From Nyssa sinensis (taxonomy: Eukaryota; Streptophyta; Magnoliopsida; Cornales; Nyssaceae), in the NCBI GenBank assembly GCA_008638375.1, contig CM018031.1, positions 57,958,688 to 58,022,687 of the forward strand: DNA of 64,000 bases, in the 5' to 3' direction. The translations under genes were made by a program, and so were the position numbers. Positions within the stretch are counted from its first letter, which is position 1. Each line of letters begins with the position of its first letter. Positions 1 through 64,000 of this stretch are shown one piece after another. Under the pieces are notes generated by a model that had not been told where the DNA came from, ran no database searches, and was given only the letters and a program-made list of their open reading frames with translations.

Positions 1-1530
1 TAAAAGTCGGGCAGTAAATCCAGAACCGAGAATGCACCCGCAGTCCCCAAAACGAAGTATAAAAGCTCCAAAGGGAGAAGAAACAGAAGGATCGATCTAT
101 TGGGACGAACAATTCAAAGAAATGAAAGTCAAACTTGATGAAGTGACAGAGGCTATGAAAGCAAAGGCACTGACTACAGTTGAAGAGTTGGCGCAAAAAA
201 CTGACTTACCATTCACCCCCGCCGTAATGAGTAAGCCCTTACCCCCAAAATTTAAGATGCCACAAATGGAGAGCTTTTATGGCATGAAAGACCCCGCTAA
301 ATCACTTGGAATCATATAAAGCGCCGCTGCATCTACAAGTTGTCATCGATAAAATTATGTACAGAGCCTTTCCTACTGCCCTAAAAAGCACAGCCAGGGT
401 GTTGTTCAATAAGTTTAAACCGTGGTCTGTGTATTCTTTGGCTTAACTTAGCAAAATATTCATGAGGCACTTTATGTGGACAAAGGAACAGAAGATCCAG
501 AAGATACCCGTTGAACGCGAAACAAAATAAAGGAGAGATGTTGCGTGATTACGTAGTAAGGTTTAATACTGAAGCCCTGTAGGTTGATGAGCCAAATGAT
601 AAAGTGGTGTGGGAGAGTTGTTGCCCTTCTGAAAATGCCGAACAGCGAGAAAGGAAGATAAGGGTAGCTGAAGGTCAGAACACCAATTATACCCCCCTTA
701 ACACCACACTGGATCAAGTCCTTATGCAGATTAGGGACGACCCGGGGTGATAGTGGCCCGGCAAGTTGAGGACACCCCAGAACGGAGACCCATAGAAACC
801 ACAGCCATAATATGGAGGACTGCTTTGATCTAAAGGAGCAAGTAGAGGCCCTGATCAAACAAGGTAGGTAGCAAAGATTCGTGGCAGGTAGACAACAGGA
901 TAGGGAAGAGGATTGTCGGACAGATGAGCACCATGATGTTGTCCAAGAGGAGATTGGAGTCTGGAGAAATAAGGACCATAACTGGCAAATTTGCAGGAGG
1001 AGAGTGGAGCTCAACCAGACGAGCATATGCCCAAAAACTCTGAATGGCTGAAGAAGCATATGTTGTTGAAAGGCCACCAAAGGCTCCGAAGATTGATTCT
1101 CAGCCAATTACCTAAGCGGAGAAAGATGCTGAAGGGTTGCAGCTACCTCATGACAACCCATTGGTGGTAACCCTGATTGTTGCCAATTACAAGACCAGAA
1201 GGGTTTTAGTCGACCACAAGAGTTCAGCCAACATCCTATTTGTTGGCGCATTCGATCAAATGAAGCTGAACAGGGACAAATTACAACCAATGAAGTTCCC
1301 ACTGGTCGGCCTTTCAGGGGATAATATACCTCTTAGGGCCATTTCCATCCCTATGACAGTAGGAGTCAGCCCAACAAAGCAGGTCACAAGATGGTCAACT
1401 TTTTTATTGTGGATTGTCCATCGACTTACAGCGCGATTATGGACTGAACATCTCTTAATAAATTTAGAGCCATCACCTCAACCTATCATCTCATGATGAG
1501 ATTCCCCACTGATGGGTGGTCAGGATTATG
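1..1530 (+). mobile_element. Decayed Ty3/Gypsy (Tat-like) gag-protease remnant
   Basis: Translating the plus strand gives a gag piece at 32-319. It has a charged N-terminal part followed by PLPPKFKMPQMESFYG, the usual entry into a plant Gypsy gag domain, and it runs into a stop where gag should continue. About 800 bases on, at 1128-1496, a second open stretch reads as the aspartic protease (HDNPLVVTLIVANYKTRRVL, then VDHKSSANIL). The family normally has D-[TN]-G-S-S at the active site. Here it is D-H-K-S-S, so the catalytic motif is lost. Frame changes and stops separate the pieces. No LTR is visible and the element runs off the left edge, so this is a dead partial copy. Homology past about 1530 is too weak to call. 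Confidence 0.75.
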
Positions 1531-2574
1531 GCACAGAGCAGGCCATCAGGGAGGCTTAGTGAGTCCAACTGACAGAATATCACGCCAAGTTGACGCAATC
1601 AAATCAATTCAAAATTACAACAATTGCTCCGATGATAGCGATCAGAGTGGGAGGCAACGAAGAGGAACGTGATCCTAAAATTTAAGCAAACTTCCAATTA
1701 TTTATACAAACAACTCTAGGCAGCTTATAGGTAAGAGAAAATTACACATCATTTTCTTTGAGCTGTTTATAACCCCTCATCAGAGAAAAACTAATCTAAC
1801 CGTCAAAGGGAAAGATTGGCCTTTACACTAGCTAAAATGTGGTATACTTATGGTGAAATGAACCCAAGACTTGATGATAGTCGAACTTCCAATGAAAGAT
1901 ATTGTGCAGGCAAGGAACCCAGATGATCAAATGATTTGACGTGATTTAATTCATAATATTTGTCAATTAAACTTCCAACATTTTGCCGATTGTATGTCCC
2001 AAATCGAATTCTAATTCTAATCTTTTAAGATAAATTAATTCCTTAGCATCATCCTCTTAACCTTTCTTGTGAATGAGCATAAATCAATACCTCATTTTTA
2101 TAATTCTAATCTTTTACTGATAAATTAACTCTTCGGCATCATCCTCCTAACTTGTGAATGAGCAAAAATCGATACTTCATTGTTGATTATCAAAATATTG
2201 CAAGGCATTAAAGATTATATCTCTTTACGATTTCATTGATAGGTGAAACATCATTCTTTAACTTAATATTTGTTTTCATGCCTTTAACATACTCTATTCA
2301 ATATACGTTGGGGTTACATACACAGACTAAGGAATTGCCGAGAAAAATCAACTAGCTCGCTTTCCATTCAAGTAACACATTTGTCAAGAAACAATAATAC
2401 CTTTGCTTGTATCAAATTTTTTTATCAATGTATTGTATTTTAGGCTTGTATTGACCAATTCTATCCATAATGGCAGCCTCAACTATCTGATCCTTCCCAA
2501 TAAATTAGATGTCTCAAAAACCATGGAAATATAATTCACATCACAATGTACTTGACAAAAAATAATTCATATCC
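1531..2574. repeat. Noncoding stretch with an ~85-bp tandem duplication (2012-2182)
   Basis: No gene seen. Two adjacent, diverged copies (about 2012-2100 and 2101-2182) both read TAATTCTAATCTTTTA, then GATAAATTAA, then GGCATCATCCTC or AGCATCATCCTC, then TTGTGAATGAGCA. The remainder is AT-rich and unremarkable. Confidence 0.6.
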
Positions 2575-3133
2575 AAGGTTGTTAAAACCAAGATCCTATG
2601 TTGGATCGTTTTGGGAATCGTAGGATTGGATCAAGAATCCGTAAAATCCTACAAAATTCTTTAAATAATGACCAAGTATATATATAAAAGTAAAGAACTC
2701 TTAAAAATCAATAGTAAATAAGTCTGAAATAAATAAATTAATGTAAAGTATTCTAACACCATATTAAAGTGTATGTATTTATAATTTTTTATTCGTATTT
2801 GCTTATAAAATGTAAGTTTTAAAATTTTAAAATAACACAAATTAACATTTTAAAAAAATAAATTTAAAAAAATCTCTAAATAACTAGCTAAATGTAGCAA
2901 TACTTGTCAAAGTTTTGTGTTAGAATCATTAAATAACCAAATACTTTGGGTGATTTTTTGGTCCAACAAGCCAAACGATCCTACCATGATCTTGCTACGA
3001 TCCTACGATCATGTATGATCCTACTACGATCTTGCTATTTGAACGATTTTCATACGATCCGGATCGATTTATCCATATTGGATCATAGGAATTGTGCGAT
3101 CCTACGATCTGGATCGCAATTTTGATAACTATG
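2575..3133. mobile_element. Mutator-type non-autonomous element (GATCC-rich)
   Basis: The left end reads AAGGTTGTTAAAACCAAGAT and the right end, reverse-complemented, reads CATAGTTATCAAAATTGCGA, so the termini form an imperfect inverted repeat. The flanks TTCATATCC (2566-2574) and TTCGTATCA (3134-3142) agree at 7 of 9 positions, consistent with the 9-bp target duplication of Mutator-like elements. Both subterminal regions are full of GATCC, GGATCG and TACGATC words. There is no coding capacity, and the AT-rich middle holds nothing recognisable. Confidence 0.6.
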
Positions 3134-3142
3134 TTCGTATCA

Positions 3143-4789
3143 TGATGTATAAATAAGCACTGGTCGGGTAAATATAGAGCTGGCAAGTATGACTACCATC
3201 ATAGAATTTGGAAAAATAGTACCAAGCTAATCTATGTTTAAGACGAGAGCACAAATTTATTTTAGTTTTTCTTCTTTTCTCCCATTGCTTCTCCTAATCC
3301 TTAATATGTTACAAACTTCTGCTACAATATCTCAAAAGTTCGTTCCACAAATAGACGCAGCATGCAGTTGCCAAGATTTACAACTCAGGGACATTGTGTA
3401 CTATAAGATCTCAAAAAACATTTCATACAAAACAAGGTGACAGTTCAATTGTCAGCCTTATTACTACCAACCATAAATCACTAATATATATCAGGCCATA
3501 AACTATGTCCATCAGACACACTTCACTAGACCTTTGCTGACATGATAGTGCAAAAAATTTGGGCCAAAAAATATACAGCCACTAGCTTCTCAAAGTATGC
3601 CGGTTTGAAACAAAAAAATTTGAAGTCATATCACAAAATTAGCAATATCTGACAGCCATCAAGTCCAATATGTATGATCAGAAAGGCAAGGCGTATGGAA
3701 ACCAATCACAATACTTTGAAGAATACTTCAATTTTAGTTGAGATATATTTCTTTAAAAAAATGCATTAACATCCAATAATCTAATATTACACCATATTCA
3801 TGACACACTCATTTCAAGTGTCATAATTTTTAAATTTCATAATTTTTATTTATTTATAATGATTTTTTATTCACAGTTTAGTCAACTTTTTTATGTTTAA
3901 ATTATCTTCAGTTTTAAGTGCATTTGTATGCATAGAAATGGTGAAATATAACAATTAGTGCACCTTTTTATACAATTGACTTAAAATTCTATGTAAAATT
4001 CATTATCCATATAAATTCATCTTCATAAATTTTACAGAATTTATTAAAAATTACTAAAATGTCAAATTTATGGAATTCAGTTATTAACACATGCGTATAG
4101 AACTATAGATTTAATTTTAGGGAGATGTGCAATGAAAAAAAAAATTAAACTTCTGGTAGCAGTGTCCAGCACATTATGCCAATTATACCCCTGCGCCCAC
4201 ACCACTACGACCGTTATAGTGATTGTGATACTAAAGGCAAGCAACTCAATTTGGCCCATCAATCAATTAGCTTTGTCAGTCTCTAAATTTTCTAACTACC
4301 TAAGAATGTGCTTTTGCTTGTGTTTTTTGAAGGACGAAACTCATTAACATGATTGATATATAACCTGTGAAATATTTTTCTTAAAAAAAAAAAAGTATGT
4401 CATCAAATCATCTTAGCTAGCTTGCTTGTTATTTAATTCAATGCCCCTGATTTGATTGAAAGCTTAAAGCATCAAGTTCGTTCTAATCATTGCAACACAT
4501 GTACATTTATTCGTCCATTTGTCCAAATATGTTGTCGGTGCTCGCTCTTCTTAGCAGAAGAATTGGAACTATTTCAAACTACTCATATTAAGCCAATCCC
4601 CCTTTTGGTTTCTCCCCACAAAAATTCAAATTTAAACCCCAATCCAAATACATTTTTTGACTGCTGCCTATGATTTGAGCTAACAATCTCCACTTCTCTC
4701 TCTTTTATCACATCCACAAAGCTTATCAAAAGATGAACAAGGCAGGAGAGATACATTAATGACATGACAACTCTTACACCATTTAAACA
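3143..4789. other. No gene seen; AT-rich intergenic DNA
   Basis: I see no coding exon, RNA gene or element with supported ends here. Short open stretches occur but have no recognisable domain. One, at 3234-3440, begins with a hydrophobic run resembling a signal peptide and is discussed under rejected items. Confidence 0.5.
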
Positions 4790-5408
4790 ATGTTGTCAAA
4801 GGCAATCGCCCGGTCGCCTAGGCGACGAAGCAAGGCATTTCCAAGGCTTAGTGCCTTGTTGTGGTCCAAGCAAGTGAATTGAAAAAGCCAACACCCGAGT
4901 GGTCGCCTTGTATAGGGCGAGAGGCGCTAAGGCGCTAGCCTTTTTAAAGTTACCTAAATTTACTTAAATTGTCCTTGCTCTTTGTTGATTTCTTATTTCA
5001 GTTAAAGGATCATTTTTGTCTAAGAAGAGTTAAAAAGCATAAAGTGAATTGAAACATCATTTTCTATGCTTTCTTGATTTGCTATGCTTTCTGTAACTTT
5101 TGTTCAGTTTTTTTGTTATGTTTTTCATGCTTTCTCTGATATAAGTTGAATTTTAACGAGAATAAAGCACCAAACTTAGAATGATCACATCACTTAGATA
5201 TTATAAGTTGAGTTTTTTTAGTGTTACGTGATACTTGATATAATTATAAGACATTATTTGACTTCAAATAAATTGACTTTTAATGTCTAATACAATTTTT
5301 TGATTATTTTAATAAGTTAGCGTCTTATTTCGCTCAGGTTAGTACTTTTTTTACACCTAGTTTTCGGGCAATCTAGGACCTTATCTCCTTTCGCCTTTAA
5401 CTACACTG
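4790..5408. mobile_element. Mutator-type non-autonomous element (GGCG family), copy 1
   Basis: It begins ATGTTGTCAAAGGCAATCGC. Its right end, reverse-complemented, begins CAGTGTAGTTAAAGGCGAAA, so the ends are inverted and share GT(T/A)GT(C/T)AAAGGC. The flanks ATTTAAACA (4781-4789) and ATTTAAAAT (5409-5417) match at 7 of 9 positions, fitting a 9-bp target duplication. The left part is rich in GGCGCC, GCCTAGGCG and similar words, and the right part carries TTTTCGGGCAATCTAGGACC. A second member lies at 31975-32460 with the same end sequences. No ORF. Confidence 0.7.
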
Positions 5409-5417
5409 ATTTAAAAT

Positions 5418-6469
5418 GAAGAAACAAGTAATTTACTGACTTTGCCTCGTCCATAATGACCACGTGTAGTGACCCAATCAAACCTCTCTCTAACAGCCAT
5501 CCTTTTAAAGAAGGCAACCTCTATTAATTCATCCAGAATGGAAATTGTAAATAAAAAAAAAAAGGACAACCTTTGCAAGGTAATAGGATTCCACACCCAA
5601 TTCATTGGAAAAGCACACTATCCATTAGCTATCAAAGCCTAGTAGAAGGAATGCACCAAGAATAATACAACAAAATTGCCACCTCTCTATGTAGATTGAC
5701 CCACAAAGGTTTGAAAAGGGGGGGAAAAAATTTCCAACTCCCAACCTTGAAAATGTATAATGAAAGCAACAATGCTTCTTTAATAATGAAAGCAACAACG
5801 CTTCTTTAAGTGCCACAATTTCATTCAGATATTTGAGTTCCTCCATGAGGGAAATCTCACACCACCATGTCCTTCCAAGAACTTTACCCTCCCACTCTCT
5901 TACTTTAAAGCTCATTTTCATATAATAATGGTCAAACAACTCAAACCATTAAACAATAGTTGTCTAGTCCCACAACATAACTACCTAGAATCTCCTTACA
6001 GCATCAATCCCTTCATCAAATTCCATAAATCTCATGGAATAAAATATTATTACATAATGGATTTTTTAGATACTGATGATACTAAAACTCACCAATTTAT
6101 CAATTGGAAAAAAAAAAAATTCAGAGCATAAAGGCTATTACCATTAGAGTTAGGCTTGTTCATAATTTTTAGATATACTTAGTTTGATTTTAGATCTACC
6201 TACTCAAAGCTTGGATCTTGTGATTTGGAGGGTAGTTTTTTTATATTTGAAGGATAGGCTTATTGAATGGTGATTTACAACTTCAAGTTAGAGAATTTGA
6301 CATATGTTTGGAGTTCTTTGGGACATTTTGATAGTAATTACATGAATCAATTAGGCACGAATTGCGGATCATGTAGTAATTCTAAATCAATATCTAGTAA
6401 TATTTTTTTAGTAAATGTATCATCGTAGAAATTAGAATTGTCTTACCAATATTTTTTTTAACGAAAAAC
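5418..6469. other. No gene seen; AT-rich intergenic DNA
   Basis: Both strands were read and no exon, element end or RNA gene could be supported. Homopolymer A runs occur near 5550 and 6110. Confidence 0.5.
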
Positions 6470-6646
6470 ACCAGCCAACCACAAGTCTTTCAAACACTTG
6501 GTTGTCAAAGCAAACTCAGAAAATGCAACTGCACTCTCAAGACCAGCATATTGGATAAGACAGGGCATGTCTTTGGCGTGGCACGAACTGACGACCTTTT
6601 GGAGACAATCATTTATCCACAAGGCCTTACCGGTTGAGCTAACCCC
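6470..6646 (-). mobile_element. tRNA-derived SINE-like sequence
   Basis: Read on the minus strand, the 5' end (6646 downward) is GGGGTTAGCTCAACCGGTAA, a good match to a pol III A box (TRGCNNAGNNGG). About 45 bases on, at 6580-6590, is CAGTTCGTGCC, resembling a B box (GGTTCRANNCC). The piece then runs into low-complexity sequence. No target duplication was found, so the 3' boundary is approximate. It could instead be a decayed tRNA pseudogene. Confidence 0.45.
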
Positions 6647-8496
6647 AGAAAGTTTACCAATGATTATTTACTTTTTATGAATTACTAGTTGTGGACCTAT
6701 AATTCATTTAACCTTTACTAATCAAAACATAATATTAAGTCATTTCTAGTTACTATTTATATTAGTTAGTGACTTAACGCAAGTGTCACTCATAATGAAT
6801 GATATCTTTATTAATTTGACTTAGAAAATAATTAAAAAATCTAATACAATACTGTAAAATATGTGCCTAGACATCATAAAATTTAAAACAACAAAAACAC
6901 TAGAATGTAACGAAATGTGGTCAAACACTTTTAAGGAATTTGCTTGTAATTAAAAAAAAAAAAGTCACAATGGTTTTTGATTCCAGTTACACATCAACTG
7001 AATACCATTACACCATAATCACAACAATTACATTCTGATAGTACAATTGAACAGGGAGGCCATGAGCAGCAAACTCAAAATCCAATCACCGTCACATCCA
7101 AACTCAACGCGCACAACCACATTCAAAGAAAATCCCATGTTGTCAAGATCAAAATCCCATAATCATTATCTTCCTTTGGTTAACAAATGATCCATCCTAA
7201 GAGAATAGATATAAATATATGGACAATAAAATCACATGAGAATAGATATTAAATATATATATATATAAATATAACTCTAAAGGCTATTACACTTACAGTA
7301 AGGTTTGTCCATTGGCAAGTAAACCGTATCCTAATTTAGATGTAGCTTCTGCTTATTGCAGGGGAGCTTTTGTTGAGGGGGCATTCCAATCGGGAAAATT
7401 CAAATGAGAGGGAGATTTGGCATTTGTTTAAGAGAATTATTTTTTAGGGCTTGTAAAATCCCTTTGATGAACTTATCAAAAAAAATAAAAAAATCCTTTT
7501 GATGAAGAAATTTGATTAACTAGCTGTCAGTGAATTGACAATTAAAACTAAACATTTTACTTTGCATGTAACAGTGATCCAAACGGGATTTAGAAATTAG
7601 AAAGAAGATTTGTTCATAGATGGGAAGGAACGGAAGAGGATGGAAGATATGGCCTCTTTAGCAGTTGACAAAGCAATAATTTGGGGATAGGTCCTCTTGA
7701 GCTGTTCAAAAAAATAGTTCTCCAAGATTTCAGGTAATAAAACTAATCCCATCTTTCTATACCAGCTCAATGCCTAATAAAACAAATTATGGCCCTTCCC
7801 AAACAACCACACAGTAACAAACTCCCCCCCAAAAAAAAAAAAAAAATTCCTTACACCAAAAGGCAGCCATATAATTTATGATGTTGTATGTGTCAACTAG
7901 TATTTGCCTCCTAAAAATCAATTATTATTAAAGTAGAAAATTGTTTGCCAACAAAAACATTTGAAAAATAATAACAATAAATAGGAGTTATAATTTACTA
8001 AGAAAAATGTTAAGTCATTCATTGCTCCATCTTGCAACAAAAGAGCCCCATCTTTCATGTCTACCATCCATGGTCCATAGTCCATATCTTAGACAATTCA
8101 CTCAAGGGTGAGCTAAAATTACTTTGCTATACACCATACCAAATGCATATTGTGCTCGGACACATTATTAAAAAAAAAAGGTAATATATAGTACTTATCC
8201 AAAAATATATATTTTATTGCAGGAACTAATTATTATACTGCTATAACAAGTGGTATACATCAAGTTGCAACAATGAGAAAACAAAACTGAATTTTCTGCC
8301 ACTACAACAAAAAAAAAAATTCATGTAATGTTCGGATACTACCAAACCATGCCACAGCTGTTCTAAAAAACATTGACAGTAGTGGTACAAAGCCGAATTA
8401 AATTGAAGATTAATATTGCAATCTATGGAGCATCCACATTTCAAAACTAAAAATGCGATCACATAAGTCCAATTACACAATGAAGCGAGTATATAC
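6647..8496 (-). other. AT-rich DNA, probably intron 2 of the SIZ1-like gene; no exon found
   Basis: If the small coding exon at 8497-8520 is real, this stretch is intron, starting with the donor GTATAT at 8496. I found no exon continuing the reading frame. A short LINE-like tail, ending in TTATCAAAAAAAATAAAAAA, sits near 7465-7490. Confidence 0.4.
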
Positions 8497-8520
8497 CTTG
8501 CAAGTAGAGACCAAATCCAT
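8497..8520 (-). CDS. First coding exon of a SIZ1-like SUMO E3 ligase (partial gene)
   Basis: On the minus strand an ATG at 8520 opens an eight-codon stretch, MDLVSTCK, ending exactly at a donor (AAG|GTATAT). From memory, plant SIZ1 proteins begin MDLV/E-x-x-CK and continue with a SAP domain (KLAYFRIKELKDVL), so 7 of the 8 residues agree. SIZ1 is a nuclear SP-RING E3 ligase that attaches SUMO to regulators in phosphate, cold and heat, and salicylate responses. Upstream is a 173-bp untranslated part of the same exon (8521-8693), then a 141-bp intron (8694-8834) and a 5'UTR exon. A 5'UTR intron suits SIZ1. No later exon is seen between here and the left edge, so either intron 2 exceeds 8.4 kb or this is a 5' fragment. 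Eight residues are weak evidence alone; the splice architecture is what raises the call. Confidence 0.45.
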
Positions 8521-9100
8521 CTCGAATACCCACTAGATGAAACTCAAATTAGCCAGTACTCTGTAGTCCAAACAACGAATAATCAACCATCAATACAATC
8601 CGTTTTGGTCTCCAAATAACGATCGATCTAGTCAAAACTGATCAAAAGAAATCAACAAATTACACGAATATCAATAAATATTCGCGTAATCACCTGTGCA
8701 AAAACATCACATATTCACAAAAATATCAAACTGGAGACCCCTGAAATCGAAATTACTAGCGCAATCCGAAAACCCTAATCAGGCGTATATACACATATGT
8801 ACAGATATAAGTATAAATTGAAATGAGTTCTTACCTTGATGAATCGATTGACGGAGGGCGAAGAGGGAAATGCTGTGGGCGTTTGGAGACAAGCGATTGA
8901 TGAATCTGCGAGGGTTTGCAGTGACTCACAGCCTCAAGCCGACTCAGCCTTCTCTCTCATCGTATTTGCTTTTCTTTTTGACCGAAGCCAAGCGGAGGCT
9001 ATCCACCAATTACAAGGTGCCGGACGTGTAGTCGATTATGCAACCCTGTTTGTTAGTGGAAATAAATCCGGGTTTGGATTCTCTGCTCTCACGTGTAATT
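8521..9100 (-). promoter_or_regulatory. 5' leader exons and proximal promoter of the SIZ1-like gene
   Basis: Minus-strand reading: a leader exon ends ATTCATCAAG at 8835 and is followed by donor GTAAGAACTC. The intron ends TTTTTGCACAG at 8694, and the second exon starts at 8693. The leader is pyrimidine-rich (CATTTCCCTCTTCGCCCTCC), as plant 5'UTRs often are. A CACGTG G-box lies at about 9089-9094. The transcription start is not defined; the upper limit of the leader, about 9000-9100, is a guess. Confidence 0.4.
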
Positions 9101-9399
9101 TATGGTGCACTTTTCTCGTTTGATACATACGAAAGTCTGCGCTAAAAAAAAAATTGACAAAAAATAATATGAAAGCACCGTCATTAGTGGGATCCGCCAG
9201 CCAGGAATAGATGGGCCCACCAATAATGTGAGGATTTATGATTGAACGATTGGCTTCATTTTTTTCAACCAGGGCGAAGATCAAATCAAATTGCCCTAAT
9301 TTTACACTGTAAATCACTTAGAATGTCTCACAATCCAAATGGTGAAGACGTAACCAAATTCACTTGTGTGAAGTTCAAATTTAATCTGGTTAGTACCGG

Positions 9400-10581
9400 T
9401 GTTTATTATTGAAAATATATAAAAATATTTTAGAAAATAGTAAATTATTTTGGAAAAAAAATAGAAAATTGATTAAAAAAATCAGTATAATTTTATAAAA
9501 ACAAAACTAAAACAATTGAACTAAAAATTGAAATAGGATTTCTATACTATTAGAATACAATAAATTCAAAATAGAATTTTTTTAGCAGTATTAAAATATA
9601 AAAATTCAAAACAGGATTGTAAGACTTATTGAATTTGCATAAATAGAAAAGATGCAAAGATAAAGACTAGTAATTAACATAATATCCTTAAAGCAAATTC
9701 ATCCCTCGTAGTAGTGCTAACGAGCCTTTAGACAATGTTTCTCAGGATACAATGATCAACACGCACAGCAGAAGCACTTCTGACTTATGCATACGGCGAA
9801 TTAATGTTGTGACTTGAACTTTCTCTCAGACTCTAAGAAAACTGACTGCACATAATGTATATGAATTTTATGAATTAATACAGGTGAGTGCGATAGTGTT
9901 TATATAGACCTCTTCATGTCTATTTGGTATAGGTATGAAGCTTCAATTGTGTCTGTTCATGGTAAACAGACACAATCATGCTCAATGAAGAAGACGCTCA
10001 TTCAGTCAAAATTCAAACCACAAGTAATCTCAAAGCGACGTCGTTTTGTATTTAAACCAATTGAAAAACTGAGAGTGTTGGATTTACTTAACCTGATAAC
10101 TAAACGACAGCGTTTTGGACTATTTTTAACAGTTACATAAATGGCTGCGTTTTGAAAAACTATTTAAATAAATTTTTCCTAAATATATATATAAAGCAGG
10201 TCGATGCGGCGACGCGCGCATGCGGTAAATGAAACATGTGTTAGGTCCTCCCTCTTTCACAAAACTTGGGTTCCGATAAGGACCAAACATTCCTTCAAAG
10301 TAATTATATATATACTCCTTAAAAGCCTTGTACCCATCTTATGTAGGATACAATCTTTTCACAAGTTTCAAAATTTTGTTACCATTTTCAAGTGGTGATG
10401 TTTGAAGGTAATTTTTTATTCACTCCTTAATGATTTTAAGCAACCCAATACATGACCTTAATCTTTTCATGGAGGATAACACATTTTTATATAGACCCAT
10501 CAAAATTAATGTTTGGGACCCACTATAATTTTAGCTCAAAGATAGCTAAAAATTTTTTTTCAAAATTCATTATTTCTAACA
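9400..10581 (-). repeat. Copia 3' LTR
   Basis: In plus orientation it starts TGTTTATTATTGAAAA and ends CATTATTTCTAACA, giving TG...CA ends and 1182 bp. Bases 9400-10141 align with 23306-23980, sharing for example AAGCAAATTC, TCAGGATACAATGATCAACA and GTGTTTATATAGA. The adjacent CATGTGGGAGAT on the minus strand (10582-10593) is a textbook polypurine tract and fixes the inner edge. Confidence 0.85.
9896..9908 (-). promoter_or_regulatory. TATA box of the Copia 3' LTR
   Basis: Minus-strand TCTATATAAACAC, also present in the 5' LTR at 23768-23780. It would start transcription leftward, toward the SIZ1-like leader about 0.8 kb away. Confidence 0.55.
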
Positions 10582-10593
10582 ATCTCCCACATG

Positions 10594-12210
10594 AATGAAA
10601 TTGACTAGGAAGTAATGCAAATAACATGTAAACACTGAGAGATAGTTCAGTTAAAAATTTTCTGCACTAGAGGAAAGTAGTTTGCGGCCTTGAACCTTTC
10701 ATTGTGAAATGTTATCGGGGTTACTGGTTGATCAATGAACATGATGGCTTAAAATGCTTAACGTTTGTGTAAACTAAGACAATAGTACTCACATAAAATC
10801 TTTCCTCACATAGTTAGGTTCTCATAATTATGTTCATTTTGACCCTAAATAATTCATAGTTTCATGAGTGCTCCTAGAGAATTTAGCCTTTATCATTCTC
10901 ATATAATCGGCCCAGTTCACACTCACATTGATGATTTCTTATTAAGAGTATCCTGATATACTCCACTTGTATTTAACAAGGTATAAAAATCATTAAAAGC
11001 TTAGCTTATCCTATTCAACGCTACAGGCATCACTTATTTTTATCATAGAATTGGTAGGATATTTTATTTCCATAGTGATCTTAATGAGTCACACATAATT
11101 CAATTGTCTCTTTGAACTTAGATCTTGGGATATCCGGTTAGTTAGGTTAGGTTGCAATTATGGCAACTCTTAGTGCATAGGCTTTAAGCTCATTCCCCTT
11201 AATGATTTATTCACTTGCTTTCCGGTCAAACCATTGGCTAACGAATCCACAATGTTATCTTTTGACCTTATGTATTTAATAGTCATAATACCATTATAAA
11301 TAAGTTGTTTCACGGTATTATGTCTTTAATGAATATGTCGAGACTTATCATTATACATGTGATTCTATGCCCTACCAATTGCTAATTGACTATCGCAATG
11401 AATACAGATAGCGGGCACAAGTTTTGGCCATATTGGAATATCTTATGGGAAGTGACGAAGTCACTCAGCTTCTTCACTAGCTTTATTAAGTGCAATAAAC
11501 TCAAATTCTATTATGGATCTAGCAATGCACGTTTGTTTATAAAATTTTCATGATACCGTTCCACCACCAAGTGTAAACAAATAATCTCTTGTGGATTTTG
11601 AGTCTTTGATATCGGATATCCAATTCGTATCACAATATCCCTCAAGTACTTGCTAGATATCTTGAGTAGTGTAATCCATAGTTTTGTATGTATTTTAAAT
11701 ACCCCAAAACCCTAACTGTTTCCTTTCAATGGTGTAGACTATGATTACTTGTGTATCTACTTAGTTTGTTGATAGTGTAAGCTATGTCAAGATGGGTACA
11801 ATTCATCACATATATTAGGCTGTCAATTATTTGCGCATACTCTAGTTGTGATATGATTTTTCCATTATTCTTGGATAAGTGTAGATTTACATCTACAGAT
11901 GTTCTCGCTGGATTACTATCATCTTGTTTAAATTTCTTGAGTATTCTCTTAATGTAATGTGATTAAGATAATATTAGTCCATCTAATATTCTAAAGATCT
12001 TTATCCTAAGTATAAACATTGGCAACATTTAAGTCCTTCATGTCAAACTTATTGTTTAACATTTTCTTGGTAGTTTTAATGATTTCATTATTACTACCCA
12101 TAATGAGCATATCATCAACATAGAAACAAATAATGACAAAACCAGTTTTTGTGTTCTTGATATATACACATTTGTCATATTCATTAATTTTGAATCCATT
12201 TGATGTCATT
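10594..12210 (-). pseudogene. Copia reverse transcriptase C-terminal part and RNase H, broken
   Basis: At 12209-12006 the minus strand reads as the RT palm, with FVIICFYVDDMLIMGSN containing the catalytic YVDD motif. Farther left the reading is interrupted by stops. Near 11480-11530 a stretch resembling the RNase H motif (STMESEFIALDKA in the family) can be made out as RSIIEFEFIALNKASEEAE. The region then continues to the polypurine tract. Several frame changes make a functional product impossible. Spacing to the 3' LTR is normal for Copia. Confidence 0.75.
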
Positions 12211-12289
12211 ACACTGTCAAATTTTTTGTGCCACTGCTTCGGTACTAATTTTAGTCCATAAAGAGATTTAACAAGTCGAAAAAATTATT

Positions 12290-14026
12290 TTATTGACATG
12301 GAACAATAAAGCCTTCGGGTTGTTCCATGTATATTTTATCATCTAATTCACCATTTAAGAAAGTTGTCTCCACATTCATTTGATATATCTCAAGATTATG
12401 TAAAGTTGCAATAGCTATTAACATTTGAATGAATGATATCCTTGTAATATGTGAATATGTATTGAAATAATCCAAGTCTTCCTTTCATCTGTATCATTTG
12501 ATAACAAGTTTGGCCTTATACTTTTCAATAAATCAATCTGCTTTCATTTTCTTCTTGAATATCAATTTATATTCAAGAGGTTTTAAACCCGGTGGAAGAT
12601 TCATTAGTTCTCACGTATGATTTTGTAAAATGGATTTTACTTTATTGTTTATACCCCTTTTATAATAAGGAGCTTCAGGATTCGACATTACTTCTTTAAA
12701 GCTTTGAGTCTCATCTTTTAACAAATACGATAGAAAATTTGGACTAAAAGATTTTGATGTTCTAGTCCTTTTGTTTTGTCTAGGTTCATCATCATCTTGT
12801 TGGTCTTGACTACTGCCTACTGCAGTGTCGCGAGTTTTTTTATTTAAACTCGACTTTTGTATTGATTTATAGGAAATACATGTTCAAAGAACGATGCATT
12901 CATTGACTCAATAATAGTATCATCATGCATATTGAGAATTTTCGATTCATGAATTAGAAATCGATAAGCACTACTATTATGAGCATATCTTATGAAAACA
13001 CAATCAACTATTTTCGGTCCTATCTTAACATTTTTAGGTATAAGAACCGCTACCTTAACCAAACACTCCCACACTTTTATGTATTTGTAAGAAGGTCTTT
13101 GACCTTTCCACAACTCATATGAGGATTTATTGATTTTCTTATAAGGTATTCGATTGATAATATAATTTACGAAAATAATTGCTTCCCCCCCCCCCACAAA
13201 TTATGAGGTAATCCATAACTTAATAGCAATGCATTCATCATTTCTTTTAAAGTTCTATTTTTTCCGTTCTACAATCCCATTTTGGTGAGGTAAATAAGGT
13301 TCAGTTGTTTGGTGTATACTACTATGTTGTGAATAGAATTCACCAAAGGGTGCTTCATATTCACCTACCTCTATCACTTCTCAATATCTTAATCTTCTTA
13401 TCAAGTTGATTATCAACCTCATTCTTGTAATGTTTAAACATTTTTAATGCCCTATCTTTACTTCCCAACAAGTAAACATAACAATATATTGTGCAATCAT
13501 CAATAAAAGTAAGAAAATATTTATTACCACCTCTAGTTTGAATAAATTTCAAATCACAAATATCTAAATATATTAATTTTAGAGGTGCATTACTTCTTTC
13601 AATTGATTGAAAAGAAGTTCTTGTAAGCTTTGCTTCATACAAGTATCACATTTGTGATTTGGATCAAATCAATTTTAGGTCAACATTCAATATTAACTAA
13701 TCTACGTAATGTATCATAATTAACATATCATAATCTACCATGCCACATATCTGAAGACACAAACATATAAACAGAAATTGTGTTATTATTATTATTCTTA
13801 ATAGGAGGTACAATTGCATTACATTCATCTTAAAGAGCCTATATCTCGTATGCCTCTTTCTCACATACATCACATTATTGGACAGTATAAACTTATCTGA
13901 TTTAAAGACCAATTTAAAGCATTTTTTGCTTAACAATGATCCTGACACCAAGTTCTTTTGGATATTAAACACATGCAACACATTGTCGATGGTGAGTTCC
14001 TTTGTAAAAGTCATTTTCAACACCAC
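12290..14026 (-). pseudogene. Copia integrase and N-terminal reverse transcriptase, broken
   Basis: Minus-strand pieces occur in pol order. The pre-integrase zone is at 14026-13697. The integrase core at 13642-13361 includes YLDICD, FLTFIDDCT and ILRSDRGR. An integrase C-terminal part is at 13197-12844. An RT piece at 12475-12290 carries QMNVETTFLNGELDDKIYM. The pieces lie in different frames and are separated by stops. A run of nine C residues near 13187-13195 is one place where frame is lost. Confidence 0.8.
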
Positions 14027-14029
14027 TTG

Positions 14030-14215
14030 TCATTGACCTTCAACTTTGGAAGTCGAGGAGTTGCCCATAAAAAGTTGTTTTCCATTATTTATATTGTAAT
14101 ATGATGATAACATTTTTCTATCTGAGCAAACATGGCGAGTAGCCCCAGTGTCCACCCACCATTCATTAGTGTTGCCAACCAAATTCACTTTAGAGACCAT
14201 TGCGTACAGATTCAT
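14030..14215 (-). pseudogene. Copia aspartic protease fragment
   Basis: Minus-strand translation contains NEWWVDTGATRHVCSDR, the Copia protease active-site region with an intact D-T-G-A. It follows the gag zinc knuckle directly and precedes the integrase pieces, as in Copia polyproteins. The flanking reading frame is broken. Confidence 0.8.
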
Positions 14216-14229
14216 TTCAGAAACATCTT

Positions 14230-15068
14230 GAGAGACATTGTCTACTTGAGTCGTATTAGCTCGATCAAGGTTTTTGCTTGGATTCCCTTAGTCTTTGTGA
14301 CTGCGACAGCCTTTCGTACGGTGCCCTTGTTTGTTGCATACATAACATTTGCCTTGAAACTTATTGTTTGGACCTTATTTGAGACCATCACCACTATGTT
14401 TCCTCTTTTTGTTCTAAGAGCTTTGCCCTTATTCCACAACATTAGCCTTGAATCCATGATGGCTTTCCCTGCTTTCTTCTCAGAAATATGATTGTTTTCT
14501 TCAATCCTCGATCTCGCAATTAAGTCTTTAAGTCTCATGTCTTTTCACTTGTGCTTTAGGTAACTTTTGAATTCTTTCTAAGATAGCATAAAATTTTCAA
14601 TAATTGCAGCCACTTGAAAAGATTCACAAGTGACATACCTTCTGCATAAATGTCATGCAAAATCACTTGGAGATATTGAACTTGGTTGATCGCTGTCTTG
14701 GAATTGAGCATCTTGTAGTCTAGGAATTTTTTCACTACAAACTTCTTGAGTCTAACATCTTCTATTTTGTATTTATTGTCCAGTGATTCTCAAAATTTTC
14801 TTGTTGTCTTGACTGTGCAATTCACATTGTATAATGTGTTGTCCAGCCATTGAGAATGTAGTTTCAGCATAAGAAGCTTACATGTTTCCAAGTCTCAACC
14901 GCAGCAACTACTCACCGGTCAGATTCATTCTCTTTCAATGCGAGAGCATCTTCACAGAGGAATCGAGCCAAATTAAGAGTGGTCAAATAAAATAGCATTT
15001 TATGTTGCCACCTCTTAAATTTGATACCATTAGATTGCTCTGGCTTCTTTCCATGGTTCATGGGCACA
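14230..15068 (-). pseudogene. Copia gag with CCHC zinc knuckle, interrupted by hAT
   Basis: Minus-strand bases 14347-14316 encode CYVCNKQGHRTKGCR, a CCHC knuckle (C-X2-C-X4-H-X4-C). Upstream, at 15068-14940, the reading NHGKKPEQSNGIKFKRWQHK then MLFYLTTLNLARFL matches the N-terminal gag region of Copia elements. The start of that gag sits on the far side of the hAT insertion at 22921-22990 (MEPLVASTLAPMVGT). Frame shifts lie between the N-terminal and knuckle parts. Confidence 0.8.
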
Positions 15069-15076
15069 GTTCCAAC
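15069..15076. repeat. hAT target-site duplication, left copy
   Basis: GTTCCAAC, identical to 22913-22920 on the far side of the element. The 8-bp length is diagnostic for hAT. Confidence 0.92.
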
Positions 15077-16228
15077 TAGGGGTGTAAATGAGCAGAGTCG
15101 AGCCGAGTATTTGATATTTGAACTTGGCTCATGAAAAAATACAATGTGACTTGACTCAGCTTGAAACTCGACTTAAGCTTAAATGTATGATCGAACTCAA
15201 CTCGTCAATAGATTGTCAAGCTCGAGCTCAAACTTGACTCGGCTCGAAAAAATAAACAAGCCTCATTCACGTTCCAGCTCGAACTCGAGTTACTCAATTT
15301 TTTTTTTTGTGTTCAACTGAATAGAAATTATGTCATTTTCACATAATTAAAAAAAAAGACAACTTACTGAATAAATCAACACAATTTTAAAATTTTAATA
15401 TAATTTTTTTTAAGAAGAAAAATTCATTGTATACTAATGCCATATAGCTAGAGTCTAGAGATTAAACAAATAGAAAATCTTGATGGGTTATAATTTTTTA
15501 GGATGCTGATACAACTGCATCTACAAGTCAGCAACTAACTAAAATAACTCATCATAAAGAAAATATAATATTACAAATTGAATCATTATTTTGTAAACGG
15601 ATTGACCCATCTTCATCCTCCTATAAGCACTGGACTATTCTCTATACTTCCTAGCCATTATTACATGCCAATGGTTCTTCACTGCATTATTAGTTCTTCC
15701 TGGGAAAAGCCTAGCAATCATGGCCCACTTGTTACCATACAGTCTATGAGCAACCATTAGCCTCTCTTATTTTTCTTCACTAAATGCTATTCTGTTGATT
15801 CTCGAGTCCAACTAGTTAAACCATCTCAGCCTACAACTCTTACCTTCACATCCACAAAATACAAAAGTGAACAAAAAATAAGAGAAATGATTAGAGTAAT
15901 AGAAGTAGGCTTTTAGGCATAAGAATCAATGTAATTATGAACTAATAGTGATCAAATTAAAAATATTGCTTGCGGAGATTCAAATAAAAGGAGAAGAAAG
16001 TAAAAAAAACGTTATGAGTCACTCGTATGTCTCCCCTAAAGGTCGCATACTGGCATTGTACAATCTCAATAAAGCTTCAAAAAGTTTATGATGAATATAT
16101 AACCAGACCTCTACTGAATAAAAAGAATCTATAGAGATATATGCAGCAAAACTAAATTACTATAGTAAACAAATTTATTAAGAAAGACAAGGTTGCTACC
16201 AATTTTCTTGTAAAAGTCAGGATATAAG

Positions 16229-16826
16229 GAAAATTGTTGAAATATTAAATTTGAAAAAATATGGGAGTTCAAGTGTTAATTTAGGGAGACAAGTAACGAT
16301 TTTTCAAACTATATACAAGAGGGGGTTGAAAATAGAGCTACAAGCTAAGTTTCCTCAAGTTGTTTCAATTTTCACTAAATGTACCTCTTAAGGCATATTT
16401 GGTTAAGAGGCTATTGAACATTTGCTTATTGCAAACATTATGCATCATAGACAATTGTAGTGAAAACTTGAAGAATAGATTTTAACAAAAATCACATCAT
16501 TTCACAAGAAACAAGGCTCATACAATTTAGTTCTTGCACTGCATATCACCTTTATGTAAATAATGGATGCACATTTGCACTAAAAATAAATCATTTTTGA
16601 ATTCATAGTCAAAGAAGAATCATTCCGTTACTTTCGTATTTACAGAAAAGTAAGAAAACCTCATAGTGTAATTGGGAGGGGAAACAAAACTACATGTTCT
16701 GCATAAAATAGAAAGAGATGAATGACATACTGACCAAAGCAAACCAAAACAAAGACAAAATTAAATCTTTGCCAAAACTATATTATAGAAATGTCGTACC
16801 AGTCTTGAGTTAGCAATGTATATGAC
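16229..16826. repeat. ~0.59-kb direct repeat inside hAT, copy A
   Basis: It begins TTGTTGAAATATTAAATTTG and ends AGAAATGTCGTACCAGTCTT then GAGTTAGCAATG. It is repeated with only scattered differences at 17708-18292 in the same orientation, separated by about 0.88 kb. There is no ORF of note. It could be an internal duplication, or the LTRs of a small non-coding retroelement, since both copies can be trimmed to TG...CA ends. I found no primer binding site or target duplication to prove the latter. Confidence 0.8.
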
Positions 16827-17707
16827 CCACACCATACCATTTTGACATGGTAGAGCTAAAAAAATTTCAAAGCTTCAAAAGCATCTCACTAGTAGCTTCA
16901 ACTGAATTGTAGCATAATCTGTATGTCGAACTCACCTCAGATGTTGACAAAAAAAAACTTCATCAAGTCATGCAATTAGAAGTTACGAAGAAATACAAAA
17001 GAATAGAAAGTTTTTATCTGCAGTTGGTTTTCAAAATTTTAAAGAATACTTTTGAATCTCAACCTCTTATTCTCATAAAATCTTTTAACCTAGTGTAAGT
17101 AACAACAATCTCAGTAAACTGTTAGTCTATTCCAACAATTATTTCCATACTGGAAGTACAACATTCTTTAGTCCTCCACAAGGTTTTTCAAGACTTAATT
17201 CTTAAGCTTAAGCAGTATGTGTCCCGAGTAAAATAAGTCTCCTAAATTCTTACCTTTTTCAGCTTTCTCATAAATCAAAACAGATTTTGATTAAAAAGCC
17301 AAAGCCTATATCCCACAAAATGTAGATAGCTAGAATTTTGAAAATTTAATCAAAAGGCACCTAATTTTTTCTGGCATTTTCATTTAATCTTCATTACATT
17401 TGAATAATTTTTGTAGTTGTTTTCAGTTAACTATTAAGGGAACAAATTATATGGTTTAGATTTGTTTTTGAGTGTATTCCTCATATCTTGATTGTAGTTC
17501 ACAAACTAAACTCTAGAAGAACACCTCACATGGCGGGTTTTAGGGGAAAAAATCAATCGATTTAAAGAGCTGATTACAAATTCAATTTTTCAATACACAC
17601 TAGAATATATCGTAAAACCAAAAGAGAAAAGTTAAGAATAAGAGGGAAGTAACACATAAAAATTGAGGAGGGAGGACAAAATAGGGAGAGATTTAAGACG
17701 ATATGGG

Positions 17708-18292
17708 AATTGTTGAAATATTAAATTTGAAAAAATATGGGAGTTCAAGTGTTAATTCATGAGACATTTAACGATTTTTCAAACTATATACAAGGGGGCT
17801 GAAAACAGAGCTGCAAGCTTAGTTTCCTCAAGCTATTTCAATTTTCACTAATTGTACCTCTCAAGGCATATGTGGTTAAGAGGCTATTGAACATTTGCTT
17901 GTTGCAAACATTATGCATCATAGACAATTGTAGTGAAAATTTAAAGAATAGATTTTAACAAAAATCACATCATTTCACAAGAATCAGGGCTCATACAATT
18001 TAGTTCTTGCACTGCATATCACCTTTATGTAAATAATGGATGCACATTTGCACTAAAAATAAATCATTTCTGAATTCACAGTCAAAGAAGAATCATTCGT
18101 TACTTTCCGTATTTACAGAAAAGTAAGAAAACCTCATAGTGTAATTGGGAGGGGAGACAAAACTACATGTTCTACATAAAATAGCAAGAGGTGAATGACA
18201 TACTGACCAAATCAAACCAAAAGAGAGAAAAATTAAATCTTTGCCAAAACTATATTACAGAAATGTCGTACCATCTTGAGTTAGCAATGGAT
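17708..18292. repeat. ~0.59-kb direct repeat inside hAT, copy B
   Basis: Partner of 16229-16826 in direct orientation. Small indels distinguish the copies, for example TTTAGGGAGACAAG in A against TTCATGAGACATTT in B. Confidence 0.8.
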
Positions 18293-19091
18293 AATCCGAA
18301 GTAGTTAGAATGATGAACCAATCCCAACCACCATCAACCTTCAATAGTATCGACGCCGCGCGCAATGCAGCCGCAATTTTAGTTGACAAGGTTACTACCA
18401 AGTAGACACGTTAATTAGCAACTAAAGGACAAAGTGAGTTGCAACAGCTGCTGAAACTCCAACCAAATGCCTGCTTAGCACAAATTCACAGAAGTCAACA
18501 ACTTTTAATCATTCAAGACACATTTTTAACTATCATGCCCTCAAACAAACAGTGTCACTAATATTTTTCAACTACATTACAACTCCTTTGACAGCAGTAC
18601 ATCCAAGAGAGCATTCGTTGAATACCTGTGAAACAAATAATTTTTACAAACCCATATCTTCAAATCTGTATCATAAGTCTCAAAACTAATCTTTTGGTGT
18701 AGCAACTACTACTAAACATTAAGATAAGGAATACTAGTTAATAATAACTAATAAGAAAATTCAACTACATTCAAATCAAATGTCCTACATTAAACACAAC
18801 CATTCAACATAAGCAAATTATTCTATAACTACATAAATAAAAATAACACAAATTAGACTCCATTATCCTTCAGCACTCCCAAAAGATTTCAACCTACATA
18901 AAAAATTAACACAAATTAGATCATGCATTGCATTAAAAATAATATTGAATATATTTCAAGGTAACTAATCATACAAGTATAAGAAGTAATACCATAACCA
19001 CTAGGATAGAATAATCTTCACATGAGACGACTTTTCTCACTACAAAATAGAAGTAATAATTGTTCATAAGTTTGATTAACCATAAAATCGA

Positions 19092-21223
19092 CTACAAATT
19101 ACAACAAAAAAAATAATATATAGGAAATATTTTACTTACTTCCGAACCCTTCTTCAGCCCATGAAGTACACGTACCCCATCAACACCACAAAGTAAAACT
19201 TGTACTATTTCAGGCAATAGTGATGCACGATAAGGATCAATAACTTTACCACCGACACTAAAAGTAAACTCTGAAGCCACTGATGTAATAGGAATTGACA
19301 ATATTTTGCAGGCCATCTTCGACAATATACGGAACTTGAGAGTATTTTCTTTCCACCACTCCATGATATCGAAATTATTTTTGGAACCCTTAGCACAAAT
19401 AAAGACACTCTTGTCAAAGTCAGATTTAGAAGGTTGGATGTTATCAACAGTCCTAATAACATAAGATTGAATTAGAGAACTCCCAGTCACAATATTTTTT
19501 CCCAATGTCATGATCACCATTACCACTGGATGAACCAATTTCTCGAGCTTTTCCCTGTCCACCTTCACCCTGTGCAATGTGTGTTACAACATGAGTAACA
19601 AAATACTAATTATAGATCTCATACAAAACTTGCTTCACAGTGGCAATATTCCTATTGGCTTCTGCCTCAGGATATATCTCTAGAAAACAATAGTTAACAA
19701 TAATCATTTTGTATCTTGGATCTAAAACTGCAGCAATTGCCATCAATAAGTTACATTCACTCTAATATTTGTCAAACTTGGCTTTCATCATTTAAGCCAT
19801 TGCTCGAATAAATTCATTATCATCAACAAACTTCTCATTTAAGATTACTTTTATCCTCAAAAGCTTAGAAAGGAATAAGTTAGCAGTTGTATACTCTGTT
19901 CCTGATATGATGTTGATAATTACATTAAAAATTTCCAAGAAACCACATGCATGCTTTACTTTTTCCCAATCTTTAACACTTGGCACATAAATAAAACCCG
20001 CATTTCTGTCTTGGTATCTTGGAAACACTTCTCTAAATTCCAATGCAGTAGACAACATCATATATGTGCTATTCTAACGGGTAGGACAATCTAAAATCAA
20101 CTTTTTTGAAGACAACTGTAATTGCTTTGCTATATCACTAAATTGGATCATTCAAGAGTCCGATGCGATCAAATATTTAACACTTCCCTAACGATATCCA
20201 CTATACTTTTTACTTCTTTGATTCCATCTTGCACCAATAAATTGATTTTACGTGCACAACAAAGTACATGAAAAATCTTTCTATCAAAAAATAGCTTCTT
20301 CTTTAGTGTAAAGTTGTCTTTCAAAATTCTCAAAGCAACGTCATTATACTTAGCATTTTCCACTGTAATTGTAGAAACTTTATCTTCAATCCCCCATTCT
20401 ATGAAACACTTCTAAAGAGCATCAGCAACAATAGCCCCACTATAAAGAGGTGGCACATGAAAGAAATTCAACACCCACTTTTGCAATTCCTAATCTGAAT
20501 CAATAAAATGGCCAGTTACTTGTTAATACTTTTAAACAATGTCTTCAACTTCTTCTTTTCTATCTCATAAGTGGATATGCAATCATTTTTTATAGTAGTG
20601 CGAGTTATCTTTTGCCAATATAGAGTGTTTGCTCTCATGAACTTGTTAAAGATAACATCCTTCATTTGCATAAATGGATACTCATGATATAGTGTCATTT
20701 GCGAAGCAAGCTCTTTTACCTTGGAATGATCATACTTGAAGTTGGCAATAGATCCCGCACAATCATATGCAACTGTCTTAACAGATAGCACCATTTACTT
20801 CTTACTAGCAAGTTGACGTTGTGTACAACGCTTCAAGTGCCTATGAAACTGTGTTGTGGCACCCGTTAAAGGCATGTTGAATTTTGCTAGGCAATAACTA
20901 CACTTTGTCTTATTAGAGCCATCAGTATCGTCTGCTTCCTCAAAATCATTTCAAATTATAGAAGTTTTCTTTCTAGGCTTCCTTTGAAATGCATGTTTGT
21001 GAAGGTCAGCATCCTCATTTTGAGTATCATTTTTCTCATTCTTTATGTTTTCATTATTGCCCCCATCATTCCCATTGTTCCTCTCATTGGTGCTAATGTC
21101 CCCCACATCTATTCTATTTTTATCAATATCTTCCATTAGTGGACTTGTGGAAGATTCTTTAAATGAAAATGGAGTACAAGAATCTTGTTCTAGAGATGTA
21201 AATTCAGGTTGTCCAGTAGACAT
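19092..21223 (-). pseudogene. hAT transposase (BED zinc finger and dimerisation domain), broken
   Basis: Read from 21223 leftward. An acidic, Asn-rich N-terminus comes first (MSTGQPEFTSLEQDS). At 20915-20810 is a BED-type zinc finger, KCSYC then about 18 residues then HRHLKRC. The transposase body covers 20794-20516, 20363-20169 (ILKDNFTLKKKLFFDRK, then FHVLCCARKINLLVQDG) and 20061-19792 (NVIINIISGTEYTTANLFL). Last, at 19400-19190, is the hAT C-terminal dimerisation domain (ILSIPITSVASEFTFSVGGK, VIDPYRASL). It would cut and paste the enclosing element. At least four stops or frame changes interrupt it (around 20945, 20515, 20400 and 20165-20062), so it is inactive. No introns are obvious. Confidence 0.88.
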
Positions 21224-21900
21224 AGTCTGTTAATAAGATAAAAATAAATACTTTCAGCATGACATTCTAAAAAAAAGAACAAAAGTAAGAAAATGAAGAC
21301 ATGGAATAAATGATTATGTCTATATAATAGGCCATTTAGTAATATTTTTATTGAGATAGAAATCTTATAAACTCACCACAAATGATCAAAGAGAGGAATA
21401 TCTCTCGTCTGAAATTATCTCTAAGAACTGATGTAAAGTCCAATATATTCAATCTGTTCACACAATAGATATGGTGTAAACCACAATTACAACAGAATTG
21501 ATCTTATAATTTCAAAATTACATAAGAAGAGAGAGAGAAAGAGAAAAAGAATAACATTTGTTCAGAACCCATGTTCCCTCTATTATGAGCATAAAACAAT
21601 AAACTCTCTCATAATTTTTTTTGTTTGTTTTAAATAGTGGGGTGAGAGAAATAATGATAATCTGAGTGTAAGGATTTGGATAAACTAAGTTTAGATTCAC
21701 TTGTTATCACATCAATTAATAAAAAAAGAAATTACAAATCTGGATATTATTTTACAGCACCTAGATGGACAAACAAGTAAAGATTAATGGAAAGATGAGC
21801 GTTGCATTATGGATTAATGATTTTTAATATAAGTGTTGACCTTCTCACTCACATTGAAGAGATTGAACATAGAGATTTAACATAGCAAAACCAATGAGAA

Positions 21901-22073
21901 TTTGGTCTTCAGCTATCTTTTTCTAGGGAATTTTTTTTTTTTTTTTTTGGGTAGGAATATTATTGGGAGTTATTGAAGATAAGAGTGTTAGAGTGAGAAG
22001 AAAAAAGAGAAAGAATAGTCACTTTCACTGGTCAATGTTCTCTCTCCCTCCTATTGCTCTATCTTTCTCTCTC

Positions 22074-22105
<32 letters not shown>

Positions 22106-22240
22106 CACGCGCGCACATAGAGACCTGCAAGAAATAACAATTCAAACAGAAAAAAAAAGTTGAAGAAACCCTCGACCAGATGAAGAGAGTCTTGGCACTC
22201 CTAGCACAAAAAAAAAAAAAAAAAATCAACTAAAAGAAGG
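21901..22240. repeat. Simple-repeat cluster in hAT
   Basis: A T run near 21928-21948, (TG)n/(TA)n at 22073-22105, a short CGCG block, and an A run at 22208-22225. Noncoding. Confidence 0.7.
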
Positions 22241-22912
22241 AATTATGGGGTTTTACGATTACCTGACAACGTAGGGATCGAAGGTACCATAGACAAGGAA
22301 ATCCATGACGTCGCCGACAACACCTTGCGAGATTCGGGCATGGCGAGCTCGTGGACTCGTGAACAAACTCAAAGAAGACCAGTTCGTGCTTGGATTGAAG
22401 AGTTTAGGCTTTGGATTGAAGAATCTACTTGAAGAATGTCCTCGGATTGAAAAAGAATCTGCTTGAAGAATCACTCGAAGAGAAGCTGCTCGGGAGTTTA
22501 AGAGAGGGCAGAGCTGCCGCAGCTGAAGAATCTGTTATCTGTGCTTGAAGAAACCCTCGACCAGAATCGGGCTTGAAGAAACCTAGACCAAAATCGGGAG
22601 TTTGAGAGATGGAGATGGTAGAGCCGCTGCAGGCTCGCAGTGTTTGAAGAAACTAAAAACCTTAGCAGAGAAAATAAAATATTTATAGTAAAAAAAAAAT
22701 GAGTCACACGAGCCGAGCTTCAACAAGCTTAAACGAGTTTGTTCACGAGCCTACTGAGTCGAGCCTTTTTTGACTCGACTCGGCTCGTTTAATAAACGAG
22801 CCCTAATTTGAGCTCGAGCTTGGTTTGTTTATTAATTGAACTGAGTTTGAACAAGTCATAATTGAGCCGAGTTTGAGCTATTCATGAACGACTCTCTTCG
22901 TTTGCACCCTTA

Positions 22913-22920
22913 GTTCCAAC
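22913..22920. repeat. hAT target-site duplication, right copy
   Basis: GTTCCAAC, identical to 15069-15076. Copia gag sequence resumes immediately to its right. Confidence 0.92.
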
Positions 22921-23125
22921 CATGGGAGCAAGGGTAGAAGCCACCAAAGGTTCGAAGTCGCCACAAGGATACTTTCAGTAGTGATTTAAACTGAAATCAC
23001 AAAAAAATAGATGAATTAATAAAAATCTGTAATTAAACAGATTACTTAAGTAAAACAGAATCTGAATATTTTTAGTGAAATTAAGTTTTGTAAAAAAAGG
23101 ATGTTATGCTAATAATATTTTTGAA

Positions 23126-23165
<40 letters not shown>

Positions 23166-23305
23166 CTGCATAAAAATGTTATAGTATATAAAATACTATA
23201 AGAACCAAAACTATAATTACTGTAAAATAATACTTTCTGTAAAATTTCTATTTTTAAAATAAAACTGATAATAATTAGAATTTGCTTTAAGATTATTATT
23301 ATCAA
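22921..23305 (-). other. Copia gag start and untranslated leader
   Basis: The first gag codons lie at about 22990-22921 on the minus strand; the rest, up to the LTR at 23306, is AT-rich leader with a (TA)n microsatellite at 23128-23160. A clear tRNA-complementary primer binding site next to the LTR could not be recognised. Confidence 0.55.
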
Positions 23306-23980
23306 TGTTTATTTTTGAAAATGCATAATAGTATTTTGAAAAACAATAAACTAATTTTTTTTAAAAAAATAGAAAGTTGATTGAAAAGAAAACCAGTATA
23401 GCCTTATAGAAACAAAACTGAAAAAACTGAACTGGAAATTGAAACAGGATTTCTGCAGTACTAGAATATAGTAAATTCAAAACAAGATTGTAAGACTTAC
23501 TGCATTTGTAGAAATAGAAAAGATGCAAAGTTCAAGACTTTTGTTTAACATAATGTCCTTAAAGCAAATTCGTCCCTCGCAGTGGTGCTAACAAACCTAT
23601 GGATGGTGCTTATCAGGATACAATGATCAACACACACACAGTAGAAACACTTCTGACTTGTGCGTACGACGAACTAGTGTTGTGACTTGAACTCTCTCTC
23701 AAACTCTATGGAAACTAACGCACATAATGTATATGAATTTTATGAATTAATGCAGGTGAGTGCAGTAGTGTTTATATAGATATCTTCATGCCTATTTGGC
23801 ACAAGTATGAAACTTCGATTGTGCCTGTTCATAGAGAATAGACATAGTCGCTTCCAATGAAGAAGATGCCCATTTAGTCAAAATTCAAGCCATAGGTAAT
23901 CGCAAAACGATAGCGTTGGATTTAATTAACCGGTTAACTAAATGACAACGTTTTGGACCGTCTCTAATAATAACATAAAT
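23306..23980 (-). repeat. Copia 5' LTR, outer end missing
   Basis: It aligns with 9400-10141 of the other LTR, with identical landmarks such as GTGTTTATATAGA and GGATACAATGATCAACA. After ACGTTTTGGACCGTC and ATAACATAAAT the match stops, and unrelated sequence (GTGTTCGAGTCGTATTATTG) follows. Confidence 0.82.
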
Positions 23981-24049
23981 TGTGTTCGAGTCGTATTATT
24001 GTATCGTGTCATAAATTAACACTCCTAACTCTATCCAGTGACCAATCCA

Positions 24050-24320
24050 TAAATTTTAGTAAGGGAGCCAAATTGAATATATTAAAATTTAGGAAAATTC
24101 ATATGAATATATCAAAAAATTGGAGGGGGTAAGTCCTATATTGTTAAAATATTCTAACAAAACTAAGGGTAGAAAATACAATATTAAAATTTTTAGAAAG
24201 GCCAAGTCTTACTTTGTTAAAATATTCTAATATAATTAAGGATAAAAAGTGCAATATCAAAATTTTTGGGGAAGTCATGACCCCACTTATCCTCTTGCAT
24301 TCGTCATGGCCTCCACCAGT
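24050..24320. repeat. ~77-bp degenerate tandem repeat
   Basis: Two to three diverged units share TTGTTAAAATATTCTAA, then AATACAATATTAAAATTTTT or GTGCAATATCAAAATTTTTG, then a GGCCAAGTC or GAAGTCATG block. Noncoding. Confidence 0.55.
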
Positions 24321-25420
24321 AGAGGATAATGTCCCTCTCCTTCGAGTTTATGTTGCATTCTTTCATTAATGAGATGAATTTAAAAAAAAAATGGAACAGG
24401 ACAGAGATGGAAAATTATGCTAAACACAGACATGGATTAAGGGTAGGGGTGCAACTCAAGGTGGGTCGAGCCTGGTTTGAGGATTGTCTAGGTTCAACCC
24501 GAGTTCTACAAGAGTGAGTCCGAACCCAATCTTGAACCTGAACCTATTTGCCCAAGTATAGATATACTCGTATTGAATTAGGCCCGGACCCAAAAAAAAA
24601 AACTAGGAAACAAACAAAGAATTTTCAAATAATGACGATTATTGCACTGATATGAGATTAACATGAATCAAAGAAAATTAACAAACAACAATAATTGGTC
24701 AAAAAATGGAAAAATGAAAAATTAGTAAAAAAAAATCAACAAAAAACAACAATCAATATATCTCATTGTTTCCCTTATCTGTGAAACTAGTAGCAAGTGA
24801 GAGAAAACACTCAGTAACTATGGAATGATATTAATACACACATTTATCATATAAATTCACAAACATTCCATAGACAAATCAGACATTAAACTTGTTGGCT
24901 ATCTTGGCAAATCAACACATTACACAAACAAGTTATATCATTTCCTTTTCAAGCAGCGGGCTCAAGGCAGCAAGCACAATGATGACAGGATATGACATTA
25001 CCCGTTCATTTTCAAATGACATAATATATTCAAGTTTTCACGGGGAATAAAATAGGTTAGTTCCTTTCTACTTATGAATCAAAATATAGAATGGAACAAA
25101 ATGATTATATAATTAACACCTACAAACAATAGGAAAACAATTAACAAGAATTGAAATAATTATTTGAAAGGAAAAATATTCCACAATTCAAACTATATGA
25201 TGTTACACCAAGTTTTCCATTAACATCTTCTAATAAAATGCTAGAGTTCGGACGGTGGACGAGTTAGTTTGAAAGACTTATTGTAAATTCGAAAGTCTCA
25301 AGTTTAATTTACTGTGCTTATGACTCGTGAGATTTCTGGACTTTCTTATGTGTAGGAAGTAGATTAGTCCAACGAAGTTAGGGTATTACTTTATTTGATC
25401 AAAAAAATAAAAAAAGGAAA
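24321..25420. other. No gene seen; one hAT-like terminus near 24446
   Basis: AGGGGTGCAACTCAAGGTGG followed by GGTCGAGCC and AGGTTCAACCCGAG resembles a hAT terminal and subterminal region. No partner end or target duplication was found, so no element is called. The rest is AT-rich without recognisable genes. Confidence 0.4.
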
Positions 25421-25429
25421 TGCTGAATG

Positions 25430-26110
25430 AAAATTGTGTTAGGAAAAATTATATTTTATCAGAATACTGTACTTGAAAAAACTTACAACACTTTATAATA
25501 AATATTATACTATAAAAATAGTTTGAAACAATTTCAGAATCATATAAGACAGAACATAATTCTCAAAATACTGTAAATACAAAAACAAAAATTAAATGAA
25601 AACAAACAGAAATTATAACTTGCAGTTTTTCACGAAAATACCAGAAGTAAAGCAATGGTGATTGATCAGGACTAGTGTCTTACACTATGTCCTTAAGACA
25701 ATGTCGCCCTTGCATTGCTGTTTTCTAGTTTTAAATGACAGTTGTCTCCCATGATACAATTGTCACGCATAATAAATGGAAACACTCCAATCTTATGTGC
25801 ACAGCAAACCAAAACTTGTCATTGAACTCTCTAAATATACAAATTCGCAGTATGTATGAACTTAATTTTAAAATTCATGAAATTGAATGAATGATGATGA
25901 AGGCGAATTGGGTTTATATAGGTGATTTGGTGGCTATTCGAAAGAAGGAAAAGTAAGAGGAAAGGAGGAGTGAGAGGAAAGGAAGAGTTATCCGTGGAGA
26001 TTTGACAAAAGTATTCATCTCATCTTGTTTGATAGAGAAAGAAAAGAAAAGAAAGAAAGTAGGGATATAGTGTTAGACTTCAGCATCATACCTTCTATGT
26101 TGAAATTTTT
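25430..26110. repeat. Possible diverged Copia-type LTR
   Basis: Blocks here parallel the Copia LTR at 9400-10581 in the same order: a TGTCCTTAAGACAATGTCG-like block, then CATGATACAATTGTCACGC, GAAACACTCC, TTGAACTCTCT and GGGTTTATATAGGTGA. Identity is low and the ends are not defined. It could be a solo LTR of a related family just upstream of the proteasome gene. Confidence 0.4.
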
Positions 26111-26359
26111 TTCTTAAAAGGAAAAATTATAAAAAAACAAAGTTAAGTTTATTTTCCTCTCACCTGGGGAGGAATAAAAATGGCAGGCTTCGAGGGAAAA
26201 AGTCTCCTCCTTCCTTACTTTCCTTCACCCTTTCCATCATACCAAACTGTAGTAATATTGTAATAACATCCTTTTCTCTCCATTTTCTTTTTTTTTTTGG
26301 GTCAACAGGAAAGAGTTTCCACTCCATTTTCCCTCCCCCCTCCTGCTACCAAATCTACG

Positions 26360-26430
26360 GGCTGGACCATGGGCTTCTGCCAGCTCAGAGTCCAGAGCCC
26401 AGCCCAATTCTTAATGGAGCCCAGTCCCAT
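26360..26430 (+). promoter_or_regulatory. Cluster of site II (TGGGCY) motifs upstream of the proteasome gene
   Basis: TGGGCT occurs at 26370-26375, and its complement AGCCCA at 26396-26401, 26401-26406 and 26418-26423, giving four in 54 bp. Site II elements bind TCP factors and are common in promoters of plant housekeeping and proliferation genes. The cluster lies 130-180 bp before the ATG, so it may fall in the core promoter or the 5'UTR. Confidence 0.5.
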
Positions 26431-26550
26431 TGACAATCCTGGTTTTCTTGACAGAAGGGAAAGCAAGTTCCAATATTTAATCAGGATCGCAACCAAACGT
26501 CACTCAAATTTTCTTCCGAAGCCTTCCCAAGTCACCGCTCAAATCTGAAA

Positions 26551-29500
26551 ATGAATGTGAGTTTCAGGCCACAATTGGTTTTGTTGATTTTATATTTCTC
26601 TCTCATTGAAGATTGTTCATTGATTTCTGCTGTTTGTTATCTCTATGCAGCTGATCGATTCTACCCAAGCTAAAAATACTTTACTGAGCTCTGAAATCGC
26701 AGCATCAGAGAGAACCCTGTACGTACTCTCTCATGTTCTCTTTCTACATACATATACATTTATACGGGTATCTATCCACGAGGGTTAAAAATCAGTTTAA
26801 AGATCGAACGCATCAAACAAAATTAAACGCTAGGGTGTGGTTGTTCGATCTTGAGGATTTATGGGGTTAGGGTTTTGGACCATTGAATAAGGGCTTTCCA
26901 GTATATATACTCGTATACACATATACATAAACAGACAGCACCCACGCATGCACACGTATATGCATTGGATACAGACGCATATGACACACATTGAATGTAG
27001 TGGTCAGGGATGGAGCCAATAATTTACTCTCTGGGGGCAAAATTTGTTCTTAATGTTCAAATCATAAATTTAAAAATCAAAGAAGTATAGAACTTAATAT
27101 TGATTGATAATAGAAGGGAATTTACAAATTAGACAAGAAGTTCAACCTGAAAACAAGAGACCCTTAAAATACTACAGGCTATACAAAAAATCCTAAAAAT
27201 GGATAACAGTCCCATACAAGATCCCCATCCACTAAAAGCCTCACAAAATAGCCCAAACAGGGTAGAAGCGTGCTCTATTCAATGCATTCACAATTGTTTC
27301 TGGTGAAGTCCACATGTTTTGGAAAGATTGCATGGTAGCCTAATTATCGAAACATGTCCCTAAACCTTTTATTTGTATATCATGGTTTGTTTGTAAAGTG
27401 TGAAAAATGCTAAACCTTATTGGGTAAGATGTAAGAGTATTTCATTAAAATACGCCCAATTTTTGTTTTTGAATACAAATGACATTTGATATTCTTTTTA
27501 TTACACTTCTATATATATATATTTTGAATCAGATTACACTAATATATTTTATTATAGATCATATAGATTTCTAAGAAAAGAGACTCTAAATTAGGGTCTC
27601 ATCACCCATGTTGTCCAAAAAATCAACAAAGTATGCATATGAGGGGTATTTCTTTATAACCCAAAAGTATAAAAGTTTTAAAAAATACCCTTTCAATCTA
27701 CAAATATCCTTCGCCTCCCCTTTGAAAAGATGCCGGATCCTTTTCCTCCAAATACATCAAAACAAACAAATAGGAGCTACCTTCCAAACCTTGATCTCCT
27801 TCCCCCTTGCCACCACCTCCTATCCGACGCTGCAAAAATCCTTAACCGAGAAATGCATTACCCAAGAACAACCAAATAAAGAGAATAATAAGCCCCACAC
27901 TTCCTTCACAATGAAGGAAGAGGTGGCTTATGGACTCTTCCCCCTTCAAAACACATGCTACACCTCTTGGCAAGATGAAAACCTCTCTCTTGAGGTTATC
28001 CATTGTCAAAACTGCCCCCATACAGGGATCAAACAAAAAAGTCGCTTTGACCTGGGCTTTAGTGCCCCACTCTGCTTTCAAAGGAAAATGCGTTTCTCCG
28101 TTTCTAGCTAAATCCCTATAATGGGATCCCTATATTTGAAATTATTTTGAAGAGTATAAGAGTTTTTTATTTTATTTTTTAAAAATGAGGGTGGCATGGC
28201 CTGCAGTATCTCCGCCCCTTGTCGTGGCTGTATTGATACATTGATTATCTGGTGTTACTACTTGTGAAATCATAATCTGGATGGGGTTTGGTACAGGTAT
28301 CCATACGTGACTGGCACATCTGTTATAGGTATCAAATACAAGGATGGTATTCTCATGGCTGCTGATATGGGAGGTAGCTGCTCAATACTTAAGTTTATGT
28401 TATTTCTGTTATATTAAATTAAATTGATTTTTCAAGTATTTTTTGATTCTATGGTATCGACATTTTATTAGCTTGAATGGATTTTTTTATTTTTTAAAGA
28501 ATTTCATTATGTCACAACACTTAATTATGGTGTCAATTGGATGAACTTTAATTCCTCTCTCACAATATAATAAGTTGGACTCACAATATAAAAAGTAGCA
28601 TTGTTGGTCCAGATGCCTCTAAGCTCACACAGTTATTTGCATATTTGTGACATAAACTTGTAAAATGTTCAGTGTGTGCGCGTGTGTATTTGTTGTGCTG
28701 CTCTGGATGCTTTTGGCTTTCACAGTCACTTACATATTTGTGATGTAGTTTTCTATATGTTCAGAATGTGTGTATGCATGTGTGGGTGGGGGTTATGGCA
28801 CGAAATCCTCGTTCATCTGAATAGAGAACTTACAGACAGAACTCGAGTGTTATCACTTTCTGTTAATTTTTTCTTTCTTTTCAGCTTCCCCCTTCCCCCC
28901 TTCAAAATTTATCTTGTGTATAAAATCGTAGTAATTTTTTTTTCTTTATATGATTGTTGAATGTGTTGCATTTTTATTCTTCAATTATACAAGCGCGCAA
29001 CCGAAAATATTCTACTAGAAGAACTGATAAATGATGTCAACTGGAAGTGTTAGCATTCATGTCTAAATAGTCCAGATACTCATGATTCTGCACCTGCACC
29101 AATGCGAGCTCACTGACTTGAATTTGTGGTTTTAAGCTTTTCTTTTTCATTTTTTCTTTTAGCCATTTCATGTAACATATATGATGCATGCTAGTGCTTC
29201 CTAACATCATAGAAGAGCAGAGCTGGTAAAATTTCTTCCTGAGAGAATGCTTTGCATTGCAGACTAGGGTGGAACTGTGGACTATTTTTCCACTCTTTTT
29301 TATTGTTTTCTGATGACTATAGTTTTTTTTTTTTTTAAAATATAAATACAAAATGCTTGAATTTGGGTGAAATTAATTTTAAACAGCAGGAAACAACGTC
29401 CTCTTTTTTTTTTTTTAATTTAAAATGATGGTTAACTCTTTTTGGTTAGTTGGCGATTTTAATCTCCTTTCTCTCTCTCTCTCAATTGCAACAACTTTGC

Positions 29501-32500
29501 ATTTTTTTCCCCTGACAAATACAACTTTTATGTACGTTTAACTCTTTAGTACCTTGTACTAGTAGAATAAGAATGCATTATATTAGTAATTAAGTATCAA
29601 TTTACCCAAAAAAAAATCACTTTAGAAAGGTTGTCAGACTAATTTTTTTGTCCTCACAGATTGGTGGATGGTACTGTTGTTGAACTTCGTATTGCTTTAA
29701 TTGGTTAACTAGTCTTGCTAGTTAGTGAGGGGACTCTCATCATTAAAGCAGCATAATCAACCCACTTTATTGTATGCAACATAAAAGAATTGCAAAGCAG
29801 GTGGTTATATTGGATATATCCATTGCTACCCGAATGAATTATCTGATTTATTTATGATACATAAGAAGTTTTTTGGAATGAATAGAGATCCACTGCCAAG
29901 CTAATTGGACTTTCTCCCAAGCACAGCCTTCTACTAATTTGCTTTGTTCATTTTTGTGATCGATATTTCTACACATCCGTTTAGTTTAATTGGAGCCTGG
30001 ACTACGTAATAAGTGAAAATTGCCTATAATTCATGGGATATATATATATATATATCTACTAGGTGAAACCATAATTTTTAAAAGTACAATCAACAGTGGT
30101 ATGTAGCATCCTTATTGAAGATGCAAAAAATCTGCTGAGGTTCTGATCCGTTTGTTGCTTGAATGTCTAGAATGCAGAGCAAGTGGCTTTGTAAATCTAA
30201 ATGTTAAAATGGTTGTAAATAAATGGTGAAACTGGAGAATTACTTCCTAAGAAGCACGAATATAGATACAGAACATGGACACATAAACACGTTATTTCTA
30301 AAAAAAAAAAAGAAATGGACACGTCAAGGACACATTGAATATATATATATATATATAAATTTTTATATAACCATATAATAAAACCTAATGTTATTACAAT
30401 TAAAATTGGCATAAAAATATATAAATCACAAAAATATTATAAAGATATTAAAATAACAAAGACAATAAATAAAATTAATGAACTTCTTCATTTAATCATC
30501 AACATCCATAATTAAAGTTCCAAAACAACTTTACCAATTATTACATAGAACATATGTGTGCGTGCGTGTCTATATATATATATATATATAACCCAAAAAA
30601 AGAAATAAGGAGAAGAAGAGGAAAAAATCCAAAAAAGGATGGAAAAAAATAGAAATTGTGTCCCAATAGTGTCCATAATGTGTTTGAAATTCTAGGAAAA
30701 AAGTACACTTTTTTTCGCATGTTCGATACGTATCCAGAAAGTGTTTAAGAGTGTTGGTATCCGATACGTGTTTGACACGGACTCTTGAGCCAAAATAGTG
30801 TCCGTGCTTCATTTTTTGATTGGTAAATGTAAATTATATATAACAAGAAGCCTGAGGGGGGCTACCCCGTATACATACAAAAGGGACCGACTACAAATTC
30901 AAAGCTTAAAATTCTCCAAAAAATCCATGAGCCTATCTCAATACATAGAGTATTCTTCTCCAAAAGAAAATGTGTTTCAAAAAAGTATCGTTCAATTTCC
31001 AAGGGGGAGATTTGTGATGACGATGAAAGGGGAGCGAACACTGATAATGATTTTGGTTGGGAAGATGACGATTCCTTCCTGATCAGTTCAGAGGATTACA
31101 TAGAGGCAAGCACAGAATTGGGTACGGTAATTTCAAAAACCGGGGATGTTGGGAGCAATGGGGGTCGAGAAGACCCGCTAGTTGGGGAGGAGAACCAGGG
31201 TGTGGATGGGATTATTATGCCGAGGGAGTTAACCAAGGGACTTTGCTTGGTGCAGGAAGGACCGAGGCTAGAAGGGGTAACTGAGGACCAAGCTATGGCT
31301 CATATGAGTTTGGGCGATGAAGATAGTTTGCACTGTGAACCTTTGACAGTGGTGCTCCTAGAGTTGGCTTTGTCTAATTGTAGGCCAAATGGCTACTTCC
31401 TTTTTTTTTTTTTTTTATGTTTTGAGAAAAAATAGAGAATTGAGTGTTACTTCTAATTATGAATTTGGAAAAGCACAGGTTTTGTTGGGCGAACGTGAGG
31501 AATTGAAAAGTAGGAATATTAATTTGAAGATTTAATTATGGTATCTACTTAATGTCTGTTTGATTTAACTTATATTCAACATGTAATAAATAGTATAGTC
31601 AATAGTGTGCTATGCCAGGGATGGCTTTGATAGAATGAATTTTTGGTAAGGTTCTTAAGACCTTATTTTGAACCTTATGATAGTCAAACTTTCAAAATTA
31701 AGATCTAAATCATTTGGTGTTAGAAATTCTTACCATTTTGTGCTAGGCATGGATATGCTCCAGCTAGTTTCTTGAGAGAAAGGGTAGGAAAGAAAAGAAA
31801 AGAAAAGAAAATATCTATATCAAATCTAATATTTGGTATTGCTTAGGTTGGGATGCTTGTCATACATAATATAAGATTTTTAAGTTTTATTTGAATTTCA
31901 TTCTTAAAGCAAAAACATTGTATTCAACTTTTTGATTCCTCCATTTTCCTTGAGAGCTAGAAGTGGTGTAAGTAGTGTTGTTAAAGGCAACTAGGCACTC
32001 ATCTAGGTGATTAGGCATTGTGCCTTGGAACACTTTAGGCGAGGAGACTTTAAGAGGTGTTGCCTAGGCAATTGCTTTGATTAAGGCGAAAGGTGTTGAG
32101 GCAATATCTCATAACCGAAACTTAATTTACTTAAATATACTAATGTATATTGTCTCGATGTCGTAGGAATAACGATATTTCTGTCCATACAATATTTACA
32201 CAATATAAAAGAAACGGAAAGGGAGAAAAAATCTTAGAATGGTCTCATTACTTAAAATGTCATATCTCATCCTTTAGATTAAATTTTTCAGTGTTACATG
32301 AAAATTATTATATAAGATATTGTTTAACTTTTAATGTTTAACATGTTTTTTTTTTTTTGGATTAACTTAGCGCCTTGCTTCATTCATATTAGCTTTTTTT
32401 TGTCGCCTTGATTTTCGGGTAATGTAGGACTTTAGCACCTCTTGCCTTTAACTACACGGAGTGTAAGTATAGTGCTTGGCTAGCAGGTGCATATCCATGA

Positions 32501-34580
32501 CGGAAGTTCTATGGTTTTGAGCTTGCGGCTTGACCTTATGCCTCATTTGGGATGTGCTTCTCCAATTCTCCAATAGTTCTACATAGAGGTGTCAAGCAGG
32601 TTGACCCAGCCCGACCCACCAAAGCTAGTCCGATTCGTGCTTTTGTGTTGTCTAGGATTGGCTTTGCATGGCATGGCACACAAGTGCCAGGCCTTGGTCC
32701 AGCTTGATCCATGGGCATGGCACGGTTCAGGTTTGTGCCATGCCCATGAGTTGTGCTGTTGCGTGTTGTGCAGTGCCTGGGTTGTTTCATGCCGTGCTTG
32801 TTACAAAATTTCTCCTCAAATTATGTGTTATATGGCTATTAGGAGGGGTAATTTTGAACCAAATTCTCAAAGTTTAATCGTGTTGTGCCATGCTTGGGAT
32901 GTGCCTCCTGTTGTGCTGTGCCTCTTGCCTTGTCGTGCCATACTTGTGTCTGAGTTGTGCTTGTCCTGTTGGGCTTAGAGATGAGGCCCAACACGGCACA
33001 TGGACTAGGCACAAGCACGACACGACCTGCTAGGAACCTTGTTGTGCTGTGCCTCGTGTCGTGGATGTGCTCGGTCTATGCTCACCCGGCCCAATTTACA
33101 CCTCTAGTTCTACAATGTATTGTCAATAGACTCAAGTCACTCAATACTGCAATTCAGTTGTTCTTGAACTTGTGCCCCTTTTGGGCTGTTCAATGGTTCT
33201 ACAATGTATTGTGAATAATGCAATTCAATTGTTCTCCTCTCTGCCCTCTCAAGTATTCAACCTTTTAATATGGTATTTTAATTTAATAGCTTCATACCTT
33301 TAAGGCTTTCATTAATTGATGGTTTAAAGTTAAGACACATGGAAGGATGACAAGGCATTTTATAATAATGGTTTTAAATTTTAGTTTACTTACTTTCTGC
33401 TCTCCCCTTAATTTTTTTAAAATGGTAATCATAATGTAAGCTGAAACTTGCAACCTGATTTTTGTGGATTTTAGTTTCTCAAGTTTTATAAACAGTAACT
33501 CCACTTCACCAGCTTTTGTACTAGTCTTCAAACCATACAGTTGTTCTGCAATCTTCAGAGTATCGAGAAAAGAGGTCTGTAAATAATTATATCTTCCTAG
33601 ATTTTGCCAGCTATGTCAAAATACTAACTTTTAAAGTTATGGGGCTTGTAACCTGTTTAAACCACTGCAGTCTTTTCTTTCAAATAAGTTTTGGATTTGA
33701 AGTCTGAAGTCTACCGACTGGTTGGTTTTTTGGGTTCACTCTGTGGTTAACTTTGCATCTTGATCATACAAATCAATCAATCTTCTACTGATCCCCCCCA
33801 AAAAGTCAACCAATCTTCTCCTAACAACTCATGTATACGAGACACAATTACTTCCTCCGTTTGTGTACAAGTCAATCAATCTTCTTCTCTTGGGAAAGGC
33901 ATCAATTGTTTTTGTTTGGGGTGCATAGTGCTTGGGGATGACTGGGCCAGATCAATGATTTCAGGTTTTATTGACAACTAGTAATATCAATGTTTTTATT
34001 AAAAGTAGATTTCTATGCCTTCTGCTTCTTACTTTAAACTAGGTAACCAAATCTTCTTCTGCCACCATTTGATTTTAATATAACAGATGGACCAAAATTT
34101 CTATACCTTGAGAGGTTAGAGCTCACTTTGTTGAAATCTTCACTATGCAGGTTGTACTGTTGTTTTTTCTATAACCTCCTGTGATAATAGACACAAAAAA
34201 TAAATAAGTAAAAATCATAGCAGGTTTAAATCCCACCCCCAAGGGCCACTTACTTATTCCCCCCTAAAAAAGAGGTGTTAAAATCATAGAAAACAAATGA
34301 ATTTTATTTTGTGTAGCAAATAACTAAATGAGAATACTATCTTTTCCACGAGGAAAATCATTTTAAGTTGTAGTAGAGTCTAATTTGCAGCACCGCAATC
34401 ATGTTGTCCAAATAAATTTGAAAGAGGCCAAGGGTTTAATCTGAAGCCCTGAATAGTAATGTGAAAGATTGCCTTGGTGTTGGTCCTCTTGATGTGGCAA
34501 GCCGATATATCAACGAGTTCATGAATGTTCTTGTTGTTGCCCATATTCTACTGCTTCTGTTGTTATTGCCCCCCCCCTCC

Positions 34581-34621
<41 letters not shown>

Positions 34622-37600
34622 GCTATGTCGCATTTGGCCATTTCCATATTTGGTTGATGGATCTGACACTTCCTACTTCACTGGAAAGTTTAATTTTAGT
34701 ATTGAGTGAGTTTCTTAATTTGATTGGAAGTTGTTTTCCCCCTAGCGCAGGGTTTGGCACTCGAACAGGATGGTTAGGGTTTAGAAACTACCTGTTTCAG
34801 CTTGGCAAGTTGAAGAGTATTTCTGATCCGGATAGCTTTGTTTAGAGAGTGCGATCATTTGAATTCACTCTGGAGATAATGTCTTTGAAGGGTGAAACAT
34901 TGGGGCTTCGGCTATTTCCAATTTTGATAGTAGTATTTAAGTCTCATGTCCCACGCCATCCTGGCCAACTGATGCATATGTATTGTAGTTATGACAAAGT
35001 TCTTTAATTCTGTTCATTAACAGGTTCCTATGGGTCAACCCTGCGTTACAAGAGTGTGGAGCGATTGAAGCCTGTTGGAAAACATTCTCTTCTTGGTGCA
35101 AGTGGAGAAATTAGTGATTTCCAGGAGATTTTACGGTATCTTGATGAGCTTATGTAAGTATTGGCTGTTTTAGAATGACATTAATTAGCGAATATTGAGT
35201 TTGGCTGAATTGTCCTGTATTCATGTCATTATCTTTTTGTTATTAAAATTATTTTGGGTTGGTGGTGCTTCTAGTGTTACTTTGTAAGTTCTGACTAAGT
35301 GGCTCTTGGTTCGATTGCTTTATTTGTGCAGCTTGTATGACAATATGTGGGATGATGGGAATTCATTGGGGCCTAAAGAGGTCCACAATTACTTAACTCG
35401 GGTGATGTACAATCGTCGCAACAAGTTCAATCCATTGTGGAATTCACTTGTACTGGGTGGAGTGAAAAATGGACAGAAGTATCTTGGAACGGTAATTCTT
35501 AGTTAATCCAATTTCCCAATGTTCAATGATAAACTATGTGCATTTTGGGGGTTTAGCTCTTTTTTTTTAATAATTGTGAATTTATCCAGGTTAGTATGAT
35601 TGGTGTACATTTTGAGGACAATCATGTGGCAACTGGGTTTGGAAATCACCTTGCACGGCCAATTCTCCGTGATGAATGGCATGAGAACTTGAGTTTCGAA
35701 GATGGTGTCAAGTTACTGGAGAAATGCATGCTTGTACTTTTGTATCGTGATAGGTCTGCTGTCAACAAGCTTCAGGTTTGGTTCTTTCTTTCTGAACTTC
35801 TGCTACAATGACCTGTATTAAATGCTAATTCATCATCTTGCACTGTTATAATCATTTTTACTGCATTCTTGAATATTTGAGGAAGCTGAAATTCGAAAGA
35901 CATTTATTGAAAATATTTTTTGATGGAATTAGTTGTCTCGCTGATGCTCTCTGAACTTCTGAAACAACGACCTGTATTAAATGCTATATGTTTCGTCAAC
36001 TTTCACTGATATCTTTATGAAGTAGCTTAGTGTAACTTTTTGTTGACATTTTAATTTTGTCAAAATTTTTAAACTTTCACTGCATTCTTGAATATTTGTG
36101 GGAGCTGAAATTCGAAAGAAATTTTTGCTGAAATTCGGAAGACATTTTTTATTGTTTCTTTACCTGGTTTCTATGAAAGTTATATCTAAATGCTGATATT
36201 TTCTACATTTTCATCACACATTTTCCTAATATTTTTTTTGAGACATCTTCAAATCTTCCACAAAAAGGAAGAAATTTAGTGACCACTTCCTTTTAGCCAT
36301 ATTTATACTCTCTCTCTCTCTCTCTCTCTCTAGCCCAAAGTCAAGATTTGTGCATTCCCTTTATGGGTCTTGCGTCCATCGCGTGTTGGTTGTGCCATGT
36401 GTTGGTCTCTCATTAAGTAATGATCATATTAGTTCCTTGAGAGAGTCAATGTACATTATGCCTTGGCTTTGAACCTATACAGGTATCTATCTTGAGGTTA
36501 CCTTGAGGTTAACTCCTTTGAGTGAATCCCCTTTCGAGTTATTTTCTTAGGTCGAGCTAATCTCCGGCTTCTTAGTATGGTTTTTGTGTACCTCATCCTC
36601 TCTTAATCATATGACCTTCACCTTGTCAACTTGTGATTGCCTGAGGCTGGGGGCAGACCTCGTAGCTCTTTGAGGGCGGTGTGCGAGGCTTAATGACTAA
36701 AGTTGTAGGTTCAACAACGTTTGACTCAACATTGGTTCCACTTTATATCTTGTTGACTCAACATTGGTTCCGCGTTATATCTTGTTGACTCAACATTGGT
36801 TCCGCGTTATATCTTGTTCCTTCTTGTGAAAGAGATTCTTTTAATGTCTTCTTAAATACATAGAGTCATTCTGTGATTATTCCTCAACTCATGCACCTAT
36901 CGTGTGCATGACTGCTATAAATATGAGTAACTTGCTCTTTTGAACACCATGTAAGTTGTATAGTTCCTGAGAGTCACACTTGTATGGATTTTTTCAGTGT
37001 AGTACTTATGTTTTTTTCTTTGATAAGTAAGAATTGTATATATATGGAGCCCAAGAAGGGCAATCAGGGCGAAAACTTCAAAAACTTACATCTGATTAAG
37101 AGAACTCAAAAAGTTTACAAAAGAAGAAACATTTACAGGGAAAGCCTCTTTGGCCCAAAAAAATAATAAATGCAAAAAAGCGTCTTTGAAGAAAGGAGTA
37201 GAGAGCTCCACATCTTCAAAGACACGGTTGTTCCTTTCTTTCCATATACACCACAAGAGGCAGATTGGGGCCAATCGCCAAACTCTCTTGAGGTCCTTTG
37301 GGAGACTACAGCCCTCCCAAGTCAAAAGAAGATCTTTAACCGACCCTGACATTACCCAAGAGAAGCCAAACAGAGCAAAAAAATATTCTAGCAACTCCAC
37401 GAAGCATGACAGTGGATAAGCACATGATCTACCCTTTCCTCCTCATTCTTACACAAAGAGCATCTACTAGCTAAGGAGAAGCCTCGATTCATCAAGTTAT
37501 CCGCCGTAAGGATAGCCTTCCAAGAAGCTTCCCAAGCAAAGAAAGAAGCTTTCGGGGGAACAGTAGCATGCCAAATGAGCTTCCAAGGAAAGGGAGATCT

Positions 37601-40600
37601 AACTGGAGCTATCATGCTTCTATAGAAGGAGTAGACAGAAAAAGAATTCTTATCTGGCCTCTAAACTCCCTTGTCCTCCCTATCTTCCGAAGCCTGGAAA
37701 TTGTTAAGTAACCGAAGGAAAGAGCCCACCTCATCAAGCTCCCAATCATAAAATTCTCTCCTAAAGCAGGGGGCCCAGATAAGCTTGTTCCCAACTTTCT
37801 CCAAACACTCACTAACCCGAGCCTCTTTGTTGCTAGCCAGATTGTACAACCTGGGGAATTTCACCCTCACAGACTCGTTCTCCCCAGTCCATGCATCATA
37901 CCAAAATTTCAACCTATCGCCATTTTCGAGGACAAAACGGCACTTTTCCATGAAGAATCTCCACCCATCTCTAATGAAACCCCATGGGCCACAACCCCTC
38001 GGGCCCTCCACACTGCCCGAGCACCAACTTGCGTGATCGCACCCATACTTAGCAATAATGATATCCCTCCAAAGCTCCCCATTGCTTTCACTAAATTTCC
38101 ATAGCCATTTCCCTAAAAGGGCTGAATTGAACATGCTCAAATCTTTCACCCCAAGGCCCCCGTGAGACACCGGCTTCTTGATTTTGTCCCAAGCAACAAG
38201 GTGAATCTTCCTAACCTCCCCTTCATGACCCCATAGGAAGTCCCTTTGAATCTTCTCAAGCCTTCTACGAACTGTCTTTGGAATAGGGAATAGGGACATG
38301 AAATAAGTGGGGAGATTGGCCAAAGAGATTTTGACAAGGGTGAGCCTGCCTCCCTTATACAGGGGTTGGGCCTTCCAACCAGATAGCTTGCTGAGAAACC
38401 TTCCAACCACCGGGTCCCATACCCCAGTGGAACGCGGAGAAGCACCCAGAGGTAGGCTGAGATAAACCGTGGGAAGGTTGCCCACTTTGCACCCTAAAGT
38501 GCTGGCTAACAAGTCCAAGTCCTGAATCAGCCCAATTGGAGTAATACTGCTTTTTGCGAGATTGATCCGCAGACTTGAAACAGCTTCAAAACACACAAGA
38601 ATGCATCGGACAAAACGGAGCTGACGGACTAAAGGGTCACAGAAAATGATGGTATCGTCCGCAAACAAAAGATGGGAAAAGCCAATGCCACCACCACTTC
38701 TGCCCCCCACCTGGAAGCCTTTGATGAGACCAACCTCCTCCGCTCGGAACAAAAACCGACTCAAAGCCTCCATAGCAATCACAAAAAGAAAGGGGATCAC
38801 CCTGTCTCAATCTTTTAGAAGAACGGAAGAAGCCTGCAGGGGAACCATTGACAAGGACAGACAAGGAGACTGTGGAGATACATGACTGAATCCACTTCCG
38901 CCACTTACCCCCAAAACCCATCTTTGCCAGCATACTTATCAGAAAACTCCAGCTAACATGATCGAAGGCCTTCTCAATATCCAGTTTGCATACAAGCCCA
39001 TTCCTTTTCTGCTTTATCCTCGAGTCAATGTATTCGTTGGCAATGAGAGCCGCATCCATAATTTGTCGGCCCTCCACGAAAGCATGTTGACTAAGAGAGA
39101 TGATGTTGTCCATAATCTTCTTGAGCCTAAAAGAAAGAACCTTTGCAATCAGCTTGTACACACTGCTCACAAGGCTAATAGGATGGAAATCCTTGATGCT
39201 AATGGCTCCTTCCTTTTTTGGAATGAGGGCAATGAAGGAAGCATTGAGGCTACGCTCAAAGCCGCCCTCCCTGTGGAAGGCCTCGAAGACCGCCATTATA
39301 TCTGCTGTCAGAACACCCCAACATTTTTTGAAAAAGGCCACAGTGAAACCGTCAAGGCCTGGAGCTTTATCGCCGTTGCAGGCATCTAAAGCTCTTATCA
39401 CTTCTTCCGAAAAAGGGATCTCTAGATTAGAGGAATCGTCCCCATTCAGGCTATTCAGGAAGAGGTCGTTCACCCCCAGTCTCCATCTATGCGGCTCTGA
39501 GTACAGAGATGAGAAAAAATCCACAATACCTTTTCTGATAGGAACTTCCTCAGTGAGAATCTCGTCATCAATAACAATAGAGGAAATATGGTTTTTCCTG
39601 TAAAGAGAAGAAGCCATTCTGTGGAAGAATTTTGTGTTGCGGTCCGTTCTTCCTGTAACGTAGTGTAGTACTTATGTTAGTTTCAACTATTTGCCCTTCA
39701 TCTATTTATATCTTGCAATTGCCTCAACTTTTACCCTCCACATCACATCGGGAATCCTCTCTATCCTACGCACAATTGCCACTTAATCATGACCTGCTCC
39801 CTACTCTACCTATCATCTTCACCCTTTTGTTGATTTTTTTTGATAGGTAAAGTATCATTAGAAAGGACCGCAAGGGGCCGAAACCTATGTACGTGGGGCA
39901 TTCATAAAAAAACTTAGAATTATCCTTCATTTACAAATCACCCAAAAAAATCAATAAAAGAATCTATATCTAGTTGAAAAGATCCTCCATGCTGAAAAAA
40001 ATGAAGTCCAGAGCATCAACAATGTCAAAAGGCAACGGAATGCTCCTCTCCTTCAAGGACCTTTCAATTTCTTTTCCTCCAAATGCACCACATTACACAA
40101 CGCAGAGACAAAAACCACAAGGGTTGGAACTTTTTTTTTACGCTTGCATCCCCCTTGCTCATGGGTGAGGAAATCAAGAGCAAAACCTGACATAACTCAT
40201 TAAAATACCAAAAAAGGCCAACAAAGAAGCCTAAAGAACCCAAGCTATAGGACACCAAGGAAGAAGGTGCATCAAAGACTCCTCTTCCATCTTGCACATT
40301 GGGCGGGCACTCATTGGCCAATTTGAACTCTCTCTTCTTCGTATTATTGTTTGTAAGAATAGCACTCCATGCGCAGATCACACACAAAAAAAAGGTCACC
40401 TTTAGGGAAACTTTTGATTTTCATATACTTCTAAGTGAAGGGAACCCCTTTGCAGCCTGACAGAGACACAGAGAAAGATTTAAGTTAGAACGTGCCTCCT
40501 CTTGCTGCCTTCCATGATCCACTCACCCTTTCCCACTCTACCCACCCTATAGAGAGGCCAATAGATCAAAGATTTGCCCCAACTCCCACTCTTGAAAGCA

Positions 40601-42021
40601 TCTTCTAAAGCTTGGAGACCAAACCACTCCACTTTTAGTGACTGAAATAAAAAAGGGCTAATGAGGCATCTTCATTTGAGGAAAGTCGAAAAAGATCCAG
40701 GAAAATTTCCTTCAACAATTTATTGCTACACCAAGTGTCCCACCAAAAACTGATACTATGACTTGAGCCCACATCAAACAAGACTAATGGAGAAAAGGCA
40801 TTCCAACAAGTTTCAGATGGGACTACTATTCTAATTTTAGTATGGGATTGACTTGCATCTAAGCTCTCTGATTTAACCTGAAGCATGGGTTTCAATTGCC
40901 CTACTTGGACTCATGGCATAATCATTCATTTTGGTGCAATACCTGCAATGGCATATACCGTACTTTAGGAATTAGTCAATGTCATTGAATACCACAATTG
41001 AATGAATTCAAGCCAGAGTGAAAATGCTTTCTTTGTCTTCTCTCTTGTTCCCAAGATCTAATAACATTGAAAATATATGGCTCCAAATGCATGTCATTTA
41101 ATCATCCTAAATTGCTATCAAGCTTCTATTCCCATATCCTTGTGTCCAAATCTTTTTGATGGATGTGTACGAGAAATGAAGTGCTTAAAGAGAATTGGTT
41201 CCCAAAGTTTATGGTCTTCACTTTAGGTTTTGTTTGTTTTGTTGGAAATTAAAATTATGAACTAATTATTTTTTTTCTGAAAAATATTTAAGAGGCAAAA
41301 AATTACTTATCCTGATTTTCCACTTGTTTGGTTTAAACTAAAATTTGTGTACCAAATTCTTTCACTGGTTTGGTTGTTTGTAAGAATCTAGAATAACATT
41401 ATTTTGGTGATAATTTTTTATAAGAGAGACATTGGGGTTTATTGCTTCTCTTTGTTTGGGGTTCTTGAATTTTGCCTCAGTCAATTTGGGATCTATTATA
41501 GCCTGTTGGGGTTTTGGGGTTGGGGGGTTTGGATGCCTGAGAGGCAGTCTCTGCAAAACTTGGGCAGGTGGTTCCTTGTTGTTTGATGTAGGTGCATTTG
41601 GTAGGGAGAAAAATAGATGTACTTTGAGGATGTAATAGTTGTCTATTCAAAGACTTAAAAGAATTTATTAGATATGTTATACTCTTTATTTATTTAATTT
41701 TTTCCCTTGTTTGGTGACTTAAATTGTATAAATGAGCTTAGTTGTTAGCTCTTGTATACTTTGCAATTGCATATACATGAGATTGCATCCCATTACATGC
41801 TCAAATCACCTTTTTTTTTTTGGAGAATACTATTGCAATTGCATGTACATGAGTTGATTCCCAATAGCGCTTCTTTATAATATACTATTTTACTTGTCAA
41901 AAACTTTTTCACTTCTAAAAAATAAAAGGTATAGTTCATACGGGAGCCAAAAATTATAAAACTTCTTGAACTTTTTCCTCTTAATGTAGAAAACAACTGT
42001 TTGGACCTAAATTCGGGATGT

Positions 42022-42062
<41 letters not shown>

Positions 42063-42640
42063 ATTTTCAGAATTTGGAATTAAACAAACCACCCCACTTT
42101 GTAAATTTCTTGGAATTTATTTGTTTTGACTTATTTCTGGTGCAACAGAGAAACAGACAGTGGTAATTTTTTTTTATCAATTTTAACCACCTGTTATCTG
42201 CTAGTAGCAAAGAGTTATCATCTAGGTATTGAAACATGATATTTGCTTTCTACACGATTACGATCTGTGTAAAATTGTTTCCCATGTTAATTTTGGTTGT
42301 AGAGGGAATTAGCTGGTTTTGTGTAAAAAGAAAATGCCAAGTTGTGGAAAATAAGAAAAGGCCATTTTCGATGGCAAGGATGGGTTGCATCTTAAATAAT
42401 TCAATTGCTTATATGAACTACTAAACTTGTCTTTATGTCTATTAGAGGAGAAAACAGTCAGATTTGGACAATGTGGTAGTGCTTAAAACATTTTTCTCTA
42501 ATACCTATGATATTTTGAATCTGCAGATTGCAAAAATCACAGAAGAGGGTTTTACTAGCTATCCGCCGTATGCATTGAAGACTTTCTGGAATTTCTCTGC
42601 CTTCCAGAATCCAACTGTGGGTGCTGAAGGATCCTGGTAG
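26551..42640 (+). CDS. PBG1: 20S proteasome subunit beta type-4 (PBG1), seven coding exons
   Basis: Exons, all with GT-AG borders and matching phases: 26551-26556, 26651-26718, 28297-28373, 35024-35153, 35332-35491, 35590-35775 and 42527-42640. Together they give 741 nt, or 246 residues, the size I recall for Arabidopsis PBG1. Signature stretches are [79 protein letters not shown] and a C-terminal GAEGSW. Beta-4 (the B7 position) sits in the inner ring of the 20S core, contributes no catalytic threonine, and is needed for assembly of half-proteasomes. The short N-terminal segment before TGTSV is the family's propeptide. Exon 1 holds only two codons (Met-Asn); that start is supported by an in-frame junction and a good donor (GTGAGT). 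Introns 3 (6650 bp) and 6 (6751 bp) are swollen by transposons, while introns 1, 4 and 5 are 94-178 bp. No disabling change is seen, so it is likely functional. Confidence 0.96.
27095..28130 (-). pseudogene. LINE fragment in proteasome intron 2
   Basis: The minus strand at 28081-27842 reads as the C-terminal zinc-binding (zf-RVT) region of a plant LINE ORF2: [33 protein letters not shown]. Around 27095-27250 a second block, with minus-strand TTCTATTATCAATCAATATT, resembles the 3' terminal part of such elements. Frames are broken. It lies antisense within intron 2 and the ends are approximate. Confidence 0.6.
28600..28795. repeat. ~95-bp tandem duplication in intron 3
   Basis: Two adjacent diverged copies each contain CATATTTGTGA, then a TATGTTCAG- or AATGTTCAG-type block, then GTGTGTGC or GTGTGTATGC. 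The first is preceded by GATGCCTCTAAGCTCACAC and the second by GATGCTTTTGGCTTTCAC. Confidence 0.55.
28796..30250. other. Intron 3 sequence, no gene seen
   Basis: AT-rich intronic DNA with homopolymer T runs (29326, 29405) and a (TA)n tract at 30040-30054. No exon or element end supported. Confidence 0.5.
30251..30810. mobile_element. Non-autonomous element with GAAGCACG termini, intron 3
   Basis: It starts GAAGCACGAATATAG and its right end, reverse-complemented, starts GAAGCACGGACACTA. The subterminal parts repeat GGACAC, ACACG and CGATACGTATCC-like words on opposite strands. The middle is AT-rich with a (TA)n tract. I found no convincing target duplication; the right edge abuts a LINE tail that may have replaced it. 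Mutator-type is the likeliest class. Confidence 0.5.
30811..31440. mobile_element. LINE insertion with an apparent internal inversion
   Basis: The left part (30811 to about 30985) is the 3' end of a LINE on the minus strand: its reverse complement ends ATATATAATTTACATTTACC then AATCAAAAAA. The right part (about 31010-31400) reads openly on the plus strand as an acidic protein ([37 protein letters not shown]), like the tail of a plant LINE ORF1, and ends in a T run at 31401-31416. Opposite orientation of the two halves is what twin priming produces. The ORF1 assignment is tentative. Confidence 0.45.
31441..31965. other. Intron 3 sequence, no gene seen
   Basis: AT-rich, with a short (AAAAG)n run near 31792-31810. 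No other feature recognised. Confidence 0.5.
31975..32460. mobile_element. Mutator-type non-autonomous element (GGCG family), copy 2
   Basis: The left end is GTGTTGTTAAAGGCAACTAG. The right end, reverse-complemented, is TCCGTGTAGTTAAAGGCAAG. The flanking 9-mers are identical: GTGTAAGTA at 31966-31974 and at 32461-32469. It shares ends and the internal TTTTCGGGTAATGTAGGAC block with copy 1 at 4790-5408. The perfect 9-bp duplication supports assigning this family to the Mutator superfamily. Confidence 0.8.
32584..33106. mobile_element. hAT-type MITE in intron 3
   Basis: The left end is TAGAGGTGTCAAGC. The right end, reverse-complemented, is TAGAGGTGTAAATTGG. The 8-mer GTTCTACA is duplicated exactly at 32576-32583 and 33107-33114. 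It is 523 bp and GC-richer than its surroundings, with repeated GGCACAA, TTGTGCC and CCATGGCAC-like words on both strands. No transposase. The open frames inside come from this low-complexity sequence. Confidence 0.88.
33115..35023. other. Remainder of intron 3
   Basis: A short duplication of the GGTTCTACAATGTATTGT block (33107-33126 and 33194-33213) is present, and a C-run/(CT)n tract at 34569-34618. No exon is supported between 33115 and 35023. Confidence 0.55.
34569..34618. repeat. Poly-C / (CT)n microsatellite
   Basis: C-rich runs followed by about 13 CT units. The open frames across it on both strands are artefacts. Confidence 0.85.
35785..36160. repeat. Tandem duplication at the start of intron 6
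   Basis: CTGAACTTCTG, ACGACCTGTATTAAATGCTA or ATGACCTGTATTAAATGCTA, CACTGCATTCTTGAATATTT and AGCTGAAATTCGAAAGA all occur twice (about 35790-35905 and 35949-36120). A third partial GCTGAAATTCGGAAGACATT is at 36128-36147. Confidence 0.7.
36303..36332. repeat. (CT)n microsatellite
   Basis: An uninterrupted CT repeat of about 14 units inside intron 6. Confidence 0.8.
36721..36816. repeat. Three tandem 32-bp repeats
   Basis: The unit starts TTGACTCAACATTGGTTCC and ends TATATCTTG, at 36721-36752, 36753-36784 and 36785-36816. Units 2 and 3 are identical; unit 1 has ACT in place of GCG. Confidence 0.9.
37013..39661 (-). mobile_element. 5'-truncated LINE (L1-type) in proteasome intron 6
   Basis: The 17-bp word AGTGTAGTACTTATGTT is present at 36996-37012 and again at 39662-39678. 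That is the target-site duplication left by target-primed reverse transcription. The element's A tail (plus-strand T run) abuts the left copy. Its ORF2 begins without the endonuclease domain, so it is 5'-truncated. It is antisense to the proteasome gene and fills 2.65 kb of intron 6. Confidence 0.93.
37086..39617 (-). pseudogene. LINE ORF2: reverse transcriptase and zf-RVT, frameshifted
   Basis: Read from 39617 leftward. The RT fingers carry [18 protein letters not shown], then [46 protein letters not shown] and RQGDPLS. The catalytic FADD box ([11 protein letters not shown]) follows in another frame at about 38680-38640. Next come the thumb region ([28 protein letters not shown]) and, at 37615-37388, the zf-RVT zinc-binding domain ([35 protein letters not shown]). 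The C-terminal [14 protein letters not shown] ends near 37086. The frame breaks right after RQGDPLS near 38800-38790, and again near 37660 and 37390. The family normally also has an N-terminal endonuclease, absent here. The breaks are few, which suggests a fairly young insertion. Confidence 0.93.
39838..40900 (-). pseudogene. Second LINE ORF2 C-terminal fragment, intron 6
   Basis: The minus strand at 40895-40635 reads like the region after the RT domain ([19 protein letters not shown] then [13 protein letters not shown]). At 40399-40064 it resembles the zf-RVT tail, ending [17 protein letters not shown]. The plus-strand T run at 39836-39844 followed by GATAGGTAAAG is the LINE 3' end. It lies 160 bp beyond the first LINE in the same orientation but has different sequence, so it is a separate and older insertion. 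Confidence 0.75.
40901..42526. other. Remainder of intron 6
   Basis: No gene seen. It contains a (TA)n tract at 42028-42060. An imperfect repeat of CAATTGCATRTACATGAG occurs at 41764-41781 and 41836-41853. The acceptor for exon 7 is TTTGAATCTGCAG at 42514-42526. Confidence 0.6.
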
Positions 42641-44425
42641 GCAGCTAGCCGTATAGGGCCCAGAATACAGATTGGAAAACAAAATACATGAGTTGCTAAA
42701 TTGGAAGGTTGATGCATCTTTGTATTGATTGATGACTTATTAGGTAATATTGACTTGATCTGCATGTGTTTAACTTTGCTTTTCTAAAGTTTTCCTTGGG
42801 AACTTTTCTGGTCTTTTGTCTTACAGTTGATGGTGATCGCAATTTAGAACCACTCATTTCTTTTTTAAACAAATGTTACTAGCTTGAGATCAGTGTGCTG
42901 TTTGGTAGTCTATTACCTGCTTTTGCTAGTTGCCCATGTATCTGCATGGCGTTGTTCCAGGTTGCATTTAACTTGAATTCTGTATGTGGATGCATGCACG
43001 CATACACATACATTTATCCATTAGAGAAGTTATTCCATGAGATTTTAGCTTTACAGTGGTTCTTACATAGATTCCTCAAAATACTGATATCATAGATAGA
43101 TACCGTCACATTGTGAGAGACTCGTGGAAAAATGTGTGTATGGAAGACATTAACAAAAGTTACAAAACGGACCGTCACATTGTCAAATTTTCAGCAAAAT
43201 TGGTGTGAATGATGATGGACCCGAGGAGATAGGCTCATGAAAGAGGATGTGATCACGTGAATGCATTAGTCAGAATTTTTTCACAGCAGGAATGTTCTAA
43301 AATTTACTAACAAAATTAAATTATATAGAAATGAATTATTATTACACGTGTTTTCAATAATTTAAAAATATAAATAATGGATAATTTTTTAACACAAAAT
43401 AAGATATAATAATCATAAGTAATTTATCAAAGTTAAATTATAAAAAATAAATAAATTTATTCTTCCTAAAATTTTATTTGCATTCACATATACTATTTCA
43501 AGTTTCGACTGAGAGGCAAGTTTAATTTTAATTTTGATTATTATTAAAAACTGGATAGTTAATTTTGTGTATAATATGTATATGTAAAGTATATATTATT
43601 TTGTACAAATAAAATTAGAATGTTTTATGTTAATTAAAATTTAAATCTACAACTCTTTATCTAGAACTACAAAACTCAAAGATGGTTAAAAAAAACTCGA
43701 GTATAGTTCAAATAAAGGAATTATCATTATTTGAGAATTTAATTAAATAATAATAGAATCCTTAAAACCTTTATGGATAAATTTCGGTACAAAAAGTATT
43801 CTTTATGTATAAATTTTGGTATAAAAAGAATATCTTATATGAAAAATTTCAATGATATTTCGGTGCAAAAGGAATACCTTAATGCTTAATTAAGTTATAA
43901 AAATAAATCTTAATATCATTTAGCTAAAGAAGTTGCATTTATTACATTTACTATGTCATAATTTTTTTCATTTATAATATTTTTACTCTAATTATGTAAA
44001 ATATTAATAAATATAATTATTAAGACATGTTGTAAATAAAATATATCTTGAATGATTTTTTTGAAAAAGTTTTAATTATTAAGTACGATATATATAAATG
44101 ACTTTTTTTTTGGAAAAAACATTAATTATTAGATACTAGAATTATTAATTAATCACAGAACTAAATTAATTCTTAAAATTTTATTAATTATTAGATATTA
44201 TTATTTTATTAAATATTAATTATAAGAACGTAATAGCTGATAAAAAAAAAAAAAAAAAAACTGTAATAAGTCCTGTTTGGTAGAACAGTTGGAAGCATGA
44301 TTCCAATGTTTTGTATCAGAAACTCCAAAAACTTCTACTGCCGACGCTATTTCTATCGGGCCAACGACTGGGCCAAATAGGCACCGAGAAGATGTCTAAC
44401 TTCTCTAATAACCAGGAAAAGAAAG
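42641..44425. other. 3'UTR and AT-rich intergenic DNA
   Basis: The proteasome 3'UTR follows the TAG at 42638-42640; no canonical AATAAA is seen in the next 350 bp. From 43300 to 44260 the DNA is extremely AT-rich, with many near-repeats of ATTAATTATTAGATA-like words, and holds no recognisable gene. Confidence 0.5.
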
Positions 44426-44433
44426 TTTATTGG

Positions 44434-45161
44434 TAGGGTTGTAAAATGAGTTGAGTGATTCGAATTTAGCTTGTGATCGGCTCGGTTATTATTATGCGAA
44501 AGCGATCAAACAAATAATAAATTGATCTTAAATGAGCAAAAATAAACAAAAAACATAAACAAGACACAAGATTTACGTGGTTCGGCAAAATGCCTACGTT
44601 CACGGATAGCGATGATTAGTTTATTATGTATCAAAGAGATTATAAAAGCAAAAAACTCCCAAAACCCGAAACTCTTTTTTCTCAAATGGCGGCTCTCTTT
44701 TTCTCTATCAAACTCTAAAAGATAATATCCTTATATTAGTGGGTTACAACATAAGAGAAAAACGGGTCAAAAAATAAAAAACGGGTCAAAAAAATTTAAA
44801 AAAACGGGTCACCAAGAATCCGAGTGAATTCATGACAACCACCCAACAATAGGCTCGTTCGAGATCAGCTAGCAAGATAAATAAACTAAGCTTGAACATA
44901 TTTTGAGGCTCGTTAATTTATTGAGCTCAGCTCGAGTTCGACTCATTAAGTCAAAAGTAGTCTAATACTTTATGAAAATTTAAATTATTTGAACTCGACT
45001 CGCGATCGATTCGATCAAAAGCTCATTCAAGATCAACTCAAAAAATTAAGAAGTCGAACTTGAACACAATTTGAAACTCGTTAATTTTAGCTAATCAAGC
45101 TTAAAAAATCTAATACTTGGCTCGGTTTAGCTTGGCTCGACTCGACTCATTTACACTCCTA
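44434..45161. mobile_element. hAT-type non-autonomous element
   Basis: The left end is TAGGGTTGTAAAATGAG. The right end, reverse-complemented, is TAGGAGTGTAAATGAGTC. The flanks TTTATTGG (44426-44433) and CTTATTGG (45162-45169) match at 7 of 8. Subterminal regions repeat GGCTCG, CGACTCG and AGCTCGAGTTCG words, as in the hAT at 15077-22912. The middle includes TTACGTGGTTCGGCAAAATG, a block often seen in plant repeats, and three copies of AAAACGGGTCA. 728 bp, no transposase. Confidence 0.78.
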
Positions 45162-45471
45162 CTTATTGGAGGGATAGTAAGTGGGTTTTTCACATTACTT
45201 CTCAAATATATTTATTGCAAAAGTAATTTTAAAAGTTTGGTTAAATAACTAAAACATATTTTTTGGAAACAATTTTGCAAACAAAGATGTAAAGTAAGGT
45301 GTAAACTATCTCAAGTAGGCCTTAACTAATGCTTAATTAAGTCACCACTGGGCTCAAGTCTTGTGCAGAGCTCTAATGGTTGTTCATACCTAATTAATAC
45401 CCCTCATTTTCAAGAGGTAACCAACCTGAATTGAAGTCATCATAATAAAGTTACACAATCCAAACAAACTA

Positions 45472-45612
45472 GTCTTAATGCAACGATAAGGTTATTTTAT
45501 TGTAATTTAGAGATCACGAGTCTGAGTTAGGAAATCAACCTCTTCATTTATGAGATACGGCTTGTATACAACTTAATTCTCTTCAGATCTCAGCAGCGAC
45601 AGGAGCTTGACT
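45472..45612 (+). mobile_element. Au-type SINE, copy 1
   Basis: The order of blocks follows the Au SINE family: CAACGATAAGGTTATTTTAT, then GAGATCACGAGTCTGAGTTA (B-box-like), GAAATCAACCTCTTC, GAGATACGGCTTGTATACAA, and CAGATCTCAGCAGCGACAGG then AGCTTG. The sequence is diverged and no target duplication is clear. Confidence 0.6.
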
Positions 45613-45639
45613 AGCCATATAATCCAAATAGACAAGAGC

Positions 45640-45792
45640 TGATCTTTGTGTAACGATAAAATTGTTCTATTGTGACTTGAAGGTCACAAATTTGAGTTAG
45701 AGAAACAACTTCTTCATTTATGAGATAAGACCTGTATACATACTACGGTTCCCAAATTCTGCAGTGATGGAGCTGCCTCTGCCTCGTACAAG
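45640..45792 (+). mobile_element. Au-type SINE, copy 2
   Basis: The same block order as 45472-45612: GTAACGATAAAATTGTTCTA, GACTTGAAGGTCACAAATTT then GAGTTAG, GAAACAACTTCTTC, GAGATAAGACCTGTATACAT, TCTGCAGTGATGGAGCTGCC and CCTCGTAC. Confidence 0.6.
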
Positions 45793-45993
45793 CAGACGAT
45801 TTTCTCTTTAAAATTGCCACCATTGATGTATTCCCCATCTTACCTACAAGAAAAACTGTACCTTCCAGTGTTAAAAAGAAAACAGAAACACAGAGAATTA
45901 AGGAAGCAAAAACACCAACCTTTTAGACTTGTTGTCTTTCTCTTTAACTTCCAAGCTGGTCACCATGTTTCATGCTCCATTTATTGCACTTAC

Positions 45994-46091
45994 AAAGGTT
46001 TCCTATGCAGGAGAAATGATGCCGGCCGGCAGACCAGCCTTGAGATGGGTGCATGCATGACGGTGTCATCTCTCCTGCGTAGCAAACCTTT
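45994..46091 (-). ncRNA. MIR4376/MIR391-family microRNA precursor, copy 1
   Basis: A 98-nt foldback on the minus strand. The 5' arm (46091 to about 46055) starts AAAGGTTTGCTACGCAGGAG and pairs with the 3' arm (about 46024-45994, ending GGAAACCTTT), leaving only isolated C-A, A-C and G-G mismatches and one G-U in 30 positions. The predicted mature 22-mer occupies 46081-46060 and begins TACGCAGGAGAGATGA; the star strand is at about 46002-46022. From memory the core equals miR4376 (tomato) and is close to miR391, of the miR390 superfamily, whose known target is an ACA10-type calcium ATPase mRNA. The loop of about 38 nt contains a TGCATGCA palindrome. It differs from copy 2 at mature position 18 (A instead of G). 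A TATA box lies about 55 nt upstream. Confidence 0.88.
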
Positions 46092-46140
46092 CCATGCTTC
46101 TCTTCTTCCATTCCATTGATAACAATGTAGTGCAGACTGG

Positions 46141-46152
46141 TTTATTTATGGG
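46141..46152 (-). promoter_or_regulatory. TATA box of MIR copy 1
   Basis: Minus-strand CCCATAAATAAA, preceded by a CTCTCTCC-type stretch and conserved in copy 2 (50583-50594). It lies about 50-60 nt upstream of the hairpin, so transcription would start just before it. Confidence 0.6.
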
Positions 46153-48101
46153 AGAGAGTCATATCAAATAATCATGTAGTTGTTTGCTCTTTCTTTTCTA
46201 GATAATGTTTTGTTATTCAAATTCAATACTTAAATGAAAAAGAGTCATTGATCTGATGAAATAGTCTTTTAAAAAACAACTCATGTTATAATAATTCATA
46301 ATTCTCTCTTATTTAAATATAAAAATTTAGATCATAAAACACTACATTTTTGTCATTTTATCCAGACTTGACTGGCTTCAATGAATGGTCTAAGAACGAT
46401 GAATCCTAAGCTACACATGATATAATAATTTAATGATTTTCAAAAGTTGAATTTTCTGATTTTTTTTTTTGTAACATTGTCTGTTTCTTACATGTGGTTG
46501 GAATTTCATTACTCTCATTGACGGATCACTTTCATGGCTTCATTCCACATTTGCTGCTGTCACCACCCTCTACGTCACCTATTATAGTAGTCTACACGTT
46601 AACATGAACCAATTAGCTAATCTAATCATCAGTGGTCATCTTTTTCTCCTTTTGTTTTCTCTTTCATTGCCGGTGAATAGGACCGAAATCATATTTGTCT
46701 TTCGACAGTCACAATTGTCACTGTTGTGAATATGAATTATTTGTGTATTTCACCCACAATCATGTATAAAATGCACATATAATTGAGATTTAATTCATTT
46801 CTTTATCACTTTTCCTAATTTTTAAAGAATATATTTTTTATTTGCATTTTATTTTTAATTTTGAGATCATATTAAATTATTATTTAATGAGACTATCATT
46901 TTATATAAGTATTTAATATTGTAAAATCACGTGAGATAATGACGTAAAATAATTGTTTTAATAAATAATACTACCCAAAAATTAATAATATATATATATT
47001 TTTTTTTTGTAAGTTTTTGATGAATTTTAGTTATCAATAATTGTATACATTTTTAGTGAACCAAAGATTAGGTTATGACACATGTAATATCAACTTGCAA
47101 ATAAATCTATCTTGCAAACAACAAAAGGGACTCACATGAGATGATTTGGGACCTACTTTAGGTGCAGATTTTGTCGTTTTTGTGTTGCAATTATTTATCA
47201 CATGTTTCACATTTTGATAGAATTTCAATAAGATTGGCAGTCAATATGTATCTAGTTACATCATCATCCCATGCTGTCAAAAAGCAATTAACATGAATGC
47301 ACCCCAAACCATTATCCACGGTTCAATGTTTTTGGAGGAAAAAAGTCATCATGTTTTTTTTTTTTATAACTTGGTATCTAATTTTTCGGATTGATTAATT
47401 CAAAAAATCGATCTCATCGTTCATTAACAGAGGATTCAATATGGATTGGTTAAAAAAAAAAGTAATATCTATTAGATTTTGACCTGACAACTTTGAAGAG
47501 AAAGTCTATTAATTACTGTCGACCATTTACTTGACTATTCCCTATATATGCACTTTCCATTTCTGTATATGCATTTTTTTAATCTTTTTGGATCCAAGGA
47601 AATTGAAATGGAACAAGCGAAATCGGAGACTTGAACTCGAGTGTTTTGTGAGAAGGGGATGACTTTAAGTTATTTTTTAAATGATGTGACAGTGTCACAT
47701 TAAATATACATCCTATCATAATGTGTTGAGCCAAATTCTTTTATTTAAAAGCATAATAACTTTTAATTTTGTCTCACATTGCTTTTGTACCTATTCTTTG
47801 TAAAAGACACATTAAATAAACATTAAGCTTGTATCTTTTTACAAAAGATACATTAAATGAGTACTTTTAGATAGTTGTGACTCTTTGAAAATTCATATTT
47901 ATTGGGTGTTTATAAATAAGTTTTCTTTTAAAAAATGCACATGTATTCATAAATTTTACGGTATAACGAATTGAATAATTCAATTAAACTATCTAACCCT
48001 CTATCAAAATAGAGATTGTAACTAAGAAAAGACACATCAAACTAAGAAAAGCCACGTCTGGATCTATAAATTCTGCAGTTCAATAAATTGAATAATTCAA
48101 T

Positions 48102-48103
<2 letters not shown>

Positions 48104-48139
<36 letters not shown>
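48104..48139. repeat. (CT)n microsatellite
   Basis: About 18 uninterrupted CT units. Confidence 0.88.
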
Positions 48140-48142
<3 letters not shown>

Positions 48143-49797
48143 AGAATAAAAATTGTAAAGTAAAAGATTTCACACGAATTCTTTCAGTTTTGCTGGTTGC
48201 AGTTCTTCAAACTAAAAATTTTTAATATAAAAAGTTCAATTGTTAAATTTCATCTTAATATTGTTAAAAAATATTACTGATTAAATTAAAATGGCTTTCA
48301 ATATATATTTTAAATAAAAATACTAAAAAATATATAAAATAACTTTTTCAATACAAAAAAGCATAACATTTTATGAAGTAAAAATTTATTTTTTTAGGCT
48401 GTCTAGATAAATTAAAAATGTTTTTTTTTTGGATTTTATGAACTATTTAATATTTTTTAAAAATTTATTTTGAAAGCTATTTTAATTTAATCAAAATATT
48501 TTTTAACGGTTCTAAGATAAAACTTAACAATTTGACTTTTTTGGATCTTTTAGATATAAAAAAATGTATCATAAAATTTTTGAATTAAAAAATTTATTTT
48601 AGAAATTTTTTAGTATTTTTCTCCCAAGAAAAAAAACTATCAACCCTAGGATTGGCTAAGTTTTTTTTTTTTTTTATTATAAAAATTATGAACAGTTATG
48701 GACTTAATTTTTATTTTTGAGAAAAAAGATGGAAATTCTATTTGTAGATTGGAGATGAAAACTGAAATCTTAAAAAAAAAAAAAAAAAAAGTAGAAGAAG
48801 AAAAAGTACAAGAGTGTTCTAAACCAGAACTCAATACAAAAACATCAAATCACTGCCGACACTTCGGTGGAATGGCAATGGTGGAAAATTTCTTTGGGTG
48901 CTGTACATTATTCTTTACTTGTGCATAAAAATTAAAAACCTCGCAAAACCATTGGCTATGAAAACTTATATGGAAAAAAAAAAAGTATGAAAGTGCAAGA
49001 AGCTGCAACAACATGAAAAAAAAAACAGACTAAACAAAAATTATTATACAGTCCTAAAATATTAATCAGAACAATGATTTCAATTAATTATGAATTGTTA
49101 TATATAAAAAAATTATTTTTTATCTTTTAAAAATCTAACGTATTATAGATAATTTATAATTGGTTGGATCAATACCATATAATAACTTCTCGAGTCAATA
49201 TTGACCCTGTTTTCAAGGTTTAGAACTCTCTAATCTTAAGCAATATTAATGAGAGACAATGCTTAGCTCCAAACTCGGTAAGATATATTTTCTTCGATTC
49301 ACATATCTATCACAATTATAGTAGTCTACATATGTAATAAACATGTGTTTTTTGATTTTTTTTTTGAAACTAAATAGTCACGTAATATAAATACGAATGA
49401 TACGTGACTTACTAAAATTATGACACGTAATTAAAAGTGAATTCTTCGACCTGATTAATTTAGAGTCAAGCACGGTTCGTAATTGAGTGTAGCTATGGCT
49501 ATTATTAATCCATGTGTTCGATCAACATTGTATCCGTATGTCTAAGAGCTCGCTCTGTGACGTCTTTGTTTGATTATGTAAAAAAATATTCCTCTGCACT
49601 CAGCAGTATATGTATTAGGTCAAATGTACACTTGAGTTGATCGTTGCTATGAAAGAGCATTCACAATAATACTAGCTAAAATTTACATGCTAACTTGTCC
49701 TGTTTACATGGAAAAGCATACGACTAGATGCAGGATATGGTACCCATACTATGACACACATGACTAACTCAAATCTTCCATATATATCCAAGGACAT

Positions 49798-49835
49798 CAA
49801 TATATATATATATATGTATGTATGTATGTATATAT
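49798..49835. repeat. (TA)n / (TATG)n microsatellite
   Basis: TA units followed by four TATG units and a further TATA. Confidence 0.75.
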
Positions 49836-50383
49836 TATGAGGGAATCAACTAAGTCAGTACCAAGTATTCAACTGTTTCATGATCTCAAAGTGCTAGCCA
49901 GCTTGAAACATAACTGGACAGGCTCTCAGAGAGATGCAGTGGCAGAGTGTTGAAGTTTGTCAAGAGAAAAGATGGATTCAAGAAATAGAAAAAATCCAAA
50001 TTCTCTAGGGATCAGCACAAGAAAACTTATGAGAGGACAATAAGTAATGTTTGACAAGTCTCGTGCACTTCAGCTAGCTAGCTCTAATAGTTTCTTCATA
50101 ACCCCTCCCACCCCTCCCTTCCCATTTTCAATAGTTATCAACCTGTAATAGAGTCATCATATCAAGACATATAATTATACAATCCAAAGAGACGGTTTTT
50201 CCTTGAGATTGCCTCCACTGATTTCCCCATCTTATCTGCAAGAAAAGTGTACTTTCAAGTGTTCAAACAGAAAGAAGAAAACATAGAAAGGAAGCAAAAT
50301 ACCAACCTTTTAGGCTTGTCTTTCTTTTTAGACTAACTTCAAACTCGTTATGGTGTTTCATAATCCATTTATCGCACTTGGAT

Positions 50384-50485
50384 AGGTTTCCTACGCTGGA
50401 GAAATGATGCCGGCCGGCACACCAGCTCGGTCACTGAGATTGAGATGGGTGCATGACGGCGTCATCTCTCCTGCGTAGCAAACCT
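50384..50485 (-). ncRNA. MIR4376/MIR391-family microRNA precursor, copy 2
   Basis: Minus-strand foldback: the 5' arm begins AGGTTTGCTACGCAGGAGAG (50485 downward) and pairs with the 3' arm ending TCCAGCGTAGGAAACCT (50384). There are three single mismatches and one G-U across 28 positions, then a loop of about 45 nt. The predicted 22-nt mature strand is 50477-50456, starting TACGCAGGAGAGATGA; the 3' arm begins at the TGCCGGCCGGCA palindrome. Pairing is asymmetric only at mature positions 6 and 17, well within plant miRNA rules. Family, presumed target (autoinhibited Ca2+-ATPase transcripts) and class (miR390 superfamily) are recalled, not searched. The predicted mature strand is closer to the common family form than copy 1 at position 18. 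It lies 4.4 kb from copy 1 on the same strand. Confidence 0.9.
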
Positions 50486-50582
50486 TTTCTGTGCTGTTCT
50501 TCTAGTCTGTTTGGCCCCACTGTTTTTTTAGCCAAAATCTCCGAACATCTACTCTTGGTTGATCCATGGAGTACTGCAGCTG

Positions 50583-50594
50583 TTTTATTTATGG
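50583..50594 (-). promoter_or_regulatory. TATA box of MIR copy 2
   Basis: Minus-strand CCCATAAATAAA within GACTCTCCCATAAATAAAAC, conserved with copy 1. A CACGTG-type ACGTGG word lies a few bases further upstream (50610-50616). Confidence 0.6.
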
Positions 50595-50859
50595 GAGAGT
50601 CATATCATCACGTGGCTGTTTTCTTGCTATCCAGACTGGCTCCAGCTAAATATGAGGCTGTCTAAGAAAAACGAGTCCTCAATGCTCAAGGGCACATTAT
50701 TTCAAGTTTTAAACAGTAAACTAGATGATGTTTTTATGTTTTTTGTAGCATTGGCCTGTTCTTACATGTGACTGCAATTTCATTACTCTCGTTCGCGTAT
50801 CGCTTTCATTGTTTTATTCCACATTTGCTGATGTCACCACCTTGTTCGAGTAATGATTT

Positions 50860-51689
50860 ATAAATTTTATATTTTTACTTACGTGACAGGATGTGTTGAA
50901 AAATCTTAGTAATCCCGTTCTTCTCTCTTTCTTTCTCATTCTACACTTACTAGTAACACATTACATGTATAAAAATACATGAATAAAAATATATAAGTCA
51001 TAAATTTAGTAGGATTATTACTTTAAACTTTATCGTAATTTGAGAAAAAAGCATTTTTTATGTATCAGTTTTCGTGCCCAAAGCATTTTTGATGTATCAG
51101 TTGTCGTGCCTACAGAACAAATAATTGTTAAAAACATCTGAGTAATAAGCACACTTCAAAATGAGTGCTCTCTTGTTTCAACTTCCTCATAGGTTTTAGT
51201 AGCACAGTCAAAAAAGCGACATCATCATTATTATAATCATCATCGTCACCGTTTCCATCACTACCACGCAACACTTTTTGATGTACAATTTTTTGACACG
51301 TGACTTTTTTTTTCTGTGTGGTTGTAAAGGCAATCGGAGCCTAATAAAAAACGCTACTTTTCTAACAAAGGAGACTTCTTATCAATCCTATTCTCTCACA
51401 TTTACATTTTTCTTTATAATTTAATAATAAATATATCTCAAAATATGGCCTTTTACATCTGCGTCCCACTTTCTTTTATTAAAGATAATATAACTTTACT
51501 TTTATTATTTTTTTAAAAAACCTTGATTACGTAAGTTTGAGAGAACAAAGTTCTCTTGCAATTGAATAGTGCACACTATGCCGTTACATAACTACAAAGA
51601 TATTCATTGTATTCAAATGAATGACATAAGCAAGAATTTTTTTTCTTCATTGTATCATACTCTTCAATTAATGATTGCCTAAGGAGCAG
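50860..51689. other. No gene seen
   Basis: AT-rich sequence with (CAT)n-like trinucleotide words near 51220-51265. No element or exon recognised. Confidence 0.5.
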
Positions 51690-52150
51690 TGATGTTTCTC
51701 ATTTTTAATCAAACGGGTCTCCTATTTTTTGTTACCCATAAAAAACTTGAAATTAGAGAATCATCAAAAAAAACTTTAATGATAACCGCTCTGATGATAA
51801 AGTCAGTAAATAAAAAAATATTGTAATTTAAAAGAGGAATTGAATATAAATTAAAAGCATACCTTATGACCTTATTTATAAGTTGTAGATCTCCTCAATT
51901 GAGTTGGATTAAGAACCATAAAAGTAGGGATTTGAAGATATCCGAAGATAGTAGTTGCCATATTGAACTTTGTTTCCTTATTCTGAGATCGATAGGATAT
52001 GGAAGCCGGTAATATATTCTGAACCATATACCTCTGGACCTTCCATGCCTAGTTGATTTGGATAAAATAATATTTCTTGATCCGTTCCCTAAAGAGTTCT
52101 GTATAGACATGTGTCATTCTTTGAATATGTTTGTCACTTTATGATATATT
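51690..52150 (-). repeat. Gypsy/Tat 3' LTR
   Basis: It starts TGATGTTTCTCATTTTT and shares with the other LTR AAAGTCAGTAAATAAAAA, TTGTAATTTAAAAGAGGAAT, CTGAACCATATACCTCTG and TGAATATGTTTGTCACTTTA. Its end is degenerate (ATATTA against ATATCA). Confidence 0.85.
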
Positions 52151-52380
52151 AGCTACTCCCTCTCGAGCCTCTGTCCTGGGGCATGATTAGAGCTGAGTTT
52201 AGGTTTTTGAGGCGTTATACGCGTAGTGGTTATAAATGTGTTGCTCTTTATTTGGAGGAGACAACCGTTGATGGGCCATTTATTGCGTTAGCTGCAAGTT
52301 GGAATTACGAGGCCATCATTGCTCTAACCATCATGGCGGTTCGAAAGTGAGGGCCTCCCACGTGACACTTGTTGGATCTT

Positions 52381-52387
52381 TATAAAA
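52381..52387 (+). promoter_or_regulatory. TATA box of the antisense ORF
   Basis: TATAAAA in the context GGATCTTTATAAAAGGGAGG, about 240 bp before the ATG at 52621. It is followed by a leader with CTCCCCCTTTC. The box is well formed and points plus, opposite to the element's own transcript. Confidence 0.6.
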
Positions 52388-52620
52388 GGGAGGGAAACAC
52401 ATCAGTTGCTCCCCCTTTCAATACTTTAACATTTTGAGAGCCTTCAAACCACAAGAGAGAACATTTCAAACTGTAAGAAAGATCTTTGAGTGATGCGAAC
52501 TTTGGCATCCTAAGATGATCAATTCCAATCAAATCTATGGTCAAGTTTCAATCCCAAAAACATTTTTTTTTTAAATTCTTTGCATCTTTTTCTACTCTTC
52601 TCTATTTTCTTATTTAGACC

Positions 52621-54590
52621 ATGTCGACCTCTAATGCTCAGTCAAACATTGATCATGAAATTGCAGAGTCCTTGGAGATATACAACCAGATAGAAGTGAA
52701 TCTTGTAACTAGCAGCCCATCAGAAAACGTAGAAAATAGGATTATTGGTAACCTAACCCCAGTTTTGAAGTCAAGATAGAAGAGGCTTTCATAGAGCCTA
52801 GGAACATCGATGGGGAGACCTCGGGTAAATCCCACAAAAGGGAGGAAGGAGAGAGCGCCATGACTCAGAGCATGATAGATGCTCTAAGGGCTATTTTTGA
52901 CATCCCTGCAAACGTGTCTTGTAGGGTACTAAGACCATTAGATTGCCCCTCCAGTATTCAATAAGGTAAGATCTGTGCTTACCTTGAGTGGTTTGAGATA
53001 GGGGTTAGGTTCCCCTTTTACCCTTTTAAAAGAGGATTTTTTAATTGGTTCAATATCTGCCCTGCTGATCTGAATATAAATAGTTGGAGGCATTTACTCG
53101 GGTTCATAGTTTTAGGACACTTGAATAATGTCGAGGTAGACCTCCCTTTGATTAGGAGTAATATGGATATGAAATACCTGAAGTCGGATGACATGTTTTA
53201 TATGTCTTTCGACAAAGGGTTTAAACCTCTCTCCTTTGTACCCACTTTCAACAAGACTTGAAAGAAGTGGTATTTCTTTGTAGAAGGAGGCTGGGAGTTC
53301 AAGGACTTCGGAGCCAGGTTTTAACCTTCCTATGAAAGACTGGCATCAAGGGTGAGGCCCTTTTTTGTTTTGTACTTTTTCCCTTTTGGGTTTTCATGTT
53401 TTATTTTATTTTTTCTTTTTGAACCTAATCCTATGCCTTTATGCAGATAAGAAAACTTGAAAGAGATCGATCTTCATCGTTTATTTTTAACAGAAGTATA
53501 AGAGCCTCCTTTAGACCAACAATCGCTTTCACGAAGCCATCATTTGCCCCAAAAAATTGATGGAGGCTGGTTTGGTACGAGATCGGACCAAGATTTTGAA
53601 GAAATCCCTGGTGACCGAATGGGTGCCAAGGAAGAAGAAGAAGAAAGTTGGGAAAAGTTCTTCCCCTGTCGAGCCTCCTCTTCCAATGAAGAGAAGGAGG
53701 TTATTCTCCAACTCCCTCGAGAGAATTGTCTCGGAGGATTTTGGGATTTCTCCTGTTTAAGAGGCTCTTCTGCCCCCAGTGCCTTTTGTTCTGAAGAAGA
53801 GAAGGGGAAAGGTAAATCAGTTGCGGTCTTCTCAGGGTCTGATGACTTTGACGCGATAGCCGTGAAGAAGGTTTATGAGGACTCTTGGACAACGGGCCCA
53901 AGCAAGTTCACAAGACTGGAGCCCTAGAGGATAGCCAAGGATTTGATGACTTTTCACATGAGGTTGAATTTTGTATTACTTTTCCTTATTTTTAGTTTTC
54001 TGGTTCTGTATTTTGCACGTAATCCATTCTGACTTGATTGCGTTGCTTGTGTTTTCCAGGCCATGCATGGCTTGGTAGCCATTATGGATTTCCCTAAGAA
54101 CCCCAAGCATATTGATGCCCTATAATCTGAGCTCGATGAGGTCAGATTCCAGTTGGGAACTGTGCAGTTTTCGGTGACCGTAGCCGAAAAAAAACTGAAG
54201 GAGGCTACCAATTCTGACTCTATTTTGGAGTCCGAGAGGGATGCCTTTGCTACCTAATTGGAAGCTCTCAAGAAGAGGTTTGCAGACTTCCAGGCTACTT
54301 CTGTCTAGAAGGTTCAGGACACCGTTGAAGCCGTTAGAGCCCAAACTGAAGTGGATCTAAAGGTTGAAGTCCAGGATCTGAGTGGCGAGCTGATTGAGTA
54401 TAGATATTGAACCTTCAGAGCGAAGCTCCAAAAGAAGTATCCTAACTTAGATCTGATTGGAGTAATTAATATTGAAGTCTCCTAAGTTGAGATCGATACA
54501 CTGGATGCTGACGAGGAAGAAGAGGAGATGGATCCAGAACTCCCTCAAATTGCTACTTCAAAGACTGCCGAACTAGCAGTAGAGTAGACT
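52621..54590 (+). pseudogene. Antisense ORF of the Tat element (putative gypsy-type transposon domain)
   Basis: It starts MSTSNAQSNIDHEIAESLEI on the plus strand. A mid-part at about 52960-53320 (AYLEWFEIGVRFPFYPFKRG, NSWRHLLGFIVLGHL, KKWYFFVEGGWEF) resembles the plant domain annotated as putative gypsy-type transposon. Two introns are visible: 53352-53446 (GTGAGG...ATGCAG) and 53963-54059 (GTTGAA...TTCCAG). The last exon (54060-54590) reads as a coiled-coil region (SELDEVRFQLGTVQFSV, AEKKLKEATNSDSILESE) ending in an acidic tail (DTLDADEEEEEMDPELPQ). In-frame stops are many, mostly TAG or TAA where Gln is expected. The function of this ORF in Tat elements is unknown. Confidence 0.7.
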
Positions 54591-54829
54591 TGGGATGTTT
54601 TTGTATACTTTTTTTTTTTTTTTCTCTTTTTCGATCTTGTAATTTTCCCATTTTTTGTGCTAATATATGAAATTTCAATCATTCAAGAACTTGTGTTTTG
54701 TTTGATATATTTGTGGTGTGTCTGACCTCGAGATAATTTTTTCAATATCCAGACTAGTAAAAAATATAAGTTCTCTTAGAGACTCTAAAACACTTACAAG
54801 GCATTTCATAGGCCTAAATATCAGAACAT

Positions 54830-55395
54830 ATAGAACCACGACACTTATAAATAAATAAAGTTTCTTTAGAGGTTTGTAGAATGAGAAAAATGGACCAGAC
54901 CTATAACACTCGTAATGAATACAAGTTTTGAGGGGTCTGTACATTGATAAAATAGACCAGACCTATAGTAGTTGTATTAAATGCCAGACATTTAGGTTTT
55001 GTACATTGATTTAATGGACCAGACCTGTAGCACTTGTAATAGATACAAGGCTTTTAGGGGGCTTGTGCATTGAGTGAAATGGACCAGACTTGTAGTAGTT
55101 GTAATAGATACAAGGCTTTTAGAGGTTTGTGCATTGATAAAACGGACCAGACCTGTAGCACTTGTAATGGATACAAGGCTTTTAAGGGTCTGTTCATTGA
55201 TAAAATGGACCAAACTTGTATCACTTATAATAGATACAAGGCTTTTAGGGGTCTGTGCATTGATAAAATGGACTAGACCTGTAGCACTTATAATGGATAC
55301 AAGGCTTTTAGGGGTTTTTCTCATTGATAAAATGGAGCATACCTGTAACATTTGTAATGAAAACAAGGCTTTTAGAGGTTTGTGCATTGATAACA
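54830..55395. repeat. ~60-bp tandem repeat array in the Tat 3' region
   Basis: Nine or so units share GTGCATTGATAAAATGGACC, AGACCTGTAGCACTTGTAAT and ATACAAGGCTTTTAGGGGTC. The later units are most alike and the leftmost ones degenerate. Because the unit lacks stops in several frames it creates open frames on both strands that are not genes. Confidence 0.9.
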
Positions 55396-55424
55396 AACTC
55401 TGAAGAGAATCAAAAGTAGCTTTT

Positions 55425-56700
55425 TTATTGATAATAGTTGCATAAATGTTTGATGTTCGAAGGTCTGGGTACAGGCTTCTCAGTTGAATCTTCCAACCAA
55501 TAAGTCGTAGGTCTGACGATCTTGGTTACTTTGTAAGGTCTTTCCCACTTAGGGGAGAGCTTTTCCATTGTGGGGTCTTTAGTGTTTGGAAACACTTTTT
55601 TTAGGATGAGATCTTTGAGCTGGAAAATGATGGGTTTTAACCTCTGGTTGAAACATTTAGTCATTCTTTATTGGTAGGTTTCAGTCCTAATCTGAGCTTA
55701 TTCACGTCTTTATTCTAATAAGTCCAGATTCTCCACAAGCTATTGGTTATTGGCCCCTTGGTCAAAACAATTTGTTTTAAGGGTTGGCATGCCAATTTTG
55801 ACATAAATGATTGCCTCGATGCCATAGGCGAGTGAAAATGGTGTTTCCGCAGTTGGGGTTCTTTTAGTAGTTCGGTAGGTCCAGAGTACTCCGAGGAGTT
55901 CTTCGACCTATCTTTTCTTAGCTTCTTCCAACCTTCTTGTAATTACCTCTAGAATAGTGCGGTTGGTAACTTCGGCTTGCCCATTAGCTTGAGGATGCCC
56001 TAGAGAGGAGAAGTGGTGATTGATGTGCAGGTCTTACAGAACTTTCTAAATACCTTTCTAGCAAACTGCGTCCCATTGTCTGAAATAATGATGCAGGGTA
56101 TACTGAACCTGCATACTACATTTTTTCAAGTGAAATTCTTTACTTCTACCTCTGTTATGTGGGTCAATGGTTCAGCCTCTACCCATTTAGAAAAATAGTC
56201 AATGGCGACTAACAAGAATCTCTTGTTTTAAGGGGTTTTTGATAATGGCCCTACTAATGTCCATTCCTTATTGGACGAAAGGCCAGAGACTCGCGATAGG
56301 CACGAGTTCATGATGAGGTTGATGTTGGTATGAGGCGAAACATTGACATTTTTCACATTTTTGAACATATTCCTTAGCCAGTTTTAGAATACCGTGCTAG
56401 TAGTAACCCTAAGTTAATCCTTAGTGAGCTATGGTCCTACTGCCATTATGGTTGCTATAGATCCCTTAATGTATCTCGGTTAGGACTGTAGTGGGCCAAT
56501 TCTGGAGTTAACACCATAGGAGGGGCTGTGTGTAGGACCTTCAGTAAAGTTTTTCTTTAAGAATTAAATACCGAGCTGCCCTAATTCGAATTCTTGTGAC
56601 ATGATTCTTGTCCTTTGGAAACAACCCTTCTTTTAGATACTTATATGATGGGAGTCATCCAATTTTGAGGTTGTTTTGAAATTTGAAGGGATAGTATTAC
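55425..56700 (-). pseudogene. Gypsy/Tat integrase, broken
   Basis: At 55664-55425 the minus strand carries the integrase C-terminal GPY/F-like module (SPKWERPYKVTKIVRPTTYW, LEDSTEKPVPRPSNIKHL). At about 56200-56010 it carries the catalytic core (HITEVEVKNF, CIIISDNGTQFARKVFRKFC), where D in SDNGTQF is the second catalytic aspartate. The zinc-binding HHCC part is expected near 56400-56350 but is not clearly readable. Stops separate the segments. Confidence 0.78.
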
Positions 56701-56817
56701 CTTAGTACTAAGTTTTGACTGGTAGGAGATTTTTACCATTGAGTCCCTTTTTGGTTTGAGATGGGAGGCCATATTTTCTAAAGCGTCGGCCTTGGAGATT
56801 TAGTTCCTTTTAATCTT

Positions 56818-57138
56818 CTAAATAATGAATTTGTAGAAAGACCGTTTTAACGATTCCACCAGCTCTGAATATTTAGCGATTCTGTTATCCTTAGTGGAAA
56901 ATTCTCCCAAAACTTGACTCACCATAAGCTGAGAGTCAGAGAATGCATCAAGATCCAGAGCTTCGCATTCTAGAGCCAATTTCATCCCAAGGACAAGTGC
57001 TTCATATTTGGCTTCATTGTTAGAGGCTCTGAATCTCAAGCTGATAGCTTTTTCGGTTACGATCCCATTAGGGACTGGAGTATTATACCTACTCCAGAGC
57101 CTTTTTCGATAGATGAACCATAAGTGTAAAATAGCCAT
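56818..57138 (-). pseudogene. Second (archaeal-type) RNase H of the Tat element
   Basis: The minus strand reads FRASNNEAKYEALVLGMKLA, then ALDLDAFSDSQLMVSQVLGE and FSTKDNRIAKYSELVESLKR. The E in NNEAxYEAL and the D in SDSQL are catalytic in this RNase H type, which Tat elements carry in addition to the usual one. The first Asp region upstream is damaged. Confidence 0.75.
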
Positions 57139-57284
57139 ACCGAAGTGTCTATAATGGTTTGAGCTTTTGAATGCTATGTTCCAGTGAATTTTTCAATAAA
57201 GTATGCTAATACTTGGCCTTTGATAGCAGTCCGTGGTACATAAGATATGTCAAATTTTTTCAGTTCTATTGACCATTTGACCAA

Positions 57285-57560
57285 TCATCTCAAAACTTCG
57301 GGTTTATGTAGGACTGATTTCAAAGGATAGGATGTAGGGATTATGATAGGATAAGCTTGAAAATATAGTCTGACCTTCCGAACCGATATTACCAAGGCTA
57401 AGACCAGTTTTTCAATTTCGGAGTACCTCGTCTCGATGTCTAAAAGTGCTTTGCTGACGTAGAAAATAGGCCTTTGAATTTCTTTGTCTTCCCTAACTAA
57501 CGCAGAGCTAATGGCACTTTCTGACATAGCTAAGCACATGAGGAGTTTTTCCCCTGACAC
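57285..57560 (-). pseudogene. First (Gypsy-type) RNase H of the Tat element
   Basis: The minus strand reads LAMSESAISSALVREDKEIQ, RPIFYVSKALLDIETRYSEI and EKLVLALVISVRKVRLYFQA. This matches the RNase H that directly follows Gypsy RT. A stop near 57283 separates it from the second RNase H. Confidence 0.8.
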
Positions 57561-57617
57561 TGATTTTGAAAGTAATTCGGGAGATGCTAGGTATTGCTTG
57601 AGTTGTTGGAAAACTTC

Positions 57618-58646
57618 TTAACATTTAGAGGTCCATTCTAGGGCCTTACTTCCCCTCAAGGCTTTAAAGACCAGAAGACATCGATCCGTAGATTTAGAGA
57701 TAAACCTATTCAGTGCTGCTATCCTTCCATTTAACCCCTGGGTATTTTTCTTGGTTTTAGGTGATTCTAGTTTCAATAAGAGCTTTGATCTATGAGGGAT
57801 TTGCCTTAATTCCTTTTGAAAAACTAGAAAACTCAAGAATTTTTCTTTTATGATCTCGAAGGTACATTTTAATGGGTTAAGTTTCATTCTGTGTTTCTTC
57901 AGGATGTCGAAGGTCTGGCTCAAATGTTGGATGTGGTTACCCTTCTGAACACTTTTGGCAAAGATATCGTCGATGTAGATTTCTAATGTATCCCCAATTT
58001 GGGGGTCAAACATTTTATTTACAAGTTCTGGTACGTAGCTCCAGCATTCTTCAAATCGTACGACATCACTCTATAACAATAAAGACCTTGTTATGTTTGC
58101 AAGAATTGTATTGGCAAGCCACTCTAGGCAGAACACGTTTATTATTATTCCTATTATTCCAACATTTAGCAACCTCTGGACCTTTTCATTGATGGTTTTG
58201 TGGCGTTTTCAGGGAAAATGTTTTCCTTTTTTGTCTTACTGGAGGATGGTCTTGATCTGTCATCAGCTTGAGCGAGATGAAATCAAGATCTATTCCCTTC
58301 ATATCTTAAGTTTCCCAGATAAATATCGAAAGGTTGTCTTTTAAGAATTTAACAATATCCTCTTGCTCAGAAGGAGACAAGGTTGAGCCAATTTGTACGT
58401 ACTTTCCCTATCCTTCAGTGCTCCATTGGTTTGATTGCGCCGTCCTTTCCTCTAGGACTTAGTGGCTTGTCAATCTCAGAAGGACATTCTTCAACCTTAT
58501 GAAAGTTAGAAGATGAGGAACTTTTCTTTTCATGAGGGTACTATAATTGCTGTTTGGAGGGCTTTTGTTTTAGTGCGAGGGCATGACATTTTTGGGTAGT
58601 GGGCTGACAACCCTTGATGGTGAGAACTTTGTTATTGTGGACATAT
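57618..58646 (-). pseudogene. Gypsy/Tat reverse transcriptase, broken
   Basis: At 58013-57618 the minus strand carries the RT palm and connection: FDPQIGDTLEIYIDDIFAKS, where YIDD is the catalytic box, then HIQHLSQTFDILKKHRMKLN, PLKCTF and GRIAALNRFISKSTDRCLLV. The N-terminal fingers between 58640 and 58014 are degraded by stops. On the right the reading is interrupted at 58646 by the Mutator-like insertion and resumes into protease at 60643. Confidence 0.82.
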
Positions 58647-59365
58647 TTCAAGAATGAGAGAATTAAACTTACCTCCCCTGAGGTTTCTGACAATTACAGA
58701 AACCTCCCCTATAGTTTCGAAAATAACACTGTCTCCCCTGTCAGAACTTGTCTCAAAACGATGTTAACAGAGTTGGTCCATTTACCAAATTACCCTTATA
58801 TTTTAATAATATATTTTTTTATTTTTTCTTCTTTATTTTCCTCTCTCTCAAAATCGATCTCCGAGATCATTTAAAACCGATTTTCTGTAATTGAACTAGC
58901 TTTGATTTGTCAGATTTTGATTAGTTATGGTGTTTTTCTATACTGATGCCTTACAATTGTGGGTATTTAATATATGATTTGAGTTTTTGTTTATTGCATT
59001 TTGATCTGTGTTAGTTCTAAGATCTGGGTTTAGTTTGATTTTACTATTGGGCTTGGAGATTTAGAACTATTTTGTTATAACTAGGGTTTAGTTTGATTGT
59101 AAGGGTTTATACTGACCAGGTCTTTGTTTATAGAAATTGGTTTCAAGGGTTTTGTCCGCGTATTGTGTTTATTAGGATGGGCTTTAAATTTTGATTTTTG
59201 GGTTATCAATTTTGACTAGGGTGTTAGGGTTTTGGAGGTGATGGTCAGAAAGAGATAGCTGAGGTAAAATTAGAGTGTTGTTGTCTGGAGAACAGACAAT
59301 CAGCGGCAGCATCAAGCTCTTTTGTTTCTGATGGAAGTGACAGTGTTACACACAAGTCATCGATT

Positions 59366-59623
59366 TTGAAGCCTTCTCTATCTAAACTGATCTCGGAGAT
59401 CGATTTTGAAGCCTTCTTCATCTTTTCATTCCTTCGCATCTCCAGGTACTGCTTCTCTTGGGAGATCGATGATGCAGCATTACTCTCTAAGAACCATCAA
59501 CGCAGGTTGTCCGATCTCGCCAAAGAAGTCGACATCGAGGCGCTGATCGCGATCTCCGTTGGCTTCCCTGTCGACTTGCTCACTGAAGAAGAGATTGAAG
59601 CCAACATGGTCTCGCAAACTTGA
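59366..59623 (+). pseudogene. Captured LSD1-like (LDL/FLD family) gene fragment
   Basis: From 59489 the plus strand reads KNHQRRLSDLAKEVDIEALI, then AISVGFPVDLLTEEEIEANM and VSQT before a stop. From memory, plant lysine-specific histone demethylase homologues (LDL1, LDL2, FLD) have EALIA-SVGFPV-SLTEEEIEANVVS at the start of the SWIRM domain, so about 30 residues match nearly perfectly. The flavin amine-oxidase part that removes methyl groups from H3K4 is absent. The upstream residues (MKPSLSKLISEIDFEAFFIF) are not recognised. It lies in a Mutator-like element, so it is a transduplicated piece, not a gene. Which family member donated it cannot be told from this length. Confidence 0.8.
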
Positions 59624-59699
59624 GATCTACGAAGCTTTTGGCGATATGGATTTCGTTCATAGCATCGAGATCTCTGTCGGGTCTGTGAGAAATCAAAAT

Positions 59700-60000
59700 T
59701 GTAGAGCCCCCCTTTTGGGTTAGGGCTTGATGTCGTCGGTAGGGGCTCTTCGATTTTGCCAGAGCTCCATCCTCCAGTAATGGAGCAGGTGAGGACGAGG
59801 GCGACAGCGAGGGTGATACCTGTCGAGGTGGTGGGGTTGGAGGCGGAACTCGAGGGTGTGGCGGTGGTTGGGTTCGTGGGTGTGGCGGTGGCAGTGGTTG
59901 GGTTTCGTTATCTGTATCTGAGATTTTGGGGGGGGCGGTGGTGGTGGTTAGGTCCATCGAAGTGGGTTTATTCTTGATTTCTCTCTCTAAATGAACAATT
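59700..60000. other. GC-rich interior of the Pack-MULE
   Basis: GGTGG and GTGGCGGTGG repeats give a proline-rich reading on the minus strand and a Val/Gly-rich one on the plus. It may be a second captured exon or low-complexity sequence. A (CA)n tract is at 60334-60350. Confidence 0.4.
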
Positions 60001-60642
60001 TGATGAAAGATGAAGATGAAGATGAAAATGAATAATCGGATCTGTTGAGATTTCCTTGGCTCCAGCCCTCTCCTGGTTCAAAACAATTTTTCAATTTCAG
60101 TTCTAGGTTTAGAGAAAGGGCTGGAGCACCAAGTTTTTCAATTTCAGTTCTGGGTTTCAATTTTTCAATTTTTGTGTTTGATTCTGGCATGCTCTTAGAT
60201 GGCTCTGAACGGTAATTGAAGCAAGCAAAGCCCTTTTTTGGCGGTGGAGTTTTGATGGTGATGATGGCTACCACAAATGGTGGTGGATCTGGTCCGTAAC
60301 TTGGGTTGTAGAAAGAGAGGAATTTGGGTTGCACACACACACACACACACAGAGGAGATGAAGGAGAAATTTTTTTTTTAATTAAAAAAATTAATATTAA
60401 AGTGAGGGTAATTTTGTCATTTAATCATGACTTGTAAGGGATAAAATTGACATTTAGATAAAAAAAATTGCTTACATCATGGAACTCTGTTAGGTCAATT
60501 AACGGTCAATTAACGACAATGGGGAATCTGTTATTAACATTGAAACCAGAAGGGGGACAGTGTTATTTCAGAAACTATAGAAGAGGTTTCTGTAATTGTC
60601 AGAAACCTTAGGGGAGGTAGGTGTAATTTACCCTTCAAGAAT

Positions 60643-61010
60643 TGATGGAGGGTTGAAGTAACTGCTCCTATTTGGTAGATCCAAGGCCTCCTAATAATGA
60701 CATTATAGGGAGATTTAGTGTTTAGGACCATGTATTTAGAGATCAGTGTCCTCTGTCCGTTTTGCCTATTGGGATGCTGAGATTTCCGTCGAATCCTACC
60801 ATGATAGCAGTGGTAGGCCTGATGTCATTAGAGTTGAGCTTCACGTGTTTGAAGAGTTCGTAGAATAAAACATTGGTAGAACTTCCAGTGTCCACGAGGA
60901 CCCTTCTCATATCAAAATTAGCGATTTTGATTGAGATGACAAGAGCATCATTGTGGGTACAATGTATCTCGATGAGGTGTAATTTAGAAAACTGGATCTA
61001 AAGTTCTGAC
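60643..61010 (-). pseudogene. Gypsy/Tat aspartic protease
   Basis: The minus strand reads DALVISIKIANFDMRRVLVD, TGSSTNVLFYELFKHVKL, VGFDGNLSIPIGKTDRTLIS and SPYNVIIRRPWIYQIGAVTS, then TLHQFLKGKLHLPP. LVDTGSS is the intact active-site motif. The family motif ILGRPWL is altered to IIRRPWI. Frame changes occur between the blocks. The Pack-MULE interrupts it at its C-terminal end. Confidence 0.8.
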
Positions 61011-61289
61011 TTTGCCTTTTTCTCAACAGTCGAGATCTGGATGATACTGGGTTCTACCCTTGCCTCCTGAGCATATATTTTCCTGGCTCCGTTAGACATT
61101 CCTGTCATTGTATTGCCAGCATGAAGCATAAAGATGACCTGATTATTTTGCCGTTGTTGATTATTTTGAATTTTTCTCTGTCCAGGCCTTTGCTTTTACG
61201 TTCTTTGAGGTGGTCTTTCGTCACGAGGGTTCTGCCTCCCATCTTAGTGGACAAACTCTTTTAGTCGTTATCTCTCGATGAGATGCTCC

Positions 61290-62640
61290 ATTTCTTACTT
61301 CAGAGCCCTACATTCCTCGATTGTGTGTTCCTGCCCTTTATGGAAATCATAATATTTATTCTTATTTCTTGAGTTGGGGTGGCATTTTAGTAGCTCTGGC
61401 CACCTCAAGTTTTCATGAGTCTGGATCTGTTGGAGTATGCGGGTAAAAGAAGCATTTAGAGGGGTGTAAGTCCTATACCTCCCATAGTTAGAGCTAAAGT
61501 TGTTTCGGGCTCTCGGTGCTGTTATCTTGTCGGGACTTCTGATCATCTTTTTGTTAACACTGTTATCCCTTTTTTGAACTTGTTCATCCTTCTGAGCTTG
61601 TTCTTTTACTTTTTGGAAAGAGGTTTTTGTATTTTCAAGGTTAATATACTTCGTGCTTTTTTTATGAGTGCTGTCATATCAATGGAAGAATTCTTGGTCA
61701 AGAAATCCTACAAGCGTCTAGGCCCAAGGCCTGAAGTTAGAGCTGCCGCTAGGAAACTTGGACTATAATCGGTTATCTCCATGAGCTTGGCGTTAAAACG
61801 AGCTATGTACTCTCGGAGTGATTCTCCATTTTCTTGTTTTATAGTTAGCAAGAATTCAGGTCATTTTTTCAATTGCCTACTTGTTAAGAATCGATCAAGA
61901 AATAACCTACTGAGCTCATAAAAATTGCTGATCGATTCTTGGGGGAGGTGGTGGAACCACTTAAGGACGGTACCTTTGAGGCTCGTTATGAAGGCTCGAC
62001 ACATGAAGTCATCGATAGTTCCATGCAGAGCCATTGTGTGTTAGTGAGATAGGTGGTCCCCAGGGTTCTCAAACCCATCGTAGAAAGTGAATTTTGGGAC
62101 AACGAACTTCTTGGGTTGTTCTTCTGTTATTATGTCAGAGGTAAATGGCGTAGAGAACCTACCGAACAATTTATTTAGCTCGTCTTGATCTGGAGGGGCA
62201 CAGAACTCTCTGGTTGAGATCATCTAATCCTAGGAGTTTGCTATCTCCTTTACCCTCTGAGGGCCTTTAGGTAGGACTTGTTGTTCTATCAGTACCCGTT
62301 GTTGATCTTGTCTTGCGCCTCTAGATTCTCGACTTAGGGGAGAAATTTGTTCGATGTTAGTAGGAGGATGCTGCTCTCCCAAGACTAGGGGGACAAGAGT
62401 CTTGGGAGGTTGGAATTCTTGTGACGCTGGATTGGCTTCAGAGGCCATTGGAGTTGGTATCCTTGTTCTGTTTTGGTAATGGACAACTGGATGAAACGTG
62501 GGCATTCTTCTCCCCATAGTTGTTGACGTTTGGGGATCAGCCTTCATATGAGCAGTACCATAGGGGTGTACCGGTTTCATGTTAGGTAACCCCTTCTTAG
62601 GAGAGCCTTCACCCGTGGTGGTGGCGGGAGGTTAAGGTCC
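61290..62640 (-). pseudogene. Gypsy/Tat gag, broken
   Basis: The minus-strand N-terminal part at 62580-62230 is Pro-rich (TMGRRMPTFHPVVHYQNRTR). At 62223-62041 is the entry to the gag domain (PKKFVVPKFTFYDGFENPGD, HLSH), matching the plant P-x-F-x-x-Y-x-G-x-x-[DN]-P-x-x-HL signature. At 61546-61295 a degenerate zinc knuckle is seen (YYDFHKGQEHTIEECRALK), with the first Cys replaced by Tyr. Stops break the frame in between. Confidence 0.8.
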
Positions 62641-62936
62641 TCCGTGAACAGCGTTAGTAGGAGGAGGATAAGGGTTACTCCAGTGGTTCTGAGCTAGTGA
62701 AGCTAGAACTTGTGACATGGTAATGAGTTGGTCCTGTATCTGATTAGACTGTCGTTGAATCTAATCAAGCTGTTGTTATAAACGATTGGGTGTTTGTCCC
62801 ATTTTTCTTCTAGTAGGAGGCTGATTTTGAGGGTTTTGGGAATTCTTTCTCGGACGAAGGCTAGGAGCTATTGTCTTTTAGACGAAAAAGATAAAAGATT
62901 TGTTGTTTTGAAAAAAAGATAGCAAGAACGATTGTC

Positions 62937-62958
62937 GTTCCCACAGACGACGCCAAAC
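62937..62958 (-). promoter_or_regulatory. Primer binding site region of the Tat element
   Basis: Minus-strand GTTTGGCGTCGTCTGTGGGA begins at the LTR's inner edge (62958). It resembles the TGGCGCCGTCTGTGGGAA-type site I recall from Tat elements. The altered bases suggest decay. Confidence 0.6.
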
Positions 62959-63410
62959 TGATGTTTCTCCTTTTTTATTAGAAGGGCTTTTCATCCTTTG
63001 TTACCTGTCAAGAACTTGAGATCAGAGGGTCATCGGGAAGGCTCCGGTGGTAGCCACTCTGATAATAAAGTCAGTAAATAAAAAGAGATTGTAATTTAAA
63101 AGAGGAATTAAACATAAATTGAAACCATATCTTATGACATTATTTATAGGTTATAGATCTCCTGAGTTGAGTAGGATTAGGAGCCATAAAAGTAGGAATT
63201 TGAAGATATTAGTTGTCATATTGAACTCTGTTTTCCTTATTCTGAGATCGGTAGGATATGGAAGGCGGTGCTATGTTCTGAACCATATACCTCTGATCCC
63301 TCCATGCCTAGTTAATCTAGATAAAATAATCTTTCTTGATTTATTTCCTGAAGAGCTCTGTACAGACACGTGTCATGCTTTGAATATGTTTGTCACTTTA
63401 TGGTATATCA
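62959..63410 (-). repeat. Gypsy/Tat 5' LTR
   Basis: In plus orientation it starts TGATGTTTCTCC and ends TATGGTATATCA. It is homologous throughout to 51690-52150 with many substitutions. Confidence 0.85.
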
Positions 63411-64000
63411 AACAACTTATACAATTTTAAGGCCTCTGTGACTAATCATGAGCCTTATCCTGCCAAATATGGGATACATGACGTGACATCTATTCTTGTT
63501 TGTGATTACTTGCCCCTCTCCACCTCCGCTAGCTATTCCATCAGCCAACACCCACGACTACCACCCATAACCACCAACACCCACACCACCGAAAACATTG
63601 TTTCAACTTCATAGATAGGACCAACCAGGTCTATGGGCGCCATTAAAAAATGTATAATTAGTTTAACTAACAAAACTCTCGTAAAAGCCAGACTATTGAG
63701 AAAAGTAAAGGAACTTGAGCTAAGCATTAATGGGAGTGGACTAACAAATCAATGAAGAGAGAGTTGATTTTGGGAAAAGGCAAATGAGAGATAGCAAATT
63801 TGAAGAAGGTGAGATTTGGCTTCGAATCATCCAAACAATGATTTGTAGTAACCTTCCAAATCATCAGAAGCACATCATAAAGCCATGTCACAACTCGAAA
63901 AATCAGAAGTTGTAGAAGAGAAGAAGGCCCATCTTTTTAAGAGGCTCTTCTTCTTGTATTATTGTGAAGGAAATATATAATAAAACAACACAAATGGGTA
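63411..64000. other. Right edge; no gene seen
   Basis: A C-rich stretch at 63540-63600 (CCACCCATAACCACCAACAC) breaks otherwise AT-rich sequence. Nothing recognisable on either strand. Confidence 0.5.

Follow-up and report, generated by a model that had tools for sequence, protein, structure and literature searches.

Results

Two miR391/miR4376-type foldbacks lie in tandem on the minus strand

The window analysed here, a 64,000-nucleotide stretch of the Nyssa sinensis genome, contains two foldbacks on its minus strand, at 45994..46091 (copy 1, 98 nt) and 50384..50485 (copy 2, 102 nt), spaced 4.4 kb apart. The minus strand of copy 1 folds at -45.5 kcal/mol (z -5.67, shuffle mean -26.2) and that of copy 2 at -57.6 kcal/mol (z -8.32, shuffle mean -29.7), and for neither copy did any of 1000 dinucleotide shuffles fold as low. 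The plus strands fold more stably still (-52.2 kcal/mol for copy 1 and -61.4 kcal/mol for copy 2), and folding alone therefore has no power to fix the strand. When 12,780 overlapping 110-nt segments from both strands were ranked by energy in one merged list, copy 2 took ranks 1 (plus) and 2 (minus) and copy 1 ranks 5 (plus) and 9 (minus). Foldbacks near 22.7 kb and 32.7-33.1 kb stand ahead of the minus strand of copy 1 in this list, and at rank 9 that strand is thus not outstanding by energy alone.

The core TACGCAGGAGAGATGA has two exact matches in the window, both on the minus strand (46081-46066 and 50477-50462) and each at the start of the product of a 5' arm. At up to three mismatches there are four matches in the window where 0.38 would be expected, a number reached by 0 of 100 shuffles, and the remaining two, on the plus strand, are complementary to the 3' arms. 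The tandem pair that had been predicted from the letters of the DNA, with arms that pair and with this core opening both 5' arm products, is thereby confirmed in coordinates and in sequence. Plant MIRNA loci are recognized by a foldback shorter than 300 nt, at most five mismatches in the duplex, little asymmetry and a fold steadier than chance, together with precise miRNA and miRNA* reads that leave 2-nt 3' overhangs. In the structural respects (length, mismatches, asymmetry and stability relative to shuffles) both foldbacks fall within these bounds.

Both predicted 5p products begin TACGCAGGAGAGATGAC[A/G]CCGTC. The predicted 22-nt 5p miRNA of copy 1 lies at 46060..46081 and that of copy 2 at 50456..50477 (the 21-nt forms end at 46061 and 50457, respectively), and duplex analysis places the predicted 21-nt 3p star strands at 46002..46022 and 50390..50410, all on the minus strand. 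Over the first 23 nt the two 5p sequences differ solely at position 18, where copy 1 has A and copy 2 has G, as had been noticed originally. Within the 21-nt form three miRNA positions are unpaired in copy 1 (3, 17 and 18) and two in copy 2 (6 and 17). Neither duplex has an asymmetric bulge and the arms are equal in length, so that there is no structural cue for 22 over 21 nt in either; both duplexes are symmetric for the two lengths alike, and published listings of relatives give both. In predicted transcripts of greater length, the probability of pairing with the 3' arm is at least 0.97 at every miRNA position from 1 to 20 outside the mismatches, and position 22 is mostly open. G18 has a partner in copy 2, whereas A18 in copy 1 has none, opposite a star arm that has not changed; A18 is thus probably the derived state. 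The changes opposite miRNA positions 3 and 6 sit on the star arm, a placement that fits a constrained 5p.

Family membership

In both copies the product of the 5' arm opens with the family-type 5p UACGCAGGAGAGAUGAYRCYG, and it is on this mature sequence, compared with nine published strings in total as they are listed, that the family name rests. The string listed for jujube (Ziziphus jujuba) miR391a is identical to the copy 2 5p at 21 of 21 nt and to that of copy 1 at 20 of 21 (PMC5100886), and the miR391 listed for the pine Pinus tabuliformis matches the copy 1 5p at 21 of 21 nt, A18 included (PMC4570457). The listed miR4376 strings of soybean, mulberry, bean, N. benthamiana and tobacco agree with the Nyssa 5p sequences at 18-21 of 21-22 nt in the same register (PMC3673897, PMC4131894, PMC3359237, PMC4667520, PMC3237444): those of mulberry and soybean differ at 1 of 22 positions from copy 2 and at 2 of 22 from copy 1, and those of bean, tobacco and N. 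benthamiana, like the string listed for Medicago, are identical at 18-20 of 21. Agreement with the listed tobacco miR3627b is 16-17 of 22, and with tobacco miR390a 13-14 of 21. The 5' arms of the plus strand agree with the listed miR391/miR4376-type strings at 17-19 of 21 nt, none of them exactly.

A search of the whole window against Rfam returned no match at the gathering score, which is a cut-off of the library and no property of the RNA. At a lax threshold the MIR3627, MIR391, MIR4376 and MIR5225 models each give a full-length alignment with both loci. For copy 1 the scores, in bits against the gathering score, are 30.7/64 (MIR3627), 23.9/60 (MIR4376) and 23.3/70 (MIR391), with a best E-value of 3.6e-5 for MIR3627; for copy 2 they are 27.7/64, 22.7/60 and 26.9/70, and by E-value the order is MIR1513 (1.3e-5, on the plus strand), MIR3627 (2.9e-4) and MIR391 (7.3e-4). 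The MIR1513 match scores 35.8 of 95 bits. We did not accept it as the family of copy 2, because it is on the plus strand, belongs to a family with another mature sequence and appears to be driven by pairing. That an unrelated family tops this list indicates that strong pairing alone can yield such E-values, and because the scores are alike on both strands Rfam has no say on strand. Two control foldback regions, 22650-22950 and 32600-32900, gave best Rfam E-values of 0.51 and 0.33 (best miRNA E-value in the latter, 0.37) and matched none of the MIR391/MIR4376-type families. The identity of the 5p sequences to listed members, together with the sub-threshold matches at the level of the family, bears out the assignment of the pair to the MIR391/MIR4376 type. 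Searched with R at position 18, the 21-mer had no match in viral contigs or in prokaryote genomes, as expected of a plant gene.

Promoter-like block, 3' part and strand

A TATA-like 16-mer, CTCTCCCATAAATAAA, is identical in the two copies and lies upstream of each foldback on the minus strand, at 46156-46141 in copy 1 (46141..46156, 49 nt above the hairpin base) and at 50599-50584 in copy 2 (50584..50599, 98 nt above it), so that the conserved TATA box seen originally holds for both. In the 3' part, the motifs AAAAG|GTTGGT and TTCTTGYAG frame 76 nt in copy 1 (45919-45844) and 71 nt in copy 2 (50306-50236), both on the minus strand; these may possibly mark a small intron in the kept 3' part of each copy, although this is a guess from motifs. 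Three observations speak for the minus strand as the one that would be transcribed: the exact mature matches, the strand of the TATA-like block and the pattern of change.

The duplicated unit spans about 0.8 kb

The two copies share a series of blocks, all read on the minus strand, and each alignable flank block outscores all of its 300 shuffles. Upstream of the foldbacks, 46359..46574 aligns with 50628..50848 (161 of 202 aligned columns identical), and the TATA-bearing blocks, 46127-46194 and 50571-50628, agree at 52 of 58 columns. On the 3' side of the hairpin, 45789..45991 aligns with 50185..50379 (160/189) and, outermost, 45355..45469 with 50055..50193 (91/110). Copy 1 holds extra DNA at about 45470-45788 and 46195-46358 (164 bases in the latter), and copy 2 has a longer leader and a longer loop than copy 1. 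The recognisable unit, 45355-46574 in copy 1 and 50055-50848 in copy 2, thus comes to about 0.8 kb.

Identity is 83.0% in the alignable flanks (464/559, from best local alignments with gaps uncounted, so that the true divergence is larger) and 94.9% in the hairpin arms (74/78; Fisher p 0.0065, computed with 77 arm columns rather than 78). Between the copies, the arms differ at 1 of 35 columns in the minus-strand 5' arm and at 3 of 43 in the 3' arm. The divergence of about 17% in the flanks suggests that the duplication behind the pair, of some 0.8 kb, is old.

The pair had been described as lying on a 4.4-kb duplication, but 4.4 kb is the spacing of the copies, and the 3.5 kb between the units shows no convincing homology to the outer flanks. 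With lax scoring, 46600-50054 was compared with the outer flanks 41000-45354 and 50850-55500. The best match of this intervening DNA (E 6.2e-6) is 66.7% identical over 123 columns, between 49032-49145 and 44117-44235, and its best match to the upstream flank (E 1.3e-4) is on the minus strand; the matches are short and AT-rich and come in mixed strands and offsets, for which reason we rejected a 4.4-kb duplicated unit. The best local alignment scored 41.5 with the upstream flank (shuffle maximum 47.0, n = 300) and 53.0 with the downstream flank, above its shuffles (maximum 47.5). We read the latter score as AT-rich similarity, but it may be a remnant of a longer unit.

Discussion

We consider it very likely that the window holds a paralogous pair of MIR genes from the miR391/miR4376 branch, that both have a promoter and a foldback of their own and a probable ACA10-type target, and that they go back to an old duplication of about 0.8 kb. 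Directly observed are the two foldbacks, the exact matches of the predicted 5p products to listed miRNAs, the shared promoter and 3' blocks, the extent of the duplication and the extra conservation of the arms. In plants, MIR transcripts are cut by DCL1, and the miRNA is loaded into AGO1 and directs cleavage of its target. By analogy, we infer that both loci are expressed as separate transcription units of the same orientation, each read from the minus strand with a start near the TATA-like block, and that DCL1 would cut each foldback to release a 5p miRNA of 21 or 22 nt. Once loaded into AGO1, this miRNA would probably direct cleavage of an ACA10-type Ca2+-ATPase transcript, and phased siRNAs could arise where the 22-nt form is made.

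We propose an ACA10-type target because Ca2+-ATPase targets have been reported for relatives, in accounts that concern tomato, N. benthamiana and grape. According to two reviews, tomato miR4376 directs the cleavage of ACA10 and starts phased siRNAs; a Ca2+-ATPase target is listed from degradome analysis for N. benthamiana miR4376, which has A18; and reports on grape place miR5225, miR3627 and miR4376 at the 5' region of Ca2+-ATPase10. The site is reportedly missing from soybean ACA10; the soybean 3p is described as cleaving a ribosomal protein gene, and other targets are listed for the 5p, e.g. an F-box/LRR gene, Glyma17g05970 (PMC3673897). In an apple table, the entry for miR3627 is an amino acid transporter. 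These differences in soybean and apple argue against a uniform role of the family. As for where the relatives are made, miR4376 is described as nearly leaf-confined in apple and as undetected in soybean roots (PMC3673897).

It is quite improbable, in our estimation, that the genes work instead, or also, from the plus strand, where the antisense foldback would give a near-identical small RNA. The lower folding energies of the plus strands would be expected under this reading, as would Rfam scores that are as good as or better than those of the minus strand and plus-strand 5' arms that agree with listed relatives at 17-19 of 21 nt, and grape MIR3627 is reported as unstranded with abundant antisense transcripts. 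However, near-perfect foldbacks resemble their own complements and the gap in energy is explained by G-U pairs, whereas the exact 21/21 matches to listed miRNAs and the identical TATA-like block above each hairpin are found on the minus strand only. It is also unlikely, if somewhat less so, that one of the two, most plausibly copy 1, is degenerating and has stopped producing a miRNA. In favour of this stand the three unpaired miRNA positions of copy 1, of which the mismatch at 18 is probably new, its weaker fold (-45.5 kcal/mol, compared with -57.6 for copy 2) and its two stretches of extra DNA, but its arms have stayed nearly identical to those of copy 2 despite the diverged flanks, its TATA-like block is intact and its 5p is the miR391 listed for pine.

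Least probable by far is that the foldbacks are pieces of inverted-repeat transposons that make siRNAs and resemble miRNAs by chance. The window is rich in transposon remains and there is a 313-bp palindrome between the copies, yet identity over 21 nt to two listed miR391 sequences, in a foldback of the right register, is not a matter of chance. The core is absent elsewhere in the window, and alignment and inspection found that the copies share a unit with a promoter-like block and not terminal repeats.

We thus return to two miR391/miR4376-branch genes and to what the base at position 18 might mean for them. The difference itself stands, but the idea that it splits target preference, put forward with the original prediction, has little behind it, as listed relatives carry either base: G in jujube, mulberry, soybean, bean, tobacco and Medicago, and A in N. 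benthamiana miR4376 and in the pine listing (PMC4570457), in the former even with a Ca2+-ATPase target. We think it unlikely that labour is divided, such that A18 of copy 1 would serve another Ca2+-ATPase paralog or tissue than G18, with an antisense product possible as well from one locus or both, as is reported for grape MIR3627. Two features cited for such a division are that the copy 1 duplex is opened at 17-18 and that the promoter region of copy 1 has 164 extra bases.

The two Nyssa loci are two members added to the known miR391/miR4376 family. Jujube miR391a, compared by mature sequence, is printed with counts of 1095 and 289 (PMC5100886), and the pine listing gives its targets as unknown (PMC4570457). 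The listed miR4376 sequences of soybean, mulberry, bean, N. benthamiana and tobacco have T at position 20, whereas both Nyssa copies have C. Several miR4376 relatives list a 22-nt form, for which the Nyssa duplexes lack a structural cue; soybean miR4376 is a 5' arm product, like the predicted Nyssa 5p (PMC3673897), and the tobacco miR4376 entry is printed as miR4367b. The Rfam models of miR3627/miR5225 (grape, tobacco) align end-to-end with both loci, but the listed mature register of miR3627 is shifted by one relative to the Nyssa 5p. More distant is miR390, proposed in a review as the ancestor of the superfamily, whose role in TAS3 is not expected here.

In literature on walnut, pecan, oak and chestnut, neither miR391 nor miR4376 was among the matches listed. 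We found no earlier report of a tandem MIR391/MIR4376 pair in the portions of the literature searched, which is no proof of its absence in print, and clustered or tandem plant MIR genes are described for miR156, miR169, miR395 and miR399 (PMC2358906). The pair is an ordinary kind of find that leaves the overall picture of the family unchanged. If our reading is true, Nyssa has long kept two copies of a miRNA that is reported to act on a Ca2+ pump in several relatives. Because the flanks differ by about 17% and the arms are nearly identical, nature offers here a convenient test of how a single base close to the 3' end affects a miRNA, and of which blocks in the promoter are important. Elsewhere in the window, a reverse transcriptase lies at 37661-38806; the best 120 of its 907 relatives are 41-51% identical to it, and the minority among these 120 that carry an organism name are from the eudicots Vitis, Fagus, Carya, Castanea, Cornus and Opuntia.

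Repeats and transposon remains around the MIR genes

Within the extra DNA in the 3' flank of copy 1, the minus-strand MIR391/MIR4376-type foldback at 45994-46091, we note two direct copies of a 98-bp repeat (45473-45570 and 45643-45740; 77.6% identical), whose sequence we take to be reminiscent of a tRNA-derived plant SINE. Between this gene and copy 2 (50384-50485) lies an AT-rich palindrome of 313 bp (48229-48541; 71% self-complementary), which may be a foldback element of the MITE type.

On the minus strand, 37661-39671 holds what is left of a plant LINE, as judged from a reverse transcriptase match at 37661-38806 that is weak and falls under the Pfam cut-off, and from LINE-type relatives of that segment at 41-51% identity among the best 120 of the 907 proteins matched. 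Domain matches, also on the minus strand, mark a retroelement piece with an SH3-like domain (12844-13200), a hAT transposase dimerisation domain (19092-19583) and a piece of another reverse transcriptase (57618-58070).

Further highly stable foldbacks, at -46 to -55 kcal/mol, are found at 22711-22820 and 32661-33080; neither gave a convincing Rfam family, the latter being scanned over 32600-32900 only. A short open stretch on the plus strand, AKEVDIEALIAISVGFPVDLLTEEEIEANMVSQ (~59500-59623), had no match in a Pfam search; its sequence is reminiscent of histone demethylases of the LSD1 type in their SWIRM region, and it may perhaps represent a truncated gene copy. We also observe a direct repeat of ~460 bp, with 81.6% identity between 51690-52149 and 62959-63408, separated by 11 kb.
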